In this document: positions 1-64,000 of the stretch, piece by piece
Position numbering within the stretch: position 1 is the first letter of the stretch
Layout of the letters: every line of letters begins with the position of its first letter
DNA from: Sphingobacteriales bacterium TSM_CSS
Lineage (GTDB): Bacteria > Bacteroidota > Bacteroidia > Chitinophagales > UBA2359
Reading direction: 5' to 3'
NCBI GenBank assembly: GCA_002212985.1
Contig: NBMY01000115.1
Location: 1-64,000, forward strand
Length of the DNA: 64,000 nucleotides
Translations under genes and position numbers: made by a program
Notes under the pieces: model-generated
The model's input: the letters and a program-made list of their open reading frames with translations, nothing else
Told to the model about the DNA's origin: nothing
Database searches by the model: none

Positions 1-297
1 CTTTCCGCAACCGGCACAAACCTCCGCTTTTAAAACAACCACTGTATCGGGTTGCCCCACCATTTTGAGGGTATTGCCTTTATGACCTTGCTGCCCCCCG
101 CGCTTGTGTTGCTTGCCAACAAGGGCAGCCTTTTTCTTAAAACCATCTGACGATGGCGGGCGGTGACTGTTGCCACTGTTCTGACCCAACCTGCGCTCCA
201 AGTCTCTTACCCGATTTTCCAGCACTGCAATAACTGCAAGCAATTCTCGTATCATCGAATGGCAGGCTTCTATCGTATCGGGCAGTTTTATTTCCAT
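1..297 (-). CDS. tnpC: IS66-family transposase (TnpC), N-terminal part
   Basis: The reverse strand opens with ATG at 297 and stays open for 99 codons to the left edge, so only the N-terminus is visible. It shows a short leucine-rich coiled coil, then RLGQNSGNSHRPPSSDG, a basic linker, GGQQGHKGNT, and the beginning of a zinc-finger-like CAGCG. This order (coiled coil, NS-x-N/H-S-PPSSD, RGGQxGH, CxxCG) is typical of the IS66 transposase N-terminal region. The catalytic DDE domain lies outside the window. No tnpA or tnpB is seen upstream (298-490), which fits the single-ORF IS66 relatives. Family assignment is confident; the ends of the element cannot be defined here. Confidence 0.87.
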   Translation of the reverse strand, partial: MEIKLPDTIEACHSMIRELLAVIAVLENRVRDLERRLGQNSGNSHRPPSSDGFKKKAALVGKQHKRGGQQGHKGNTLKMVGQPDTVVVLKAEVCAGCGK

Positions 298-490
298 CTG
301 ACTTTTTTTTCCAAATTTCGACTTTTTTGAAAATAATGGTGCAACTTTGGGCAACTTTTTTTTCGGCAACCAAAAATATCCTTATACCACTCAAATAACC
401 AACCCAAAATTCCCGAGTACTTATACAGCTTGCTAAATTTGCAAGTTCTTGCTGTTGGTAAATTGTAAATACTGAAGAGTACCTAAATAG
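298..490. other. AT-rich stretch between transposase start and GIY-YIG remnant
   Basis: No gene is seen here. It should contain the terminal inverted repeat of the IS66-like element, but the other end is outside the window, so the boundary cannot be set. A small stem-loop (CTTGC-7 nt-GCAAG) lies at 429-445. A TAG at 488-490 closes the reading frame of the downstream gene. Confidence 0.5.
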
Positions 491-751
491 TTACAAAAAC
501 AAAAAGAACTTCTGCAAAAGCTAATTTCAGATAAAGAAGCTGAAATTAAAACCATACAAGACAGCCTAACAAAACTCAACAATGACTATCAAAAGTCTCT
601 TGAAACATATACTAGGCTTAGAAAGGAAATAAGCTTATACGAGAGTAAGCTAGATCTAATTGAATTTGGCATTTATGAACCAATTTACGATTTCGCAAAA
701 TCAGACGAATACCGACAAGAGCAAAATAAAATTATTGAACTGCAAAAGGAA
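491..751 (+). other. In-frame coding remnant upstream of the GIY-YIG gene, no start codon
   Basis: The frame of the downstream gene stays open from 491 to 751 and encodes 87 plausible residues: a charged coiled coil, then FGIYEPIYDF, which is the conserved beginning of the DUF4041 domain. There is no ATG in this stretch and a TAG sits at 488-490. The gene has therefore probably lost its true 5' end, most likely through the adjacent IS66-type insertion or a related rearrangement. Starting the gene at the first ATG (752) would cut into the DUF4041 domain. Confidence 0.7.
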
Positions 752-1750
752 ATGATAGCTGCTGAAAAAGCAGCAATATGTAAAACTAACTGGACAATTG
801 ATGGTAGTGAAGCTAAAGGGCTTGCTAGTACAAAACGATATATAAAGCTGACTTTACGAGCATTTAATGGTGAGTGTGAATCGTTAATTGCAAAAGTCAA
901 ATGGAACAATGTAAATCAAATGAAGGAAAGAATTAAAAAATCATTTGAAACAATTAATAAAATAGGTGAAAGTCAAACTGTATCCATTCAACCTGAATAT
1001 CTACATTTGAAAATAAAGGAACTTATTTTGGAGTATGAGTTTCAACTTAAAAAGCAAAAGGAGAAAGAGGAACAAAGAGCTGCGCAAGAAGCTTTAAGAG
1101 AAGAAGAAAAGGCGCAAAGAGAATATGAACAAGCTCAGAAAGAGGCTGAAAAGGAAGAAACAAATTATCAGAAAGCACTTGACAAGGCCAGAAAAGAAAT
1201 CGAACAGAGTACTGGTGAAAAACATGAAAAACTCCTAGCTCAAATTGCAAAATTAGAATTGGAATTACAGGAAGCTCATGAGCGTAAGGAAAGAGCTTTG
1301 TCTATGGCTCAACAAACAAAGAGAGGATATGTATATATAATTTCCAACATTGGTTCGTTTGGTGAGCAAGTTTATAAAATAGGTATGACAAGAAGATTAG
1401 AACCAGAAGATCGCATTAAAGAACTTGGTGATGCTTCTGTTCCATTTCAGTTTGACATTCATGCAATGATTTTTTCTGAAGATGCACCAAATCTTGAAAA
1501 CGAGTTGCATAAAGCATTTGCAAATAAAAAAGTGAACATGCTAAATTCAAAAAAGGAATTTTTTAACGTAACTCTAATCGAAATTGAAAATAAGGTCAAA
1601 GAAATTGGGCTTAACACAGAATTTATTAGGATTCCGGAAGCAATGGAGTATAGAGAGACACTTGCTATTTTGGCAAGACTAAATTCAGCAGAGCAAGCCA
1701 AAACAATTGAACAGATTATATCTGAAGAATTCCCATCAAGTTTAAAATAA
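752..1750 (+). CDS. DUF4041 / T5orf172 (MUG113-type) GIY-YIG nuclease-like protein, 5'-truncated
   Basis: From the first ATG this encodes 332 residues, but coding sequence clearly extends upstream to 491, so the gene is a probable 5'-truncated pseudogene. The order is DUF4041-like region (to about residue 100), a long charged coiled coil (about 100-190), then a GIY-YIG-type domain starting at RGYVYIISN with VYKIGMTRR and a downstream ENELHKAF. Such proteins occur on phages and in accessory islands; their role is not settled, and DNA nicking is inferred only from the fold. The region is visibly more AT-rich than the core genes that follow, which fits horizontal transfer. Confidence 0.8.
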   Translation: MIAAEKAAICKTNWTIDGSEAKGLASTKRYIKLTLRAFNGECESLIAKVKWNNVNQMKERIKKSFETINKIGESQTVSIQPEYLHLKIKELILEYEFQLKKQKEKEEQRAAQEALREEEKAQREYEQAQKEAEKEETNYQKALDKARKEIEQSTGEKHEKLLAQIAKLELELQEAHERKERALSMAQQTKRGYVYIISNIGSFGEQVYKIGMTRRLEPEDRIKELGDASVPFQFDIHAMIFSEDAPNLENELHKAFANKKVNMLNSKKEFFNVTLIEIENKVKEIGLNTEFIRIPEAMEYRETLAILARLNSAEQAKTIEQIISEEFPSSLK

Positions 1751-2136
1751 CAAATACAGGGAGTCTTCCCCGCTCGCGCGAGGCTGTGCCTCGTGAATTG
1801 AGTAACCTTAAAAGGAAGGCTAAGCCTTGCAAATTTGCATGGCAGGTGTGCGTTGTTTTATACATGCCAGAGGGAACTGTGGACTGTACCCAATTTTTTA
1901 CAAGCTTTGGGTGATTCCCAACTCCCGGTTAACACCAACTCAGAAAATTTGAACCCTCCGAATGGATAGCTCCATGCCATATAACCCAACACCGTAAAAA
2001 AATACGGCTCACTTGCTACCGGTTTTGGTTTAGAAAGCCGCCAATGTAAACAAAAATATGACAACAATTTACAACCATTAACTCCGGCATACATCATTTT
2101 GTTTCAACTGCACATCCACCGGCAACGCCAAAACCG
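1751..2136. other. Intergenic region with short inverted repeats
   Basis: No convincing gene. GAGGC-TGT-GCCTC and AAGGC-TAA-GCCTT hairpins lie near 1782 and 1815 and could stop transcription from the GIY-YIG gene, but neither has a clear T-run. A 79-codon reverse frame (1858-2097) has no recognisable domain and was not called. Confidence 0.4.
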
Positions 2137-2167
2137 TTTGCACATTTCGGGTTATTGTTTACCTTTG
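2137..2167 (+). promoter_or_regulatory. Bacteroidota-type promoter
   Basis: TTTG at 2137-2140 and TACCTTTG at 2160-2167 are separated by 19 bp, an exact match to the TTTG / TAnnTTTG promoter of this phylum. Transcription would start near 2172, about 20 nt before the ATG at 2192, which also excludes the longer frame that begins at 2099. Confidence 0.75.
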
Positions 2168-2191
2168 AACCTTAACCCATTGCATTCAAAC

Positions 2192-3718
2192 ATGAAATCT
2201 ATTCTTACTTTTTTTGCAGGCATTTTTTGTATGCTTCTTCCGTTGGCGGCACAAACTTTAGATGAACAACTGCAAACCATTTACACGCAATACAACCTGG
2301 CAGGTATGAGTGTTGCGGTTATTAAAGATAAACAGGTAGTGTTCAGCAAAGGTTACGGCTGGGCTAATATAGCAGGCAATATTGCGGCATCAGATTCAAC
2401 GGTTTACCGCATTGCATCGGTGTCTAAAATGGTAACAGCCATCGGGTTTATGCAGTTGTACCAGCAGGGGTTGGTTGATTTAGACCAAAACATCGGGCAA
2501 ATTCTCGGTTTTCCGGTTACAAATCCTTACTTCCCTGCGCAAAATATTACCCCGCGCATGTTGCTTTCGCATACCTCGTCTTTAACAGACGGCGCTGCTT
2601 ACGATAATTTTTTAACCGCCACCTATAACCAAACCCCACCGCCGCCCGTTTACCAACTCCTTACCGATACCGGCGCTTATTACCAAACTTCGCTGTTTCT
2701 AAACAAGCAGCCGGGTACGTGGTTTCAATATGCCAATATCAACTACGGCATTATAGGCACGCTCATAGAAAAACTGAGCGGACAACGGTTTGACCAATAT
2801 ATGCAGCAACATGTACTGGAACCGCTTGGCATTAACACCGGCTACAATGTTTACAACCTGCCCGATGCAGGTAAATTAGCCGTTTTGTACCGCAAACAAA
2901 GCGGAAACTGGGTGCCGCAGGCCGATAACTATAACGGAACTTTACCGCCCGAACCCGATATGTCGGGGTATGTCATCGGGTCTAACGGGTTGCGGTATGC
3001 CCCGCAGGGCGGCCTCAGAATTTCGGCGCCCGATATGGCAAAAATCAACATCCTGCTGCTTAACAACGGCAGTTACAATGGCGCGGCGCTGTTAACCGAA
3101 GCTTCCGCCCAACTCATGAAAACCGTGCAATGGACTTATAACGGCACAAACGGCAACAATTATTACAATTTGTTTAACAGCTGGGGACTTGGCCTGCAAC
3201 GCACCACCAACACCGCAAATGCCGATATTGTTTGCCCCGATGTGCCCATGTGGGGGCACGCCGGCGAAGCCTACGGATTGGTGAGCGATAGTTTTTTTTC
3301 CGATGAGGAGCAAACCGGCATTGTGTTTATTACCAATGGTTGCGGCATAGGTTACACAACCCCCGCCAACAGCGCTTTTTATGAGGTAGAGGCAGCTGTT
3401 TTTAATGCTGTTTGCACACAACTTCCTTTTTTGGAAGCAGAGCCGCCGGTAGGAATTTTGCCACCCCATAATTACCCGCCCGAACCGGGCGAAGATTTGG
3501 CTGTTATTACCCTAAATGGCGGCTGGCAAATAACCAATAACATGGCGCAGGTTGTGCCGGCGCAACTAATGGCAATAAACGGCAGTACGGCAGGGCATTT
3601 TTCTTTTGCACCCGGTTTAACCCATTTGGTTGATAACCGCAATCTGGCAAAAGGCATATACCTGCTGCAATGGAAAACTGCAGGTAAAACAAGGAGTATA
3701 AAAGTGGTAAAATTTTAA
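2192..3718 (+). CDS. Secreted serine beta-lactamase/PBP-like hydrolase with T9SS-type C-terminus
   Basis: A 508-residue protein of the beta-lactamase (class C/PBP4*) family. It has a Sec signal peptide (MKSILTFFAGIFCMLLPLAAQ). The active-site SxxK is in ASVSKMVTAIGF, the YxN motif in QYANINYG, and a HxG third motif in WGHAGEAYG. The last 80 or so residues resemble the type IX secretion sorting domain and end in GKTRSIKVVKF, so the protein is probably delivered to the surface or outside. The ATG at 2192 is preferred to the frame start at 2099 because of the signal peptide and the promoter at 2137-2167. Whether it acts on beta-lactams, peptidoglycan peptides or esters cannot be told from sequence. 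Confidence 0.88.
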   Translation: MKSILTFFAGIFCMLLPLAAQTLDEQLQTIYTQYNLAGMSVAVIKDKQVVFSKGYGWANIAGNIAASDSTVYRIASVSKMVTAIGFMQLYQQGLVDLDQNIGQILGFPVTNPYFPAQNITPRMLLSHTSSLTDGAAYDNFLTATYNQTPPPPVYQLLTDTGAYYQTSLFLNKQPGTWFQYANINYGIIGTLIEKLSGQRFDQYMQQHVLEPLGINTGYNVYNLPDAGKLAVLYRKQSGNWVPQADNYNGTLPPEPDMSGYVIGSNGLRYAPQGGLRISAPDMAKINILLLNNGSYNGAALLTEASAQLMKTVQWTYNGTNGNNYYNLFNSWGLGLQRTTNTANADIVCPDVPMWGHAGEAYGLVSDSFFSDEEQTGIVFITNGCGIGYTTPANSAFYEVEAAVFNAVCTQLPFLEAEPPVGILPPHNYPPEPGEDLAVITLNGGWQITNNMAQVVPAQLMAINGSTAGHFSFAPGLTHLVDNRNLAKGIYLLQWKTAGKTRSIKVVKF

Positions 3719-3731
3719 TTTACCGATATTT

Positions 3732-4829
3732 ATGGCAAACCACCAACTGTCCGAAATCAGGTGCCTGAACCTGCCCGAATACCCGGTTTATATCGGGAAT
3801 ATTGCCAAACAGGTAAGCGCTTTTTTACAAAACAACCGTTTTTCAGGCTATTTTATTCTGGTTGATGCCAATACCTGCCGGCATTGCCTGCCTGTTTTGC
3901 AAAATTATGCCCCTTCGCTTCAAAATGCCGTTGTAATAACCATTGAACCCGGCGAAATACATAAAAACCTGAACACCTGCACACAAATTTGGGACGCTTT
4001 GTTGACCAACCAAGCCGACCGAAATGCACTGCTCATAAACTTAGGCGGCGGAGTTATTGGCGATATGGGCGGTTTTTGCGCCGCCACCTATAAAAGAGGA
4101 ATTAATTTTATTCAAATACCAACAACATTGCTGGCGCAGGTAGATGCCTCGGTTGGCGCCAAGGTAGGCATAGATTTTGGCGGCATTAAAAACAGTATCG
4201 GGGCTTTTTCCAATCCTTCGGCTGTTTTTATTGACCCTGTTTTTCTAAATACCTTGCCACCTACGCAAATTTTAAGCGGCCTGTCGGAAATGGTGAAACA
4301 TGCCCTTATTGCCGATGCAAATATTTTACCCGAGTTGGGCAATCTTTTGCCCTTAACACCCCTAATAAACTGGAGTTCTTATATTTACCAATCTGTTTCC
4401 ATTAAATACGATATTGTAAAAGCCGACCCTTTTGAAAAAAATGTTCGCAAAAAGTTAAACTTCGGGCATACCATTGGGCATGGTATTGAAAGTTTTTCGC
4501 TGCATGCAGGTTCTGAGCCGTTGCTGCATGGTCAAGCCGTTGCCCTGGGTATGATTGCCGAATTGTACCTGTCTGAAAAAAAACTGCAATTGCCCCAATC
4601 CCAATTACAAACAGCGGTTAACCTGCTGCGAAACCTGGCTCCCTCCTACCCTATTCAGGCGTTGCATTTCCCGAAAATTTTGCACTATATTGCCAACGAC
4701 AAAAAAAACAAGGAAGGTAACATTAACTGCACCTTGCTTACGCAAATTGGTGCGGCTCAAATTGATTGCACCGTAAGCGAGCAGGAAATTACCGAAGCGC
4801 TCCATTTCTTAAATAATTTATTTGTCTGA
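3732..4829 (+). CDS. aroB: 3-dehydroquinate synthase
   Basis: 365 residues, normal length. It converts DAHP to 3-dehydroquinate, the second step of the shikimate pathway, in the cytoplasm. NAD-binding GGGVIGDMGGF, followed by IPTTLLAQVDASVGAK, and the metal-binding KLNFGHTIGHGIE and LHGQAVALGM are all present. It begins 13 bp after the upstream hydrolase gene and its TGA overlaps the ATG of aroA by one base (TGATG), so the two aro genes are probably translationally coupled. Confidence 0.96.
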   Translation: MANHQLSEIRCLNLPEYPVYIGNIAKQVSAFLQNNRFSGYFILVDANTCRHCLPVLQNYAPSLQNAVVITIEPGEIHKNLNTCTQIWDALLTNQADRNALLINLGGGVIGDMGGFCAATYKRGINFIQIPTTLLAQVDASVGAKVGIDFGGIKNSIGAFSNPSAVFIDPVFLNTLPPTQILSGLSEMVKHALIADANILPELGNLLPLTPLINWSSYIYQSVSIKYDIVKADPFEKNVRKKLNFGHTIGHGIESFSLHAGSEPLLHGQAVALGMIAELYLSEKKLQLPQSQLQTAVNLLRNLAPSYPIQALHFPKILHYIANDKKNKEGNINCTLLTQIGAAQIDCTVSEQEITEALHFLNNLFV

Positions 4830-6073
4830 TGCAATACGTTTCTGTTTTAGCGCCGCCCGACAACAAGCTGGAAGGGCATATCTGGCTCGATGGCTCAAAA
4901 AGCATCAGCAACAGGGCGCTCATTATTAAAGCGCTTTGCAAGGGTGAACTGCCGGTAACCCATCTTTCAAATTCCGATGATACCCAAATATTGCAACATG
5001 CCCTGCAACACCTGCCGCCGGTAATTGACGTTGGCGCAGCCGGCACCACCATGCGCTTTTTATGCGCCTTTCTTGCCACACAACCCGGCTATTGGGTGCT
5101 AACCGGCTCAGAGCGCATGAAACAACGCCCCATAGCTCCGTTAACAGAAGCCCTGCAACAATTGGGTGCCGATATTTCTTTCCTTGGGCAATATGGGTTT
5201 CCGCCTCTTAAAATCATCGGAAAACCGCTTGCCGGCGGAAAGGTTACCATGCCGGCCAATGTAAGCAGTCAGTTTATTTCGGCGCTTTTGCTGATTGCCC
5301 CAACCTTGCAAAACGGGCTACAAATTCAGCTCACTACCGATGTGGTATCGGAACCTTACTTAGACATGACCTTGCAGCTTATGCACTATTTTGGCATTCA
5401 TTACCAAAAAACAGCCCAAACCATTACCATACCGCCTCAAGCCTACCAACCCAAGCCTTTATTTGTAGAAGCAGATTGGAGTGCCGCATCGTATTACTAT
5501 GCCATGGCAGCCTTTGCCGGAAATGCCCGCCTGCTTTTATCGGGGCTGCAGGAAAACAGCCTTCAGGGCGACTCGGTGTTGCCGCAAATCATGTCCACTT
5601 TGGGCGTTCAAACTCACTTTACCGATGAAGGTATTCTGCTTACCAAATTGCCTGTTATGCTTCCGCGCAGTTTTAGCTATGATTTCCTGCACTGCCCCGA
5701 TATAGCCCAAACGCTGGCCGTTATTTGCGCCGGCTTGCAAATTCCTGCTCAGTTTAGCGGACTGCAAACCCTGCAAATTAAAGAAACCGACCGCACCGCA
5801 GCCCTGCAACAGGAACTGACTAAGGTAAACGCTGTTTTTACCGGGCAAGGCAACACCTGGCAACTCGGGTTTGCATCGGGTAAACCTGCTCAAACTACCC
5901 CGCTTTTTGAAACATGGCACGACCATCGAATGGCCATGTCCTTCGCCCCGCTTTCTATGAAATATGCCAATGGCGTTGTTATTCAACATCCCGATGTAGT
6001 GTCCAAATCGTACCCTTTGTTTTGGCAACATTTGCAACAGCTTGGGTTTATATTGAATTTTAACAATGAATAA
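4829..6073 (+). CDS. aroA: 3-phosphoshikimate 1-carboxyvinyltransferase (EPSP synthase)
   Basis: 414 residues. It transfers the enolpyruvyl group of PEP to shikimate-3-phosphate. Signature stretches are LDGSKSISNRALIIKAL, AAGTTMRFL, SERMKQRPIAPL, an internal IKETDRTAALQQEL and the C-terminal WHDHRMAMSFAPL. It overlaps aroB by one base and nth by eight, so aroB-aroA-nth is probably one transcript. With QRPIAPL and a divergent GAAGTTMRF in place of the GNAGTTMRP type loop, the active site resembles other Bacteroidota enzymes; glyphosate response cannot be inferred. Confidence 0.96.
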   Translation: MQYVSVLAPPDNKLEGHIWLDGSKSISNRALIIKALCKGELPVTHLSNSDDTQILQHALQHLPPVIDVGAAGTTMRFLCAFLATQPGYWVLTGSERMKQRPIAPLTEALQQLGADISFLGQYGFPPLKIIGKPLAGGKVTMPANVSSQFISALLLIAPTLQNGLQIQLTTDVVSEPYLDMTLQLMHYFGIHYQKTAQTITIPPQAYQPKPLFVEADWSAASYYYAMAAFAGNARLLLSGLQENSLQGDSVLPQIMSTLGVQTHFTDEGILLTKLPVMLPRSFSYDFLHCPDIAQTLAVICAGLQIPAQFSGLQTLQIKETDRTAALQQELTKVNAVFTGQGNTWQLGFASGKPAQTTPLFETWHDHRMAMSFAPLSMKYANGVVIQHPDVVSKSYPLFWQHLQQLGFILNFNNE

Positions 6074-6719
6074 AGATTTGAGAATGAATACAGAAGAGAA
6101 AGCCGCATTTATCATGCAAACGCTTGACCGGTTATACCCCGAACAACCCATACCACTGCAACATACCGATGCCTACACATTGCTGGTTGCCGTTGTATTG
6201 TCTGCCCAATGCACCGATGAACGGGTAAATAAAATTACCCCCATACTGTTTGCTCGTGCCCATACGCCACAGGATATGGTAAAATTATCAGTAAAAGAAA
6301 TAGAAGACATCATTCGCCCCTGTGGTTTGTCGCCCCGAAAATCGGCTGCCATTTACGGACTTTCCCAAATCATCATTGAAAAACACGGCGGCCAGGTGCC
6401 CCAAACATTTGAAGCGTTGGAAGCCTTGCCGGGCGTTGGGCATAAAACGGCATCGGTAGTTATGAGTCAGGCATTTGGTGTACCTGCTTTTCCGGTCGAT
6501 ACGCACATACATCGGCTTGCTACCCGATGGGGTTTAACCAACGGTAAAAATGTGGAACAAACCGAAAAAGACCTGAAACGCATTTTTCCCGAAAACACCT
6601 GGAATAAATTGCACCTGCAAATAATTTACTTTGGCAGGCAGTACTGCCCGGCCCGTGGGCACAACCCGCAAAACTGCCCTGTTTGCAGCATGCTTGCACC
6701 CGAAAACACATCGGAGTAA
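6066..6719 (+). CDS. nth: Endonuclease III-like DNA glycosylase/AP lyase
   Basis: 217 residues. It removes oxidised pyrimidines in base excision repair. The helix-hairpin-helix LPGVGHKTASVV carries the catalytic Lys (127) and VDTHIHRLATRWGL the catalytic Asp (145). The C-terminal iron-sulfur loop is abnormal: Cys 194, 204 and 207 (C-x9-C-x2-C) remain, with no fourth Cys before the end of the protein, whereas the E. coli enzyme has C-x6-C-x2-C-x5-C. The cluster is probably absent or altered. The start is either ATG 6066 (8-base overlap with aroA) or ATG 6084. Confidence 0.93.
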   Translation: MNKDLRMNTEEKAAFIMQTLDRLYPEQPIPLQHTDAYTLLVAVVLSAQCTDERVNKITPILFARAHTPQDMVKLSVKEIEDIIRPCGLSPRKSAAIYGLSQIIIEKHGGQVPQTFEALEALPGVGHKTASVVMSQAFGVPAFPVDTHIHRLATRWGLTNGKNVEQTEKDLKRIFPENTWNKLHLQIIYFGRQYCPARGHNPQNCPVCSMLAPENTSE

Positions 6720-7205
6720 TTATGGTTCTGCCGCAGGCCGAACCATTTGAATATGTTCAATTCCGTCTAAAATATACACAGCTCCTTCTTCAACAAACCC
6801 GAAAGAACGGTAAAACCGAAGCAAATAAAATTGAGCCTCTATGCGTACCGGCACCTTGCCAAATAAATGTTCCAAACGGGCTATGGCTTGCTTCATCAGC
6901 AACTGTCCGGCGCCGGTGCCGCGAAGCGAGGCATCTGTTACCACTCTGCCAATGGAGGCTTGTGTATAAACCACGCTATGGGGAATGATGCGGGCATGTG
7001 CAACTATTTCGCCACCGGCATTATGCCCCATAAGGTGAAACGCTTGCAAATCTATGCGGTCGTTATCAATAAAAACACAGTTTTGCTCTACCACAAATAC
7101 TGCCTGCCTAAGCCTCAAAATTTCGTACAGTTCATACACGGTAAGTGCATGAAAGGGTTTCAGCACCCATTGCAGTTGTATGCCGGTTGTTTTAGCGGTA
7201 TCCAT
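6720..7205 (-). CDS. GNAT N-acetyltransferase, ElaA-like
   Basis: 161 residues from ATG at 7205; the longer open frame reaching 7397 adds unrelated Cys-rich sequence and was not used. The N-terminal LYEILRLRQAVFVVEQNCVF is diagnostic of the ElaA branch of GNAT acetyltransferases. The acetyl-CoA loop is in SIGRVVTDASLRGTGAGQLL, and FYRSFGFVEEG is the usual last strand/helix. The substrate is unknown. Its stop directly abuts that of nth, with which it is convergent. Confidence 0.9.
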   Translation of the reverse strand: MDTAKTTGIQLQWVLKPFHALTVYELYEILRLRQAVFVVEQNCVFIDNDRIDLQAFHLMGHNAGGEIVAHARIIPHSVVYTQASIGRVVTDASLRGTGAGQLLMKQAIARLEHLFGKVPVRIEAQFYLLRFYRSFGFVEEGAVYILDGIEHIQMVRPAAEP

Positions 7206-7438
7206 TCTATAGTCGTTTATGCGTAAACCAATTGTAAATTTGCATGTGCTGCATTGCAGTAAAAATACAGAATTTCCTGTGTTGAGCGGTAAAATAAGGC
7301 AAATTGCACAATCTTGGGGGCATTTACAGCATTTTTCGGGTAAATTGTATTTACTTCGCTTTTCAAATTGCCCGATCAAGAATATTGAACACCGCAATCG
7401 GGTACTTTATTCACCATTTCTAAATAGGCTGTTTGTTT

Positions 7439-8866
7439 ATGAAATTTTCACACATGCACTCACTTGTTACGGGTTTTGGCGCTTTTGTTTGCCTGCTCTT
7501 GTACTTATCAGCCATGCCTTTCATTACCCAAAATGGGCGTTTTTCCGGCGAGCAGGAAATAAGGAATATATTTAACCATATACTCGCCAATGGCAAATGC
7601 TATTCCGATTTGGAGTATCTCTGCAAGCGAATAGGCGGCAGGCTAAGTGGTTCACCCCAAGCCGCCGCAGCCGTTGAGTGGGGGAAACAAACGCTTGAAC
7701 TCACCAATGCCGATTCTACTTACCTGCAACCGGTTATGGTACCGCATTGGCTTAGAACCTCGCCCGAAAAAGCCCGCATCATCAGCAAACATATTGGTTG
7801 GCAGGAGGTAAACATTTGCGCGCTTGGCAACTCGGTAGGCACCGGCCCTTGGGGCATTTCAGCTCCCGTTCTCATGATTGACAGCCTTGAAATGCTGGAT
7901 AAATTGGATAAAAAGATGGTACAGGGTAAAATTGTTTACCTGAACCGCGCTTTTGACCAACATTTTATTGACCCCTTTGATGCCTATAGCGCTTGTGTGG
8001 GCGGACGATACAGCGGCGCATCCAAAGCGGCAAAATTGGGCGCTGTTGCCTATGTACTGCGTTCGTTGGCCAGCAACTCCGATGAGCATCCGCATACCGG
8101 CGGCATGGCTTACGAAGATGGTATTGCCAAAATACCCGCCGCTGCCATTGCTACCCGCGATGCCGACCTGTTAAGCGGACTGCTTACTAAAGACCCAAAC
8201 CTTGCGCTCTACTTAAATTTTTCCTGCGAAAACCGAAAAGACCGCCCGTCTTTTAACGTAATTGGTGAAGTTAAAGGCACAAAATATCCCGATGAAGTGA
8301 TTGTGGTTGGCGGTCACCTCGATTCATGGGATAACGGCGAGGGCGCACACGACGACGGCGCCGGCTGTGTTCAATCTATTGAAGTAATAAGAACGCTTAA
8401 AGCGCTTGGCATACAGCCCACCCGAACCATACGCTGCGTATTGTTTATGAATGAAGAAAACGGCGCTAAAGGTGCGCAGGAATATGCAAGTTGGGCCCGA
8501 AAAAACGGCGAAAAATGTATTGCCGCCATCGAATCGGACAGGGGCGGGTTTTCTCCGCGCGGGTTTACCATGGAAACTGCCTCCGACTCAGTTACGGCAA
8601 AAAATCTGGCCACCCTGCAACAATATCGCCCAATACTGGAACAATACGGTTTACATATGTTTGAGAAAGGGTTTAGCGGCGTTGATGTTAAATACCTTAA
8701 AGATAACGGCGCAACCTGTTTAGGTTTAGTTCCCGACCCGCAACGGTACTTTAACTACCACCACACCCCCAACGACACGTTTGATAAAATTAACGAGCGC
8801 GAATTGAAATTAGGTGCAGCGGCCATGTCTGCCCTTGCCTACCTGATTTCGGAAAATGGGTGGTAA
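7439..8866 (+). CDS. Secreted M28-family zinc aminopeptidase/carboxypeptidase
   Basis: 475 residues from the ATG at 7439; the in-frame TTG two codons earlier is less likely. An N-terminal hydrophobic segment (VTGFGAFVCLLLYLSA) serves as a signal peptide or anchor. The M28 zinc site is complete: VVGGHLDSWD (His, Asp), GAHDDGAG (Asp), MNEENGAKGA (Glu-Glu), ESDRGG (Asp) and HHTPNDTFDK (His). The PA-like insert between residues about 130 and 260 and the overall length resemble carboxypeptidase Q/plasma glutamate carboxypeptidase relatives. It probably hydrolyses small peptides in the periplasm or outside. Confidence 0.93.
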   Translation: MKFSHMHSLVTGFGAFVCLLLYLSAMPFITQNGRFSGEQEIRNIFNHILANGKCYSDLEYLCKRIGGRLSGSPQAAAAVEWGKQTLELTNADSTYLQPVMVPHWLRTSPEKARIISKHIGWQEVNICALGNSVGTGPWGISAPVLMIDSLEMLDKLDKKMVQGKIVYLNRAFDQHFIDPFDAYSACVGGRYSGASKAAKLGAVAYVLRSLASNSDEHPHTGGMAYEDGIAKIPAAAIATRDADLLSGLLTKDPNLALYLNFSCENRKDRPSFNVIGEVKGTKYPDEVIVVGGHLDSWDNGEGAHDDGAGCVQSIEVIRTLKALGIQPTRTIRCVLFMNEENGAKGAQEYASWARKNGEKCIAAIESDRGGFSPRGFTMETASDSVTAKNLATLQQYRPILEQYGLHMFEKGFSGVDVKYLKDNGATCLGLVPDPQRYFNYHHTPNDTFDKINERELKLGAAAMSALAYLISENGW

Positions 8867-8874
8867 ACCTTAAC

Positions 8875-8892
8875 ACACTGCTTTAACAGTGT
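8875..8892. terminator. Weak bidirectional terminator hairpin
   Basis: ACACTG-CTTTAA-CAGTGT lies between the convergent M28 and sqr genes. The six-pair stem has no strong T-run on either side, so it is a weak candidate. Confidence 0.35.
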
Positions 8893-8900
8893 TGTCTAAA

Positions 8901-10109
8901 TCAAGCCAAGCCTTTCAGCATCAGGTTCCAGTACATAAAAGGCAGGGCGTATTTTTTCATAAGCCACATGCTGTAATGTTCCTTTGCCTGATTAATAAAA
9001 GGAAATGAAGGCGTGGGGTTATTGTTATAGTCAAACTCGGCTAAAACTAATTTACCATACCCCGTAATGAGCGGGCATGAGCCATAACCATTATAGGAAT
9101 GTGCATCGGCAAGGTTGCCGTTTTTAATAAAATTGTACAAGTTATGCACCAAAACAGGCGCTTGTTTCCTAATGGCGGCACCGGTTTTGGCATTGGGTGT
9201 GCCGGCTGCATCTCCCAAACCAAATACGTTGGCAAACTTAGTACTTTGCAAGGTATGTTTATCTACGTCAATCCATCCTGCGGCATTGGCAAGCGGGCTT
9301 TGTTTAATAAAATCGGGCGCGCTCATGGGTGGAGTTACATGAATAAAATCGTAGTGCATTACCTTTTCACCAGCAGGTTGGCCGTTTTCCAGCACATCGT
9401 AAACAGCCTCCTGAGCCTCGGGGCGGATCTCCTTCAAATTCAGATGGAAATCGGTTTTAATTCCATATCGCTCAATCACTTTATTCAAAGTTTCGGCAAA
9501 AACTTTCACGCCAAAAATTACCCCGCCTGCAGTAGTAAAATGAATATCGCTCTTACTGAGCAGGCTGTTTTTGCGCATATAATCGGCTGCAAGGTACATA
9601 ATTTTTTGAGGGGCGCCGCCGCATTTAACAGGAGTGTTGGGGTTGGTAAAAAGGGCTGTTCCGCCTTTAAAATTTTTTAGGGCTTCCCATGTATAGGGCG
9701 CCAGCTTAAAATCATAATTACAGCAAACATTGTTTTTACCTACCGTTTCTTTCAGTCCTTTAATTTTATGCCAGTCAATTTGTATGCCTGGACAAAGCAC
9801 TAAATAATCATAACTCACGATTCGCCCATCGGAAAGCGTAAGATTGTTTTCTTCCGGGTTAAGTCCTGTAACCATATCCTTCAGCCAGGTAACGCCGGCC
9901 GGCATGTAATCGGCTTCGGGCCGAACGGTATCTTCTATCCGGTAAGTGCCGGCGGCCACCAATGTCCATGCGGGTTGGTAGTAATGTTTCTCAGAAGGTT
10001 CAACAATGGCAATGTCCAATGCTTTGTTTTTTCGCAACAGTTGTGCAGCAACGGTAATACCCGCGGTTCCGCCGCCCACAATTACTATTTGGTGATGTAA
10101 TGCCGACAT
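8901..10109 (-). CDS. sqr: Sulfide:quinone oxidoreductase, type II (SQOR-like)
   Basis: 402 residues of the FAD-dependent disulfide oxidoreductase fold (IVIVGGGTAGITVAAQLL at the N-terminus). The two conserved redox cysteines of type II enzymes are recognisable: NTPVKCGGAPQKIMYL and YGSCPLITGYGKLVLAEFDY. These contexts match the mitochondrial SQOR group rather than flavocytochrome c. It oxidises sulfide at the membrane and passes electrons to quinone, forming a persulfide. The C-terminal KYALPFMYWNLMLKG is amphipathic, as expected for monotopic membrane binding. A palindrome sits over its promoter at 10164-10183. No persulfide dioxygenase or rhodanese is next to it. Confidence 0.92.
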   Translation of the reverse strand: MSALHHQIVIVGGGTAGITVAAQLLRKNKALDIAIVEPSEKHYYQPAWTLVAAGTYRIEDTVRPEADYMPAGVTWLKDMVTGLNPEENNLTLSDGRIVSYDYLVLCPGIQIDWHKIKGLKETVGKNNVCCNYDFKLAPYTWEALKNFKGGTALFTNPNTPVKCGGAPQKIMYLAADYMRKNSLLSKSDIHFTTAGGVIFGVKVFAETLNKVIERYGIKTDFHLNLKEIRPEAQEAVYDVLENGQPAGEKVMHYDFIHVTPPMSAPDFIKQSPLANAAGWIDVDKHTLQSTKFANVFGLGDAAGTPNAKTGAAIRKQAPVLVHNLYNFIKNGNLADAHSYNGYGSCPLITGYGKLVLAEFDYNNNPTPSFPFINQAKEHYSMWLMKKYALPFMYWNLMLKGLA

Positions 10110-10158
10110 GATGATTGGTATTTTGGTTAAAAAATGGATTGTCTTTATTAATAACGCA

Positions 10159-10190
10159 CAAATTTATGAAACTATTTTCATAATTTCAAG
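10159..10190 (-). promoter_or_regulatory. sqr promoter with overlapping palindromic operator
   Basis: On the minus strand TAAATTTG (10166-10159) matches the -7 element, with CTTG (10190-10187) 20 bp upstream as a weak -33. A perfect 8-4-8 inverted repeat, TTATGAAA-CTAT-TTTCATAA, fills 10164-10183 between and over these elements. That placement suggests a repressor site (for example an ArsR- or MarR-type sulfide sensor), which is an inference. Confidence 0.6.
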
Positions 10191-10234
10191 TGTTTAAGTT
10201 GCTTATTTTTATTTTGTTTTAGTGAAAGGGCAGA

Positions 10235-11692
10235 TTACACGCCAAAAACCCACTTTACTAATGTGTAGGTAATGGCTGCGGTAACGGCAACCGATATTGT
10301 ATCGAGCACCATACCGGCTTTAGCCATTTGGGGCATGGTGATATAGCCGCTCGAAAAAACAATAGCATTGGGCGGAGTACCCATAGGCAACATAAAGGCG
10401 GCGCTCGATGCAAGGGTAATGGGTATGGTAAAGAGCAGCATGTTTACCCCTGTTCCTTGCGCAATGCCGGCAACAACCGGTAAAAAAATGGTTACAAGGG
10501 CAACATTGCTCATCAGTTCGCCAACATAAATCATGATTGCCACCAATAGAGTTAAAATTGCCAATACCGGTAAATGTGCTGCCTGAATGCTGTTTCCAAT
10601 CATTTCTACGATGCCGGCATTTTCCATGGCATCGGCAAGCGCCAAACCGCCGCCAAAAAGCAATAATATTCCCCAAGGCAACTTTTTTGCATCCTCCCAA
10701 TGCAACAGAAATGTTCCTTTAGACAAGTTTAAAGGCATTAAAAAGGTAGCCAACCCGCCAATCATTGCTACGGTGGTATCTGAAAAGTCGGCATCGGGGA
10801 GCAAAAATTTTAGTCCTTCAGCTATTTGCGGCCTTAAAATCCAGCCGCCTGCAGTCATAAAAAAAATGGCTGTCACCATTTTTTCTGCTTTGCTCATTTT
10901 CCCAAGTGCATTAAGTTGCTCTTGTATATATTCATGCGAGCCGGAATCTATTTTACCTATTTTATTTGGATACATCAGTTTAGTAAGTACCCAATAGGTT
11001 ATTATCAACAATACAAGCGCCATGGGAAACCCTACCATCATCCATTGCAAAAAGCCAATTTGTACCTTATAGGTTTCTTGCATAAAGCCTGCAAATACCA
11101 TATTGGGCGGCGTGCCTATTAATGTTGCCATACCACCCGTATTGGCTGCATAAGCCACCGATAGCATGAGCGATAATGAAAACATGCCAAACTGCTGTTT
11201 GGAAATTTGACGGTTTTGTTCAAACAGCGCCACAACCGAAGCTGCTATGGGCAACATCATCACAGTAGTTGCCGTATTGCTTACCCACATGCTGATAAAA
11301 CCGGTGCTGAGCATAAAACCCAAAATAATGCCGTTGGCAGTAGCGCCTGTTCTTTTTACAATATTTAGGGCAATGCGGCGGTGCAACCCGCTTTTTTCCA
11401 TAGCCAGTGCAATAAAAAAACCACCCATAAACAAATACACCACCGGGTTAGCATAAGGCGCTGCTGCATTTTTCATAGAAGCTATGCCAAGCAAAGGGTA
11501 TAAAACTAAAGGCAGCAAAGAAGTTACGGGTATGGGAGCAGCTTCGGTAAACCACCAAATCATCATCCATAAGGCACTGGCCAATACTTTCCAGGCAAGA
11601 GGGCTCATTTGCAGGGGCGGGGGCAACAGGAGCATTAAAACAAAAAGAAGCGGGGCAAGCAACAAGCCAACTAATTTGTATTTTGGATACAT
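10235..11692 (-). CDS. SLC13/DASS-family anion transporter
   Basis: 485 residues, about 11-13 membrane segments. The two DASS signature loops are present: WVSNTATTVMMLPIA with GTPPNMVFAGF in the first half, and a second-half GTPPNAIVFSSG; the second SNT is altered to MSNVALVTIF. NPVVYLFMGGFFIALAMEK is the typical N-terminal scaffold. The family imports dicarboxylates, citrate or sulfate with Na+; the substrate here is not decidable. It lies downstream of sqr in the opposite order (sqr is transcribed away from it), separated by the sqr promoter region, so co-regulation is not shown. Confidence 0.9.
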   Translation of the reverse strand: MYPKYKLVGLLLAPLLFVLMLLLPPPLQMSPLAWKVLASALWMMIWWFTEAAPIPVTSLLPLVLYPLLGIASMKNAAAPYANPVVYLFMGGFFIALAMEKSGLHRRIALNIVKRTGATANGIILGFMLSTGFISMWVSNTATTVMMLPIAASVVALFEQNRQISKQQFGMFSLSLMLSVAYAANTGGMATLIGTPPNMVFAGFMQETYKVQIGFLQWMMVGFPMALVLLIITYWVLTKLMYPNKIGKIDSGSHEYIQEQLNALGKMSKAEKMVTAIFFMTAGGWILRPQIAEGLKFLLPDADFSDTTVAMIGGLATFLMPLNLSKGTFLLHWEDAKKLPWGILLLFGGGLALADAMENAGIVEMIGNSIQAAHLPVLAILTLLVAIMIYVGELMSNVALVTIFLPVVAGIAQGTGVNMLLFTIPITLASSAAFMLPMGTPPNAIVFSSGYITMPQMAKAGMVLDTISVAVTAAITYTLVKWVFGV

Positions 11693-11833
11693 AAGCAGTT
11701 CAAAAATAAAAAATGTAATTTGCAGGCAAACTAAAGTACAAGATTAAGAAATATTTTTGAGCCAGCCCGATATTTTTTGATAATTTGCCGGCAACTCTAT
11801 TTACAATAACTACTGAAAAAAAACGATGGCTTT

Positions 11834-13348
11834 ATGCGTGTAAAGTATTTGGCAATTATTGGGTTCTATGCATTGCTGCAGCCTTGCTTTATAGCCCCTC
11901 TTGCTGTGTTGGCTCAGCCTAAACCCTTACAATATCAGGCGGTACTGAATGCCATAACCCGATTTGACAATGACCCCGACCTGCAAACTGCCACATGGGG
12001 TTACTATGTAAAAGATGTTAAATCGGGCGAGGTAATAGCAACTTATAATGCGCATAAAACCCTTAGCCCGGCATCTACTCTAAAAGTAGTTACTACTGCT
12101 GCGGCATTATCTGTTTTGGGGGGCAACTATACTTTTACCACCAAACTGGAATACGATGGCATTATTGATGCGAAAGGCGTACTTAAAGGAAACCTCTACA
12201 TTACCGGCGGCGGCGACCCCACCTTAGCCACCAACCGAAGCGACATGGCTACTGCTTATGAACGGATTTTGGAGCAGTGGGTAGCAGCAGTACAAAAAAA
12301 GGGAATTAAAAATATTGAAGGACAGGTTATTGGCGATGCTTCTTTTTTCCCCGATGATATGCTGCCCAGACAATGGGTTTGGGAAGACATTGGCAACTAC
12401 TATGGCGCAGGTGTTAGCGGGTTAAATTTTCATGAAAACCGATACGATTTAATTTTTTCATCGGGAAAAACAGGTACTGCGGCCAAGTTGATTAAATTAA
12501 TTCCCGAAGTTCCTAATCTTCAGCTAATTAACGAAGTAACCGCAGGTGCAGCCGGAACCGGCGACGAAGCATTTTTGTACGGTGCGCCTTATAACCCCGT
12601 GTTTTACATAAGAGGCACCATACCGCCCAATCAAAGCAGCTTTATTGTAAGAGGGGCGGCGCCCGAACCTGCACTATTTGCAGCCTTTAGCCTGCAAAAT
12701 GCACTGAAAAATGCCGGCATAACCATTTCTTCCCAACCCGTAACTGTAAGGCAACTGCAATTGGCCGGCAACATCCCTGCCAGCCAGCGGTTTACTTTAT
12801 TAAATACCCAATCGCCCCCGCTAAGCAAAATTGTATATTGGACCAACAAACGCAGCGTGAACCTGTTTGCGGAAACTATACTGCGCGCCATGGGCAAACA
12901 GCAATACGGGCAAGGAACCATTGAAAACGGCATTAAAGCGATAAAACAATATTGGCAATCGAGGGGTATAGACCTAACTGGCCTGATTATACACGACGGC
13001 AGCGGGCTTTCACCGGCCAATTCCATAACCGCCCGCCAACTTGCCGATATGCTGGCAAGCTACGCCGCCAATGCCAATTTTGATGAATTTTACCAATCGC
13101 TGCCCCAGGCAGGTATGGCCAACGACGACGGTTTTCTGAAAAGTTTCCTGAACGGAACGGCAGCCGCAGGTAAAATAAGGGCTAAAAGCGGCTATATTAA
13201 AAACTGCCGTGCCTTTACCGGTTATGCGCTAACCAAATCGAAACAATTGGTGGCTTTTGCCGTTTTGGTAAACCGCTATACCTGCACCAACAGCCAAATG
13301 AACAATAAAATAGAACAACTGCTGCTGCCACTTGTACAATTAGATTAG
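11834..13348 (+). CDS. dacB: D-alanyl-D-alanine carboxypeptidase/endopeptidase (PBP4, S13)
   Basis: 504 residues with a signal peptide. Penicillin-binding motifs are SPASTLKV (SxxK), KRSVNLF (SxN) and IRAKSGYIKN (KSG). The spacing of roughly 240 residues between SxxK and SxN is typical of the PBP4/DacB class with its inserted domains. It trims or cleaves peptidoglycan cross-links in the periplasm. It stands alone, transcribed divergently from the SLC13 gene. Confidence 0.94.
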   Translation: MRVKYLAIIGFYALLQPCFIAPLAVLAQPKPLQYQAVLNAITRFDNDPDLQTATWGYYVKDVKSGEVIATYNAHKTLSPASTLKVVTTAAALSVLGGNYTFTTKLEYDGIIDAKGVLKGNLYITGGGDPTLATNRSDMATAYERILEQWVAAVQKKGIKNIEGQVIGDASFFPDDMLPRQWVWEDIGNYYGAGVSGLNFHENRYDLIFSSGKTGTAAKLIKLIPEVPNLQLINEVTAGAAGTGDEAFLYGAPYNPVFYIRGTIPPNQSSFIVRGAAPEPALFAAFSLQNALKNAGITISSQPVTVRQLQLAGNIPASQRFTLLNTQSPPLSKIVYWTNKRSVNLFAETILRAMGKQQYGQGTIENGIKAIKQYWQSRGIDLTGLIIHDGSGLSPANSITARQLADMLASYAANANFDEFYQSLPQAGMANDDGFLKSFLNGTAAAGKIRAKSGYIKNCRAFTGYALTKSKQLVAFAVLVNRYTCTNSQMNNKIEQLLLPLVQLD

Positions 13349-13418
13349 TTACTAAAAACGGTACTAAACATGCAGGCATTTTGTTTCCGGCTTTCGGAAG
13401 TTTTTGCCTCTTTATTTG

Positions 13419-13426
13419 TATCTTTG
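13419..13426 (+). promoter_or_regulatory. -7 promoter element upstream of hmgA
   Basis: TATCTTTG matches TAnnTTTG. No good TTTG lies 19 bp upstream. Transcription would start near 13431, leaving a leader of about 65 nt before the ATG at 13498. Confidence 0.45.
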
Positions 13427-13497
13427 TGAGCAAAAATATTGTTAAGCATCTCCTCGCAGCGAGGGGTTGTACCATACATGCTAAACTGCCAATTATT

Positions 13498-14664
13498 ATG
13501 CCACACTATCAAAAAGAGGGGCAAATTCCCCCTAAAAGACATACCCAGTTCAGAAAACCCGACGGCAGTTTGTATGCCGAAGAACTGTTCAGTACCGAAG
13601 GGTTTTCTGATGCTTACTCCTTGTTATACCATTGCCACCCGCCTACCGTTATCAGAAATTTAGGCAAACCAAAATCTGTAGCACCCGATGTAGTGTTAGA
13701 CCGGCAATTGCAGCCGCGCAGTTTTCAGGGGTTTTCTATTCCGGCCGCCGATGATTACCTGCAAAGTCGCGTGCCGGTATTGGTAAACAACGATTGTCAT
13801 ATCAGTTTAGCCGCTCCCCGGCACTCTACATCGGACTATTACTACAAAAATGCCGATGCCGATGAAATGATATTCATACATCAGGGTTCCGGTATGCTCA
13901 AAACCTGTTACGGCAGTATTCAGTTTGAATATGGCGATTATCTGGTAATTCCGCGCGGAACCATTTACCAACTTTTTTTCGATACGCCCGATAATCGGCT
14001 ATTTATTGTAGAATCATTCAGCCCTATTGAGTTTCCGCGCCGCTATCTTTCCAACTCCGGGCAATTGATGGAACATGCTCCTTTTTGCGAACGCGATATT
14101 AAAACACCGCAAAACCTGGAAACTCACGACGAAAGAGGCGATTTCAGGGTGTTTATTAAAAAGGAAAGATTGCTGTACCCCTATTCCTACGCCTTTCATC
14201 CTTTCGATGTTATTGGGTGGGACGGGTACTGCTATCCTTTCGGGTTTTCCATTCATAATTTTGAGCCGCTTACTGGCCGCGTACACATGCCGCCACCCAT
14301 TCACCAAACCTTCCAATCAAAGGGGTTTGTAGTTTGTTCTTTTGTGCCGCGCCTGTATGATTACCACCCGTTGGCCATACCCGCCCCCTACCACCACAGC
14401 AATATTGACTCTGACGAGGTACTGTATTATGTTGACGGTGATTTTATGAGCCGGAAAAACGTAAAACGCGGTCAAATAACCCTGCACCCGGGCGGCATAC
14501 CCCACGGACCACACCCCGGAACAGTTGAAAAAAGCATCGGAGCAAAGGAAACCCGGGAACTTGCAGTAATGGTTGATACTTTTAAACCCCTGCAACTTAC
14601 ACGGCAGGCGCTGCAAATTGAAGAACCCGATTACTACCTTTCGTGGCTAGATTATGCCGGGTAA
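13498..14664 (+). CDS. hmgA: Homogentisate 1,2-dioxygenase
   Basis: 388 residues from the ATG at 13498; the in-frame TTG at 13381 would add 39 hydrophobic, non-conserved residues and overlaps the promoter element. The N-terminal PPKRHTQFRKPDG and LYAEELFSTEGFSDAYSLLY are conserved in the family. Fe(II) ligands fall in YHHSNIDSDEVLYY (His, Glu) and HPGGIPHGPHPG (His). The enzyme opens the homogentisate ring to maleylacetoacetate in tyrosine breakdown. It works with hpd downstream, separated from it by an Rpn-type gene. Confidence 0.94.
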   Translation: MPHYQKEGQIPPKRHTQFRKPDGSLYAEELFSTEGFSDAYSLLYHCHPPTVIRNLGKPKSVAPDVVLDRQLQPRSFQGFSIPAADDYLQSRVPVLVNNDCHISLAAPRHSTSDYYYKNADADEMIFIHQGSGMLKTCYGSIQFEYGDYLVIPRGTIYQLFFDTPDNRLFIVESFSPIEFPRRYLSNSGQLMEHAPFCERDIKTPQNLETHDERGDFRVFIKKERLLYPYSYAFHPFDVIGWDGYCYPFGFSIHNFEPLTGRVHMPPPIHQTFQSKGFVVCSFVPRLYDYHPLAIPAPYHHSNIDSDEVLYYVDGDFMSRKNVKRGQITLHPGGIPHGPHPGTVEKSIGAKETRELAVMVDTFKPLQLTRQALQIEEPDYYLSWLDYAG

Positions 14665-14705
14665 ACGCCCGGCCGCCCAAAAGCTGAAAATAAAAAATTG
14701 CTGTA

Positions 14706-15614
14706 ATGCTGATAGCTAACCCCATATACGACAGTGTTTTTAAGTTTCTGATGGAAGACCTTCGGATAGCCAAAAGCATTTTGCGTTTGCTTACCGGAGA
14801 AGACATACTTTCTTTGGAAATAAAACCACAGGAAAAAACAGCTACTTCCAAAAAGCACCTGCTTACAGTTTACCGCCTCGATTTCAGCGCCGTTATTAAA
14901 ACCGAAACCGGAGAAGAAAAAAAGGTGCTGATTGAACTGCAAAAAGGGAAACAACCCATTGATGTACTGCGTTTCAGGCGTTATTTAGGCGAAAATTACA
15001 GCAAACCTGATGAAATAAACGGCATCCGGCAAAGTTTACCCATTATTACCATTTACATACTTGGTTTTCCGTTATCGGTAAAACATGCTTTGTTAAAGGT
15101 AAACCGGGTTTATCATGATTTGCTGAACGGTGAAATTATCACCCAAAAAGACGAGTTTATAGAAAAACTTACGCATGATTGCTATATTGTACAAATACCG
15201 TTTCTGCCCGAAAAGGCAAAAAACAAAATAGAAAAAATCTTATCGGTTTTTAACCAACAGTGGGTATTTAGCTCCCAACAACCCTGGCTGCTCCGTTTTC
15301 CGCAAGATTTAAACCAAATTGAAGACGAAGACCTGAAAAAAGTATTGGAACGACTTTCCTTTGCCGCTCAAAGCGAGGAAGTGCAGGCCCAAATTATGAT
15401 AGAAGAGGAAATTGACAATTCAATTGATGAAGTTTTGCGGGTAAAAGACGAACTGATACTTAGAAAAGAAACAGAACTAATGGAAAAGGAAAAAGAACTT
15501 AAAGAAAAAGGAAAAGAACTTAAAGAAAAAGGGAAAGAACTTGAAAAAGAACGGAAACAAAAGGAAGCATTGCTGAAAGAGCTGGAAGAACTGAAGAAGA
15601 AAAATAAAGAATAG
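14706..15614 (+). CDS. Rpn-family (PD-(D/E)XK) recombination-promoting nuclease / transposase-like protein
   Basis: 302 residues. The N-terminal NPIYDSVFKFLMED and the LDFSAVI...KKVLIELQKGK stretch match the PD-(D/E)XK nuclease-like family often labelled Rpn or PDDEXK_2 (catalytic Asp near 59, E-x-Q near 80). The C-terminal 60 residues are an unbroken charged coiled coil with three copies of a KELKEKG heptad, encoded by a 21-bp tandem repeat. These genes are mobile or multicopy in many Bacteroidota and Cyanobacteria. Here it sits between two tyrosine catabolism genes in the same orientation, with no recognisable insertion repeats. Confidence 0.85.
   Translation: MLIANPIYDSVFKFLMEDLRIAKSILRLLTGEDILSLEIKPQEKTATSKKHLLTVYRLDFSAVIKTETGEEKKVLIELQKGKQPIDVLRFRRYLGENYSKPDEINGIRQSLPIITIYILGFPLSVKHALLKVNRVYHDLLNGEIITQKDEFIEKLTHDCYIVQIPFLPEKAKNKIEKILSVFNQQWVFSSQQPWLLRFPQDLNQIEDEDLKKVLERLSFAAQSEEVQAQIMIEEEIDNSIDEVLRVKDELILRKETELMEKEKELKEKGKELKEKGKELEKERKQKEALLKELEELKKKNKE
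15491..15553 (+). repeat. 21-bp tandem repeat, three copies, inside the Rpn-type gene
   Basis: Two identical 21-bp units (15491-15511, 15512-15532) and a third diverged unit (15533-15553) encode the KELKEKG heptads. Copy-number change would keep the frame and alter the coiled-coil length by one heptad per unit. Confidence 0.85.
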
Positions 15615-15680
15615 CTTTTTGCTCTAATTTTCTAATAGCAAACAACAAAACTTATTTTTAATCAATAAAACCTTCATCAA

Positions 15681-16817
15681 ATGACACCCCTATCACATAC
15701 TTTGCAACAGGAAAATCCGGCAGGCACTGCCGATTTTCTACCCATTAACGGCACCGACCATATTGAACTGTATGTTGGCAATGCCAAACAATCTGCCTAC
15801 TACTATCAGGCAGCATTCGGGTACAAACTGGTAGCTTATGCAGGACTCGAAACGGGGCAAAAAGAGTTTGCCTCTTATGTTTTGCAGCAGGATAAAATTC
15901 GACTTGTTTTAACCACCCCCCTTACCCCCGAATCGGGCATTAACCAACACTTAATGCAACATGGCGACGGTGTAAAGGTGCTGGCCCTGTGGGTTGATGA
16001 TGCCCGCCGTTCTTTTGAAGAAACGGTAAAACGCGGCGCAAAACCTGCCATAGAACCCACCGTATTGCGAGATAACCATGGCGAAGTGATCATTTCTGCC
16101 ATTCATACCTATGGGCAAACCATTCACAAATTTGTAGAAAGAAAAAACTACAACGGTGCTTTTTTGCCCGGCTATCAACCCAAATCATCAAACTTTGAAA
16201 TTAAACCGGTAGGACTGAAATATATTGACCATTGTGTGGGCAATGTAGAGTTGGGCGATATGAACAAATGGGTACAGTTTTACGAAGAGGTAATGGGTTT
16301 TAAACTGCTCATCACCTTTGACGATCATGACATTTCTACCGAATATACTGCCCTTATGAGCAAAGTGGTAAGCAACGGAAACGGCTATATTAAATTCCCT
16401 ATTAACGAACCCGCAAAAGGCCGAAAAAAATCGCAAATTGAAGAGTATATTGATTTTTACCACGGTGCCGGCGTGCAACATATTGCCGTAGCTACCGATG
16501 ATATTATTTTTACCGTTTCTGAACTACGCCGACGGGGAGTAGAATTCCTGTATGTGCCCGATACTTACTACGACGACCTGTTTGAACGCGTTGGCACCAT
16601 TAACGAAGATGTGGAAACCCTTAAAAAACTCAATATTCTGGTTGACCGAGATAATGAGGGCTACCTGCTACAACTATTTACCAAACCGGTGCAAGACCGA
16701 CCCACCGTTTTCTTTGAAATTATACAACGCTGCGGCGCCAAATCTTTTGGCAAAGGCAATTTTAAAGCGTTGTTTGAGTCTATTGAACGCGAACAGGAAT
16801 TGCGCGGAACCTTATAG
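15681..16817 (+). CDS. hpd: 4-hydroxyphenylpyruvate dioxygenase
   Basis: 378 residues, two vicinal-oxygen-chelate halves. Fe(II) ligands lie in YIDHCVGNV (His), GVQHIAVATDD (His) and FFEIIQRCG (Glu). The C-terminal GAKSFGKGNFKALFESIE closes the active site. It converts 4-hydroxyphenylpyruvate to homogentisate, the substrate of HmgA encoded 1 kb upstream. A strong terminator follows at 16855-16890. Confidence 0.96.
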   Translation: MTPLSHTLQQENPAGTADFLPINGTDHIELYVGNAKQSAYYYQAAFGYKLVAYAGLETGQKEFASYVLQQDKIRLVLTTPLTPESGINQHLMQHGDGVKVLALWVDDARRSFEETVKRGAKPAIEPTVLRDNHGEVIISAIHTYGQTIHKFVERKNYNGAFLPGYQPKSSNFEIKPVGLKYIDHCVGNVELGDMNKWVQFYEEVMGFKLLITFDDHDISTEYTALMSKVVSNGNGYIKFPINEPAKGRKKSQIEEYIDFYHGAGVQHIAVATDDIIFTVSELRRRGVEFLYVPDTYYDDLFERVGTINEDVETLKKLNILVDRDNEGYLLQLFTKPVQDRPTVFFEIIQRCGAKSFGKGNFKALFESIEREQELRGTL

Positions 16818-16854
16818 CACGTTCCCTATTATTGCACCTGCCGGCATTAAACAA

Positions 16855-16890
16855 AAAAAGGAGGCTGCCCTTTCGGATAGCCTCCTTTTT
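16855..16890. terminator. Bidirectional rho-independent terminator
   Basis: AAAAAGGAGGCT and AGCCTCCTTTTT form a 12-pair stem around a 12-nt loop, with A-runs on the left and T-runs on the right. It serves hpd on the plus strand and the barrel-protein operon that ends at 16904 on the minus strand. Confidence 0.9.
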
Positions 16891-16903
16891 ATACATGTTT
16901 ACC

Positions 16904-18172
16904 TTAAAACGGAATGATAGACAATCCAACATTAAACGGCTGCAAATCGGGGCCGCGGCCATCTCTGAATAGTGATTGCGGGGAGTAATTGGCATAGAAG
17001 TTAATAGGCCCAACGCCAATTTGACCCACAAAACCGTAGCGAAGTTTGTTCAGGTTGTAATCGTCGCGCTCTTTGTTGTTGCCTAACTCTTCGCTTTTTT
17101 GGCGCGTATGCGAACCAATGAGCAAACCGCCATACACCCCTGCACTGAGCCTGAAAGATTTACCCGGACGGCGCGGATTGGTTTCAAAATTGAGCATAAG
17201 GGGTATATTCAGCGCGGTTGTTACCAATTTGTTTTTCTTGTAGTCAATAGCATTATCAATAGTTACTTCCAACGGATTGCTATTTTTGAGCAGGGTGATG
17301 GGGTTTTCAAAACTGTAGTTGCTAAAATCAAAGCCAAGGCCGTACAATAGGTTTACATTGTTTTTAACCAACCCTACCCGCTGCCTGAAAACATGCAACT
17401 GGTAGTTGAGCGATCGGCCATACCGTTGGTCAAAGTTTTCAAGTTCCAGAGGCATGTTAAACGAGCCGTTATTCATGTAGGTACTTACACCCATATCAAA
17501 CAACACCCATCGGGTTTTAATGCGGGGGAATTTATGCTGCGCTTTTGCTTCGGGCATTTCGTGTTTTTCTTTGCCAATATTAATTTGTATTTGCTTGTCA
17601 TCTTCCATTTCCCGTTGCAGTTCACGCATTTCCTGTTCAATTTCGCGCTGTGCATCTTCCAGTTCGCGGCGGGCGTTTTCGAGTTCGCGTTTTGCTTCTT
17701 CATTTTGGCGGCCTTGCTCATCTTCATTTAAACGGCGCATTTGTTCGGCCAGTTCTTTTTGGGCACGTCCAATTTCCTCTTGTGCGCGTTGCATTTGGCG
17801 GGCTATTTCTTTGTGGTCAATATCTAATTCTACTTCCACGTTGTTAAGTCCTTGCAGCGCTTCGCGAACAGCGCGTTCTATTTCTTCGCCCAATTCATCG
17901 TTATCTGTTTCCACATCAATGCGGTAGGTTTGTTCTTCGGCATCGGGCTTTTCCTTTTTGTCTTTATCAACCACTTTTATTTGAATGCTTTTTCCAATTT
18001 TAATAGTGGTGGTGTCTGGCTGGCCGGGTTGCGCCGGTGGTGCAGGCGGAAGAACCGGTTGGGCAGCATCGGGTGGCAGCGGCGCTTGTGGGGGAACGGG
18101 CGTCTTCGGGGCATTTTGCGCGCCTGCAAACAGGCTTACAAACATGAGAATTGCAATTAAAAGGTTTTTCAT
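16904..18172 (-). CDS. Outer-membrane beta-barrel protein with a periplasmic coiled coil
   Basis: 422 residues: a signal peptide ending in FAGAQ, a Pro-rich linker (about 22-52), an acidic segment, a long charged coiled coil (about 110-195, very rich in Glu, Arg and Gln), then about 200 residues with alternating hydrophobic strands and a terminal aromatic residue (GLSIIPF), typical of PF13568-like outer-membrane barrels. It is the last gene of the sigma/anti-sigma operon. The coiled coil could bridge periplasm and envelope partners. No specific function is recognised. Confidence 0.75.
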   Translation of the reverse strand: MKNLLIAILMFVSLFAGAQNAPKTPVPPQAPLPPDAAQPVLPPAPPAQPGQPDTTTIKIGKSIQIKVVDKDKKEKPDAEEQTYRIDVETDNDELGEEIERAVREALQGLNNVEVELDIDHKEIARQMQRAQEEIGRAQKELAEQMRRLNEDEQGRQNEEAKRELENARRELEDAQREIEQEMRELQREMEDDKQIQINIGKEKHEMPEAKAQHKFPRIKTRWVLFDMGVSTYMNNGSFNMPLELENFDQRYGRSLNYQLHVFRQRVGLVKNNVNLLYGLGFDFSNYSFENPITLLKNSNPLEVTIDNAIDYKKNKLVTTALNIPLMLNFETNPRRPGKSFRLSAGVYGGLLIGSHTRQKSEELGNNKERDDYNLNKLRYGFVGQIGVGPINFYANYSPQSLFRDGRGPDLQPFNVGLSIIPF

Positions 18173-18193
18173 TGTGTAAGGTATTTTTTAAAG

Positions 18194-19219
18194 TTAACGG
18201 TTTAACAAATCTTTGAGAATGCGGTGTGTGCCGGGGCTTACCGCCAACGAAAAGCTGATGGAAGCATCAATGGGTTCGGTGGTCTCTCGGTAGGCTTCGG
18301 GAACGATGGAGTTGGTTAATTGGGCAATCATACTTTCGCTTCCGGTTTCTTCGCTTGGTAAACGTCGGTTTGGTTTTTTGCTAAATAAAATTTTACCAAT
18401 TGCCCTGAGCGCTTTACTTTGTGTGGTGTTTTCCTGTGCCAATAATTCGGGTTCTTTGGTAGCAGCAATTCTGCCAACTTGTTGCAGCGCCAATACCGGT
18501 CTTGGTGCTTGTCCTATGATTACCGCATTTGCCGGTTTTGATAAAATTTGAGGGGCAACAACCATTTTGGTGAGTGTTTGCTCACTTGGTGCTACTGCAG
18601 GCATAGGCAAATTGGCTGTTTGAATGGAGGCAACATTTTGTGACCTTTGCTTTTGGCTGCCCGATAATTGATCATATACAGGAAAGGTGCTGGTTGTATG
18701 TGCTGTACTTTGTTTACGAGTTCCAAGGCCTGACTGTAAGGGTTTTGTTGCCGCTGCCATAACAGGCGTACCCGATGTGGCCGGGTCTATATTACCGGAA
18801 CCGACAGGTAGTGCCTCAACGGAGGCTGTTGTTGGCGCTGCGGGTGCAGAGGCTTGGTGCGCAACCGGTACAGTGCCGCTTTGTGTTTCAAGTGTGTTAA
18901 TGCTGGTAATTACCCACCACCCCAAGGCAAACAAAATAAAAGCAGCCGCTAGCGACAATACAAAAAAACGCCCCCGGTTATTGCCCCAAAATGCCACAGT
19001 TTTGGGATTTTCGGGTTTTTTGAGTTCATTTTTTCGTGCAAAAACTACGTCGGTATCTGCTGCCAGAATTGGCATACCGGCAGCAAGGGCGCTAACTTCG
19101 TCCGCAACATCGGGATTATTGGCCAAAAAGGCTTCCAATTCCGCCTGTGTTTTGGGGTTAAGGGTTCCTTCAAGGTACTCCAGTATGTACTCTTCGTAGT
19201 TATGACGGTTAATGTTCAT
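18194..19219 (-). CDS. Putative anti-sigma factor, single-pass membrane protein
   Basis: 341 residues. The N-terminal YEEYILEYLEGTLNPKTQAE resembles the cytoplasmic part of Bacteroidota anti-sigma proteins (YLEGxL, no zinc ligands). One membrane helix lies near residues 85-107 (FFVLSLAAAFILFALGWWVI), followed by about 230 low-complexity Ala/Thr/Pro/Gln-rich periplasmic residues. It begins 48 bp after the ECF sigma gene and is followed after 21 bp by the barrel gene. The anti-sigma role is inferred from this context and topology. Confidence 0.7.
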   Translation of the reverse strand: MNINRHNYEEYILEYLEGTLNPKTQAELEAFLANNPDVADEVSALAAGMPILAADTDVVFARKNELKKPENPKTVAFWGNNRGRFFVLSLAAAFILFALGWWVITSINTLETQSGTVPVAHQASAPAAPTTASVEALPVGSGNIDPATSGTPVMAAATKPLQSGLGTRKQSTAHTTSTFPVYDQLSGSQKQRSQNVASIQTANLPMPAVAPSEQTLTKMVVAPQILSKPANAVIIGQAPRPVLALQQVGRIAATKEPELLAQENTTQSKALRAIGKILFSKKPNRRLPSEETGSESMIAQLTNSIVPEAYRETTEPIDASISFSLAVSPGTHRILKDLLNR

Positions 19220-19266
19220 TGTACTATGGATAAATGGTTTGCTAAAGGGTAGCGTTTTTCATGGGG

Positions 19267-19758
19267 TTAGTTGAGAATTTTGTCGAGTCCTACCAAAAAT
19301 TGCTGCATCTTTTGTCTTGCCCGGTAAATATATACCTTCACCTGAGCTTCGGTTAGTTCGGTAATTTGGGCTATTTCTTCATAGCTGTATCCTTCGTAAT
19401 CGCGCAGCAGTAATACAGACCTTTGTACTTCGGTAAGTTTTGAAAGGCTTTGGTTCAATACATCGGATAATTCCGATACAGGATTGCCGGCGCTTACCGA
19501 AAAATAATCGGGTATTTCTTCCATTTGGTCGGTACGGCTGTTTTTACGCATAAAATCAATCATGTTTTTATGTGCCACGCTAAAGAGGTAGGCACGGGCT
19601 TTGTCGGGTTCTACTTTTTCAGCGTTTTTCCAGAGTATTTCAAACGCATTTTGTACAATATCCTCCGCATCGGCTTCATTTCTGATGTTTTTCAGAATGA
19701 AACGATACACGCGGTCGGTGTAAAGGTCAACGCAGATATTGTACTCTTTTGTTGTCAT
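19267..19758 (-). CDS. ECF-type RNA polymerase sigma factor
   Basis: 163 residues with region 2 (YRFILKNIRNEADAEDIVQN, then YLFSVAHKNMIDFMRK) and region 4 (LTEVQRSVLLLRDYEGYSYE, then AQVKVYIYRARQKMQ). It is the first gene of a sigma/anti-sigma/barrel operon and probably senses the cell envelope. The sequence just upstream of its start includes GTAACTTTT within a short inverted repeat, TGCTG...CAGCA (about 19784-19800), a possible self-regulated promoter. Confidence 0.92.
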   Translation of the reverse strand: MTTKEYNICVDLYTDRVYRFILKNIRNEADAEDIVQNAFEILWKNAEKVEPDKARAYLFSVAHKNMIDFMRKNSRTDQMEEIPDYFSVSAGNPVSELSDVLNQSLSKLTEVQRSVLLLRDYEGYSYEEIAQITELTEAQVKVYIYRARQKMQQFLVGLDKILN

Positions 19759-20020
19759 ACGCCCGTTAATCGGTTAATGCTGCCGAAAAGTTACAGCAGG
19801 GAAAAATTTTTTTTACTTTTTTTTCAAAATAAACCAAAAGTACTTTGCTATTAACCCACAAAGGTCAAATACTGCGGAGGCGGTAAAGGGTTTTGCAGAA
19901 ATATTTGTTCGGGATTCAACAATTCTGCTTTGTATTTAATTTAGTACTACAGACTTCAAAGTGAGACAAGCGGGAGTATCTTGCAATCCTCAAAATACAA
20001 ACCATTAAATTTATAATAGA

Positions 20021-21616
20021 GTGAAAAAATTAACTTTACTTCTTTTCTGCATCTTTTTGCTTGGCTTTACCCGCAACAATGCCGCTGCCCAGCCGGCCGG
20101 CAGTTTAGACCCCTCGTTTAACAATACCGGCTATTACATTCATGATTTTGGGTTTCAGGACAACCTTAACCAGATAGTTTTACAACCCGACCAAAAAATA
20201 TTGGCTACCGGCGTGGCGCTTACCGCTTCCTTTACCGGTGAACTGAAAGTGCTGCGCTTAAACACCAATGGCACACCCGATATGAGTTTTGGCACAAACG
20301 GCGTTTTTGCTTACGCCGGTTCGGGCGAAACCTATGGCTATGCACTTGCCCTTACCGCCGATGGCAAAATAATTGTAGGCGGCATTTACTTTAATGTAGA
20401 AACCGATTATACTGCCGATATGTTGCTCATCAGGTTAGACCAATCGGGCAATTTAGACCCCGATTTCGGTACAAACGGAGTGGTAATAGCGCCTTTATCG
20501 CCCTTTGATGATTACCTGCAAGCCCTCGCCATACAACCCGATGGTAAAATTGTAGTGTCGGGTACGGTAGCTGAAACGGTAGGTTTTGAACTCAGAAATG
20601 CCCCTTCCATCATAAGATTTCTTGAAAACGGGCAGTTAGATACTGGCTTTGGCACAAATGGAGTGGTGAAATTTACCCCCGAAGCCATAGATAACGAACT
20701 AACCAGTTGCATAGTGCAGCCCGATGGTAAAATTGTGGCATCGGGGCATTTTGAAGCCCCGTTTATTGGCTTTTCCAACTTTGATATATTGGTAGTAAGG
20801 GTAAATGAAAACGGCACTCCCGATACCACCTTTGGCACCAATGGCAAGGTGATTACCCCCGTGAACGGCGGCGTTGATGATGCGTTTGGCATGGATACAG
20901 ACAATCAGGGCAATATATATGTAGCCGGCTTTACCACCTTGCCCGTAACCCTTGAACTGGACATGGTACTGCTTAAATACCTTTCGGACGGACAATTAGA
21001 CCCCGATTTTGGCAATGCCGGACTGGTAACTTTTAATGCCCAACCGTATGATGTTGCCAATGACCTGATTATTCAGCCCGATGGTAAAATTTTGCTGGCA
21101 GGCTCCATAGGTGGCTCGTTCTTAGACCCCAAAAGTTTTGCCTTGTGGCGTTACCTGCCCAATGGCAGCCCCGACCTTACCTTTGGCACAACAGGGCACA
21201 TTACTACCGATGTGGTTGCCAATAGTATGCATGAATTTAACACTGTTGCTTTGCAAGACAACGGCAGCATAGTAGCCGCCGGTAAAGTGTACAGCGGAAC
21301 CAATAACGACATGATTGTGGCAAGGTATATTAACGATTTAAACACCGGCATAGCCTCCGTTTCACCAACTGCCAATTACCTTGTATATCCAAACCCCTCC
21401 AGCGGATCCTTAACCCTCAACTTAACCCGGTTTCAGGCTTATGAAAAGGTTGTTTTTACCGTTTACAACTTACAGGGCAGTATAGTAGCTCAACAAACAA
21501 TAACAACGCAAACCTCCCAGAGTATCAGCCTTGATTTACCGGCAGGCGCTTACGTTTACACGTTTACCGCCGGTAACTTTACCAACACCGGCAAATTGTG
21601 GGTGCTGCCTGAATAA
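20021..21616 (+). CDS. Secreted delta-60 repeat protein with T9SS sorting domain
   Basis: 531 residues from a GTG start (20021) directly before a signal peptide (KKLTLLLFCIFLLGFTRNNAAAQ). Seven repeats of about 55 residues follow, each with the pattern LDxxFGTNGxV ... IQPDGKIVxxG, known as the delta-60 repeat; seven copies suggest a propeller-like fold. From residue about 450 there is a type A type IX secretion sorting domain (YLVYPNPSSGSLTLNL, then LPAGAYVYTF). The protein is probably exported to the surface or medium; its function is unknown. Confidence 0.88.
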   Translation: MKKLTLLLFCIFLLGFTRNNAAAQPAGSLDPSFNNTGYYIHDFGFQDNLNQIVLQPDQKILATGVALTASFTGELKVLRLNTNGTPDMSFGTNGVFAYAGSGETYGYALALTADGKIIVGGIYFNVETDYTADMLLIRLDQSGNLDPDFGTNGVVIAPLSPFDDYLQALAIQPDGKIVVSGTVAETVGFELRNAPSIIRFLENGQLDTGFGTNGVVKFTPEAIDNELTSCIVQPDGKIVASGHFEAPFIGFSNFDILVVRVNENGTPDTTFGTNGKVITPVNGGVDDAFGMDTDNQGNIYVAGFTTLPVTLELDMVLLKYLSDGQLDPDFGNAGLVTFNAQPYDVANDLIIQPDGKILLAGSIGGSFLDPKSFALWRYLPNGSPDLTFGTTGHITTDVVANSMHEFNTVALQDNGSIVAAGKVYSGTNNDMIVARYINDLNTGIASVSPTANYLVYPNPSSGSLTLNLTRFQAYEKVVFTVYNLQGSIVAQQTITTQTSQSISLDLPAGAYVYTFTAGNFTNTGKLWVLPE

Positions 21617-21737
21617 TGAACAACAACTTCATAATAAGAAGGCAGGCGTTCAGCCACCCAAAAACTTTTGGAATGGCAAGCAGAAAAAGGAATAGCCAGC
21701 CACATTATCCTTGAACAGACAAGGGTTTACCCAACCA

Positions 21738-22865
21738 TTACTCAGAAAAGAAAAACCCCGAATTAGGAATTACCCCCACTGTAAATGTATCTACGGGCGC
21801 GCCGTCTGTAAGACGGTGGCGCACTATGCTGCCGTTGCTTTGGTAGTCCTTGGCATCGGCGCCATACAGCAGGTTTTCCTGCGGGTCAACAGCCATGCCG
21901 TAGTAGCTGTGGGCAATAAACGGTTGAGTGTTTAAGGTGTTGTCTGTTACAGACTGTGCGTAAATTTGCCCGTTATAATCGTAGTACAAAACTGTACCGG
22001 CTGCATTTACGGTAAGGTTTCCGGAGGTAGCTACCTGCGGAAATTCCAACACCGTTGCTACGGCGTTGGCGGCGGCATCTATTTTTACCAAAGCGCCTTT
22101 AGTACTTTGCATTTCGTTTACCGTCCAATCGGGGTTATAGGTAATAATGCCACCGCAAAGCACCCACACAAAACCGTTGGCATCGGTTACTATGCTGTTG
22201 GGGTAATCGGGCACTTCAATATAGGTGAGCAATTCATCCACCAGCACATCAATAACTGCCACGCGGTTGTCATAGTTTTCAAAATCGTAGCCGCCTTCGC
22301 AGGGTATAAAAATGCGGTTGCCGGCCTGTGCCATCATTTCGGGACCTTTGGAAAGGGGTACGGTTTTAGTTACTTGCATGGTTTGCAAATTCAGCACCTG
22401 AACGCTACCGGTTAAGCCGTTGGCGCCCCACTGGGTAATATAGGCTTTGTTGTTGTTAATGCCCCAAAAATAGCGGGGCAGTTGCAGGTTTTCTATAGTG
22501 GCTAAGGTGGTAAAATTTGCGGCGTTCACCACCTCTACCCTACCGGCGTTGCTTACCACAATAAATGTTTGGTTATTGTGCGTATGAACAGATTGTACCG
22601 TATTGCCCAATGGGCGGTTATTTACCGTTTCAAACAGGTTGTTGGTAACCGCTTTTGTCTGTCGGTTAAAAAAGCTGATGCTGCCCGCGCCGTTCGGAAA
22701 CAAGCCTTCGTTGCAAATAAGCACGCCCTTGCCGTAATCCGATGAACCTTCGGGCGGCTGTTCTGCCTCTTTGTTACAGGCAGTTTGTAAAGAGGCCGCC
22801 AGTACAAACAGCGCTATGAACAGATATAATAGTCTATTATCAAAATAGCGTTTCTTAAAATTCAT
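21738..22865 (-). CDS. Surface lipoprotein, YncE/DUF5074-like beta-propeller
   Basis: 375 residues. A signal peptide ends in a lipobox (ASLQTAC), then KGVLICNEGLFPNGAGSISF, typical of the DUF5074/YncE-like propeller lipoproteins of Bacteroidota. Related proteins include BtuG, a surface cobalamin binder paired with BtuB. No TonB-dependent receptor and no cobalamin riboswitch-like leader is adjacent, so a B12 role should not be assumed. It is convergent with the delta-60 gene and divergent from the Mla-like operon. Confidence 0.8.
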   Translation of the reverse strand: MNFKKRYFDNRLLYLFIALFVLAASLQTACNKEAEQPPEGSSDYGKGVLICNEGLFPNGAGSISFFNRQTKAVTNNLFETVNNRPLGNTVQSVHTHNNQTFIVVSNAGRVEVVNAANFTTLATIENLQLPRYFWGINNNKAYITQWGANGLTGSVQVLNLQTMQVTKTVPLSKGPEMMAQAGNRIFIPCEGGYDFENYDNRVAVIDVLVDELLTYIEVPDYPNSIVTDANGFVWVLCGGIITYNPDWTVNEMQSTKGALVKIDAAANAVATVLEFPQVATSGNLTVNAAGTVLYYDYNGQIYAQSVTDNTLNTQPFIAHSYYGMAVDPQENLLYGADAKDYQSNGSIVRHRLTDGAPVDTFTVGVIPNSGFFFSE

Positions 22866-22961
22866 GCTTCTTTACAAATTAAGCCGGAAAAAATTATGCC
22901 CGATGCTATAACACAAATAAAGCCCCGATGTTGAATTGTGGCGCAACTTTGAAAAAAATAG

Positions 22962-22969
22962 TAACTTTG
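22962..22969 (+). promoter_or_regulatory. -7 promoter element of the Mla-like operon
   Basis: TAACTTTG matches TAnnTTTG exactly. A TTTG lies only 10 bp upstream (too close), and ATTG-like sequence near 22935-22938 is a poor -33. The leader would be about 60 nt. Confidence 0.5.
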
Positions 22970-23033
22970 CACAACAGGAAAGGGTGCAAACATCTTTTAT
23001 GTACCCACAAGCTTATGCTCTAACGAATTTTAA

Positions 23034-23774
23034 ATGAACCCATTTTACCACGTAGGACGGTTTACGGTTATGGTAGGGCGCATATTTAACAAGCCCGAAA
23101 GCAGTACCATGTACTGGAAAGAACTGCTGCGGCAAATGAACCAGATTGGCGTAGAATCTGTGCCCATTATTGCCATGGTGGCCATGTTTATTGGCGCCGT
23201 TACGGCAATACAGTTTGCCTACCAGATACAAGATTTTCTGGTGCCGCTGTATTACGTGGGTTTCATTGTTCGCGATTCCATGATAATTGAAATGGCACCT
23301 ACCGTATCGTGCATGATATTAGCCGGCAAAGTAGGCTCCAATATTGCCAGTGAATTGGGCAATATGCGCATTACCTCGCAAATAGATGCCATGGAAATTA
23401 TGGGCATTAACACACCCGGCTACCTGCTGGGCACCAAAATTATTGCCGCCCTAATAACCATACCCGCACTCATTGTAGTAGCCGCTTTTGTAGGTATTAT
23501 CGGGGGTATGTTGGCAACCGTTTTGTCTGATATTAGTACCTTGCAAGAGTACGAAAGAGGACTTAGGGCGTTTTTTGTGCCTTTTAATGTGCGGTTAATG
23601 CTTACAAAGGGAGTAGTGTTTTCGCTGCTGCTAACTACGGTTTCGTGTTATCAGGGCTATCATGTAGAGGGCGGCGCCATAGAAATTGGGCAGGCCAGCA
23701 CCCGCGCCGTAGTTTTGTCTAATATTCTTATACTCATAGCCGATTACTTCATAGCTTTTACCCTATTAAAATAA
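23034..23774 (+). CDS. MlaE-family ABC permease, first paralogue
   Basis: 246 residues, about five to six membrane helices. The MlaE/TGD1 signatures are present: FIGAVTAIQFAYQI, IVRDSMIIEMAPTVSCMILAG and KVGSNIASELGNMRITSQIDAMEIMGI. Proteins of this family move phospholipids between the membranes with an MlaF-type ATPase and an MCE protein. It is followed after 36 bp by a second, clearly homologous permease and then by the ATPase gene. No MCE-domain gene (MlaD) follows. Confidence 0.92.
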   Translation: MNPFYHVGRFTVMVGRIFNKPESSTMYWKELLRQMNQIGVESVPIIAMVAMFIGAVTAIQFAYQIQDFLVPLYYVGFIVRDSMIIEMAPTVSCMILAGKVGSNIASELGNMRITSQIDAMEIMGINTPGYLLGTKIIAALITIPALIVVAAFVGIIGGMLATVLSDISTLQEYERGLRAFFVPFNVRLMLTKGVVFSLLLTTVSCYQGYHVEGGAIEIGQASTRAVVLSNILILIADYFIAFTLLK

Positions 23775-23810
23775 TACATTCCGAACCGGTTTACCCGCAT
23801 ACAATACCCG

Positions 23811-24545
23811 ATGAAATTTTTCTACCACTTTGGAAAATACCTGCTCATGATGCGCGATATGCTTGCGCGCCCAGAAAACCTGTATATGTACTGGAAAGAA
23901 CTGCTGCGGCAAATGAACGGCATTGGGGTTGGCTCACTCATTATTGTAGGGGTAATTTCGTTGTTTGTTGGTGCCGTTACAGCTTTGCAATTTGCCTACC
24001 AGATGGGAACCACTTTTTTCCCCGATTACCTGATTGGATTTATTGTGCGCGATACCATGATAATTGAACTGGCCCCTACCCTTTCGGGCTTGGTGTTGGC
24101 GGGTAAGGTTGGCTCCAACATGGCCAGCGAACTGGGAACCATGCGCATATCGGAACAAATTGACGCCCTCGAAATTATGGGCGTTAACCCCAACGGCTAT
24201 CTGGTAATGCCCAAAATTATTGCTGCCATTTTTATAGTTCCGCCGCTTATTGTGCTGGCAGCCATGCTGGGCATTTACGGTGGTTACTGGGCAGCCGAAA
24301 ACTACGGCATATCGCCGGCCAACTACCAAAAAGGGCTGCTCTATCTTTTCGACCCGTTTAACGTAGTTATTATGACGGTAAAATCGGTCATTTTTGCATT
24401 TTTAATAGCATCGGTGGCCTGCTACCAAGGGTTTTATGTAAAGGGCGGAGCCTTAGATATTGGACGCGCAAGCACGCGGGCGGTAGTATATGGCAGTATT
24501 TTGGTTATATTTTTTGATTACATTGTGGCATTGGTGCTCACCTGA
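23811..24545 (+). CDS. MlaE-family ABC permease, second paralogue
   Basis: 244 residues, strongly similar along its length to the preceding permease: YWKELLRQMN, FVGAVTALQFAYQMG, IVRDTMIIELAPTLSGLVLAG and KVGSNMASELGTMRISEQID are shared or near-identical. The tandem arrangement points to a local duplication followed by divergence, and to a possible heterodimeric permease instead of the usual homodimer. Confidence 0.92.
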   Translation: MKFFYHFGKYLLMMRDMLARPENLYMYWKELLRQMNGIGVGSLIIVGVISLFVGAVTALQFAYQMGTTFFPDYLIGFIVRDTMIIELAPTLSGLVLAGKVGSNMASELGTMRISEQIDALEIMGVNPNGYLVMPKIIAAIFIVPPLIVLAAMLGIYGGYWAAENYGISPANYQKGLLYLFDPFNVVIMTVKSVIFAFLIASVACYQGFYVKGGALDIGRASTRAVVYGSILVIFFDYIVALVLT

Positions 24546-24576
24546 TAATTTGCGTTTACCATATTAATCAAACAGC

Positions 24577-25353
24577 ATGATTGAAGTTAAAGACCTGAAG
24601 AAATCGTTTGACGATAAGGCCATCTTAAAAGGCATCAGCACCTCATTTGAGGCGGGTAAAACCAACCTTATTATCGGCACCAGCGGGTCGGGTAAAACGG
24701 TATTCGTAAAATGTCTGGTAGGACTACTCACACCAACAAGTGGCAGTATATCTTACGACGGCATTGAGTTTACCTCCCTTTCGCAACGCGAAAAAAAAGA
24801 AATCCGAACCAAAATAGGCATGTTGTTTCAGGGCAGCGCACTGTTCGACTCGATGACAGTGGAAGAAAATGTAATGTTCCCGCTTAATATGTTTAGCAAA
24901 ATGACCTCGAAAGAAAAAGTGGAGCGGGTAAACTTTTGCCTTGAACGGGTTAATTTAGTGGGCGCCAACAAAAAATACCCCGCCGAAATAAGCGGCGGCA
25001 TGATGAAACGGGTAGGTATAGCACGTGCCATTGTGCTAAACCCCAAATATTTGTTTTGCGATGAACCCAACTCCGGATTAGACCCCAAAACTGCCTTAGT
25101 AATTGATGAACTTTTAAGCGACATTACCCACGAATACAACATGACCACCATCATTAACACGCACGATATGAACTCGGTAATGGGTATGGGTGAAAAAATT
25201 GTGTTCCTGCACCAAGGGTATAAAGAATGGGAAGGCAACCGCCACGAACTGTTGGAAAGCGACAACGAAACCCTTTACGACTTCATCTTCGCATCGGAAT
25301 TTTTAAAAGAACTGCGCAAAGGAGCAGGCAAATCTATAAAATTGGGTAAGTAA
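24577..25353 (+). CDS. MlaF-like ABC transporter ATP-binding protein
   Basis: 258 residues. Walker A is GTSGSGKT, the signature is ISGGMMKRVGIARA, and Walker B is YLFCDEPNSGLDP; the GGMMKR signature is typical of MlaF rather than of drug exporters. It lies 31 bp after the second permease and should energise the two MlaE-type subunits for lipid transport between inner and outer membrane. Confidence 0.92.
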   Translation: MIEVKDLKKSFDDKAILKGISTSFEAGKTNLIIGTSGSGKTVFVKCLVGLLTPTSGSISYDGIEFTSLSQREKKEIRTKIGMLFQGSALFDSMTVEENVMFPLNMFSKMTSKEKVERVNFCLERVNLVGANKKYPAEISGGMMKRVGIARAIVLNPKYLFCDEPNSGLDPKTALVIDELLSDITHEYNMTTIINTHDMNSVMGMGEKIVFLHQGYKEWEGNRHELLESDNETLYDFIFASEFLKELRKGAGKSIKLGK

Positions 25354-25789
25354 GAAGAAATGTTGCCAACATTGATTACAGGTAATTATTCCTGTATTAC
25401 TTTGCCTGTTTAAAAAGGCACTAACTGAATTGGTTTCTTACATTTGTTCATACGCAGTTCGCAACTTCAAATTTATCGGTCAGTCCTGCTACCTATAAGT
25501 CAGGAGAGGAAACTATCATACAAATTGCCAGTGCCGTGGGCTGAAGCTATACTTTCACCCATGCAAACTTTGGGCGTCAATGAGCCGGTAAAAATGCCTT
25601 ACTAAACACAAACATACATATGACGGTAGGCTAAAGTACTCTTTACAGTCTGTATAAACCAACCAATTCAGCATTTCTTCAGAGTTTGGCAAGAAATGGC
25701 AGTACATTCATTGGATAGTCTATGACAGTTTTTTTGTACACATCGCACTGTTTTTATGGGCATATGCAGCTAAAATCCCCTACGGTTCT
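25354..25789. other. Non-coding region between the Mla-like operon and crtW
   Basis: No reading frame of note on either strand. A small TGCCT...AGGCA hairpin near 25405 may end the Mla-like transcript. Nothing else is recognisable. Confidence 0.4.
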
Positions 25790-26509
25790 CTACACAATCA
25801 TCTTGTTTTGCTCCTGCTGCTCTTTCATTTTATACAACAACCACCAGGGCGTTTGTGGCGAGTCGTGGTGTTCGTAGTGGTAGCCAAAGAAATAGCAGGT
25901 TATAAAAGCCAAAAGGTGGTTGTTGCGCTGACTTCGGGCGCGGTGGCGGTTTTGGAGATGGTGGTCGCCGCGGTGGGGCAAGTAGGTGCCGAAAATAAAT
26001 AGTTGCAAGGTGCTGAGCAAAGACGGTAAAATCCAGAAAAGAAGCAAGTTAGGCACTGGAAACCAAAGCCGCAGCACATTAAAGCATATGGCCGCCATAA
26101 GCAATTGCCTGAAACTGACATACTCCAGTAAAAACTTAAGATACCACATTACCAGGTTAGGCGGGTGAAAATCGGGGTCTTTTTCGGTACCGGCAAATTT
26201 ATGGTGGTCGTAATGTTTAGGGAAAAGCACCTCAAACGAGTTGAACATAAACAAGGTGGTGCAAAACCGTCCGAAAAACAGGTTTACTTTTCGGTTCCAC
26301 GAAACGGCGCCATGCATGGCATCGTGCGCGGTAATAAACAAGCCGGTATATAAATGGGTGAGCAACAAAATATACAAAAGCGTTAGCAGCAAGTTGTATT
26401 CAACCGGGGTAAAAAGGGCTGCCAACATTACCAGCAACCAAAGCGCTATAACTGCGCAGGCAATCCATACACCTTTGGCAGAACCTTTTTCTAACTTCCA
26501 CACCATCAT
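25790..26509 (-). CDS. crtW: Beta-carotene ketolase, CrtW-type
   Basis: 239 residues of the membrane fatty-acid desaturase/hydroxylase superfamily. Its histidine clusters are ITAHDAMHG, FPKHYDHHKFAG and GYHYEHHDSPQTPWW. The IFGTYLPHRGDHH and NRHRARS context is characteristic of CrtW ketolases, which put a 4-keto group on beta-ionone rings. It is the last gene of the carotenoid operon, 29 bp after the cyclase gene. A CrtZ-like hydroxylase is less likely given the CrtW-type motif. Confidence 0.85.
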   Translation of the reverse strand: MMVWKLEKGSAKGVWIACAVIALWLLVMLAALFTPVEYNLLLTLLYILLLTHLYTGLFITAHDAMHGAVSWNRKVNLFFGRFCTTLFMFNSFEVLFPKHYDHHKFAGTEKDPDFHPPNLVMWYLKFLLEYVSFRQLLMAAICFNVLRLWFPVPNLLLFWILPSLLSTLQLFIFGTYLPHRGDHHLQNRHRARSQRNNHLLAFITCYFFGYHYEHHDSPQTPWWLLYKMKEQQEQNKMIV

Positions 26510-26538
26510 TGCAATTCGGGCTTTAATTGTTAGCTATA

Positions 26539-27297
26539 TTATGCAAGTTCTGAACCTGCGTTTTCCAGTTCAAATTTGGGCTTGTTGGATACAAGAGCGC
26601 TTGGGGCGTTAGTAGTTGTTTTTGTGCTGCGCTGCATAAGGTATTCGTAAATAGCAATGTTCATAAGCAGTAGCGACAGGTTATAAATAGTGTCTTCTAC
26701 CGGTATGGTGTATAATCTGATGCCAAGGTTCTCCAGATTGTTATACATAACCACCGGCCAGGAAGTTAAAATGCCGTTTACCAAAAAAAACGGAATAAAG
26801 CTGATGAAATAAGCTAAATAAAAACGCCCCATATAGTTGGGCTTTAGCACAAAAAGATGTAGTATAAGCAAGGTAATGCCAAGCGAGAAACTGACAACTG
26901 TGTAAATTTTATCGAGGTTAAACACCAAAACTACCGATAATACTGCCAGAAAAATAAAAGAAATAGCCCGATGATATGGTGCCAGCAAATCTTTTTTAAT
27001 AAAATACCTTACCGATTCGTAGATAAACACGCAAGAAAACGGTACGGTTAAAAAGAAAAGCCATTCTTCAACTGGCAGGTTTATAAGGTTAATGCCGGTT
27101 ATGTAAAGCGGATTAAACTCCCAAACGTTCCATTTGGTAAACAGTACGTCCCAAAAAATAAATACTGCGCCTGTAATAGCCAAGGCCGGAAATAGAAATT
27201 TCCAGCGACTTGCGAAACGCATGCGATTTTCAAAGCTGCGCAACAAAGGAAAAAGTATGGTAAAAATGTTGATAAGTAAGTAGGTGTAGGCATCCAT
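26539..27297 (-). CDS. Lycopene beta-cyclase, fused CrtYcd type
   Basis: 252 residues, about six to seven membrane helices. Two tandem lycopene cyclase repeats are visible, each with the acidic motif of the family: INLPVEEWLFF in the first half and YTIPVEDTIYN in the second. This is the fused form of the heterodimeric actinobacterial CrtYc/CrtYd, frequent in Bacteroidota. It cyclises the ends of lycopene or of the monohydroxylated CruF product. It lies 72 bp after crtB. Confidence 0.88.
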   Translation of the reverse strand: MDAYTYLLINIFTILFPLLRSFENRMRFASRWKFLFPALAITGAVFIFWDVLFTKWNVWEFNPLYITGINLINLPVEEWLFFLTVPFSCVFIYESVRYFIKKDLLAPYHRAISFIFLAVLSVVLVFNLDKIYTVVSFSLGITLLILHLFVLKPNYMGRFYLAYFISFIPFFLVNGILTSWPVVMYNNLENLGIRLYTIPVEDTIYNLSLLLMNIAIYEYLMQRSTKTTTNAPSALVSNKPKFELENAGSELA

Positions 27298-27369
27298 TGA
27301 TTAATGCAATTTAAAATTAATTTTAACGCGTTTGGAATGAGATACGTTTATAAGTGTGACAGAAATTGG

Positions 27370-28206
27370 CTAAAATACATTAAGTTGGTAACGAAGCATT
27401 GATTTTAGTAAAATTACCATTTTCTGATGGTTGGGTACTCTTATGCGTTGTTGCAAAACTTTTTGGGGTGGTGCATTCGTAATTTTATTAAACAGGTTTA
27501 AGTAATATTTATAGGCAGTATAAACGCCAAATTGTGCGCCTTTGGGCAATTGCAGAATGCCAGCCAGAGCTGCACCAAAATCTTCCTTAATATTTTGTTC
27601 AATCAATTGCTTGGAAGTTGCATTAAATTCGGCAAAATCAATGCCCGGAAAGTAAACGCGGCCTCGTTCCTCAAAATCGCTTTTCATATCGCGCAAAAAG
27701 TTAACCTTCTGAAATGCAGCGCCCAAGCTTCGGGCGGGTTCTTTCAGTCGGTTATACAACTCGTTGTCGCCTTCGCAAAATACCCGAAGGCACATTAAGC
27801 CTACCACCTCGGCAGAGCCATAAATGTACTGGTTGTACAACATGCCGGTATAGGTGGTTTTATACAAATCCATTTCCATACTTTTCAAAAAAGAGTCAAT
27901 AAGTTCCCATTCAATATGGTAAGTATGCACCACTTCCTGAAATGCATGTAAAACCGGATTCAGGCTAATATGCCGTTCAATGGCTTTCACGGTTTCCTGT
28001 TTAAACTCGCGCAGCAGTTCTTCCTTATCCTGTCCATGAAAAGTATCAACAATTTCATCTGCAAAGCGTACAAACCCATAAATGGCATAAATAGGCATCT
28101 GAAATTTTTTGTCAAACACTTTAATGCCCATGGTAAACGATGTGCTGTAATTTTGGGTAATAATTTTACTGCATTCTGCACAGGTGCTGCTGAATAGGTT
28201 TTGCAT
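27370..28206 (-). CDS. crtB: Phytoene synthase
   Basis: 278 residues. It condenses two geranylgeranyl diphosphates to phytoene. The two Asp-rich motifs are present: RFADEIVDTFHG and VNFLRDMKSDFEERGRVYFP. YAIYGFVRFADEIVD and the length match bacterial squalene/phytoene synthases. It lies in the carotenoid operon between crtI and the cyclase gene. Confidence 0.94.
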   Translation of the reverse strand: MQNLFSSTCAECSKIITQNYSTSFTMGIKVFDKKFQMPIYAIYGFVRFADEIVDTFHGQDKEELLREFKQETVKAIERHISLNPVLHAFQEVVHTYHIEWELIDSFLKSMEMDLYKTTYTGMLYNQYIYGSAEVVGLMCLRVFCEGDNELYNRLKEPARSLGAAFQKVNFLRDMKSDFEERGRVYFPGIDFAEFNATSKQLIEQNIKEDFGAALAGILQLPKGAQFGVYTAYKYYLNLFNKITNAPPQKVLQQRIRVPNHQKMVILLKSMLRYQLNVF

Positions 28207-28324
28207 AGGATTTGATTTTTATTTCGTATTAATATGTGGTTCACGCCTTAAAATTACCTTAGTCTTTTAACAAGATAATTTCATTTTTTGGCCGCCAGCG
28301 CGGAATTTTAATGCTTCGGTTAAT

Positions 28325-29857
28325 TTACGACAAAGTGTTTTCCATGTGCGGTGCAAGCGGTAAACCCGATGAAAGCGCCTGTGTGGTTTTAGTACCCACA
28401 ATTCGTTCCGTAACCAGTTTTGAGCTGATGAGCACAATGGGCAAACCTGTGCCGGGCACGGTTGAAGCACCTACATAAAACAGGTTATTGTAATTTTCAT
28501 CGGCATTGTTGGGGCGCAGGCCGGCTACCTGATCTAAGCCATGTGCCAAGCCAAGTCCGCTGCCTTTATAGAGGTTAAACTTATCGCGCCAGTCAATCGG
28601 GTTATAAATGGTGCGGCTTATGGTGTTGGCCTGTAAATCGTATCCAATCCGGGCCGACATATCGGCAATAATATTATCGGCAAGTTGTTCGCTGTCACTC
28701 CAATCGGGTTTAAAGCGCAAATCCGGAACCGGACAAAGAATAAAAATATTTTCGCAACCTTCTGGCGCACATTCGGGCGTAGTTTTCGAGCTTACGTTAA
28801 CATAATAGTATGGTTTTTGCGGACTTACCGATGTTTTAAATATAGTATCGGCATATTCCTTGAAATTATTGCCCAAAAAGTAGTTATGATGGTACAAATC
28901 GGGAATATTGCCTTTAACGCCCAAATAAATGGTAAAAGGTGCCAATGTCCACTTCATGTTATCGAGCTTCTGTTCCGAAAATTTAGCCCGTTTCAGCACT
29001 TTACCTCTAAAAAACGCAGCATCTGAATTAGACACATAAACATCGGCCTGCCATTTATTGCCGTTTTGGTCAATAAAACCGGCCAATTTTCCGTCTTTTT
29101 CTACGGATTCCACAATTTCGGTATTAAAATGCATGGTTACGCCGCGCTCCTGCAACAGTTGGGTAAGCGTTTCGGTAATGCGGTACATGCCGCCTTTTAC
29201 GCTCCAATAGCCGTCGTGTTCCAGTTCGGTATAGTTGAGCAGACTGTAAACGGCCGGCGTATCAAACGGTGTGGAACCCAGAAAAAACGCCACCAAAGAA
29301 AAAATTACCTTTACCTCCTGCGAACTGAAATTGCGCTCCAACTCCTGCCACATAGTGCGAAACAACATGGGGCTATGCTTAAGCGGCACGCTCATTAACC
29401 CCAATGCATAAGACAACAAACCGTTGAAGTTCTTTTTTATAATGCGGTATTCGGTATCATGAAATACCGATTTGGCCCTTGCCAGATAATGGCGCACCTT
29501 TTCCTCAAAGTCGGGTTCTATATCTTTAAATTCGCCTGCCAGTTTTTGAAGATCCTTGTAAATGAGAAACGGCTTGTTGCGATTGGCAAAATAAACCGAG
29601 TACACCGGGTTCAACTCGTGCAATTGCAGCGGATTTGGTATGTTGCAGTAGTGAAACAACTCTTCAAACTCATAGCTCATGCTAAAAAAAGAAGGGCCGA
29701 CATCAAAGGTGAAACCGTCTTTTTTAAGTTGGTTAAGCCTGCCGCCGGGCTGATGATATTTTTCTACCATTTCTACCTGATAGCCATGTGCAGTAAGACG
29801 AAGAGCGGTGGCTAAGCCGCCCAAACCGGTTCCTATTATCAGTGCTTTTTTGCTCAC
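28325..29857 (-). CDS. crtI: Phytoene desaturase
   Basis: 510 residues from a GTG start. The N-terminal dinucleotide motif is ALIIGTGLGGLATALRL, with DVGPSFFSMSYEFEELF after it; the C-terminal FAD contact is NLFYVGASTVPGTGLPIVL. It introduces the double bonds that turn phytoene into lycopene. A second CrtI-like gene (crtD), which some monocyclic pathways need, is not in the window. Confidence 0.93.
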   Translation of the reverse strand: MSKKALIIGTGLGGLATALRLTAHGYQVEMVEKYHQPGGRLNQLKKDGFTFDVGPSFFSMSYEFEELFHYCNIPNPLQLHELNPVYSVYFANRNKPFLIYKDLQKLAGEFKDIEPDFEEKVRHYLARAKSVFHDTEYRIIKKNFNGLLSYALGLMSVPLKHSPMLFRTMWQELERNFSSQEVKVIFSLVAFFLGSTPFDTPAVYSLLNYTELEHDGYWSVKGGMYRITETLTQLLQERGVTMHFNTEIVESVEKDGKLAGFIDQNGNKWQADVYVSNSDAAFFRGKVLKRAKFSEQKLDNMKWTLAPFTIYLGVKGNIPDLYHHNYFLGNNFKEYADTIFKTSVSPQKPYYYVNVSSKTTPECAPEGCENIFILCPVPDLRFKPDWSDSEQLADNIIADMSARIGYDLQANTISRTIYNPIDWRDKFNLYKGSGLGLAHGLDQVAGLRPNNADENYNNLFYVGASTVPGTGLPIVLISSKLVTERIVGTKTTQALSSGLPLAPHMENTLS

Positions 29858-29894
29858 GATGGTTATTTTTAAGTTACAATGCTATTATAACACC

Positions 29895-29925
29895 GCAAGC
29901 TAAAAAATGTTTAACCTTTTTCAAA
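29895..29925 (-). promoter_or_regulatory. Possible internal promoter for crtI-crtB-cyclase-crtW
   Basis: On the minus strand TTTG (29925-29922) and TAGCTTGC (29902-29895) are 19 bp apart, with one mismatch to TAnnTTTG. This would give a second transcript independent of osmC/cruF, with a leader of about 40 nt. Confidence 0.45.
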
Positions 29926-29942
29926 AAAAATTAAACAAAAAA

Positions 29943-30659
29943 TCACCAAACCACCAGAACTGTGTTTGCCAGAAAAAAGAAAACCTGAATTGCGAACACC
30001 CAACCTGCAAGGGGGTTCTGTTTGTTAAAAGGCATAGAGAAAAACAAGGCCTGCATGATGCCCGAAATTACAAACCATGCGCCATAATTCAGAAAAGGCA
30101 CCTTTCCGTATTGCCAGAACCAAAAATCAAGTCGTACGGCAACCGGTTCTATCAGTACATCAAGCAAGGTCATGAGCAATGCGGCAACAATACATTTGAA
30201 TACATCGGGTATGGGCAGGCGGCTTACTGCCGAACCGGAGGCATATACCAGCAAAAGCCAGTTTGCGCCAATAACCCAGGGCACTTTTCCGGCCAACAAC
30301 GGACCCAACGTTTTTCCATAGGAATAAGCGCCAAAAATTTTACCCGTAGAAACGCCCAACCATTCAACATACAAACCCGATGCTACAATTAGCACCGAAA
30401 ACAGCCAAAACCAGCCGCTGCGCAAAGGGCCAAAAGAAAGTAGTATTGTGGTGGTAATTACTAAGTTTAGCGGCACCAATTTCAAAAAAAGCGGTTGTGT
30501 TTGCGGCAGGTTTAAACCGCCAATGCCTACTAAGTACAGTATTGCCAAAACAAGCCCTGCCCATAAAGCAGGTTTTGTCAGAACAGCAGAAATGCCGGAA
30601 TTGGTTTGCAAAGCAAAAAAGTTGTTGTTATGGGTAAACAAACCGAATGTCTTGTTCAA
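29943..30659 (-). CDS. cruF: Carotenoid 1',2'-hydratase, CruF/DUF422 family
   Basis: Up to 238 residues, about seven membrane helices. The DUF422 signature is in GVSTGKIFGAYSYGKTLGP and VPWVIGANWLLLVYASG. CruF adds water across the 1',2' bond of an acyclic end, giving a tertiary hydroxyl group. The start is uncertain: the frame opens at a TTG (30659), overlapping the end of osmC by 32 bases, and no ATG is available until near the C-terminus. A downstream TTG is also possible. Tight overlap suggests co-translation with osmC. Confidence 0.8.
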   Translation of the reverse strand: MNKTFGLFTHNNNFFALQTNSGISAVLTKPALWAGLVLAILYLVGIGGLNLPQTQPLFLKLVPLNLVITTTILLSFGPLRSGWFWLFSVLIVASGLYVEWLGVSTGKIFGAYSYGKTLGPLLAGKVPWVIGANWLLLVYASGSAVSRLPIPDVFKCIVAALLMTLLDVLIEPVAVRLDFWFWQYGKVPFLNYGAWFVISGIMQALFFSMPFNKQNPLAGWVFAIQVFFFLANTVLVVW

Positions 30660-31035
30660 TATCGGGGTTAAGGCTTAGGGCTACGGGGCAGGTTCGGGCG
30701 GCATTTTCCAGTAAAATGCGGTCTTTTTCGGCATAGGCAACATGCGCAGGCATATACAGGGTTGCTTCAATTCTGGCAATTTTGCGCGGGTTGGCCTGCA
30801 TAATTTTGTTAATAGTTACACGGGTTCCGTCTATATTGAGGTCGTTTCTTTGAGCTACAATACCCATAATGGTAAGCATACAGGTGGCAAGGGCGGTAGC
30901 TACCAAATCGGTAGGCGAAAAAGCCTGGCCTAATCCGTTGTTGTCGGTTGGGGCATCGGTTATGAGCCGATTGCCCGATTGCAGGTGCACTGCTTCTGTG
31001 CGCAGTTGCCCCGTGTAAATTACCTCACTGGTCAT
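30628..31035 (-). CDS. OsmC/Ohr-family peroxiredoxin-like protein
   Basis: 135 residues. The two conserved cysteines are in ALATCMLTIMG and AARTCPVALSLNP, the usual OsmC positions, which detoxify organic hydroperoxides or bind related thiol substrates. SPTDLVATALATC is a good family signature. It overlaps cruF and heads the carotenoid gene run, which suggests joint use in oxidative stress defence; that link is inference. Confidence 0.9.
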   Translation of the reverse strand: MTSEVIYTGQLRTEAVHLQSGNRLITDAPTDNNGLGQAFSPTDLVATALATCMLTIMGIVAQRNDLNIDGTRVTINKIMQANPRKIARIEATLYMPAHVAYAEKDRILLENAARTCPVALSLNPDIEQDIRFVYP

Positions 31036-31278
31036 GTTGGGTGTGGTTAATAGGTAAATTGAACAGGTGTTAGAACAAATTTCGGCTTATTTTGGCACAA
31101 AAAAACCTGTTTTTTTTAATAATCGGTTTTAAAACATCTTTTTTTACAGTTTTAGCGTTATTTTTATCAACAATTATTAACAGGCTCAAAATTGGTTGCC
31201 TTGCTGCGCAGGTTAGTAGTAATGAATATTAAAATGTACCCGCGTTTTACTTTTACTTACAATTTATATTTAAACTTC

Positions 31279-32112
31279 ATGCCTTTATTTAAATTGTCGC
31301 AATATATACTTTTTACCTTGGTTTGCCTTATGGCAGGGCTGCATGTTTTGCAGGCGCAGGAACCTCAGGTTGGCACCACTCCTCTTACAGCAGACGATAT
31401 TGTGTTTAAACGCGAGTTCAGCATTGGGTTAAAAGCCCATACGCATGGCTACGGTCTGTCGGTAAACCGGGTGCGCATTGAAAATATATTCAAAAAGAAA
31501 ACCCTTGAAATAGAAGTAAGCAATATCAAACACCCCAAAGAACGGCGGCAGCAAAGCCCATTTGCATCGGGACGTAACTCGGCGCGCGGTTACGTGTATG
31601 GCAAACAGAACAGTTTTTACCAAGTGAGCGTAAATTTTGGCACCACCCGTACCATTTCCAATAAAGGGCAGCGCAACGGAGTACAGGTGGCTTGGTTTTA
31701 CAGCTACGGTCCATCTTTGGGTATAACCAAACCCTATTACCTTGAACTTATTTATGATGTTACCGAAACCGGTCAGTTTGTTACCCGAAACGAAAAGTAC
31801 ACACCCGAAAACGCTTCGTGGTTTTTAAACGAAGGGTTAATTTACGGTGCATCGGGCATTACCTACGGCTGGGACGATGTTAACTTTTTCCCCGGACTGC
31901 AGGTAAAAGGTGGCTTTAACTTTGACTGGGCTAATTTTTACAAAATGGTAAAAGCCATAGAAATTGGTTTTATGGTAAATGTTCATGCGGGATTGGTAAA
32001 AAATGACGAAGGCAACCTGCGCATTTCGCGGGTGCCCATTATGATTGAAGATGATAACTCTTTTCTGTTTACCAACCTATACCTGCGCCTAAATTTGGGT
32101 AAGCGCTGGTAA
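31279..32112 (+). CDS. Secreted or outer-membrane barrel protein of unknown function
   Basis: 277 residues from the ATG at 31279, chosen because a clear signal peptide follows (MPLFKLSQYILFTLVCLMAG, cleavage after VLQAQ); the frame is open from 31192. The mature part has alternating polar/hydrophobic strands, many aromatic residues and ends in LYLRLNLGKRW, as in outer-membrane barrels. No named domain is recognised. It is convergent with the aminotransferase gene. Confidence 0.65.
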   Translation: MPLFKLSQYILFTLVCLMAGLHVLQAQEPQVGTTPLTADDIVFKREFSIGLKAHTHGYGLSVNRVRIENIFKKKTLEIEVSNIKHPKERRQQSPFASGRNSARGYVYGKQNSFYQVSVNFGTTRTISNKGQRNGVQVAWFYSYGPSLGITKPYYLELIYDVTETGQFVTRNEKYTPENASWFLNEGLIYGASGITYGWDDVNFFPGLQVKGGFNFDWANFYKMVKAIEIGFMVNVHAGLVKNDEGNLRISRVPIMIEDDNSFLFTNLYLRLNLGKRW

Positions 32113-32123
32113 ACCAATGACTG

Positions 32124-33638
32124 TTACCACTCAAACCAGTTAGCAACCCTCTCGGCTGTGGCTGAAGGATGTGCCTTATGGTAAAACTCGTTGGTATGTG
32201 GGTTGTATTCATAGTCTTCAGCCCATGTGCGGTGGTTGACTGCCAGTTCTGCAATGGCATCTACCAGCAACTGTACTTCTGCATTGGTCATTACAGGGTG
32301 TACAGATGCCCGCATCCAACCGGGTTTGCGAGATAAATCGCCGGCATCTATTTGAGAGGTTATGTCGTGTGATGTATTTTGGGGTATGTTGAGCAAAAAA
32401 TGCCCGTAAGTACCGGCACAGGAACAACCGCCCCTTACCTGTATGCCAAAACGGTCGTTGAGCAGGGTAACGCCCAAATTATAGTGTAAGCCATCAATGT
32501 AAAACGATACCACTCCCAGGCGTTCCTCTATATTTTCGGCCAGTATATGCAGTCCGGGTATGTGTTTTAATCCAAAAAACAAAATTTTAAGCAACTCCTT
32601 TTCGCGTTCCAGCATATTGTCCACACCCATTTTTTCTTTCAGTTGTATGGCCATTGCGGCTTTTATGGTTTGCAAAAATGCGGGTGTACCTCCGTCTTCG
32701 CGGGCTTCAATGTCTTCCAAGAATTTGTGCTCGCCCCAGGGGTTAGTCCAGGCCACTGTGCCGCCGCCCGGGCAATCGGGCACTTTATTGGTATATAGTT
32801 TCGAGTCGAATATAAGTACGCCGGGCGTACCTGGGCCGCCCAAAAACTTATGAGGCGAAAAATAGACGGCATCTAATTTTGCATCTTCATCTCCTTCGGG
32901 GTGCATGTCAATATGTATATAGGGCGCCGAGCAGGCAAAATCCACAAAACACAAGCCACCATTGCGGTGCATTATTCGGGCAATTTCGTGGTAGGGAGTC
33001 TGCACGCCGGTAACGTTGGAGCAAGCTGTTACCGAGGCAATTTTGATTTGCCGGCTGCGGTATTTTTCCAGCAGCAGATTGAGGTATTGCAGGTTTACCA
33101 ACCCCTGTTCATCGGGCATAATGCACTCCACGGTTGCCAGTGTTTCGAGCCAGGAAGTATGATTGGAATGATGCTCCATGTGGGTTATAAATACTACCGG
33201 TCGCTCTGCTTCGGGAATTTGTACCGATGCGGCCCATTTTTCGGGAATGCGCAGTCCTAAAATTCGTTGGAGCCGATTTACCGCACCTGTCATGCCCGAA
33301 CCTGCCAGCAGCAGCACATCTTGCGCACCTGCATTTACATGCTGCTTAATTTTTTTTTGCGCCAGGTGGTAAGCCATAGTCATAGACTTACCCGTTTCGG
33401 TAGTTTCGGTATGGGTGTTTCCAAGAAATGGCCCCAGTTCGTGGCTCAAACGGTGCTCAATAGGGGCATACAACCTGCCGCTTGCGGTCCAGTCGGCATA
33501 TACAATACGCTGCTTGCCGTAGGGGGTAACAAAATATTGATTATAGCCCACTACCTGCCGGCGAAATGGTTCAAAATAGGCCTCTAAGTTGGTGGTAATA
33601 TGGGGTTGTTTTGCTTTTGTGGCAGGAATGGTCACCAT
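32124..33638 (-). CDS. Class V aminotransferase, cysteine desulfurase-like
   Basis: 504 residues. PLP-binding Lys is in DAVYFSPHKFLGGPGTPGVL. RIVYADWTASGRLYAPIE and NTHTETTETGKSMT are typical of the class V fold (NifS/selenocysteine lyase relatives). A Cys is present in GGCSCAGTYGHFLLN near residue 415. The length, about 100 residues above that of IscS, suggests a specialised subfamily rather than the housekeeping Fe-S enzyme. Substrate unknown. Confidence 0.85.
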   Translation of the reverse strand: MVTIPATKAKQPHITTNLEAYFEPFRRQVVGYNQYFVTPYGKQRIVYADWTASGRLYAPIEHRLSHELGPFLGNTHTETTETGKSMTMAYHLAQKKIKQHVNAGAQDVLLLAGSGMTGAVNRLQRILGLRIPEKWAASVQIPEAERPVVFITHMEHHSNHTSWLETLATVECIMPDEQGLVNLQYLNLLLEKYRSRQIKIASVTACSNVTGVQTPYHEIARIMHRNGGLCFVDFACSAPYIHIDMHPEGDEDAKLDAVYFSPHKFLGGPGTPGVLIFDSKLYTNKVPDCPGGGTVAWTNPWGEHKFLEDIEAREDGGTPAFLQTIKAAMAIQLKEKMGVDNMLEREKELLKILFFGLKHIPGLHILAENIEERLGVVSFYIDGLHYNLGVTLLNDRFGIQVRGGCSCAGTYGHFLLNIPQNTSHDITSQIDAGDLSRKPGWMRASVHPVMTNAEVQLLVDAIAELAVNHRTWAEDYEYNPHTNEFYHKAHPSATAERVANWFEW

Positions 33639-33708
33639 AAGTTTTGCTTTTATGCCACAAATTTACAAAAAAGTACAACGGCAAGGGGCAATTTACCAAT
33701 TGCGCCGC

Positions 33709-33748
33709 CAAAAAAAGAGGCCTTTTCGGTATAATACCAAAAAGGCCT
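33709..33748 (-). terminator. Rho-independent terminator of the SPFH gene
   Basis: AGGCCTTTT and AAAAGGCCT form a nine-pair stem that also encloses GGTATAATACC. Read on the minus strand it is followed by C then seven T, so it ends the SPFH lipoprotein transcript and partly insulates the aminotransferase gene. Confidence 0.8.
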
Positions 33749-33795
33749 GTGTACAAGCAATATTTATAAACTTATCTTTCTAATGTAAAAACCGG

Positions 33796-34572
33796 CTATT
33801 GATTTTGGTCCTGAATGAGCATCGGAGTTTTACCATCGGTAACAATTACCTTGGTATTGGGCGAGGTGCTCAGTTCTTTAAATGCTTCTATGCTGCGCAG
33901 TTTAATTATTTGTTCTGTCAAACCTTCCGAAAGTATTTTCTGAGCATCTCGAACTCCCTGGGCTTCTATTATTTTGCGCTCAGCCTCTAAACGCTCGCGC
34001 TGCAATTCAAACTCCATACGTTGGGCAACCTGTTCGGCAGCCAGCTTGTCTTCTATAGCAGTGGAAAGGGCCGGTGGCAATTGTATGCTCTTTAGCAGTA
34101 CGGCATCTATAATAAACCCTTTTTCATTGAGCAGTTTTGCCATGTGGGCGGCAATTTCGCGCTCAATGGTGCTGCGCTCTGCTGTGTGCATGTCTTTGGC
34201 GTAAAACCGCGAGCAAACATCGGCTGCCGAAGAACGGAATACGCTTAGTATAACCACTTCTTCGTAATTGGGACCAATGCTTTCAATAATTGAAGATGCT
34301 TTGTCGGCATTAACATTGTAGAGAATGGAAATTTCGGATTTAATGTTTAGCCCTTCTTTTGAGGGTAACGACAGTTTTACCTCAAGGTTAACCGTTCGGG
34401 TGGGTACTTTAATAATTCGGGAAGTGAAAGGGTTAAATACAGCCACACCGGGATCAATTTCTTTTTCTTTTAACTTGCCCAAAGTTCTTTTAACTCCAAC
34501 TTCGCCCTGCCTTATGATAGAGCAGCTACTAAGAAAGATTGCAGAAAGTAAGACTATAAGTGCAATTCTCAT
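33796..34572 (-). CDS. SPFH/prohibitin-domain lipoprotein
   Basis: 258 residues. The N-terminus has a lipobox (LSSCSI). IIRQGEVGVKRTLGKLKEKE and the following FNPFTSRIIKVPTRTVNLEV belong to the SPFH (prohibitin) domain, then a long charged helix region (about 160-225). Prohibitin homologues form membrane-bound oligomeric rings or scaffolds; lipid anchoring in place of a TM helix suggests a periplasmic or outer-envelope location. It stands as a single gene with its own terminator. Confidence 0.85.
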   Translation of the reverse strand: MRIALIVLLSAIFLSSCSIIRQGEVGVKRTLGKLKEKEIDPGVAVFNPFTSRIIKVPTRTVNLEVKLSLPSKEGLNIKSEISILYNVNADKASSIIESIGPNYEEVVILSVFRSSAADVCSRFYAKDMHTAERSTIEREIAAHMAKLLNEKGFIIDAVLLKSIQLPPALSTAIEDKLAAEQVAQRMEFELQRERLEAERKIIEAQGVRDAQKILSEGLTEQIIKLRSIEAFKELSTSPNTKVIVTDGKTPMLIQDQNQ

Positions 34573-34793
34573 GACTACAATAGTTTAACATGAAATAATA
34601 ATAGTAATACTACCATTTAACAAACAATTGCTTATAGTGTTTGCATTTTTACTTTTTTTTCAAAAAAATATCCTGTTAAATGTTGCAAAAGATCTGCCCG
34701 AAGCTCACGAAACTTTTCATTCTGCCCGAATGCTGCTTTTGACATGACAAGGCAAGGGATTGTCCATTGCAGGCCAACTGTAAACAACTTCAG

Positions 34794-37061
34794 TTAGAAA
34801 GGATACCCAATGGCTAAGTTCCACACAATATTATCGCGGCGCCAGTCTTTGGCAAAAGGCTGCGCCTTTTGAATTACCCAGCCCTGAGTAGGGGTTCTGA
34901 GCGGAAAAGCCCAATCGAGCCGAATGACGAAAAACACCAGGTCGAGGCGCAAGCCCACGCCGCTGCCAACACCAAATTGCTTGTAAAAACTGTTCCACCG
35001 GAATTTCGAATCTTCATCGCCCTTAAAAAGCCAAACATTGCCGGCATCGGCAAAAAGCGCACCTTTAATATAGGTATTCAGGCTAAAACGGTATTCTATG
35101 TTGGCGGATAACTTAATATCGCCGGTACGGTCAAAATTACCGGCGTTGGTACCGGTATCAAAAGCCTGCGAAACACCGGGCCCCAGGCTGCGAAGCCTGA
35201 ATGCCCGAAGGTCGTTGCTGCCGCCCGTAAAAAATTGCTTTACATAAGGCAAAACAGCTGAATTGCCATAGGGTATGCCAATGCCGCTCACAAGGCGGGT
35301 TACCAAAATCTGCTTGTTTCGGCTGCCGAGGTAGTTGAATCGGCGTAAATCTGCGTCGAGGCGCAGGTATTGGGCAAAGGGCACTCCCAACAATTCATGC
35401 GGGCTACTGCTACTGTTGTCAGTAGTTTTAAACAAGAGGTAAGCGAGGTTGCCGGTTAATTCTACATTGCTTTTAAAATACAGGTAATTGCGGTATTTCC
35501 CTTCGGGCGGCGGATTGGAGTAAATATAGGTATAGTTTGACCCGAAGATAAGTTGATTGGTAAAGCTGCGTTTTTGTTGGGGATTTTCGTCTAACTGGGC
35601 GAGAAAAGCAGAGTCGGCGGTAATAAGTTGTACAAAATTCAAAAAAGCGGGGTTAAAAATATGCTGCACGCTTTTTTGGGCACGCCAGTCGTACCCAAAG
35701 TTAAAATTGGCCAACCCTATGCTGTATTGCTGCAAACGGCGGGCAAAAGAATAACCTACCGAAAGGTTGGTTACAGGAATATAGTATTTTGAAATTTTAC
35801 CCATTCTGAAAGGTACAATGAGTTTGGGCACCTGTACTTTTGCCTGCCCGTTAATTTCAAAAGTATGGATAAAGGTTTGCCCAAAAGGGGTTTCAATACC
35901 GGTTCCAAGGTTAAAGGTAAAGGCTTCGGCACCTTTAAACCAGTTGCGGTTGCGATAGGTCATATTAAAAACAGAGCCTAAATAGCCTTCAACGGTGTTG
36001 GCCTCGGCCTCTACCTGAAGTTCACGTTGAGCATCGGGAGTAAGGTAAACGTATGCATTGAGCAGGTGTGCACTATCGGGTTGGGCTTTTTTAAATTTAA
36101 TATCTACAAATTTAAAAAGATCTATTTGCAGCAGGTGGTTAAGGGTGTATTCAAACTTCTTTTGTGAGTAGAGGTCGCCCTGCTGCAAGAGCATTTTATT
36201 AGCTAGGGCGGCAGGACGCACCACTTTTTGCGAGGTGATGAAATGGTAATTGTCATACACTACGGTATCGGCATCGGAGGTGGCTGCGTAGAGCGCAGAA
36301 TATTCGGGGTAAACAAAAATATTGTTAATATGGTAGGGAGCAAATGGTAGCCCGTTATTTTGCATTTGCGGGTTTACAAATAGGTTGATGGTACCTGATT
36401 GTTGGGCAGTATCGGCCTTAAAGGTAATATCGGCCGGGGTAAAATCGAAATAGCCCTGTTGGTGCAGCAGTCGGCTAATGCGGTTTTGTTCGGCTTGCAG
36501 TTGTTCGGTGTTGTAGGGGTTTCCGGGTTTTAGCAAGCTTTCGGAGTTGCTTTTTGCAATTATTTGCCCCAGTTTACCGGTATCTGTTTGGTAAACCACA
36601 CTGTTGTAGTGGTATTGGCGGTTGGGGATAAGCTGGTAAGTAAGGTCAATTACTTTGTTTTTGCGTGTAGAATCGTATTGTACATTGGCTTCAAAATAGC
36701 CTTTGTTAAACAAATAGTTTTCTAATTGTGTGCGGTTGTTTTGGGGTATAGCGGGGTTATACAATACCGGCGGTTGCCCGAATCGGCGGCCAATAAACCC
36801 CCTGATACCTCTTTTATGTCGCTGGCCAAGGTAATACGCCCAAAGTTTGGTTCGGAACATGCCAAACATTTTTTTGTTTGGCTGCGGGTTTAGCAGGTAT
36901 TCCAGTTCCGCCACCAGTTTTTTGGCGCTTTGCCCGTTGGGGGTTTCTTTTACTGCTACCACTGCCCCGCCATATAAATATTCGCCCTCTTTTAAATGCT
37001 TTACCGTATTACATGCGCCGGCAAGCAGCAGCAGGACACACAAAAATCCTATCAGTTTCAC
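34794..37061 (-). CDS. tamL: TamL-type outer-membrane assembly lipoprotein
   Basis: 755 residues from GTG at 37061 (a TTG just before is also possible). A lipobox (LLAGAC) marks it as a lipoprotein. The N-terminal third has POTRA-like segments, such as NYLFNKGYFEANVQYD, and the C-terminal third is a BamA/TamA-type barrel (SNDLRAFRLRSLGPG, terminal LAIGYPF). Lipid-anchored TamA relatives are known as TamL in Bacteroidota. It lies 55-58 bp after the pseudo-helicase-like gene and is probably co-transcribed. No tamB is in this window. Confidence 0.87.
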   Translation of the reverse strand: MKLIGFLCVLLLLAGACNTVKHLKEGEYLYGGAVVAVKETPNGQSAKKLVAELEYLLNPQPNKKMFGMFRTKLWAYYLGQRHKRGIRGFIGRRFGQPPVLYNPAIPQNNRTQLENYLFNKGYFEANVQYDSTRKNKVIDLTYQLIPNRQYHYNSVVYQTDTGKLGQIIAKSNSESLLKPGNPYNTEQLQAEQNRISRLLHQQGYFDFTPADITFKADTAQQSGTINLFVNPQMQNNGLPFAPYHINNIFVYPEYSALYAATSDADTVVYDNYHFITSQKVVRPAALANKMLLQQGDLYSQKKFEYTLNHLLQIDLFKFVDIKFKKAQPDSAHLLNAYVYLTPDAQRELQVEAEANTVEGYLGSVFNMTYRNRNWFKGAEAFTFNLGTGIETPFGQTFIHTFEINGQAKVQVPKLIVPFRMGKISKYYIPVTNLSVGYSFARRLQQYSIGLANFNFGYDWRAQKSVQHIFNPAFLNFVQLITADSAFLAQLDENPQQKRSFTNQLIFGSNYTYIYSNPPPEGKYRNYLYFKSNVELTGNLAYLLFKTTDNSSSSPHELLGVPFAQYLRLDADLRRFNYLGSRNKQILVTRLVSGIGIPYGNSAVLPYVKQFFTGGSNDLRAFRLRSLGPGVSQAFDTGTNAGNFDRTGDIKLSANIEYRFSLNTYIKGALFADAGNVWLFKGDEDSKFRWNSFYKQFGVGSGVGLRLDLVFFVIRLDWAFPLRTPTQGWVIQKAQPFAKDWRRDNIVWNLAIGYPF

Positions 37062-37119
37062 CAACTACAAACGGTTTTAACTGCAAGGCCATGCTTGTTA
37101 AGCACAGGCCTTGCGCAGA

Positions 37120-40100
37120 TTACTTACTCAGGTAAAAATCGTTTCGCTGCGAAGTCATGTAATTATTGCCCAACAAATTTCGCAACAAGGCCGATGCGGC
37201 CTTTAAATCAAAAAATTCAGGCAGTTCGGCACCTCCATATTTCAGAAACTGGTCTTTAGCGGGTTTAGGTTTACGCAAAATATCGGTTTGGCTGTTGGTG
37301 TCAAATAATTTGGCACTGCCAGAGGTAGTGGCATCTAAAAACCAAACTAAATAATCATCAAGCACCCTGAAAATATAATCCCAGTTATCGAAAATGCTTT
37401 GTACCAAGCCCAAATCCTGGTGAGCATCTTCAAAGATGCAGATTTGCATGACTTTTTCTGCCACTACCGGTTGCTGGTCTTTTACCCTTATCATTGGAAA
37501 CATTTGGGCAAATTTACCCTTATATGCCAACTGATTTAAAGGCGACCCGATGAGGATGTAGGAAAATGTTTCGGGAAATAGTGTGCACATAAGTTCGGTA
37601 AGCAATGCCGAAAAAGTAGCAGTTAGTTTCACCACATCTGCATCATCGGGCGTTTCAATGCTAAGTACCATTACCCTGCCCAACTGGTAGCTGCGCACCG
37701 GCACTTCGGTATCGGTTACTGTGGTATAGCTATGGGCATCGGTTTGCAGGCTAATATCAGAGGTAAAAGTAAAATAGCCACGGGTTCGCACATCAAAAGA
37801 GCCTTCACATAATTCAAGCGTAACTTTTTTGAGTAGATTCTTCTTTTGCGATTCGTTTAGCGGTTGGTCTAAACGATTGAGGGTTACCTCCAAATCGCTG
37901 CGGTAGGCCAGTACCGAAAGGGGTGAGCGGTATGCGGCCAGCATTTTATAGTTGAGTTTATCAAATCCTCTTATAGTATAAGGTCTTCCGGCAAAGGAGT
38001 GCGTTTGGTCGGGCAGGTAGTTTTGGAACAGCAAATCCATGCTAGTTACTTCAAGGGTATCTGCCCCCTGCACAATTTCTGCTTTTTTTAGAAAAGAGAG
38101 GTTAATATTGTCTTTTATTCGGGGTAAAAGGCCATACTTGGTAACTTGCTTAAAGCTATCGGTTTCGCGGTCATATTCAAAAGCTGCCCTTATAGATAAG
38201 TAGTTGGCGGCAATAATATCAATATCAAAAGCCACGCTGAACAGGTTTTGCAGTTCCTGTTTTACAAAAACGGCATTGGGGTTAATCCAGATGAGGTATT
38301 GCAATATCTGGTTTTCAGACATTTCCTGAATAACTAATTGTTCCAGCAATGTTCGGGCAACTTCAAATCTGCTGGTCATCATTTTTGAGGAAAGCCCGTA
38401 CACGGGTGTGCGCCAGAAATATTCAATGTGGTCGGCAAAATAAGCCCGAAGCAGGTATGGCGGGCTTACCACGTGCAAGAACAGGTTAGCGGTAGCGTAT
38501 TGCTGCCATTTTCGAAGGGCTGTAATAAGGTTGTATTCTGCATCGCGCACCAGCAAAAAGGTGTTTTCTCCTACGGACATGATAGCGTTTACCTCGTTAC
38601 ATTTTACCTCGTTAATACCTTTGTATTTAAGGGTTCGGGGCGCAACAACCGCTTGATTTAATCCGCCCGAATTGTTGTCGGTTTCTTCAAGGTATTCGTA
38701 ATAAGGCAGCAGTTCCTGTCCGGCAAGCCGGATATCGGTAATGCGCTCGCGGCGGGCCAACAGCGCCAGCACTACTTCGGCGCCAAGAAATTTTTCTATG
38801 TAGCCGGTAAGCACTTTGTGCTGAAACAACGAAGCGCCCTCTAATTTCCACAGGATTACAAAAGCCGTAGCCGGTAAATCGTGGCGCATTCTTACTTCCC
38901 GAAGGTTGCGTTTAACCTCCAGGTTGTGCATAACCGATGCCTGCAAGGCCTCGCGATAATCTGACAAGACAATGCTCTGAATTTTATTGAATTTGCCGCG
39001 CAAAATATTGAGCAGAATATTGTTGGAAGTAAGCGATTCGGAAAAAATTTCATCGCCGTTGAGGAACAACAAGGTTTTGAGGTTGGTAAACCAGTTATGC
39101 CCAATGATGTTTTTATCCAAAATATCATCGGCAGAGGTTACAATTATGCGCGAGGTAAACTCTACGTCTTCTACGCGGCTAAAGGTTTGCACCCTGAAAA
39201 ACTCGCGGTTGCTGGTAAGGCGGTAAATCCAGTCGTTAATCCAGTCAACAATTTGCTGGTGGTATTTTGAATTGGGGTAGCATCTTTTTGCGGTAAGCAC
39301 CAGTATATTTTCGCCGTCCATTAACCTGCGCAAAAAAACCGAAAACAAGAGCGGCGCTACTTCGTCAAGCACCATATCATCTATGAGCATATCGGTTTGG
39401 TTGGCCAAGTTTTGCAGTATGTCGTAATCGTTGAGGGTAAGGGTAAAGCCGGCATTTACTAAGTTTTGGGCTTCAATAATTTCTATGGTAGTGGGCGAAT
39501 GGGCTTTTTCCTGTGGGGGGTTAAATTTCCAGGCAAGCAGCAATTTGTCGAACCAGATTCGTTGGTATTCTTCCCAAAGGTTGTAATAATCAAGGGGAAC
39601 GGTGGTTTTTTCGGGTTCGGGTGCAGGCGGTTCGGGTTGTTCCTCTATACGCGGGTGTTTAAGGTACCAGTGCATTTCCAGTACAATAAAAATGGCAAAG
39701 GCACTTAATGCAGAAATGTTGAGTTGGTTAATGCCTAATTCATTGTCGAGAATTTTTAGCGCAAGCACCAATACAAACAAAACCAGCCCCAGCCACGCAA
39801 GGTATTTGGCATAAAGGCCGGCAAACACCCATTCTTTTTTGATAACAATACCGCCCTTGTCGTCTGTTTTATAGGCTAATGAAAAACGGGGCACCTGTTG
39901 CGGGGCATTTGGCTGTTGTTTTCGGACAAATAATTTACCGCCTTCATTAACAAGCAGTTTAAAAATTCCAAAAGCGCCAATAACCAGCAGTGAGTACATA
40001 ATTTCGGCATACCCTCTGAACATGGGTAAAAAACTGCCTTGCCTAATGAGGTAATCCACCTCGGTATAGTACTCGTAAATAGCAAGGGCAACCAACAGGG

Positions 40101-40215
40101 CGCCCAAAACCGGTATCCAATACTGTTTCCAGCGTTGCCCATACGGTTGGTTACCAATGGCCAACAAAAAGTAAACGCCTATGAGAGAAACAATAAGGTA
40201 TAAAATTATCTCCAT
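37120..40215 (-). CDS. Large membrane protein with a degenerate SF2 helicase-like domain
   Basis: 1031 residues, family not recognised. Five membrane helices are visible (about 3-20, 33-50, 68-88, 129-155, 167-186), then a Pro-rich linker. From about 250 the pattern follows an SF2 helicase: LLFSVFLRRLMDGENILVLT (motif Ia region), SRIIVTSADDILDKN (where active enzymes have IVTTPE), NLKTLLFLNGDEIF in place of VVIDEAHxL, and QSIVLSDYREA for motif III. No Walker A GKT and no DEAH is present. FAGRPYTIRGFD near 742-753 resembles the beta-rich part of YprA/MrfA-type helicases. A dead, membrane-tethered helicase fold is my inference. It lies between a two-TM partner gene and tamL. Confidence 0.6.
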   Translation of the reverse strand: MEIILYLIVSLIGVYFLLAIGNQPYGQRWKQYWIPVLGALLVALAIYEYYTEVDYLIRQGSFLPMFRGYAEIMYSLLVIGAFGIFKLLVNEGGKLFVRKQQPNAPQQVPRFSLAYKTDDKGGIVIKKEWVFAGLYAKYLAWLGLVLFVLVLALKILDNELGINQLNISALSAFAIFIVLEMHWYLKHPRIEEQPEPPAPEPEKTTVPLDYYNLWEEYQRIWFDKLLLAWKFNPPQEKAHSPTTIEIIEAQNLVNAGFTLTLNDYDILQNLANQTDMLIDDMVLDEVAPLLFSVFLRRLMDGENILVLTAKRCYPNSKYHQQIVDWINDWIYRLTSNREFFRVQTFSRVEDVEFTSRIIVTSADDILDKNIIGHNWFTNLKTLLFLNGDEIFSESLTSNNILLNILRGKFNKIQSIVLSDYREALQASVMHNLEVKRNLREVRMRHDLPATAFVILWKLEGASLFQHKVLTGYIEKFLGAEVVLALLARRERITDIRLAGQELLPYYEYLEETDNNSGGLNQAVVAPRTLKYKGINEVKCNEVNAIMSVGENTFLLVRDAEYNLITALRKWQQYATANLFLHVVSPPYLLRAYFADHIEYFWRTPVYGLSSKMMTSRFEVARTLLEQLVIQEMSENQILQYLIWINPNAVFVKQELQNLFSVAFDIDIIAANYLSIRAAFEYDRETDSFKQVTKYGLLPRIKDNINLSFLKKAEIVQGADTLEVTSMDLLFQNYLPDQTHSFAGRPYTIRGFDKLNYKMLAAYRSPLSVLAYRSDLEVTLNRLDQPLNESQKKNLLKKVTLELCEGSFDVRTRGYFTFTSDISLQTDAHSYTTVTDTEVPVRSYQLGRVMVLSIETPDDADVVKLTATFSALLTELMCTLFPETFSYILIGSPLNQLAYKGKFAQMFPMIRVKDQQPVVAEKVMQICIFEDAHQDLGLVQSIFDNWDYIFRVLDDYLVWFLDATTSGSAKLFDTNSQTDILRKPKPAKDQFLKYGGAELPEFFDLKAASALLRNLLGNNYMTSQRNDFYLSK

Positions 40216-40304
40216 AATATGAGTTGTAAATATGTCGTCATACAGAGGTGGGTTAATAATAGGGGTTGTTTGGCGGCAGGCTGCGGCACTGCCGGTATTA
40301 ATGC

Positions 40305-42449
40305 TTATTTAAAAGCGGTGTCGCGGGCATAAATTTTATCTTTGTCAAAGGTTATGCTGCTAATAAGCCGTGCATATCTTGAGTTAACTGGGTAGTTGAT
40401 GTTTTCAACTATGGCGGCGTTGTTATCTTGTTTGCTTATTATATAGGTAGCCGGCATATACACTTCGTTCATTAGAGGCGGTTGGGTAATATCGGGTTCG
40501 GGGGTTGGCTGATTGTAATTGGTAGTTATGGTTCTGTTATCGGGGTTAAAAAGCGCCATCAGTTTATTGGCTACAGATTTATGCGCCTGCAGGTTCCGGC
40601 GGTGAAAATCGAGCAATAGGTTGGTTTCCTGTTGTTGGTCGCGGGCTTTAAGGGCAAGTTCATAGTTGCCGCGCACCACGTTGAGGTTGCACAAAGATTT
40701 GAGGTATGTTTTTTGCCTTTCAAATTCATTGTTTATATCGGTTCGGCGCATTTGTGCATTGTCAAACACATGTTGCAAAATGCGTTTTATATCTTTGGTG
40801 TGTTTGCGTTTTGCAAGCAGCAAGGCCAGCAAACACATTAGCAACATAGCCACCATAACCGATGAGTAGTAGCTGAATTTTACCCCGCCACCTTCAAACC
40901 GAATGGCGGCGTTGGTAAAAGAAAGGGTAAAAATTACCACACTAATGCCCACTATCCACAACAATTCGGTAACGCTGGGGCGGCTAAAGAGTTTGGGTTT
41001 TAGCAATCCTTCCTGTTGCTGCCTGAAATCGTTCCAATCATATTCATAGGCTTTTGTGAGGAAATTTTGTTTAGCCTCATCTTGAAAGGTTTGCCGTTGC
41101 CGGTTCAGGTCTTCGGCTTTGGTATTAATATCAGCCACATCAGCAATAACGGCATCGGCATCAGATTTAAAACTCTTATTAATGCAGGACTGCATTTTGC
41201 GTTTTGCCTGCAGGCTGTAGTCTTCCAATTGTTTGTTTACCTCTTTGTTCCAGTCGTTCCATCGGGCCAAGTCGCCGTTTTCACGCAAAAATCCTACGGT
41301 GAAAATATCAGACTGCACGCGGTCAAGAATTTCATTGCAACCACAGTTGGTGTTCTGAAACATTTTAAGCGCAACAGAAGGCGGGGTATTAATGCGGTTG
41401 GTAAGCCGGGTTTCCATGTTGTGCAACTGTTCGCGGTACACCTGTATGAGTTGCATCATTTCGGGGTTATTCAAGTCAACTTTCAGGGTATAGTTTTTTT
41501 TACCTAAGTTTTTTACTGCTTCTTCTTCATCGGTAATCAGGCAAAGCAAAAAACTTAGTTGCAGCAAACTGCGCTGCACCACACTGTCGTGGCTCATTTG
41601 AAAAGGCATTCTTATAAGCCGGAACACATCGTTTTCAATGGCAAAAATACCCAATTGCTCGGCAAAACAGCTTTTCAGCGTATCAGACGGCGAAAAATTG
41701 GCATATCTTGTGGGGTCGTTGCGCGTATTTTCCAGCCTTTTCAAAAACTCGGTTTTAATTTCCTGCAGGGTTTGCGCATCTATATAATCAATGGCTGTTG
41801 CGGTTTTATAAACATCGGCAACCAATTTGCGCTCGTTCAGAATGGCATCTGCTTTATCGGCAATATTTTTTACTTCCTGTTTTATTTCTTCCTGTTTTTG
41901 CAGCGGCAAGCCGGCAAACCCGCGGTTTAAAATAATGGTACTGTCTAACTGAATGCGGCGCCACATATTATCTAACTCCTGCAATTCGCGGTCGGAGGTG
42001 ATAAAATTGCCTTCGGTGCGTATAAACCCGAAGGTATCCAATTCCCAACAGTCGCGGTATATTTTGCTGGCGTTAATGGCGGGTATGGCATCATCTTCGT
42101 TAATTTGGTCGAGGGCTATGATAAAGGTATTATTGGGCTTTGCAGGTATGCGGCTGCTGTTTAAAAACAACTTGCGTATTAACAGCATGTGCGCCGAAAT
42201 GCTGTCGCGATAGGGCGATTGCTGCCTTACATCTATGCTTATCAGAAACACAGCCTGCCATTTTACATACCCCACTCGCTCCAGAGTTTTGCGCACTTCC
42301 ATGCCTGCCTGTTCTATGCGCTGTGCCAAACTTGCCTCAGCAGGAAACAAGATTTTCAGTTTTTCTTCTTTCTGCTGCGGGTACAAAAAGGGTTCCGACA
42401 GTGCGAGGCCGGGTATGCCGGGGTGCAGGTTAATTACAAATGTAAGCAT
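40305..42449 (-). CDS. Large two-TM protein of unknown function, partner of the pseudo-helicase gene
   Basis: 714 residues, no family recognised and no signal peptide. Residues 60-120 have a Rossmann-like beta-alpha pattern (VKWQAVFLISIDV, then NNTFIIALDQI). A long helical part follows, with NTNCGCNEIL near 367. Two membrane helices (about 495-514 and 527-547) form a hairpin, and the C-terminal 165 residues begin with a basic coiled coil. The gene leads an operon with the 1031-residue protein (90 bp downstream) and tamL. The conserved order should be checked in relatives; nothing here shows the biochemical role. Confidence 0.6.
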   Translation of the reverse strand: MLTFVINLHPGIPGLALSEPFLYPQQKEEKLKILFPAEASLAQRIEQAGMEVRKTLERVGYVKWQAVFLISIDVRQQSPYRDSISAHMLLIRKLFLNSSRIPAKPNNTFIIALDQINEDDAIPAINASKIYRDCWELDTFGFIRTEGNFITSDRELQELDNMWRRIQLDSTIILNRGFAGLPLQKQEEIKQEVKNIADKADAILNERKLVADVYKTATAIDYIDAQTLQEIKTEFLKRLENTRNDPTRYANFSPSDTLKSCFAEQLGIFAIENDVFRLIRMPFQMSHDSVVQRSLLQLSFLLCLITDEEEAVKNLGKKNYTLKVDLNNPEMMQLIQVYREQLHNMETRLTNRINTPPSVALKMFQNTNCGCNEILDRVQSDIFTVGFLRENGDLARWNDWNKEVNKQLEDYSLQAKRKMQSCINKSFKSDADAVIADVADINTKAEDLNRQRQTFQDEAKQNFLTKAYEYDWNDFRQQQEGLLKPKLFSRPSVTELLWIVGISVVIFTLSFTNAAIRFEGGGVKFSYYSSVMVAMLLMCLLALLLAKRKHTKDIKRILQHVFDNAQMRRTDINNEFERQKTYLKSLCNLNVVRGNYELALKARDQQQETNLLLDFHRRNLQAHKSVANKLMALFNPDNRTITTNYNQPTPEPDITQPPLMNEVYMPATYIISKQDNNAAIVENINYPVNSRYARLISSITFDKDKIYARDTAFK

Positions 42450-42494
42450 TTGTGTGGTTGTAGATTTAGCTTTTATGAATTAGAACAGCGGGTT

Positions 42495-42509
42495 GGTAAA
42501 CGCTTTACC
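42495..42509. other. Perfect 15-bp inverted repeat in the leader of the two-TM gene
   Basis: GGTAAA-CGC-TTTACC lies 45-60 bp upstream of the minus-strand start at 42449, inside the predicted leader. It could be an operator or a small RNA hairpin. No regulator can be named. Confidence 0.5.
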
Positions 42510-42626
42510 GCCCTATTGCGCTTTTCGTTGCTAATTTCGGAATTTACCGTGTTTTTTTCAACATAAACCCAATAATATTTAATACAGCGAATAGCAACAG
42601 AACTTGGGTAAAATAGTGATACGCGG

Positions 42627-42634
42627 CAAAGTTA
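42627..42634 (-). promoter_or_regulatory. -7 element of the two-TM/pseudo-helicase/tamL operon
   Basis: On the minus strand TAACTTTG matches TAnnTTTG. A perfect palindrome CCGGTACCGG (42655-42664) covers the place where the -33 element would be, suggesting regulated access. The leader would be about 170 nt. Confidence 0.5.
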
Positions 42635-42782
42635 GCATTTTTTTCAGGAAAAAGCCGGTACCGGTTTTGCACATTCCATAAATGGTTTAACAGGACTGTA
42701 TAGTTCTGTAATGACCATTTTTTTTTAAATGGCGCAATATTTTAACTAAAGGTTTACACAAACTTTCACTTTTGTTAACCAA

Positions 42783-42798
42783 TATGACTGAAGTCATA
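42783..42798 (+). promoter_or_regulatory. CRP/FNR-type operator of the nos cluster
   Basis: TATGAC-TGAA-GTCATA is a perfect 6-4-6 palindrome with the TGA-N6-TCA core of CRP/FNR-family sites. Its centre (42790.5) is about 41.5 bp upstream of the start predicted from the -7 element at 42820-42827, the class II activator position. Confidence 0.72.
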
Positions 42799-42819
42799 AA
42801 ACACGGGGTGCACTTCAGT

Positions 42820-42827
42820 TAACTTTG
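42820..42827 (+). promoter_or_regulatory. -7 element of the nos cluster promoter
   Basis: TAACTTTG matches TAnnTTTG; no TTTG exists at -33, as expected for an activator-dependent promoter. Transcription would start near 42832, about 69 nt before the cytochrome gene. Confidence 0.65.
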
Positions 42828-42900
42828 CATTATAAAATGAAACCCAAAATGAGTTGTTCTTTGTAAACAACCGCTATTCTTCATCTAAAAGCAAATAGAA

Positions 42901-43389
42901 ATGAAAAAGATTGCTATTTTTTTAAGCCTTGTCATTTTTTTGACTTCCTGTGGCGGCGGACAAGTAACCCCGCCCCCCGCAACTATTGAAAAAACAAGCG
43001 GAGGCGGAAGCAATGCTACAGATGCTGCCGCCGGCAACACGGTAGCGGCAGGTAAAGGTATTGGACAAATTACCTCTGTAGAACTAAAAACCCCGCTGGA
43101 GCAAGATCGCATAGGAAGAGGTAAAAGCATTTATGACATGAAATGCCAGGCCTGCCACAAACTTACCGATGAACGGCTGGTAGGCCCGGGTTGGAAAGAC
43201 GTTACCAAACGCCGCAAACCCGAATGGATTATGAACATGGTTACCAACGTTGACGCAATGCTGGAACAAGACCCCGAAGCACAAAAACTCCTCGAACTGT
43301 GTTTAACCCGAATGCCTAACCAAAATATATCGGTAGGCGACGCCCGCGATGTGCTGGAGTTTATGCGCCAAAACGACGGGGAAAAATAA
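42901..43389 (+). CDS. Lipoprotein cytochrome c, nos-associated
   Basis: 162 residues. The lipobox is FLTSCGG; a Gly/Ala/Thr-rich linker of about 50 residues follows; one haem site is YDMKCQACHKL, and a Met ligand is probably in LTRMPNQN. It is the first gene after the CRP/FNR-type box and precedes nosZ by 66 bp. A c-type cytochrome in this position is usual for clade II nos clusters and probably delivers electrons to NosZ from the quinol pool. Confidence 0.92.
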   Translation: MKKIAIFLSLVIFLTSCGGGQVTPPPATIEKTSGGGSNATDAAAGNTVAAGKGIGQITSVELKTPLEQDRIGRGKSIYDMKCQACHKLTDERLVGPGWKDVTKRRKPEWIMNMVTNVDAMLEQDPEAQKLLELCLTRMPNQNISVGDARDVLEFMRQNDGEK

Positions 43390-43455
43390 ACAGCCAATTC
43401 CTCTTAAAGCACAAAAAAACCAACCTTTTTTTCTAAACCAATTAAGTTATACTAT

Positions 43456-45456
43456 ATGAAAACTTCTTTCTCTTTTAAGTCTTGGCTTGCAGCTATCGGC
43501 ATTTTTGTTGTTGTGGTTGCGTTGTCCATAAATGGTTGTAAACCGCGCAATGTTGCCACTGCTGTGCAGGGCGATGCTGCCGGTAAAGTATATGTAGCCC
43601 CGGGTAAATACGATGAATTTTACAACTTTGTATCGGGCGGTTTCAGCGGACAAATGAGCGTTTACGGACTTCCATCGGGAAGAATGCTGAAAGTGATGCC
43701 TGTTTTTTCGGTAAACCCCGAAAGCGGCTACGGTTATTCCGAAGAATCCAAACCCATGCTCAACACCTCCCACGGGTTTGTACCTTGGGATGATTTACAC
43801 CACCCCGAATTGTCGCAAACCGATGGCGAAGTGGACGGACGTTGGGTGTTTGGCAATGCCAACAATACGCCGCGTATTGCCCGTATTGACCTTAAAACGT
43901 TCAGAACTGCCGAAATTATTGAAATTCCGAACAGCAGCGGTAACCACTCCTCGCCGTTTATTACCGAAAATACCGAATATGTAGTAGCGGGCACCCGTTT
44001 CAGTTATCCTATTGATGACAATGGAAGCAACCCCGATGTATCTATTAACACCTATAAAGATAACTTTAAAGGTACGGTTTCTTTTGTAAGCGTTGATAAA
44101 GCCACGGGCGCTATGGATATTGCCTTCCAGATTTTACTGCCCGGCGTTAACTTTGACCTTGCCCACTCCGGCAAAGGCCCCTCCAGCGGCTGGTTCTTCT
44201 TCTCTTGCTACAATACCGAGCAAGCCTATACCCTGCTGGAAGTAAACGCCTCGCAAAAAGACAAAGACTTCATTATGGCCGTGAACTGGAAAAAAGCCGA
44301 AGAATATGTTAAACAAGGTAAAGGTAAAAAAATGAGTGTGCGCTATGCCAGCAACCGCTATGATGAGGGAACCCATACCGCCACCTCTACCATTAAAAAC
44401 CAAGTGTTGGTACTTGACCCAAAAGAACTGGCCGATATGGTATATTTTATTCCGTGTCCCAAATCACCGCACGGCTGCGATGTGGACCCCACCGGCCAAT
44501 ATATTGTGGGTAGCGGTAAATTGGCTGCCACCATACCCGTATTTTCGTTTGCCAAAATACAAACCGCCATTCAGGGCAAAGACTTTGACGGCGATTTTGC
44601 CGGTATTCCGGTAATCAAATATGAATCGGCATTGCACGGTGAAGTAAAAAAACCGGGCTTAGGCCCTCTACACACCGAATTTGACGGAAAAGGTAATGCC
44701 TATACCTCTTTCTTTGTATCTTCGGAAATTGTAAAATGGAATATTGACAAATTGGAAGTGCTCGACCGCGTTCCTACTTATTACTCCATCGGCCACCTTT
44801 GCGTGCCGGGCGGCGACTCTAAAAAACCCTTTGGTAAATATGTAATTGCCTACAATAAAATTACCAAAGACCGCTACCTCCCCACCGGACCCGAATTAAC
44901 CCAATCGGCACAACTGTACGATATTTCGGGCGACAAAATGCAATTACTGCTCGACTTCCCCACCATTGGCGAACCGCACTATGCACAGGCTTGTCCGGCA
45001 GAATTGCTCATGAAAAACTCGACTAAAATCTACAAAATTGAAGAAAACCGAAATGCCTATGCAGCCAAAGGTGAAGGGCAAAGTAAGGTGGAACGCAAAG
45101 GTAAAGAAGTGCATGTTTACATGACTTCCATTCGCTCACACTTCTCGCCCGATAATATTGAAGGGGTAAAAATGGGCGATGATGTTTACTTCCATGTAAC
45201 CAATCTGGAACAAGACTGGGACGTACCCCACGGCTTTGCTATAAAAGGCGCCAACAATGCCGAACTGCTCATTATGCCGGGCGAAACTCAAACGCTGAAA
45301 TGGACACCCGACCGCATTGGCGTATTTCCGTTATATTGCACCGACTTTTGCTCTGCGCTGCACCAGGAAATGCAAGGTTACCTGCGCGTTTCGCCTGCCG
45401 GCTCAAACGTGCCGCTTACCTTCTCAATGGGTAAAAACAGCAGCAAGCCGGAATAA
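43456..45456 (+). CDS. nosZ: Nitrous oxide reductase, clade II (Sec-type)
   Basis: 666 residues. It reduces N2O to N2 in the periplasm. The propeller with the CuZ histidines includes DDLHHPELS, SGNHSSPF, FDLAHSGKG, SPHGCDVD, LGPLHTEFD, YSIGHLCVP and GEPHYAQACP. The C-terminal cupredoxin carries CuA in YCTDFCSALHQEM. The signal is Sec-type without twin Arg and ends in LSINGC, possibly a lipobox. Sec export, the adjacent cytochrome c and the NosL fusion place it in clade II. No nirK, nirS or nor gene is in the window. Confidence 0.97.
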   Translation: MKTSFSFKSWLAAIGIFVVVVALSINGCKPRNVATAVQGDAAGKVYVAPGKYDEFYNFVSGGFSGQMSVYGLPSGRMLKVMPVFSVNPESGYGYSEESKPMLNTSHGFVPWDDLHHPELSQTDGEVDGRWVFGNANNTPRIARIDLKTFRTAEIIEIPNSSGNHSSPFITENTEYVVAGTRFSYPIDDNGSNPDVSINTYKDNFKGTVSFVSVDKATGAMDIAFQILLPGVNFDLAHSGKGPSSGWFFFSCYNTEQAYTLLEVNASQKDKDFIMAVNWKKAEEYVKQGKGKKMSVRYASNRYDEGTHTATSTIKNQVLVLDPKELADMVYFIPCPKSPHGCDVDPTGQYIVGSGKLAATIPVFSFAKIQTAIQGKDFDGDFAGIPVIKYESALHGEVKKPGLGPLHTEFDGKGNAYTSFFVSSEIVKWNIDKLEVLDRVPTYYSIGHLCVPGGDSKKPFGKYVIAYNKITKDRYLPTGPELTQSAQLYDISGDKMQLLLDFPTIGEPHYAQACPAELLMKNSTKIYKIEENRNAYAAKGEGQSKVERKGKEVHVYMTSIRSHFSPDNIEGVKMGDDVYFHVTNLEQDWDVPHGFAIKGANNAELLIMPGETQTLKWTPDRIGVFPLYCTDFCSALHQEMQGYLRVSPAGSNVPLTFSMGKNSSKPE

Positions 45457-45561
45457 CAAATGCTGCAACGCCTTGAGAATTTTTACCAAAAAGCAGCAAG
45501 TAAAAACAACTGTAACAAAAAACACGAAGAACAGGGCTGAATAAGTAGTAATTTCTCTGCA

Positions 45562-45602
45562 AACCTTGCGGGTAAACCTACAGCCCGCAAGGTTATTTTT
45601 TT
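45562..45602 (+). terminator. Strong terminator between nosZ and nosL
   Basis: AACCTTGCGGG and CCCGCAAGGTT form a perfect 11-pair stem with an 11-nt loop, followed by A and seven T. It ends just before the nosL fusion gene and should lower its expression relative to nosZ. Confidence 0.88.
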
Positions 45603-45620
45603 ACCAAACTTTCTGACCAA

Positions 45621-46661
45621 ATGAACAAGCTATCAAAAATTACAAGGGTATTCATTGCCGGCTCTGCGCTTTTGCTCATTGCCACTTACTTTTTACCCGC
45701 ATGGAAAATTCTTCTGTGGGCGCCCCAATACCCCGAAGGATTGGAAATGAAAATATGGCTCACCAAACTATCGGGCGATGTAAAGGTGATTAACGGGCTA
45801 AACCATTACATCGGCATGAAAGAAATTCACGAAGAAATGTTTCCCGAATTTACCTGGCTTCCTTATATTGTAGCATTTTACATTGCAATTGGTTTGGCAG
45901 TAAGCCTGCTCAACCGCCGAATGGGGTTGTTGGTATATGTGTTGCTGCTCATTGCCGGCGCCGCTGCCGCCCTTACCGATTTTTACCTTTGGGGCTACGA
46001 CTATGGACACAACCTGAACCCCGATGCTGCTATTGTGGTACCGGGCATGGCTTATCAGCCTCCTTTGCTGGGGTATAAAGTGCTGCTCAACTTTACTGCT
46101 CTTTCTATACCCGATACCGGCGGCTGGATTTTTACCGCCGTAGGTGCAATTGCTATTTTGTGCCTTGTATATGAATTTTGGAGAAGCCGCAACCTAAAAA
46201 CACAAAGTAAACCTGCCACTGCAATTGTGACCTTTGTTCTGCTTACTTCCGTGTTGCTGTCTTTTACCTCTTGCGGCATTGAACCCCGCCCCATTAACTA
46301 TGGTAAGGACATATGCAGCCACTGCAAAATGACCCTCGTGGACAAACGATTTGGTGCCGAAGCAGTTAGCAAAAAAGGTAAAGTATTTGTTTTTGATGAT
46401 TTGGGATGTATGTCCGCATGGGCAAAATCGGGCGAGGTAAAAACCGATGCTATTGCTTTGTGGCTAACCGCCGATTTTTCTGAACAAGGAACGCTAACCG
46501 ATGCCACTAAATCCTTTTACCTGCAACACCCCGAACTGAAAAGCCCCATGGCTTCCAATATTGCCGGTTTTGCGCAGGAAAACGGGTTAAAAACCGTACA
46601 AAACCAATTGGGCAATGGTAGAACTTTAACCTGGCCCGAAGTATTAAACAGTAACAGGTAA
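45621..46661 (+). CDS. nosL: Membrane-domain/NosL fusion, copper chaperone for NosZ
   Basis: 346 residues. The N-terminal half has four membrane helices (about 9-31, 80-98, 101-120, 165-186) and no named domain. A further hydrophobic segment runs to LLSFTSC (Cys 218), the lipobox of an ordinary NosL, then ICSHCKMTLVDKRFGAEAV, the Cu(I)-binding NosL motif, and a full NosL domain to the end. NosL delivers copper to NosZ. The retained internal lipobox suggests fusion of a membrane protein with a former lipoprotein. Confidence 0.88.
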   Translation: MNKLSKITRVFIAGSALLLIATYFLPAWKILLWAPQYPEGLEMKIWLTKLSGDVKVINGLNHYIGMKEIHEEMFPEFTWLPYIVAFYIAIGLAVSLLNRRMGLLVYVLLLIAGAAAALTDFYLWGYDYGHNLNPDAAIVVPGMAYQPPLLGYKVLLNFTALSIPDTGGWIFTAVGAIAILCLVYEFWRSRNLKTQSKPATAIVTFVLLTSVLLSFTSCGIEPRPINYGKDICSHCKMTLVDKRFGAEAVSKKGKVFVFDDLGCMSAWAKSGEVKTDAIALWLTADFSEQGTLTDATKSFYLQHPELKSPMASNIAGFAQENGLKTVQNQLGNGRTLTWPEVLNSNR

Positions 46662-46724
46662 TTTTTTTGCTAAGTTTGCACTTGTATTGGCAGTATTTTT
46701 TTCATGCCTTAACTGCTAAAATGT

Positions 46725-47984
46725 ATGTTGTACCGCATATTTATCTGCTTTTTCCTGTTACTAACTTCCCAAAATTGTGCCTTTGCCGCCACTGTAGAGG
46801 TTTGCCCCAACTGCAACACAACTTCCGTTGCACAAGCCATTAATATAGCACAACCCTGCGATACAGTGCTGGTTCAAGCCGGAACCTACCACGAACCAAC
46901 CCTGCTGATTGATAAGCCGCTTTTCTTAATTGGCCGCAATTTCCCCATTCTCGACGGGCAGGAAAAAGTGGAAATTATTTCGGTACAAGCCAGCCAGGTA
47001 GTCATTGACGGGTTTCAAATAATAAACGCCGCCTTTTCCAGTTCAAGAGAACTTGCCGGCATAAATGTTATGAACGCCGGCTATATACAAATTAGTAACA
47101 ACCGGTTAAACAACACCTGTTTTGGCATTTACTTAGCCAATGTTAACAACAGCGCCATTCTTAACAACACCCTGCAGGCACAGGCAACCATAGAATTAAG
47201 CGCCGGAAACGGCATCCATGCATGGAAATGCAACAACCTGCTAATAAACGGCAATACCGTGACCGGCCACCGCGATGGTATTTACTTTGAATTTGTAACC
47301 TACTCTTCCATTATCAACAACCACAGTCACAAAAACCTGCGTTACGGGTTGCACTTTATGTTCTCCAACAACGACCGCTACCAAAACAACATTTTTGAAA
47401 ATAACGGCGCCGGCGTTGCCGTCATGTACAGCAACAAGGTAACTATGATTAACAACCATTTTGTACACAACTGGGGCGACAGCGCCTACGGCTTACTGCT
47501 GAAAGACATAGCCGACAGCCATATTGAAGGTAATTTGTTTGAAGAAAATACCACCGGCATACACATGGAAGGCAGCAGCAGAATGGATCTGATTTATAAT
47601 ACCTTTACCCAAAACGGTTGGGCAGTGCAACTGCAGGCCAGTTGCGACAACAATGATTTTAGTAACAATAATTTTACCGGAAATACTTTTGATATTGCCA
47701 CCAATGGCACATTAGTGCTTAATAAAATTAACCACAACTTCTGGGATAAATATGAAGGCTACGACCTGAATAAAGACGGCATTGGCGATGTGCCCTACCG
47801 CCCGGTGAGCCTCTACTCTATGTTGGTTGCCGAAATGCCCTTTACCATTATGCTTTGGCGCAGCTTTGTGGTGTATCTTATAGACCGCATGGAAAAACTC
47901 CTGCCAAGCCTTACCCCCGAAAACATGCTGGATTCTTCGCCACTTATGAAAAAAGTAAATTATGATACAAGTAAATCAACTTAA
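46725..47984 (+). CDS. nosD: NosD, periplasmic NosZ maturation factor
   Basis: 419 residues with a signal peptide and a right-handed beta-helix of many short repeats rich in Asn (for example NNRLNNTCFGIYLANVNNSA and ENNGAGVAVMYSN). NosD belongs to the CASH/pectate lyase-like fold and supports sulfur/copper loading of the CuZ site with the NosFY ABC transporter. A TAAGTTTG element at 46671-46678 may give an extra promoter. Its 3' end overlaps nosF by 23 bases. Confidence 0.94.
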   Translation: MLYRIFICFFLLLTSQNCAFAATVEVCPNCNTTSVAQAINIAQPCDTVLVQAGTYHEPTLLIDKPLFLIGRNFPILDGQEKVEIISVQASQVVIDGFQIINAAFSSSRELAGINVMNAGYIQISNNRLNNTCFGIYLANVNNSAILNNTLQAQATIELSAGNGIHAWKCNNLLINGNTVTGHRDGIYFEFVTYSSIINNHSHKNLRYGLHFMFSNNDRYQNNIFENNGAGVAVMYSNKVTMINNHFVHNWGDSAYGLLLKDIADSHIEGNLFEENTTGIHMEGSSRMDLIYNTFTQNGWAVQLQASCDNNDFSNNNFTGNTFDIATNGTLVLNKINHNFWDKYEGYDLNKDGIGDVPYRPVSLYSMLVAEMPFTIMLWRSFVVYLIDRMEKLLPSLTPENMLDSSPLMKKVNYDTSKST

Positions 47985-48693
47985 CAAAAAATTTGGCAGT
48001 CTTCATGCCCTCAAAGACGTAAATGTGTCGTTCAACACAGGGCAGGTAGTAGCAGTCATAGGGCCAAACGGTTCGGGAAAAACCACGTTCATTAAATGCC
48101 TGCTGGGCATGGTATTACCAGATACCGGCCAAATTTTGTTTGATGGGCAAAACATTGCCAACAACTGGAACTACCGCCGCCATATAGGATATATGCCCCA
48201 AATTGGCCGCTACCCCGATAACATGGAAGTAGGGCAATTGTTTGAAATGATGAAAGACATACGAACCGAAAACAACCTTGCCCCGATAACAGACACTGAA
48301 CTGCTGGATTCCTTTGAAATGGAAAAAATTAACCAAAAACCCATGCGCACCCTTTCGGGCGGAACCCGGCAAAAAGTTAGCGCCTGCCTGGCTTTCCTCT
48401 TCGGGCCAAAAGTGTTGATTTTAGATGAACCAACCACCGGATTAGACCCTTTGTCGGCAGAAATTCTGAAAGCCAAAATTGCCCGCGAAAAAACCAACAA
48501 CAAACTGGTACTTATAACCTCCCATATATTGAGCGACCTTGACGAACTGGTAACCGATGTGCTGTATATTTTTGAAGGCGATGTGCTTTTTTATAAACCA
48601 CTTCAAAACCTTAAAACCGATACCGGCGAAGACAAACTAAGCCGAGCCATAGCCAAAATTATACAATCGGGACACAAATTAACGCAGGCGTAG
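47962..48693 (+). CDS. nosF: NosF, ABC transporter ATP-binding protein
   Basis: 243 residues. Walker A is GPNGSGKTT, the signature LSGGTRQKVSACLAF, and Walker B VLILDEPTTGLDP. It pairs with NosY to move a sulfur species or otherwise energise NosZ maturation. Its start lies inside the end of nosD, so translation is probably coupled. Confidence 0.94.
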   Translation: MIQVNQLNKKFGSLHALKDVNVSFNTGQVVAVIGPNGSGKTTFIKCLLGMVLPDTGQILFDGQNIANNWNYRRHIGYMPQIGRYPDNMEVGQLFEMMKDIRTENNLAPITDTELLDSFEMEKINQKPMRTLSGGTRQKVSACLAFLFGPKVLILDEPTTGLDPLSAEILKAKIAREKTNNKLVLITSHILSDLDELVTDVLYIFEGDVLFYKPLQNLKTDTGEDKLSRAIAKIIQSGHKLTQA

Positions 48694-48784
48694 GGTAAAT
48701 ATACGCATCTGCTGTTGCACCTCACCAATACACTAAGCAGTAATGCCCGGCAATTTTATTTTCCTTTAAAACAAAACAAGAACC

Positions 48785-49516
48785 ATGAACCACCTCATAA
48801 GCCCCTCCGAAACCGTAGGGCAAATTGTTGCCCGAAACTTCAACACGGCAACCGTGTTTGAAAAATATAATATAGACTTTTGCTGCGGTGGCAAAAAAAC
48901 GCTGCAAACTGTTTGCGCCGAACAACACCTTAATTTCGACACACTATACCTTGAGGTAGAAGAAGCCGCCAACAGGCAGGTGCCGCCCTCACAAAATGCC
49001 GCCTATTGGTCACTAACCTTTTTAACCGAATACATTGTACATACACACCATCGGTATGTTCAAGAGTCAATTCCGGTACTGTTAAAATATACTGCCAAAA
49101 TTGCCTCGGTGCATGGTAAAAACCACCCCGAACTTATTGAGGTAGCACGCCTTTTTGCCGAACTTGCCCAAGACCTGTTGCAACACATGAAAAAAGAAGA
49201 AATTATTTTATTCCCATACATTAACGATCTGGCTGACGGCAATAATATGTCAATTCCTTCCACAACTTTTGGCTCGGTTAACAGCCCTATAATGGTAATG
49301 GAGCAAGAACACGAAACCGCCGGCAACCTCATGCACCAAATAAGAACACTTACCCATAACTACACCTTGCCCGATGATGCCTGCAATACATACGGCGTAA
49401 CCTTTGCCCGCCTGCAAGAGTTTGAAACAGACCTGCACCGGCATGTACACTTAGAAAACAACATTCTTTTCCCAAAAACCAAACAACTAGAGCAAACCTT
49501 GACCGACGGAAAATAA
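48785..49516 (+). CDS. ric: Iron-sulfur cluster repair di-iron protein (Ric/ScdA/YtfE)
   Basis: 243 residues. The N-terminal DUF542 domain shows the YNIDFCCGGKKTL motif; the rest is hemerythrin-like with His/Glu ligands in VHTHHRYV, HMKKEEIIL, EQEHETAG and HRHVHLENNIL. It repairs Fe-S clusters damaged by nitric oxide or oxidants. It sits inside the nos cluster, between nosF and a membrane protein gene, which links N2O respiration to protection against nitrosative stress. Confidence 0.94.
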   Translation: MNHLISPSETVGQIVARNFNTATVFEKYNIDFCCGGKKTLQTVCAEQHLNFDTLYLEVEEAANRQVPPSQNAAYWSLTFLTEYIVHTHHRYVQESIPVLLKYTAKIASVHGKNHPELIEVARLFAELAQDLLQHMKKEEIILFPYINDLADGNNMSIPSTTFGSVNSPIMVMEQEHETAGNLMHQIRTLTHNYTLPDDACNTYGVTFARLQEFETDLHRHVHLENNILFPKTKQLEQTLTDGK

Positions 49517-49589
49517 TTAACCTTGTCTTTTTATGCAACTGTAAGGTGAGGTAACCAACAAAGGGTTAAACGCTGCAACCAATATTACC

Positions 49590-50825
49590 ATGTACCAATC
49601 CCTGCAAATTATGCACCGCAAATGGCTTTTAACAGCATTTGTCTGGTTTTTTGTGGCCGCATCTTTGGGGTTATTGCTTCGGGTTTCCTTGTTTTACAAC
49701 CTGTCATTTACCTTTAACTACAAGTTTATGCTCCATGCCCACTCGCATGTAATGTTCATGGGCTGGCTGTTTAACCTGTTGTATATAGCCTTGGTTGGCA
49801 CGTTTATAAACCCTGCTGCTGCCCCGCGGCGGTATGCTGCCTTGTTTTATATATTTCAGGTATCGGTGGCGGGCATGTTGTTGGCTTTTCCGGTGCAGGG
49901 ATATGCAGCCGTTTCTATTGCTTTTTCTACTTTACACGTATTTGCCGATTACCTTTTTGCCTTTAGATTTTTCAAAGATACGGAAAACCCGAACCACAGC
50001 AGCAATTATGCCTTGCTGTTTGCCCGTTGGGCAGTAGTTTTTATGGTGCTTTCAACGATTGGTCCCTATGGGTTGGGTTATGCCATGGCAAACGGCTTGC
50101 AAAACACTGCATTTTACCATCTTTGCATCTACTTTTATCTGCATTTTCAGTACAACGGATGGCTAATTTTTGGCATTACTGCCCTTGTTTTGCACCATTT
50201 GGCACAGGCAGGAGTAGCGCTGCCTGCCCTACAAATGCAATGGTTTTTGCGGCTTATGGTATTTTCTTGTGTGGTTTCTTTCAGTTTATCTGCCTTGTTT
50301 ACCCATCCGCCGCTTTGGGTTTATGTGGCAGGGCTTGTTTCGGGCAGTATGCAGGCAGTGTCTATTCTGCTAACGGCGCCGCTTATATGGCAGCACCGCA
50401 GCAGGTTTGGCGCATCGGGCAGTATAACCCGATGGCTGTTTGGGTTAAGCGCGTTATCTTTCGTACTTAAAGCATTGCTTCAATTGGCATCGGCATTTGC
50501 GCCCGTTGCCGATTTTGCTTTTCAACACCGAAATATTATTATAGCCTATTTGCATCTGGTGTTTTTAGGTGTTGGCACTTTCTTTTTCCTTGCATATTTT
50601 GCACAAAACGGTCTGTTGTCATTTAAACTCCCGGTTGTACGGTGCGCTACATTTTTATTGCTTGGCGGTTTTGTAATTACCCAAACATTGCTCATTTTGC
50701 AGCTTTATTTTTCTGTAGAATGGCTGTTGGCACTGGCTACCGCTTTTTTACCGGCAAGTGCCCTGCTGTTTACCGCAGCAGCAGCACAATCAAATACAGT
50801 TTACAAAACCAACCAAAATGGGTAA
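49590..50825 (+). CDS. Polytopic membrane protein, haem-copper oxidase I/NnrS-like in pattern
   Basis: 411 residues with about 12 membrane helices. His-rich helix ends such as FMLHAHSHVMFMGW, YFYLHFQYNGW and IIIAYLHLVFLG recall haem-copper oxidase subunit I or NnrS-type proteins, but the set of six metal ligands of a catalytic oxidase is not evident. It may bind haem and act in NO or copper handling. It overlaps the start of nosY by eight bases, so the two are co-translated. The assignment is tentative. Confidence 0.6.
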   Translation: MYQSLQIMHRKWLLTAFVWFFVAASLGLLLRVSLFYNLSFTFNYKFMLHAHSHVMFMGWLFNLLYIALVGTFINPAAAPRRYAALFYIFQVSVAGMLLAFPVQGYAAVSIAFSTLHVFADYLFAFRFFKDTENPNHSSNYALLFARWAVVFMVLSTIGPYGLGYAMANGLQNTAFYHLCIYFYLHFQYNGWLIFGITALVLHHLAQAGVALPALQMQWFLRLMVFSCVVSFSLSALFTHPPLWVYVAGLVSGSMQAVSILLTAPLIWQHRSRFGASGSITRWLFGLSALSFVLKALLQLASAFAPVADFAFQHRNIIIAYLHLVFLGVGTFFFLAYFAQNGLLSFKLPVVRCATFLLLGGFVITQTLLILQLYFSVEWLLALATAFLPASALLFTAAAAQSNTVYKTNQNG

Positions 50826-51585
50826 AATTATAAAATACGTTCTTTACGATATTCTGCAAAACAAAATTATTATTGCCTATTCTTTGTTCTTGCTGTTGGT
50901 AAGCATCAGTTTTCTTAGCCTCGAAAACGATTCGGGAAAAGGTACTTTGAGTTTGCTCAACATCATACTTATTGTGTTGCCACTGGTTAGTATTGTGTTC
51001 TCTACCATTCACTTTTACAATTCCTACGAATTTATTGAACTGCTTATTGCCCAGCCCTTGCCCCGCAACAAAATATTGCTGAGCGAGTTTTTAGGCGTTT
51101 GCATTGCCCTTTTGGTGGGGTTTGCCATTGGAGTGGGATTGCCTATTGTCATGCTAAGTTTTAACCAAGCCGGCGCCATGTTGCTGCTTTCGGGCGCACT
51201 ACTTACGGTAGTTTTTACCTCGCTGGCGTTCTGGGCATCGGTTATTACCAACGATAAGGCAAAAGGCATTGGCATTTCGCTCATGTTGTGGTTTTACTTT
51301 TCGCTCATATATGACGGGCTGGTGCTTATGCTGCTGTTTACTTTTGGCGATTACCCGCTCGAAAAAGCCGTAATGGTACTTACCGCCCTTAACCCCGTTG
51401 ACCTTGGACGAATTATGATTTTGCTCAAATTAGATGCTTCGGCTCTTATGGGATACACCGGCGCTTTATACAAAAACTTTTTTGGCAGCGGCTATGGTAC
51501 GGCAATAGCATCGGCAGTTATGTTGGTTTGGGCAATAGTGCCGTTGCTTTTAGCCCTGCGCATGTTCAAACAAAAGGATTTGTAA
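50818..51585 (+). CDS. nosY: NosY, ABC transporter permease
   Basis: 255 residues from the ATG at 50818; an upstream extension of the frame overlaps the previous gene and is not used. Six membrane helices are visible, and the segment HFYNSYEFIELLIAQPLPR followed by ILLSEFLG is characteristic of NosY-type permeases. It works with NosF (encoded 2.1 kb upstream) and NosD in the maturation of NosZ. The separation from nosF by two genes is unusual. Confidence 0.92.
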   Translation: MGKIIKYVLYDILQNKIIIAYSLFLLLVSISFLSLENDSGKGTLSLLNIILIVLPLVSIVFSTIHFYNSYEFIELLIAQPLPRNKILLSEFLGVCIALLVGFAIGVGLPIVMLSFNQAGAMLLLSGALLTVVFTSLAFWASVITNDKAKGIGISLMLWFYFSLIYDGLVLMLLFTFGDYPLEKAVMVLTALNPVDLGRIMILLKLDASALMGYTGALYKNFFGSGYGTAIASAVMLVWAIVPLLLALRMFKQKDL

Positions 51586-51649
51586 ACATCAAAGCTCATA
51601 ATATCGTGGAGTTTATTTATCTTTACTGCGTTCAACTTGCAATAACGGT

Positions 51650-52036
51650 ATGAAAAAACCTTTTACTCTTTTTTCGGGGTATATACCCTACCGCTTTCCA
51701 CAAATTATGGCAGTGTTGTTTTTGACCATTTGTACCATAAACAACATAACGGCACAACATTTCTGTACAATTCAGCAACCAGAGGCTGAAACCGTTTTTT
51801 TTCGGAAAGCACTTCATAATGTAAATGGGTTCTATGCTGCTCCCCTGCCAGTTATCAATACAATTCGTGTACACAAAACCACAAAAACGGGGGTGTATAT
51901 TTGCCGAAGCGAAAATGCCTATGCCTATCATAGGTATTCCTGTCGCGGGTTAGGCAATTGCCGGGCAGAGGTGAGCAGGGTTTCTGTTTCCGATGCACAA
52001 CGGCTGGGATACCGGCCATGCCGAATATGCTATTGA
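51650..52036 (+). CDS. Small secreted Cys-rich protein, Ada-like motif
   Basis: 128 residues with a cleavable signal sequence (near ITAQ). The C-terminal 45 residues, VYICRSENAYAYHRYSCRGL, then NCRAEV and GYRPCRICY, have four or more conserved cysteines and an HxxxxC spacing like the small Ada-type or nuclease-tail zinc-binding motif that ends in PCxxC. It may bind metal. It follows nosY by 64 bp in the same direction. Confidence 0.6.
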   Translation: MKKPFTLFSGYIPYRFPQIMAVLFLTICTINNITAQHFCTIQQPEAETVFFRKALHNVNGFYAAPLPVINTIRVHKTTKTGVYICRSENAYAYHRYSCRGLGNCRAEVSRVSVSDAQRLGYRPCRICY

Positions 52037-52183
52037 AACTGCAGCTTTATAACCGTTGCCCAAAAACCCAATTGCGGCAAACAAGCTTTTCCCCGTTTAA
52101 CAAACGGTGGCAAACCACTGAAAACATGGTTGTTCAAAAAAAACACCTCGCAAACATAGTTGCTCACATTAAATTTTGCAATT

Positions 52184-52211
52184 TTGCAGGTAAATCCTGC
52201 AATTTGTTTTT
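52184..52211 (+). terminator. Hairpin plus T-run directly at the start of the ABC permease gene
   Basis: TTGCAGG-TAAAT-CCTGCAA (52184-52202) is followed by TTTGTTTTT and then at once by the ATG at 52212. It could end transcripts from the nos side or act as a leader structure controlling translation. Confidence 0.55.
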
Positions 52212-53450
52212 ATGAAACTGCAATTTTCAGACTTATTCAAACTTAGGGGCGAGTTACCAAAAGGTGTTTACACCTTGTTGGAAATAGGCGGTGTGTTGTT
52301 GCTCCTGCTCATCTGGCAGGTAATTGCCAGCATAGGAACCACTACCACACAAGATTTTGGGGAAGACCGGCTTGCGGTGTATTTCAACGCCCGGCAATCG
52401 GCAGCACTTACCAAGCCCAAAGTATTGGTTTACGACCGAACCCCTATTAATATTGACGAACTGAAACCACTGCTCTATGATTTTAGCGCAAACAATACCC
52501 CTGTTTTGCTAATTACCGCCGAAGCCAACAAACGCATGGCGCAATCTTTGGCCGACTCTGTGGGCAACAATATAGACTTAGTTATTGCTGCACCGCAGGG
52601 CAATAAAGCCGGGGTAATGCAAAGCCTGTCAGATTTTACCGGCGCTGCCATTATTAACGATGGCTTTTTTGCCAATTCCGAAACACCCGAAATTACCGCC
52701 AATGCTTTCGGGTCGGTTGACGACCTTCAACTGTCGGGTAATGCTGTTCGGTTTACGTTAAAACAAGACTGGATTAGTAGCTCACTCCTACCCTCTCCGG
52801 TAGAAGTGGTGCGTTCATTTAAAGAACTGTTTGAGCGAGACAACCTTGTTCTCAATACTGCATTTTCGGTTTACCTTAACCTGCTGGGTTATTTCATTGC
52901 CCTGCTCATTTCCATACCCTTGGGTTTTGCCATTGGGTTGTTTCCTATTTTCAGAGCCTTGTTCAACCGCAGCATTGATGCCCTGCGGTTTGTTCCGCTT
53001 ACCGCCGTAACCGGCCTTTTTATTGCGTGGTTTGGCATTGGAACAGCCATGAAAGTGCAGTTTCTGGCTTTTGGTATTTTTGTTTACCTGCTTCCGGTTG
53101 TTGTACAACGCATTGACGAGGTGGACAGCGTATATGAACAAACGGCTTTTACCCTGGGTGCCAGCAAATTGCAGCAAATAAGAACCGTGTTTATCCCATC
53201 TGTAATTTCGCGCATTTCCGATGATGTAAGGGTGTTGGTGGCTATTTCGTGGACGTATATCATTGTAGCCGAACTGGTAAATGCCAATTCGGGTGGCATA
53301 GGAGCGCTGGCTTTTAAATCGGCAAGAATGAGCCGCATTGATAAGGTTTTTGCCATATTGCTCATTATTGTCCTCATCGGGTTTATTCAAGATAAACTGT
53401 TCCTGCTTATCGACCGGCTTTTCCTGCCGCATAAATATCAGTCGAAATAA
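52212..53450 (+). CDS. ABC importer permease with a GroEL apical-domain-like insert
   Basis: 412 residues. One membrane helix lies at about 20-41. Residues about 55-187 resemble the apical domain of GroEL: AVYFNARQSAA matches SPYF, KVLVYDRTPINIDELKPLL matches the ILLxDKKISNIRExLPVL strand/helix, PVLLITAEA matches PLLIIAED, and GVMQSLSDFTGAAII matches AMLQDIATLTGGTVI. From 215 on it is an ordinary SsuC/TauC-type permease with five helices and the EAA loop QTAFTLGASKLQQIRTVFIP. The insert probably faces the periplasm. The ATPase gene follows after 38 bp. No solute-binding protein gene is adjacent. Confidence 0.85.
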   Translation: MKLQFSDLFKLRGELPKGVYTLLEIGGVLLLLLIWQVIASIGTTTTQDFGEDRLAVYFNARQSAALTKPKVLVYDRTPINIDELKPLLYDFSANNTPVLLITAEANKRMAQSLADSVGNNIDLVIAAPQGNKAGVMQSLSDFTGAAIINDGFFANSETPEITANAFGSVDDLQLSGNAVRFTLKQDWISSSLLPSPVEVVRSFKELFERDNLVLNTAFSVYLNLLGYFIALLISIPLGFAIGLFPIFRALFNRSIDALRFVPLTAVTGLFIAWFGIGTAMKVQFLAFGIFVYLLPVVVQRIDEVDSVYEQTAFTLGASKLQQIRTVFIPSVISRISDDVRVLVAISWTYIIVAELVNANSGGIGALAFKSARMSRIDKVFAILLIIVLIGFIQDKLFLLIDRLFLPHKYQSK

Positions 53451-53488
53451 TATTAATCAACACCTTATCACCTTCTTTGTCTTTTTAT

Positions 53489-54310
53489 ATGGCCCATTAC
53501 TTTGTAGATACTCCGCAAGAAAACATTGTTGAGCTAAAAAATATTACCCAAACTTACGATGATGGTAAAGTTGTGGTATTAAAAGATTTTAATCTTCTTA
53601 TTGAAGACAAGCCCAACCAAGGGCAGTTTGTGGCGCTGCTGGGCGCATCGGGTTGTGGAAAATCTACTATATTGCGCTATATTTCGGGGCTGCAATCTCC
53701 CACTTCGGGTGATGTGCTGTTGTATGGTAAACCCCGAACCGATAAAGACAGGGTAGGCATGGTTTTCCAAAAATATTCCTCACTGCCCTGGATGACTGTA
53801 CTGGAAAACGTGGCTTTGGGTCTTAACTACCAGGGCGTTCCCAAAAAAGAGCGCGAAGAAAAAGCCCGCGACATGATTAAAAAAGTGGGACTGACCGGCC
53901 ACGAACACAAGTTTGCCCAATATCCGGCGCTGTCTGGCGGACAACTGCAACGCGTAGCTATTGCCCGAAGTTTACTGGCAAACCCCCGCATTTTACTCAT
54001 GGACGAACCCTACGGCGCCTTAGACATTAATACCCGATTAGCCATGCAGGATATGTTGCTGCAAATCTGGTACGAAGTGCATCCAACTATTATTTTTGTA
54101 ACGCACGATATTTCGGAAGCCGTGTACTTAGGCGACGATATTTACATCATGCGCTCCAACCCGGGCAATATTGTAGAGCATATTTATGTGGACTTACCCT
54201 TCCGCCGCGATCGTTCTATTAAACGAACACCCCGTTTCGAGGAACTTACCAACTATATTGAAGATAAAATGATACAGGTGGACGCCATGGTTAGAGCCGA
54301 AAAGCAGTAA
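53489..54310 (+). CDS. ABC transporter ATP-binding protein (SsuB/TauB/NrtD type)
   Basis: 273 residues from the ATG at 53489; a TTG four codons earlier is possible. Walker A is GASGCGKST, the signature LSGGQLQRVAIARSL, and Walker B ILLMDEPYGALD. Its nearest types import sulfonates, taurine or nitrate. It lies 38 bp after the GroEL-insert permease and must power it. The C-terminal RRDRSIKRTPRFEELTNYIE is typical of this class. Confidence 0.92.
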   Translation: MAHYFVDTPQENIVELKNITQTYDDGKVVVLKDFNLLIEDKPNQGQFVALLGASGCGKSTILRYISGLQSPTSGDVLLYGKPRTDKDRVGMVFQKYSSLPWMTVLENVALGLNYQGVPKKEREEKARDMIKKVGLTGHEHKFAQYPALSGGQLQRVAIARSLLANPRILLMDEPYGALDINTRLAMQDMLLQIWYEVHPTIIFVTHDISEAVYLGDDIYIMRSNPGNIVEHIYVDLPFRRDRSIKRTPRFEELTNYIEDKMIQVDAMVRAEKQ

Positions 54311-54375
54311 TGCTGCTGCTTTATAAACCGATAGCAATGGCTGTTTTGTCAGCAGGGGTTTATGCCCGTGTTCCG

Positions 54376-57300
54376 TTACTTTGTTTTGTTCACCCACCCG
54401 TCTAATTCTGTTTTTTTGTGTAGAAAAAGACTGTCGTGGGTTTGTTCAAATAGGCGGGTGTAAATTTCTCCGGCAGTGCGGCAGTTTTCGGAAGAACGTT
54501 TTTGGCGGGCCAACAGGGTATAATATTGCGCATAGGCATACATGCGGGCTTCGTTGCCTTCAGAAAAAAGCCAACCGAGGCGGTTAATACCAAGCCGGCG
54601 GTCATTATCTTCCACATCGTATTTTTTCATATCCTGGGCGGTAAGAAACGCAAGATGGCGTTTATTGGCATCGGCAATCATAGAGTCGGGTTCTATGAGC
54701 CATATTCTGGCGGTTCCGTCTTTTGATGCGGTAACCAACCTGCTGCCCTGTGCCGCAAAGGCAACCCCTTCAACGGCGGCGGTATGCCCGCTAAGGGTAA
54801 TCAGTTCTTCGCCGTTCAGGTTCCAGATTCTGGCCGTCTTGTCGGCCGAAGCGGTAACAATACGGTTGCTTTGAGGTAAAAATGTGGCAAAATTTACCAC
54901 TCCCGAATGCCCCGCAAGGGTTTGCAATTCGCGTCCGTCTGCTGTCCAAATTCGGGCGGTTTTGTCGCGTCCGGCAGTTACAATATATTTGCCATCATCA
55001 GAAAAGGCAGCATACATAACCGGCGCTTCGTGGCCTTTAAGTATGGCAGCTACCGAGGCATCTTTTACCCGCCAAACAATAGCAAGGCTATCTCGTCCGG
55101 CGGTTACCAGCAGTTTGTCGTCGGGCGAAAAGTTTACGCTTTCCACCGCGCCGGCATGACGGGCAAAGGTGCGCAGCAGTTGCCCGCTGCTGCTCCACAA
55201 TTTGGCGGTATTATCGCGGCTGGAGGTTGCTATCAGCAGTTGGTCGTTGTTAGAAAAAACCGCGCCCGTAACTGCATCGGTATGTCCTCGCAGGGTAAGA
55301 AGTGAACGGCCGTACACGTTCCACAGCATAGCGGTGCTATCGGCCGAGGCGGTTACAATTTGTTGTCCATCGGGCGAAAAGGCGGCTGTAAATACGTAGC
55401 CGTTGTGTCCCAGCAAATCGGCCACTTTTTTGCCCGCTGCATCCCAAACTACGGCTTTTTTGTTGCGCCCTGTTGTAACCAGATACCTGCCGTTGGGCGA
55501 TGCTGCTACAGAATGAATTTCGTTGCCCTGGTTATCGAGGCGGTTGCCGGTTAAATACCAAATGCGGGCGGTATTGTCTTCCGATGCAGTAAGCAAAGTA
55601 TTGCCGTTTGTGGTACAGGTGCTGCAAAAGGGCGAATAAACCACGCTGTATATGAAACTGTGCGGGCAAGGTATGGTTTTAAGCTCCTGCCCTTCGGTGT
55701 TCCATAGTTTAATGGTAAAGTCACGGGCAACAGTGGCAATGGTTTTGCCATCGGGCGAAAAATCTGCTCCTTCCACATACCCGTTGTGACCGGTCAGTAC
55801 GGCAAGCAGGTTTCCGTCAAGGCTCCATAAGCGGGCCGTATTGTCGTCTGAAGTGGTAATGATCATGTCATCGCTGGGCGAAAAAGCGGCATAATTTACC
55901 CCCGATAAATGCCCTTCCAACAAATGCAGAGGGGTTCCGTCTGCCTTCCAGATTCGGGCGGTTTTATCTGCAGAGGTGGTAACAATATACTGCCCGTTGT
56001 GCGACCACGCTGCCCAGTCCACATAATTATCATGCCCTTCGAGGGTAAAGAGCAGTTGTCCTCTGTTGTTCCATACCCTTGCGGTATTATCCCATGAAGC
56101 GGTAAGCACACGGCTGCCATCGGGCGAAAACAGGGCAGAGCGAACTTCGTTGCGGTGGCCGGCGAAAATGGCGGCAATTTTCCGGTTGCTGTTCCAGAGT
56201 ACGGCAGTATCGTTGCTTAAAGCGGCCAGAATTTGCGTTCCATCGGGCGAAAAAGAGGCATGGTTAACCCTTGCATGGGTGCGGTAAACAACGGTATCGC
56301 CCGAAAGCACATGCCAAACAATCACCGAGTTATCGGAAGAAGCGGTAACAATTCGGCTGCCGTCGGGCGAAAAAGCTGCGCTGTTTACCGCCTGCGTATG
56401 TCCCGAAAACTCGCTGTACATAGCGCTTTGGTGGTAGGCATTCCAAATTGCCTGAAACGAACGGGTGTTGTTATGGGTTCTGAAGGCATATTCTGCCAAC
56501 CTGAAACTTTTGGTGGGTGCAGCTTCGAGAAGCGTACCCGACTTAAAGGCGAGGTCGTAAGACAAAGAGAGCAGGGTTTTATCTACTGCCTGCCGCCATA
56601 GCCAGCCAATAACCAACGTGGCAACTACAAGCGCTCCTAACATAGAAAAACCTACAATTTGCCGTTGTTTTTTGGCGCGTTGCTGTTTGTTTCGTTTTTG
56701 AATACTGGCGTCAATCAGTTCCTGCTCGTTGGCATTAAAGGCCGGCAACCATTGCCTGCTTAACTCTACAATATTTAAATCGGCTTCATCGAGCAAGTTT
56801 TTGCGGTTACCCTTTTTCCAGTCAATGAGTTTGTTTTTAAAAATGCGGTTGGCTCGTTGTACAGGCAGGTCGGAGTTGTCATACATTTCCCGAATAACCG
56901 GTGCTAAAATATCGTGCGAGAGGCTCAATTCAATGCCCTGCGGGCTGCCGTCTGATGCCGGAGTTTCGCCAAACAGAAACAATTGCTTAAAATGCTCTGC
57001 CAAGCCGGGTACAATGGCCGATGCGTTGGGAAATTGCAACAAAAGGTCGGACAATTTGCGTTTGGAAACTGTTCCCTGTGGGTTTACAAAACTGCGCAAT
57101 ACCTCCAGTGCAAAACCCGATTCTACTACTTCTGGAATATGCGCCGATAATTCGCTCAGCTTTTGCTGCAGGAAATCGGACAACAAAATGCCCTCGTCTT
57201 TGAGGTTAAGGTACAAAACGCGGGTAAATTCGGGGTTTTCGGGATTGCTTTTGACCGCGGTATCCCACATTTTGGTCAGCAAAATCTGCAAAACCGGGGC

Positions 57301-59199
57301 AATAGCCGATTCCCGGTCAGCCAGCAGGTCGTTGGCAATAATGTCGGGCAGGCTATCTTCTATGGTTAACTTATATTGCTGTTTGGTTCGGGTGTGGGTT
57401 GCCAGCCCGGTAACAGCTTGTTGTATGCCATCTTTGGTAAGCGGTTCAATAAAAGTGCGTGTGCGAGGCACTGCGGCCTGCTTAATGCGCATATCAATTT
57501 CGGAGTGATACTCTTTGCGGTAAATGAGTATTATTTTACCTGCCGGCCGGTTATCGGGTTCTCCGAAAATTTTTTTCAATTCCTCAACAAAGGTTTCAAA
57601 TTCGTCTTCGGGCATAGCCGGCGGAGCAATTGGCGTGGCTACGCCGGTTTTTGCTTTCAGTTTTTCTGCGGCGGCAGGTAATGAAGGGTTAAAAAATTTA
57701 CGCTGCCCGGTTTCGGACGAAATTGTTTGTATAACCACCGCAACGGGTTTATTTTCTCTTTGTGCAATTACCTTTAATTCGGGCAGTTGTTTTAAGATGT
57801 TTTCGGGTTGTAAATCGTTTTTTTTCAGGCGCACATAAACCAATGCATGAGTTTGACGCAATTGCTCAAAAGCAGTATCGGGTTGATTTTGGGGTTCCAT
57901 AACCAAAGCATCTACCATTGGATTGCTCTTTTTTACCGTTTCCGCAAGGCGGCTTAGCGTATTTTCGGTCGAATCTTCACTCAATCCAGAAACAGATGCA
58001 GCCGTATTGAGCAAACTTTTTGCCATCTGAAAAGCCGTTTTCTTTACATCGGAGGCAATTTTACGGGGTATTTCCTGCAATGCCTGAACCGGCACAATAA
58101 CCGGCTGAATGAGCGCCTCTTCCACACGGTCAATAACCAGCACCAAGGGCCGTCCGCCGGCCAGTTGTTCTTTCTGCATCCACACCTGTTTGGCGGTTAG
58201 GGTGGGGTCAGATATTTGCAGTGCCTCGTAAAGTGTAGCGGTTAAGCCTTTTACGGGATTTCGGCGGGCAATAACAGGCAGGGTGGTTAGTTCAAAATAA
58301 GGCAGTAAACCCGCCTCCATAAGCGAAGTTTTACCCACCCCTGATTGCCCGTACATGAGAATAACCGGCGGGCAAAGTGGGTCGCTCACTTTGTCGTAGA
58401 GTTCTCGTATTTGGTAATCGCGCCCGAAAAATATTTCGGCATGTTTGCGCTCATAGCTTTGCAGATACAAAAAAGGTTCGGGCGGCAGGTCGTATCGGGC
58501 AAAATTTACGGGAGGCAACCCAAACAGAGGATTTTGCGAGGCATCTGCCAGGTTCCATTTAAGGTAAACCTCATCAATTTCGGAATGAAACCATGGAAAA
58601 ATCTCTACATCAGTATTATCGGGCTTGCCTTTCCAAAACAGAGCGCGGTCTTCGGCAGGCAGGTAAAACTCTTCGGGTTTGCGGCCTTCTATTTTTTGGC
58701 GGGCTTCGTATTGATTAAAGGCAAAGAAAATACTTTTACCCAACCCCAGATATAGGTAAAACTCATAGGCAAACTCTACTGCAATTTGGTCGTTTATTAA
58801 ATTGGAAGTAGCAATAATGGCTTTTACCCCGTTTTTTATCAGGTTTTCAACATGGCCTTTGGTAGAACAAGCATTTAAAACAACCAATTGAAGGCTGTTT
58901 TGCTGTCCAAGGTACTCGGCAAGGCCGCGGCTGTGCAGGGTACTGCTTTCAGAAAGCAGCAGTTCATAATCATTGGCATGTCCGGCATAATGAAAAACGG
59001 CTACGGGTTTGGTGGCAAACACGCGCATAATACTTCCAAGGTCGGCATTGGGCAAGGTTATTACCTCGCAAATACCCTGCTGCTGTGCATTTTGCAAAGC
59101 CTGATTAATGAGCATGTTTTCTTTTGCCAACCCGCGCAAATGCATTGACGGGTCTTGCTCATAGTTGGCAAATGCAAGCAGAATAACGGGTTTTGACAT
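54376..59199 (-). CDS. CHAT protease-STAND NTPase-TM-WD40 protein
   Basis: 1607 residues. A CHAT (caspase-like) domain (1-230) has His in VFHYAGHAN (His74) and Cys in VLNACSTKG (Cys111). The STAND NTPase has Walker A GQSGVGKT (284-291) and Walker B LVLVIDRVE (Asp357), then about 170 extra residues before KIILIYRKEYHSEID. One TM helix (848-868) follows, then 14 WD40 repeats (about 930-1510), enough for two seven-blade propellers, and a C-terminal tail of about 95 residues. Such proteins are thought to sense a ligand through the repeats and activate a protease, often in antiphage or programmed-death settings. No substrate gene is adjacent. Confidence 0.9.
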   Translation of the reverse strand: MSKPVILLAFANYEQDPSMHLRGLAKENMLINQALQNAQQQGICEVITLPNADLGSIMRVFATKPVAVFHYAGHANDYELLLSESSTLHSRGLAEYLGQQNSLQLVVLNACSTKGHVENLIKNGVKAIIATSNLINDQIAVEFAYEFYLYLGLGKSIFFAFNQYEARQKIEGRKPEEFYLPAEDRALFWKGKPDNTDVEIFPWFHSEIDEVYLKWNLADASQNPLFGLPPVNFARYDLPPEPFLYLQSYERKHAEIFFGRDYQIRELYDKVSDPLCPPVILMYGQSGVGKTSLMEAGLLPYFELTTLPVIARRNPVKGLTATLYEALQISDPTLTAKQVWMQKEQLAGGRPLVLVIDRVEEALIQPVIVPVQALQEIPRKIASDVKKTAFQMAKSLLNTAASVSGLSEDSTENTLSRLAETVKKSNPMVDALVMEPQNQPDTAFEQLRQTHALVYVRLKKNDLQPENILKQLPELKVIAQRENKPVAVVIQTISSETGQRKFFNPSLPAAAEKLKAKTGVATPIAPPAMPEDEFETFVEELKKIFGEPDNRPAGKIILIYRKEYHSEIDMRIKQAAVPRTRTFIEPLTKDGIQQAVTGLATHTRTKQQYKLTIEDSLPDIIANDLLADRESAIAPVLQILLTKMWDTAVKSNPENPEFTRVLYLNLKDEGILLSDFLQQKLSELSAHIPEVVESGFALEVLRSFVNPQGTVSKRKLSDLLLQFPNASAIVPGLAEHFKQLFLFGETPASDGSPQGIELSLSHDILAPVIREMYDNSDLPVQRANRIFKNKLIDWKKGNRKNLLDEADLNIVELSRQWLPAFNANEQELIDASIQKRNKQQRAKKQRQIVGFSMLGALVVATLVIGWLWRQAVDKTLLSLSYDLAFKSGTLLEAAPTKSFRLAEYAFRTHNNTRSFQAIWNAYHQSAMYSEFSGHTQAVNSAAFSPDGSRIVTASSDNSVIVWHVLSGDTVVYRTHARVNHASFSPDGTQILAALSNDTAVLWNSNRKIAAIFAGHRNEVRSALFSPDGSRVLTASWDNTARVWNNRGQLLFTLEGHDNYVDWAAWSHNGQYIVTTSADKTARIWKADGTPLHLLEGHLSGVNYAAFSPSDDMIITTSDDNTARLWSLDGNLLAVLTGHNGYVEGADFSPDGKTIATVARDFTIKLWNTEGQELKTIPCPHSFIYSVVYSPFCSTCTTNGNTLLTASEDNTARIWYLTGNRLDNQGNEIHSVAASPNGRYLVTTGRNKKAVVWDAAGKKVADLLGHNGYVFTAAFSPDGQQIVTASADSTAMLWNVYGRSLLTLRGHTDAVTGAVFSNNDQLLIATSSRDNTAKLWSSSGQLLRTFARHAGAVESVNFSPDDKLLVTAGRDSLAIVWRVKDASVAAILKGHEAPVMYAAFSDDGKYIVTAGRDKTARIWTADGRELQTLAGHSGVVNFATFLPQSNRIVTASADKTARIWNLNGEELITLSGHTAAVEGVAFAAQGSRLVTASKDGTARIWLIEPDSMIADANKRHLAFLTAQDMKKYDVEDNDRRLGINRLGWLFSEGNEARMYAYAQYYTLLARQKRSSENCRTAGEIYTRLFEQTHDSLFLHKKTELDGWVNKTK

Positions 59200-59296
59200 A
59201 GCTGCTTACCGGAATTGGTTTTATAAAATGCTGGCAAATTGATGTAAAATATTAAAACGGGTAAAAATCGGTAATATTTGCCGTAATGTTTCTATA

Positions 59297-59304
59297 CAAA
59301 GGTA
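59297..59304 (-). promoter_or_regulatory. -7 element of the CHAT-STAND-WD40 gene
   Basis: On the minus strand TACCTTTG matches TAnnTTTG; no clear -33 TTTG. The leader would be about 93 nt. Confidence 0.45.
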
Positions 59305-59423
59305 AAAATATTTGCTCAGCTATTACCCGAATGTATTGACATGGGGTTAGTGACTGACAGTCTCAATATTTGCCACCTTGCTTCTTTTTTTAAAAGGCGC
59401 ACTAATTTTTACCGGCTGCCTGC

Positions 59424-59453
59424 TTTGTTTTTGCCGGTTTTGCCGTAGCTTGG
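59424..59453 (+). promoter_or_regulatory. Putative promoter of the GMC oxidoreductase gene
   Basis: TTTG at 59424-59427 and TAGCTTGG at 59446-59453 are 18 bp apart, with one mismatch to TAnnTTTG. The start would lie about 40 nt before the ATG at 59494. Confidence 0.4.
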
Positions 59454-59493
59454 CGCATGTTAAATGCTGTTTACCGCAAACAATTGTTGCTTT

Positions 59494-61128
59494 ATGGAAA
59501 AGGTGTATGATTACATTGTCATCGGTTCGGGTTTTGGCGGTTCGGTATCGGCCATGCGGCTTGCCGAAAAAGGGTATTCGGTGCTGGTAATAGAAAAAGG
59601 ACGACGGTGGAAAGATTCCGATTTTCCCGAAAACAACTGGAACGTAAAAAAATACCTTTGGTTTCCGTTGTTTAACTGGCTGGGTTTTCAGAAAATAGAT
59701 TTTTTCAGGGAGGTGATGATACTGAGTGGTGCGGGTGTAGGCGGCGGCAGTCTGGTATATGCCAATACGCACATGTTTCCGCCCGATGCTTTTTTTGACA
59801 ATGCGGCGTGGGCGGGGTTAAATTCAAACTGGAAAACCACACTTGAACCTTATTACCAACTTGCCCAAACCATGCTGGGAACCACCCGCTACGAAAAAAC
59901 AGCCTATGAAGACCGCGTATTGGAAGAGATTGCAACTGAGATGGGAAGGGAACATACCTACAAGCGGGTAGATGGCGTGGGCGTTTACCTTGGCAAGCCC
60001 GATATTGCCACCGACCCTTATTTTAAAGGGCTTGGCCCCCAACGCAACGGCTGTATTGAATGCGCAGGCTGCATGGTGGGTTGCCGCCACAACGCCAAAA
60101 ACACTTTAGAAAAAAACTACCTTTGGTTTGCCGAAAAATTTGGTGCGCAAATAATTTCCGAAACCGAGGTTCATAAAATTGAATTTGCCAACAACACCTA
60201 CCGCATACATACGCAGCGCACCGGTGCGTGGGTAAACAAGCGCAAACAGGTATTTTCGGCAAAAGGGCTTGTGGTGTCGGCCGGTGTGCTGGGCACATTA
60301 AATCTGCTGCTGCGGCAAAAATACCATTTTAAAACATTGCCAAACCTGTCTGACAAACTGGGACATAACCTGCGCACCAACTCCGAAATGTTGTGCGGCA
60401 TTACCAATGCACAGCATAAGCTCAACAACGGTCTGGCTATCAGTTCTGTATTTAACCCCGATGACGATACCCATATTGAACTGTGCAAATACCCCAATCA
60501 TTCGGGTTTAATGACCTTGCTGGGCGCACCCGCTACCGGCAATGCGCCTGTTCCGGTAAGGGCGCTTAAAATGTTGTGGAACATTGTAAAAAGTCCGCTG
60601 CAAACGGCAAAAGTTTACTTTCAAAAAGACCATGCCAAAAATTCCATTTTTTTGCTGGTAATGCAAACTTACGACAATGCCATGAAAATGGTGTGGAAAA
60701 AAGGGCTGTTTGGCGGCAGTATGAACATGCGCAACAACAGCGCCAACAAAGTGCCCGCATATATTGAAATTGGGCAAAAAGTGCTGCACCGATATGCGCA
60801 AAAAGTAATGGGTGTGCCTATGAATGCCGGTACCGAGATATTGTTCAACATGTCATCTACCGCGCATATTTTGGGCGGCTGCCCCATGGGTAAAACAACC
60901 GAAGAGGGGGTGGTTAACGAACAATTTGCAGCACATGGCTACCCCAACCTGTATATTGCCGATGGATCTGTTGTGCCGGGCAATCTTGGGGTAAACCCCA
61001 GCCTTACCATAACCGCCCTTAGCGAGTACGCCATGGCACAAATACCCCGCAAACCGGGCAGTACGCAAAAGACCTTACAGGAAATGATGGAGGAGGTTAA
61101 GAAATCTGCGCACAACACATTGTTATAA
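59494..61128 (+). CDS. GMC-family FAD oxidoreductase (cholesterol oxidase-like branch)
   Basis: 544 residues from the ATG at 59494; the ATG at 59464 adds ten unconserved residues. FAD-binding IVIGSGFGGSVSAMRLAEKG starts the protein; GAGVGGGSLVYANTHMFPP and the C-terminal GNLGVNPSLTITALSEYAM are typical of the GMC branch that includes bacterial class I cholesterol oxidases. GCIECAGCMVGCRHNAKNTL (about 191-210) holds four closely spaced cysteines, ferredoxin-like in spacing. Substrate unknown. It is divergent from the CHAT gene. Confidence 0.88.
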   Translation: MEKVYDYIVIGSGFGGSVSAMRLAEKGYSVLVIEKGRRWKDSDFPENNWNVKKYLWFPLFNWLGFQKIDFFREVMILSGAGVGGGSLVYANTHMFPPDAFFDNAAWAGLNSNWKTTLEPYYQLAQTMLGTTRYEKTAYEDRVLEEIATEMGREHTYKRVDGVGVYLGKPDIATDPYFKGLGPQRNGCIECAGCMVGCRHNAKNTLEKNYLWFAEKFGAQIISETEVHKIEFANNTYRIHTQRTGAWVNKRKQVFSAKGLVVSAGVLGTLNLLLRQKYHFKTLPNLSDKLGHNLRTNSEMLCGITNAQHKLNNGLAISSVFNPDDDTHIELCKYPNHSGLMTLLGAPATGNAPVPVRALKMLWNIVKSPLQTAKVYFQKDHAKNSIFLLVMQTYDNAMKMVWKKGLFGGSMNMRNNSANKVPAYIEIGQKVLHRYAQKVMGVPMNAGTEILFNMSSTAHILGGCPMGKTTEEGVVNEQFAAHGYPNLYIADGSVVPGNLGVNPSLTITALSEYAMAQIPRKPGSTQKTLQEMMEEVKKSAHNTLL

Positions 61129-61178
61129 TTAAGACTTTAAACTTAACCATTTATCTTTTAGTTAAACACAAATAATTT

Positions 61179-64000
61179 ATGGACAATGTATTAAGTAAGC
61201 TATTTGAATTGAAACCGCCAATCGACTTTCATACAGGAAATTATGCTAAAGCACTTACTAAGCTAATAAACAACGCTTTTACTAAAACACAGCACTTTAT
61301 ATTTGAATTAATACAAAATGCTGACGACTCTCCAAGTAGAAAAGGAGATTTACATATAGAAATTGACATTTACTACTTCGATCACTATATATTGTTCCAA
61401 CACAATGGATCTCCATTTTTTGAAGGCGACGTAGTTTCTATCTGCTCTGTTGGATACTCCGACTTAGATAATATTCCAATTAACCACTTTCATCTACACA
61501 AAAAAAGTCATGATCCTGATAAAATAGGATATAAAGGAATAGGCTTTAAATCTGTCTTCCGATTGTCTAATTGTTGCTATATCATTTCAGGAGACTATAA
61601 GTTTAAGTTCGATGCTAATTTCGAAGGATGGAAAGATCACAAGTATCCATGGCAATTAATCCCATTAGAGTTTTCACCAAATGAGTTACCAATGTTCATA
61701 TCAAATTTATTGGATACAAATAAAACAAACATAATAATCAAATTAACTGACGACCTTATTGATAACACTGAAAAGCGCGATATTATATATAAAAACTCAA
61801 AGACTATCGCTTCAACCGCAACAATTTTGTTATATTTAAGGCATATAAAATCTATTAAAGTTCACAATGGCAATATGCAGTTAAGCGAAATACAACGACA
61901 AGATATTGACAAATCAATTAGAAAACTAAGTAAGAAAAATGGACGACTTGATGAAAAATATTTTTTAACAGAAAAATTTACTGTTGATATTCCTGATAAT
62001 ATAAATGGTTATCTTAAAACACTTTCCGATGAACAATGTCCTGAAAAACACAAAAAAGCAAAAAGTGTGGCAATCTCATTCGCTGCTGAATTAGCAAAAG
62101 AAGCAGATAAATTTGTGTTAAAAGAGCACAACTATGATAACAAAGGATTATACTTGTTTAGCTATTTGCCAACAAATGTAAAATTGTCTTTCCCATTTGT
62201 CATAAATGCTGAATTCCTATTAGACGAAGGCAGATCAAATATATTATCAGACAATATGTGGAACGAGTTTTTGTTTGGCAATATAGCATCGTTGCTATTT
62301 AAATGGTTTTCTATTATAGTAAAAAGTAATTACGATTTTAAATTTGAATTCCTTAAGTTATATAGAAGAAAATTTATCAACACGCAAGAAAGTATGCCAC
62401 ATCAGAGTCCATATAATGTTAAATTTGATGAGGCGTTAAAGGTGGTTAGATTCATCCCACCACAAAACGAATCCCATGAAGATTTTTTGCTTGTAGAAGA
62501 ATCAATTGTTGATTACACAGGTTTCAACCATCAATTTAATACAACTAATGATGCTGCAAAAATATTAAAAAAAGATGGACTTGACATTGCGCATGAAAAA
62601 ATATACAAAATTGAACGGCTGTTAGATATTGGCGCTTCTAAATTTGCTGACGAAGAACTTTGGGCACTATTAAAAAGTGTACAATTTACTAATAATATAG
62701 AAACGAGTGTAAAATTGATATCCTATTTACATAATTACCTTAAAAAGGATAAAGATTCGACAACATTTTCGAACCTACATGACATAGCTTTTCTTCTAGA
62801 TGAAAATTTATGTTGGAGAACACCTGTCGACGTTTTTCTACCTGCAAATCATGAAATACTGCCCTATGGCTTAGAAGTTGATGTGCATTATATAAACGAT
62901 GATATAATACAATACATAAACGAAAATATTGAAATAAAAATGTGGTTAGCATCTATTGGACTTAAAGAACCTTCAACAGTAGGCTTAGCAAGGAAGGTCA
63001 TCGATACTTATTTAGACGACACTGACAATATTGATATAAATACTGCAATACGATTGGGGCGCTACTTTTTCGCCATTTTCCGTCATCTCGATGAGAAATT
63101 ATTGACAACTCTGTCTCAGAAATTACCGGTTGTTTGCAACGTTAACCAACTAACTTTCGCACAACTCTGTTATTTATCAGACTATTATAAGCCTGAACTA
63201 CCTCTTCAAAATTCCTTAGCAGATAATGGTGTTTTTTTTGTAAGTCCAGAATATGTATCGAAGGGACAAAGTCTAAGTGAATGGAAGGCATTTTGGAAAA
63301 AAATTAGTGTCTCAGAACAAATGATTAAAGTGCAAATTCCACCTAATTTAAATGGGCAGAAAGTATGCCGCACAGACTTAATAAGGCAACTCCCTGAAAT
63401 TGAAGGCTATTTTACCTTCTTAGATGAAAAGCCGGAGTATAACTTAGCAGTTAGAAATTTTAGAAATGAACCCAATCAGCACCATATTCGAAATTTATAT
63501 TCGGTAACATTTGTTGAAAAGACAGAAAATAATCCTTTATTTGCTGAAACCTTTTGGAATCATTTAATTGAGTTTAAAATAATAAATATCAATAGAGATA
63601 GCACAGAATACTTCCACAGATTGAACCAAAATAGTAACCGAGGAGAGAGTGTGCCAACCTATATTCAGTTTTTTGCAAGAAGAAAGCAGTGCTTACCAGA
63701 CACAAACAGTATCTGCCGTGTATCTGGTGATCTTTTTAGTCCGGATTTAGAAATGCTTGTTACTAACGTTTTCCCAACAGTTAAACTTCCTAACCTCAAT
63801 AAAGAGTGGGCTGAATACTTGGGAATTAAAACCAAGCTAACCTTAGATGATTGTCTGAAAATTTTGGAGTATTGCGCAAAGCAACAAGTTAATAACAATT
63901 TGATTAGTAGAATAGAAAACACCTACAAATATATGATAGAAACACTAAAAAGCCATACAAGCGATGAGGCTCATAAACAAGCCCAATCATGGATGGGTCT
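61179..64000 (+). CDS. Large protein with sacsin/Hsp90-type ATPase domain (3'-truncated by window edge)
   Basis: 940 codons are visible from the ATG at 61179, open to the right edge. The GHKL/Hsp90-like ATP-binding motifs lie at the N-terminus: FIFELIQNADDSPSRKG, YILFQHNGSPFFEGD, then KIGYKGIGFKSVFRLS. HNGxPF plus GYKGIGFKSVF is typical of bacterial sacsin-N-like proteins, many of which carry a DUF3883 or other C-terminal domain and lie in defence islands. Residues after 450 are not recognised. The base composition is far more AT-rich than that of the preceding genes, which suggests transfer. The leader between 61129 and 61178 shows only a small TTAAC/GTTAA hairpin. Confidence 0.85.
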   Translation, partial: MDNVLSKLFELKPPIDFHTGNYAKALTKLINNAFTKTQHFIFELIQNADDSPSRKGDLHIEIDIYYFDHYILFQHNGSPFFEGDVVSICSVGYSDLDNIPINHFHLHKKSHDPDKIGYKGIGFKSVFRLSNCCYIISGDYKFKFDANFEGWKDHKYPWQLIPLEFSPNELPMFISNLLDTNKTNIIIKLTDDLIDNTEKRDIIYKNSKTIASTATILLYLRHIKSIKVHNGNMQLSEIQRQDIDKSIRKLSKKNGRLDEKYFLTEKFTVDIPDNINGYLKTLSDEQCPEKHKKAKSVAISFAAELAKEADKFVLKEHNYDNKGLYLFSYLPTNVKLSFPFVINAEFLLDEGRSNILSDNMWNEFLFGNIASLLFKWFSIIVKSNYDFKFEFLKLYRRKFINTQESMPHQSPYNVKFDEALKVVRFIPPQNESHEDFLLVEESIVDYTGFNHQFNTTNDAAKILKKDGLDIAHEKIYKIERLLDIGASKFADEELWALLKSVQFTNNIETSVKLISYLHNYLKKDKDSTTFSNLHDIAFLLDENLCWRTPVDVFLPANHEILPYGLEVDVHYINDDIIQYINENIEIKMWLASIGLKEPSTVGLARKVIDTYLDDTDNIDINTAIRLGRYFFAIFRHLDEKLLTTLSQKLPVVCNVNQLTFAQLCYLSDYYKPELPLQNSLADNGVFFVSPEYVSKGQSLSEWKAFWKKISVSEQMIKVQIPPNLNGQKVCRTDLIRQLPEIEGYFTFLDEKPEYNLAVRNFRNEPNQHHIRNLYSVTFVEKTENNPLFAETFWNHLIEFKIININRDSTEYFHRLNQNSNRGESVPTYIQFFARRKQCLPDTNSICRVSGDLFSPDLEMLVTNVFPTVKLPNLNKEWAEYLGIKTKLTLDDCLKILEYCAKQQVNNNLISRIENTYKYMIETLKSHTSDEAHKQAQSWMG

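Follow-up and report, generated by a model that had tools for sequence, protein, structure and literature searches.

The locus described here raises the question of what a membrane protein with the outline of a helicase, and with none of the ATPase motifs, could be for. The original prediction, read from the letters of the window (the whole 64,000-nucleotide stretch analysed here), had placed in it a 1031-residue protein in which five membrane helices precede a dead SF2 helicase of the MrfA/YprA type. The ORF listing of the window confirms this reading frame at its full length, and we refer to its product as P0001 (Table 1). It is more than a chance ORF, since the frame is open, with zero stops, in 10 other genomes (identity 25–68%) and dN is low relative to dS: against a same-genus copy, dN is 0.25 and dS 1.98 (about 2.0), values which indicate that the protein is under strong purifying selection. 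Homologs were found in 11 of the 61 genomes searched, the window's genome counted, with the frame open every time; a single copy was found in the window's genome (G000). The matches are in MAGs labelled Bacteroidetes, Bacteroidia, Chitinophagales or Saprospiraceae. Members of this family are few: 2 of 395 genomes across the phylum had one, and the class-wide sample of 395, searched with a long P0001 form, held no additional clear member, with one partial match of 68 residues (E = 9e-4). Promoter and terminator scans around the gene gave nothing informative.

The N-terminal 185 residues make up the membrane part. DSSP applied to the AlphaFold model places five hydrophobic helices at about residues 2–19, 34–59, 67–97, 127–160 and 171–185, in line with the number first proposed; under a strict hydropathy cut-off, four segments pass. 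The loops between helices 1 and 2 and between 3 and 4 have net charges of +2 and +5, and those between 2 and 3 and between 4 and 5 of +1 and −1. These charges fit the positive-inside rule and suggest an N-out/C-in topology, in which the remainder of the protein, with its predicted helicase body, would lie in the cytoplasm.

The helicase pattern had been proposed from short segments, all of which are present in P0001 (LVLT at residues 306–309, IVTSADDIL at 358–366, LKTLLFLNGDEIF at 379–391, SIVLSD at 414–419 and, further on, GRPYTIRGFD at 743–752). The pattern was recovered in the AlphaFold2 structure but not by any of the sequence methods. Scans of P0001 against Pfam and PADLOC gave no family, neither phmmer nor hmmsearch turned up a helicase among PDB sequences, and hhalign of the P0001 family against seven DUF1998 helicases gave scores no higher than those of column shuffles; against RecQ, DEAD-box and FtsZl1 alignments, hhalign gave nothing significant. 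Its best local alignments do register the positions of motifs I, II and III, but with scores not above column shuffles we did not use them as evidence. We also set aside as chance a PezT match, the sole NCBIfam match of P0001 (17.6 bits, cut-off 470), and a GhoS match in the Pfam scans of P0001 and P0002. The helicase likeness of P0001 is undetectable from sequence and detectable only in the predicted structure.

Profile and structure searches had been named beforehand as the test, with either no helicase match or a match to a transporter or secretion component as the contrary outcomes. In our Foldseek search of the P0001 model against 350,542 PDB chains, the best four matches were all MrfA/YprA, with E-values of 3.3e-16 (6znp_A, 839 columns), 1.2e-12, 5.1e-11 and 7.3e-10, and were followed by DEAD-box and Hel308 domains at 5.7e-5 (about 6e-5) and weaker. 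With VIA-align, the RecA1 region gave Z-scores of 13.5–15.7 over about 180 residues against many SF2 RecA1 domains, and the alignment with MrfA spans model residues 238 to 1015; from this whole-model alignment comes also the likeness to the OB-connector-DUF1998 module, at fold level. In the model a strand at 227–231 precedes RecA1, and RecA2 is followed by a helical domain, by beta domains and by a DUF1998-like end, an order that agrees with the MrfA layout (PMC12458937). Its pLDDT is mostly about 65–83 over RecA1 (245–430), and mostly 65–88 over residues 615–960, weaker near 700–730. The proposal of a dead, MrfA/YprA-like SF2 helicase in the membrane is borne out by this model, in which RecA2 (434–612) has pLDDT below 50. 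We consider it very probable that the cytosolic part of P0001 has an MrfA-like (DUF1998 SF2 helicase) fold.

Our motif scan of P0001 was negative for Walker A, DExH and arginine-finger motifs, the first two as originally claimed, and all three are likewise absent from 23 family sequences (14 non-redundant, with the most distant, L011, L022 and L025, included). In the model, a DMVLDEV segment sits at the place of the P-loop, between strand 276–279 and helix 287–299. With the motifs missing from every one of the 14 non-redundant sequences, the distant ones included, their loss would most simply be ancestral to the family. It would also be wrong to class P0001 as a working YprA helicase, the ATPase motifs that define one having been looked for and found missing. 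Mean entropy in the family alignment is 1.53 for RecA1, the presumed RecA2 and the DUF1998-like part alike and 2.03 for the membrane part, and this higher conservation of the cytosolic domains argues for a kept surface and not for decay. As to the four-cysteine zinc cluster, P0001 and the short forms contain no CxxC; in the long forms, a separate C4 pair precedes an HExxH motif. This C-terminal C4 zinc motif with HExxH, seen in the long forms L011, L013, L022 and L025 together with a sub-threshold match to the DUF6782 metallopeptidase, has either disappeared from the window's lineage or never arose there.

Table 1. P0001, its parts and its partner gene in the window.
Feature	Position in the window	Strand	Basis
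P0001, membrane-anchored, with predicted MrfA-like ATPase-dead SF2 helicase body	37120..40215	-	ORF, homologs, model, Foldseek, VIA-align, motif scan
P0001 residues 3-185: five hydrophobic helices	39661..40209	-	Hydropathy, loop charges, DSSP on model; topology inferred
P0001 residues 245-432: RecA1-like domain	38920..39483	-	pLDDT mostly 65-83; VIA-align Z 13.5-15.7
P0001 residues 280-286 (DMVLDEV): P-loop place, no GxGK[ST]	39358..39378	-	Model, family alignment, motif scan; register inferred
P0001 residues 386-389 (NGDE): DExH place after strand 379-385	39049..39060	-	Model, alignment; register inferred
P0001 residues 433-612: presumed RecA2	38380..38919	-	Position; sequence conserved; pLDDT <50 over most
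P0001 residues 613-855: helical, then beta domains at the MrfA OB/connector position; holds GRPYTIRGFD	37651..38379	-	Model, MrfA match over 238-1015, MrfA layout from PMC12458937
P0001 residues 856-962: DUF1998-like position, without zinc cysteines	37330..37650	-	Model, Foldseek, VIA-align, motif scan, alignment
P0002, 714-aa partner	40305..42449	-	89 bases upstream of P0001, same strand

The partner P0002 has an alpha/beta N-terminal part, two membrane helices (about 493–511 and 528–546) and a long C-terminal coiled coil. The two genes are adjacent in the window and in G001, G004, G007, G010 and G017, and P0002 was found in 10 of the 11 P0001 carriers. Its structure matches were weak and were not used: one was dynamin-like (Foldseek E = 1.6e-3, probability 0.47) and one lipase-like (Z 7.6). 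Pfam and NCBIfam yielded no usable family for P0002 either, and PADLOC gave one weak match for it, PDC-M49B (E = 4e-4), absent from the relatives scanned. P0002-like genes were also suspected, by layout, in the distant FtsZl1 operons L087 and L088, and hhalign gave no support.

Elsewhere in the window, a TamL lipoprotein gene (34794–37064, minus strand; NCBIfam, 706 bits) lies 55 bases downstream of P0001, and a nitrous-oxide reductase cluster (42901–49516, plus strand) encodes a cytochrome c, a nos propeller protein, a NosL-like protein, NosD and an ABC ATPase; a gene for a hemerythrin/ScdA-type protein comes next. Further along, a 1607-residue protein (54376–59199, minus strand) combines an nSTAND1 NTPase domain with 12 or more WD40 repeats; many STAND-WD40 proteins act in conflict or signalling.

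A gene-neighbourhood comparison had also been suggested, and when we ran it, P0002 and, in relatives, FtsZl1 recurred beside P0001. In four distant loci (L022, L024, L025 and L026), a gene for a protein of about 1100 residues is followed by a P0002-type gene and then by a P0001-like gene whose product has about 1260–1280 residues; the L024 copy ends at the contig end, the L026 P0002-type gene was assigned by position and layout and not by sequence, and L025 has a small gene between the P0002-type and P0001-type genes. The first gene encodes a Tubulin_2 protein (PF13809; E = 5e-58 and 9e-49 in the two copies scanned), and in L024 and L026 a gene for a secreted vWA-like protein precedes it. According to the main text of Makarova and Koonin (2010; PMC2875224), Tubulin_2 corresponds to their FtsZl1 family, for whose systems they predicted a membrane machinery that includes vWA partners. 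The vWA label used here rests on the DxSxS motif and homology, with Pfam vWA scores sub-threshold or absent.

The window's genome has all four genes, scattered over contigs. Its FtsZl1 (contig C148:62182–65445; Tubulin_2 E = 1.5e-52) keeps intact GTP-loop motifs (GLGGIGS and GGTGSG), and its vWA-like protein, with DNSKS, is on contig C39. Among the 61 genomes, close FtsZl1 proteins occur in 12: all 11 P0001 carriers and one of the 50 non-carriers. This sole FtsZl1-only genome, G002, is an 87%-complete draft without P0001 and P0002, an absence that could be due to one missing contig. Fisher's exact test for P0001 and FtsZl1 gives 2.9e-11 over all genomes and 7e-5 within the family, both inflated by shared descent. 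Of the first 13 family members searched for the vWA-like protein, nine had it (eight P0001 carriers and G002); the carrier G008 gave no match. Traces of linkage also exist within the family: in G008, P0002 is immediately preceded by the end of FtsZl1, and in G007, FtsZl1 and vWA-like genes share one contig. Since the four genes are scattered in most family members, the FtsZl1 link rests on co-occurrence and on the operons of distant relatives. From these shared operons and this co-occurrence, we hold with high confidence that P0001 and P0002 belong to the FtsZl1 gene set. P0001 is not universal to FtsZl1, given that other FtsZl1 operons of the phylum do not have it.

Several other genes were seen around FtsZl1. 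In G007, a gene between FtsZl1 and the vWA-like gene (L106:4484–5566, minus strand) encodes a membrane protein whose C-terminal stretch looks OmpA-like by eye; OmpA-like partners of FtsZl1 are reported in the main text of the 2010 paper (PMC2875224). TIR-iSTAND and MoxR-type AAA genes lie about 3 kb from FtsZl1 on C148 of G000 (L037:4647–6928), and proteins with TIR-like N termini, again by eye, adjoin FtsZl1 in two other genomes (L041:5240–6258 and L048:2593–3324); this TIR/AAA proximity could be chance. Two secreted or membrane proteins with the look of transglutaminase-like cysteine peptidases (GDC...H, by eye) are encoded in separate FtsZl1 neighbourhoods (L026:14569–15549 and L087:4135–5166, both minus strand) and resemble each other in BLAST across 72 residues (E = 1.6e-5).

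Taking fold, motif loss and gene set together, we slightly favour, as the best explanation of the whole, that P0001 would be a helicase-derived, ATP-independent component of an FtsZl1-type membrane machine. Its cytoplasmic part would descend from a DUF1998 (MrfA/YprA-type) SF2 helicase, with ATP binding and hydrolysis lost before the P0001 family diversified. The machine would consist of the Tubulin_2 GTPase, P0002, P0001 and the secreted vWA-like protein. The helicase-derived clamp may serve as a rigid, ATP-independent adaptor at the inner face of the inner membrane, where P0001 with P0002 may tether or nucleate the FtsZl1 polymer, and the vWA-like protein may complete the complex on the periplasmic side. 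We propose the tethering role of P0001 and P0002 tentatively, giving it a little less than an even chance. Of the functions suggested originally, a scaffold in envelope biology is the one that fits the association with FtsZl1, the vWA-like protein and membrane proteins.

TubZ-type tubulins couple to plasmid DNA, and the dead body of P0001 could by analogy bind DNA or RNA and couple it to the FtsZl1 polymer, as a nucleic-acid sensor or a factor in DNA uptake or segregation. Such a role would suit the predicted body, which has the fold of a DNA helicase and includes OB-like and helical domains, and XPF, a DNA-junction enzyme, retains an ATPase-dead SF2 module (PMC7048804). However, no DNA-related gene is conserved beside P0001 in the loci compared, and the cytosolic part is mostly acidic, with a pI of 5.2–6.3 in most members; active DUF1998 helicases overlap this range, net charge being non-discriminating for DNA binding. 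We regard this reading as unlikely.

It is improbable that low model confidence has produced a spurious RecA-like match and that P0001 is an unrelated alpha/beta membrane protein. The AlphaFold2 model was built from a shallow alignment of 12 family sequences, free of helicases, and has a mean pLDDT of 62 and a pTM of 0.43, and no sequence-level helicase match rose above shuffles; but all MrfA chains came first, about five orders of E-value or more ahead of the next fold, and the domain order fits MrfA. As a negative control, P0002 taken through the same AlphaFold2/Foldseek route gave no match at E ≤ 0.001, so the route does not yield helicase matches by default.

An anti-phage role, also among the original suggestions, found no support and appears very improbable. 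P0001 would then be a degenerate relative of the DISARM, Druantia or ARMADA YprA helicases, and YprA helicases are indeed the core of several defence systems (PMC12458937); the TIR-iSTAND and MoxR-type AAA genes near FtsZl1 in G000 would agree with it. Yet PADLOC was empty for P0001, its distant forms, FtsZl1 and the vWA-like protein, searches of 50,697 phage records, 72,556 plasmid records and viral contigs gave zero matches, no nuclease or methylase partner was found, and the window neighbourhood is metabolic (the nos cluster). Hardly credible, finally, is an envelope-biogenesis or secretion factor apart from FtsZl1 with a function set by its window neighbours. In its favour, TamL starts just downstream on P0001's strand, with an SPFH-domain gene after it, but neither recurs beside P0001 and the next genes differ among the loci compared, whereas FtsZl1 and P0002 recur.

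Returning to P0001 as a putative FtsZl1-machine component, its closest structural counterpart among the chains searched is MrfA (YprA; PDB 6znp, 6znq and 6zns); the alignment takes in the predicted RecA1 and the beta-rich C-terminal part and covers almost all of the cytosolic region. Compared with MrfA, P0001 adds five N-terminal membrane helices, has no Walker A, DExH, zinc cysteines or detectable sequence similarity, and is associated with FtsZl1 and P0002 instead of MrfB. By predicted fold, P0001 falls in the same superfamily as the defence helicases DrmA/DrmB, DruE, DpdJ and those of ARMADA, and loss of the four-cysteine cluster is also found in Dpd (PMC12458937); however, these proteins are encoded in defence operons with nucleases or methylases, and that source describes no membrane-anchored or tubulin-linked member among them. 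XPF likewise keeps an SF2 helicase body as a rigid inactive module (PMC7048804), but it is a soluble nuclease subunit acting in DNA repair, whereas P0001 is a bacterial membrane protein that lacks a nuclease domain. The Tubulin_2, secreted vWA-like and membrane proteins of the 2010 FtsZl1 set recur in the operons of the distant relatives and in G000; in the window's family, unlike that set as given in the main text (PMC2875224), the genes are scattered and not clustered.

In the literature searched, no function of FtsZl1 had been tested beyond the membrane-remodelling prediction of 2010. The main text of a 2025 survey of about 52,000 YprA-like proteins reports no tubulin and no transmembrane forms (PMC12458937), and that of the 2010 paper no helicase-derived component (PMC2875224), so that the membrane-anchored, putatively helicase-derived subunit is an addition to the set described there. 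What is new here would be, by predicted fold, an ATPase-dead relative of DUF1998 helicases in a known, uncharacterised, tubulin-linked gene set. That an MrfA-type helicase lost its motor, became membrane-bound and is now a fixed structural subunit of the FtsZl1 machine, a pseudohelicase serving the cytoskeleton, strikes us as evenly balanced between true and false. FtsZl1 tubulins are widespread, and they can now be tied to a concrete set of four genes that is kept together even when unlinked and that brings in two new membrane subunits, one of them of an unexpected predicted fold. Through P0001, the question of what FtsZl1 does becomes testable. If the proposal is true, the few known helicase folds retained for their structure and not for their motor would be joined by one in a membrane.

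Follow-up and report, generated by a model that had tools for sequence, protein, structure and literature searches.

The clade II nos operon on the + strand of the DNA analysed here (a stretch of 64 kb, called the window) is preceded by a perfect inverted repeat, TATGAC-TGAA-GTCATA (TATGACTGAAGTCATA, 42783-42798, + strand). With a probability of about three in four, this box is a class II activator operator, bound by a dimer of a CRP/FNR-type regulator with the recognition helix LRVETVIR, which recruits RNA polymerase to nos and governs a small nos-associated regulon. What computation shows is the site itself, the conservation of its spacing, its tendency to occur together with the regulator subfamily, and its recurrence at nos-associated genes. 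The positions of the box and of the octamer TAACTTTG (42820-42827, + strand), both reported in a first-pass annotation of this DNA, were confirmed. The promoter and the operon comprise the following features.

42783-42798 (+): proposed class II CRP/FNR-type activator site, -49 to -34, centre -41.5; spacing shared by 47 of 78 nos promoters
42820-42827 (+): TAACTTTG, matching the Bacteroidota -7 element TAnnTTTG, -12 to -5; element and position according to PMC9723704
42832 (+): predicted transcription start (+1), from placement of the octamer at -12 to -5
42901-43389 (+): c-type cytochrome, first gene of the operon (PF00034)
43456-45456 (+): nosZ, Sec-dependent (clade II) nitrous-oxide reductase (TIGR04246, 950.7 bits, cut-off 625)
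45621-46661 (+): NosL-domain protein with a membrane part at the N-terminus (PF05573 at 229-340)
46725-47984 (+): NosD-like protein, labelled by eye
47962-48693 (+): NosF-like ABC ATPase, labelled by eye
48785-49516 (+): RIC/ScdA-type di-iron Fe-S cluster repair protein (TIGR03652, 246.8 bits, cut-off 204.7)
49590-50825 (+): polytopic membrane protein of 411 aa with LHAHSH; in other species, homologues close to nos are preceded by a box of their own
50824-51585 (+): NosY-like ABC-2 permease (PF12679)

The sigma-A promoter of Bacteroidota includes a TTTG element at -33. The nos promoter of the window contains the -7 TAnnTTTG element and is without TTTG at -33, its segment from -40 to -25 reading AGTCATAAAACACGGG. 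Box and octamer are separated by 37 bp, start to start. Mapped starts of Flavobacterium psychrophilum place TAnnTTTG at -12 to -5 (PMC9723704); applied to the window, this placement predicts +1 at 42832 and puts the centre of the box (42790.5) at -41.5, the position near which class II sites are centred. The class II position and the missing -33 TTTG, as proposed in the first-pass annotation, hold up, with the same spacing found in 47 of 78 nos promoters and the position itself counted from the predicted +1.

Perfect inverted repeats of this shape are not rare on their own: there are 26 perfect 6-N4-6 repeats in the 64 kb window, of which the nos box is the only one between 42450 and 42900. 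The exact 12 specified bases of the box have an expectation of 0.006 per 64 kb and 0.4 per 4.49 Mb. At up to three mismatches, the box pattern has 24 matches in the window against 17.6 expected, a count reached by 9 of 100 shuffles, and all matches other than the box carry three mismatches, which corresponds to the background frequency. A second copy of the exact box was sought throughout the 4.49 Mb assembly of the window's own genome (87% complete) and was not found; in the same assembly, the patterns ATGACN4GTCAT and TATGAYN4RTCATA are both confined to a single place, the nos promoter. The many perfect repeats of the window and the single genomic copy of the exact box would suit a palindrome that arose by chance and has no function. 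Such an origin is extremely improbable, given that 47 of 78 nos promoters share sequence and exact spacing, where shuffles yield 0-1, and that the box recurs at nos-associated genes. Conservation is the main evidence against chance.

To follow the box across species, 80 nos loci were fetched, the best 80 of 549 confirmed relatives and thus a set biased towards the NosZ of the window; 77 of these loci, with at least 550 nt upstream, together with the window make up the 78 promoters. Upstream of nosZ, the distance from TGA-N6-TCA to TTTG peaks at 39, the spacing of the window (30 of the 80 loci), and 16 loci form a second peak at 61 (both among the best 80 of 549). A control histogram of the nosZ coding region has no peak at 39 and one at 58, which stems from a conserved coding stretch. 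Under an earlier and stricter definition (TATGAYN4RTCATA with at most one mismatch and a TTG-ending octamer at 36-38 bp), the box was present in 27 of the 78 promoters (best 80 of 549 plus the window) as against none in 20 dinucleotide shuffles; TTG stood at offset 42 in 23 loci, and every other offset was represented by four loci at most (best 80 of 549).

Loci with an adjacent regulator gene revealed a second form of the half-site, TATGCG, and a second form of the -7 element, TAATCTTG. The definition was accordingly widened, after the loci had been seen, to TATG(AY/CG)-N4-(RT/CG)CATA with a TTG-ending octamer. It is matched at a spacing of 37-38 bp by 47 of the 78 nos promoters (best 80 of 549 plus the window), compared with 0-1 in shuffles of 2-base blocks, and TTG lies at offset 42 in 43 of these and at 43 in the other 4. 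Across the 47 sites the left TATG is nearly invariant and the right CATA invariant, a pattern partly built in by selection on the outer letters; position 2 is A in 44 sites and G in 2, T occupies position 7 in 40 sites, and A occupies position 10 in 41. The locus from the same genus carries TGTGATTGTGGTCATA at spacing 38, and a MAFFT alignment with the window promoter misplaced its box. Asymmetric operators are common, with CGCATA on the right (TATGCG on the other strand) and TATGAY on the left. In regulator-linked nos promoters the -7 octamer is most often TAATCTTG rather than TAnnTTTG (19 of 47). An earlier impression that nos loci with an adjacent regulator lack the box was dropped, as TTTG had been required there; their octamer is mostly TAATCTTG, and the box is present at the right spacing. 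The TTTG-based table (n = 73: 32 box only, 4 both, 30 adjacent gene only, 7 neither) was withdrawn with it. The box is missing from 31 of the 78 promoters (best 80 of 549 plus the window). Fifteen of these have another arrangement, TGAY-N4-RTCA, often in tandem, so the nos box is not the sole way to drive nos.

The regulator of the box probably belongs to a CRP/FNR subfamily with the recognition helix LRVETVIR. With a local profile of the CRP/FNR proteins of the window's own genome, CRP/FNR genes were found in many of the 80 nos loci (best 80 of 549), mostly divergent, some 600-1,060 bp upstream of nosZ, and with the recognition helix TRQQIADMTGLRVETVIR. In 29 of the 78 loci, the 1.4 kb upstream of nosZ include an LRVETVIR-type gene; the box accompanies it in 27 of these 29 and is present in 20 of the 49 others (best 80 of 549 plus the window). 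The window's own genome encodes six CRP/FNR proteins above the Pfam cut-off. Two of them, L006 (contig C156) and L007 (contig C57), share 90% identity and the LRVETVIR helix, and both are unlinked to nos. Each is preceded by a copy of one 175-aa lipoprotein-like gene, which amounts to a two-gene duplication. A nos-type box was sought upstream of L006 and of L007 and found at neither, and autoregulation of the two genes in this genome was dropped as an idea for this reason.

L006 was further searched in 50 nos-bearing genomes, which had been picked from the 80 after a first box typing and include related species that are not independent. At E < 1e-30, a close homologue is encoded by 26 of the 28 genomes whose nos promoter has the box and by 4 of the 22 others (Fisher 6e-8). 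The association remains when loci with an adjacent gene are omitted (15 of 17 against 4 of 22) and when near-identical Flavobacterium are collapsed (10 of 12 against 4 of 22, p = 6e-4). The exceptions are two genomes with a box and no close homologue, and four with the regulator and no promoter box. Throughout the 30 regulator-bearing genomes, TATGAYN4RTCATA has 128 sites against 38 in the reversed control; in the 20 regulator-free genomes it has 36 against 36 and is not enriched. These comparisons of sequences support an association of a specific regulator subfamily with the box, which goes beyond what the first-pass annotation had claimed.

L006 is a member of the CRP/FNR superfamily by both of its domains (PF00027, 72 bits, cut-off 27.5; PF13545, 34 bits, cut-off 27). 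Its AlphaFold2 model (pLDDT 88.1) has E. coli CRP as the top PDB match (E 2.1e-15, 24% identity), and its score against the CRP equivalog NF008732 is 51 bits, below the cut-off of 266. Among 31 homologues chosen by score and not by helix, 30 carry LRVETVIR and one LRTETVIR. L006 has a single cysteine and two of the 31 have none; no cysteine falls in an invariant or nearly invariant column of the 31 sequences, and an FNR-type cluster is therefore unlikely. DNR and NnrR respond to NO through haem; the alignment of the L006 homologues contains no invariant His or Cys. In the ExxxR motif of FNR, Glu and Arg read the GA of the half-site, and Ser precedes Arg. L006 keeps E and R, with Ile in front of Arg, and its proposed site keeps TGA, with A in place of the T in front. 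Co-variation of helix and site has been reported within the CRP/FNR family (PMC1274295). The box departs from the CRP half-site TGTGA in that position 2 is mostly A (44 of 47 sites). The earlier statement that the half-site is unlike those of FNR and CRP stands for the outer TA and for the Y after TGA, and fails for the TGA...TCA core, which is common to both and retained here.

A looser form of the site is far more widespread. In 119 genomes of the order, TGAY-N4-RTCA-N23-TAnnTTTG has 329 sites against 15 for the reversed pattern and occurs in 92 of the 119. In the window's own genome, general sites of this kind, 35 bp before a -7 octamer, were noted on five contigs (C61, C28, C160, C162 and C130), in front of a [NiFe] hydrogenase, a universal-stress-protein (Usp) pair (with one mismatch), a YceI-like gene and others. 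The hydrogenase and Usp promoters are tandem, each having a further box some 22 bp upstream. At spacing 40, two matches of this genome fall within coding sequence. A second type of nos promoter, seen in seven loci, has tandem TGAY-N4-RTCA at about -41.5 and -63.5, and the genomes concerned are mostly without an LRVETVIR regulator.

The abundance of the looser class II site (329 against 15) and its presence before hydrogenase and Usp genes leave room for a different reader of the nos box. The window's own genome has four CRP/FNR proteins besides L006 and L007, above all the FNR-like L003 (C35:4551-5258), which has CAHC and further cysteines near its N-terminus, a Cys judged by eye to sit at a position like C122 of FNR, and the helix GTVKETTIRILKDF. 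By its sequence, L003 is possibly the oxygen sensor of this genome and, by eye, a candidate reader of the general class of sites. Were the nos box a class II site of such a paralogue, nos would form part of a general anaerobic regulon. We consider this unlikely: among the 50 genomes picked, the full box with outer TAT/ATA tracks the L006 type (present in 26 of the 28 with the box, as against 4 of the 22 others) and shows no enrichment where that type is absent, and the hydrogenase and Usp sites have no outer TAT, unlike the nos box. A single regulon for all TGAY-N4-RTCA class II sites was likewise dropped, as outer bases and regulator presence set the nos box apart.

The LRVETVIR-type regulator looks like the centre of a narrow, nos-dedicated regulon rather than of a global oxygen regulon. 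In the window, the RIC and LHAHSH genes lie inside the nos operon itself. Elsewhere, box and -7 element stand at the same spacing, with up to one mismatch, before 16 of the 29 LHAHSH homologues whose upstream sequence was long enough (21 at two mismatches), before RIC in 7 of 28 (12 at two) and before FAS1 in 7 of 59 (12 at two), with shuffles giving 0-1. Among the RIC sites, one is located 289 bp upstream, and three come from loci that are close relatives of one another. At E 1e-5, 37 of the 80 loci (best 80 of 549) have a homologue of the LHAHSH protein close to nos. The 411-aa protein of the window has no match in Pfam, NCBIfam or PDB; its motif prompts the guess that it resembles haem-copper oxidases and takes part in N-oxide metabolism. 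The FAS1 (fasciclin) lipoprotein-like gene is a regular partner of Bacteroidota nos clusters (62 of 80 loci), and 30 of the 62 homologues lie on the nosZ strand (both among the best 80 of 549). In the window's own genome, FAS1 is on a separate contig from nos (C169, at 36563), and the relaxed box with TANNNTTG, at one mismatch, occurs at two places, nos and FAS1, with one in the reversed control.

Two COX1-family genes, L124 and L125, were found in this genome. The 1.5 kb flanks of L124 hold no box, and L125 sits at a contig edge, its promoter missing from the assembly. Recurrence of the same 16-mer upstream of nor, nir, ccoN and hcp genes was the check suggested in the first-pass annotation. 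In the window's own genome the exact box occurs once, the relaxed box with a -7 element occurs only at nos and FAS1, and L124 has none; a broad respiratory regulon is not supported here. Such a lack of recurrence is half of what that annotation had named as speaking against its reading, yet conservation across species outweighs it.

We postulate that a dimer of L006, L007 or both binds TATGAY-N4-RTCATA at -41.5. It would lie directly upstream of polymerase bound at the -7 TAnnTTTG, recruit the enzyme and substitute for the missing -33 element. Binding, activation over repression and the start site are inferred. Promoter-side inverted repeats also serve as repressor sites, and a protein on the box might repress, or activate and repress depending on the promoter. 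We regard this as highly unlikely. Activation suits a spacing held at 37 bp, a promoter without a -33 element and a -7 octamer that is frequently poor (19 of 47 read TAATCTTG), and a repressor site would not need a single helical phase. As an activator, the same regulator would control nos and the unlinked FAS1 gene in the window's own genome; in relatives, its targets would extend to RIC, the membrane-protein gene and probably the regulator's own gene. Because RIC mends iron-sulphur clusters damaged by NO, we suspect that the signal is an N-oxide (NO or N2O), which would be sensed without an FNR-type cluster. A broader proposal, which we put forward tentatively and which is more doubtful than not, is that many Bacteroidota with clade II nosZ share a dedicated non-Fe-S CRP/FNR subfamily with a DNA code of its own (TATGAY/TATGCG), which would sense an N-oxide, perhaps N2O, and activate a compact regulon for N2O respiration (nos, FAS1, RIC and LHAHSH genes) in class II fashion at the unusual promoter of the phylum.

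Among Bacteroidota that carry clade II nosZ, N2O reducers devoid of nir genes are frequent (PMC4250227), and a 2018 study described the regulation of N2O reduction outside Proteobacteria as little known (PMC6264515). The proposed activator would probably switch on the removal of this greenhouse gas. With an operator, a promoter geometry and a candidate regulator in hand, the question of regulation becomes directly testable in cultivated Flavobacterium, of which F. cheniae, F. cucumis and F. aquaticum carry the same box. The nos promoter further illustrates one way in which activators of the CRP/FNR type may cooperate with the phylum's -7 TAnnTTTG promoter, and the order-wide enrichment of 329 against 15 suggests a general rule for such activators. 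Among open-licence papers, we found no published description of the nos box or its regulator.

In Proteobacteria, FNR, DNR and NnrR are class II (-41.5) activators of denitrification genes. The proposed system resembles them in its CRP/FNR-type regulator, TGA-N6-TCA core, centre at -41.5 and nos targets (network review PMC1274295). It differs in the outer TAT...ATA and the half-site ATGAY, where theirs is TTGAT, in the -7 TAnnTTTG in place of the sigma-70 -10 element, and in the LRVETVIR helix without an invariant cysteine. HcpR2 of Bacteroides and Porphyromonas likewise belongs to the CRP/FNR family, in Bacteroidota, serves nitrogen-oxide genes and has no FNR-type cysteines (PMC1274295). However, its predicted motif is GTAACnnnnGTTAC, which the box TATGAC-N4-GTCATA does not match, its regulon in most Bacteroides consists of hcp only, and Glu-181, kept in L006, is replaced in HcpR2 (PMC1274295). 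Nitrosophilus labii also combines a clade II nosZ with proposed Crp/Fnr sites, but is a member of the Campylobacterota; the search for its sites used TTGA-N6-TCAA and allowed two mismatches, and the ones ahead of nosZ overlap the predicted start (PMC11539149). In sediment fosmids, Crp/Fnr (nnrR) and rrf2 genes lie beside clade II nosZ, with Crp/Fnr next to nosZ in two scaffolds (PMC6264515). The passages concerned give no binding site, promoter geometry or regulon.
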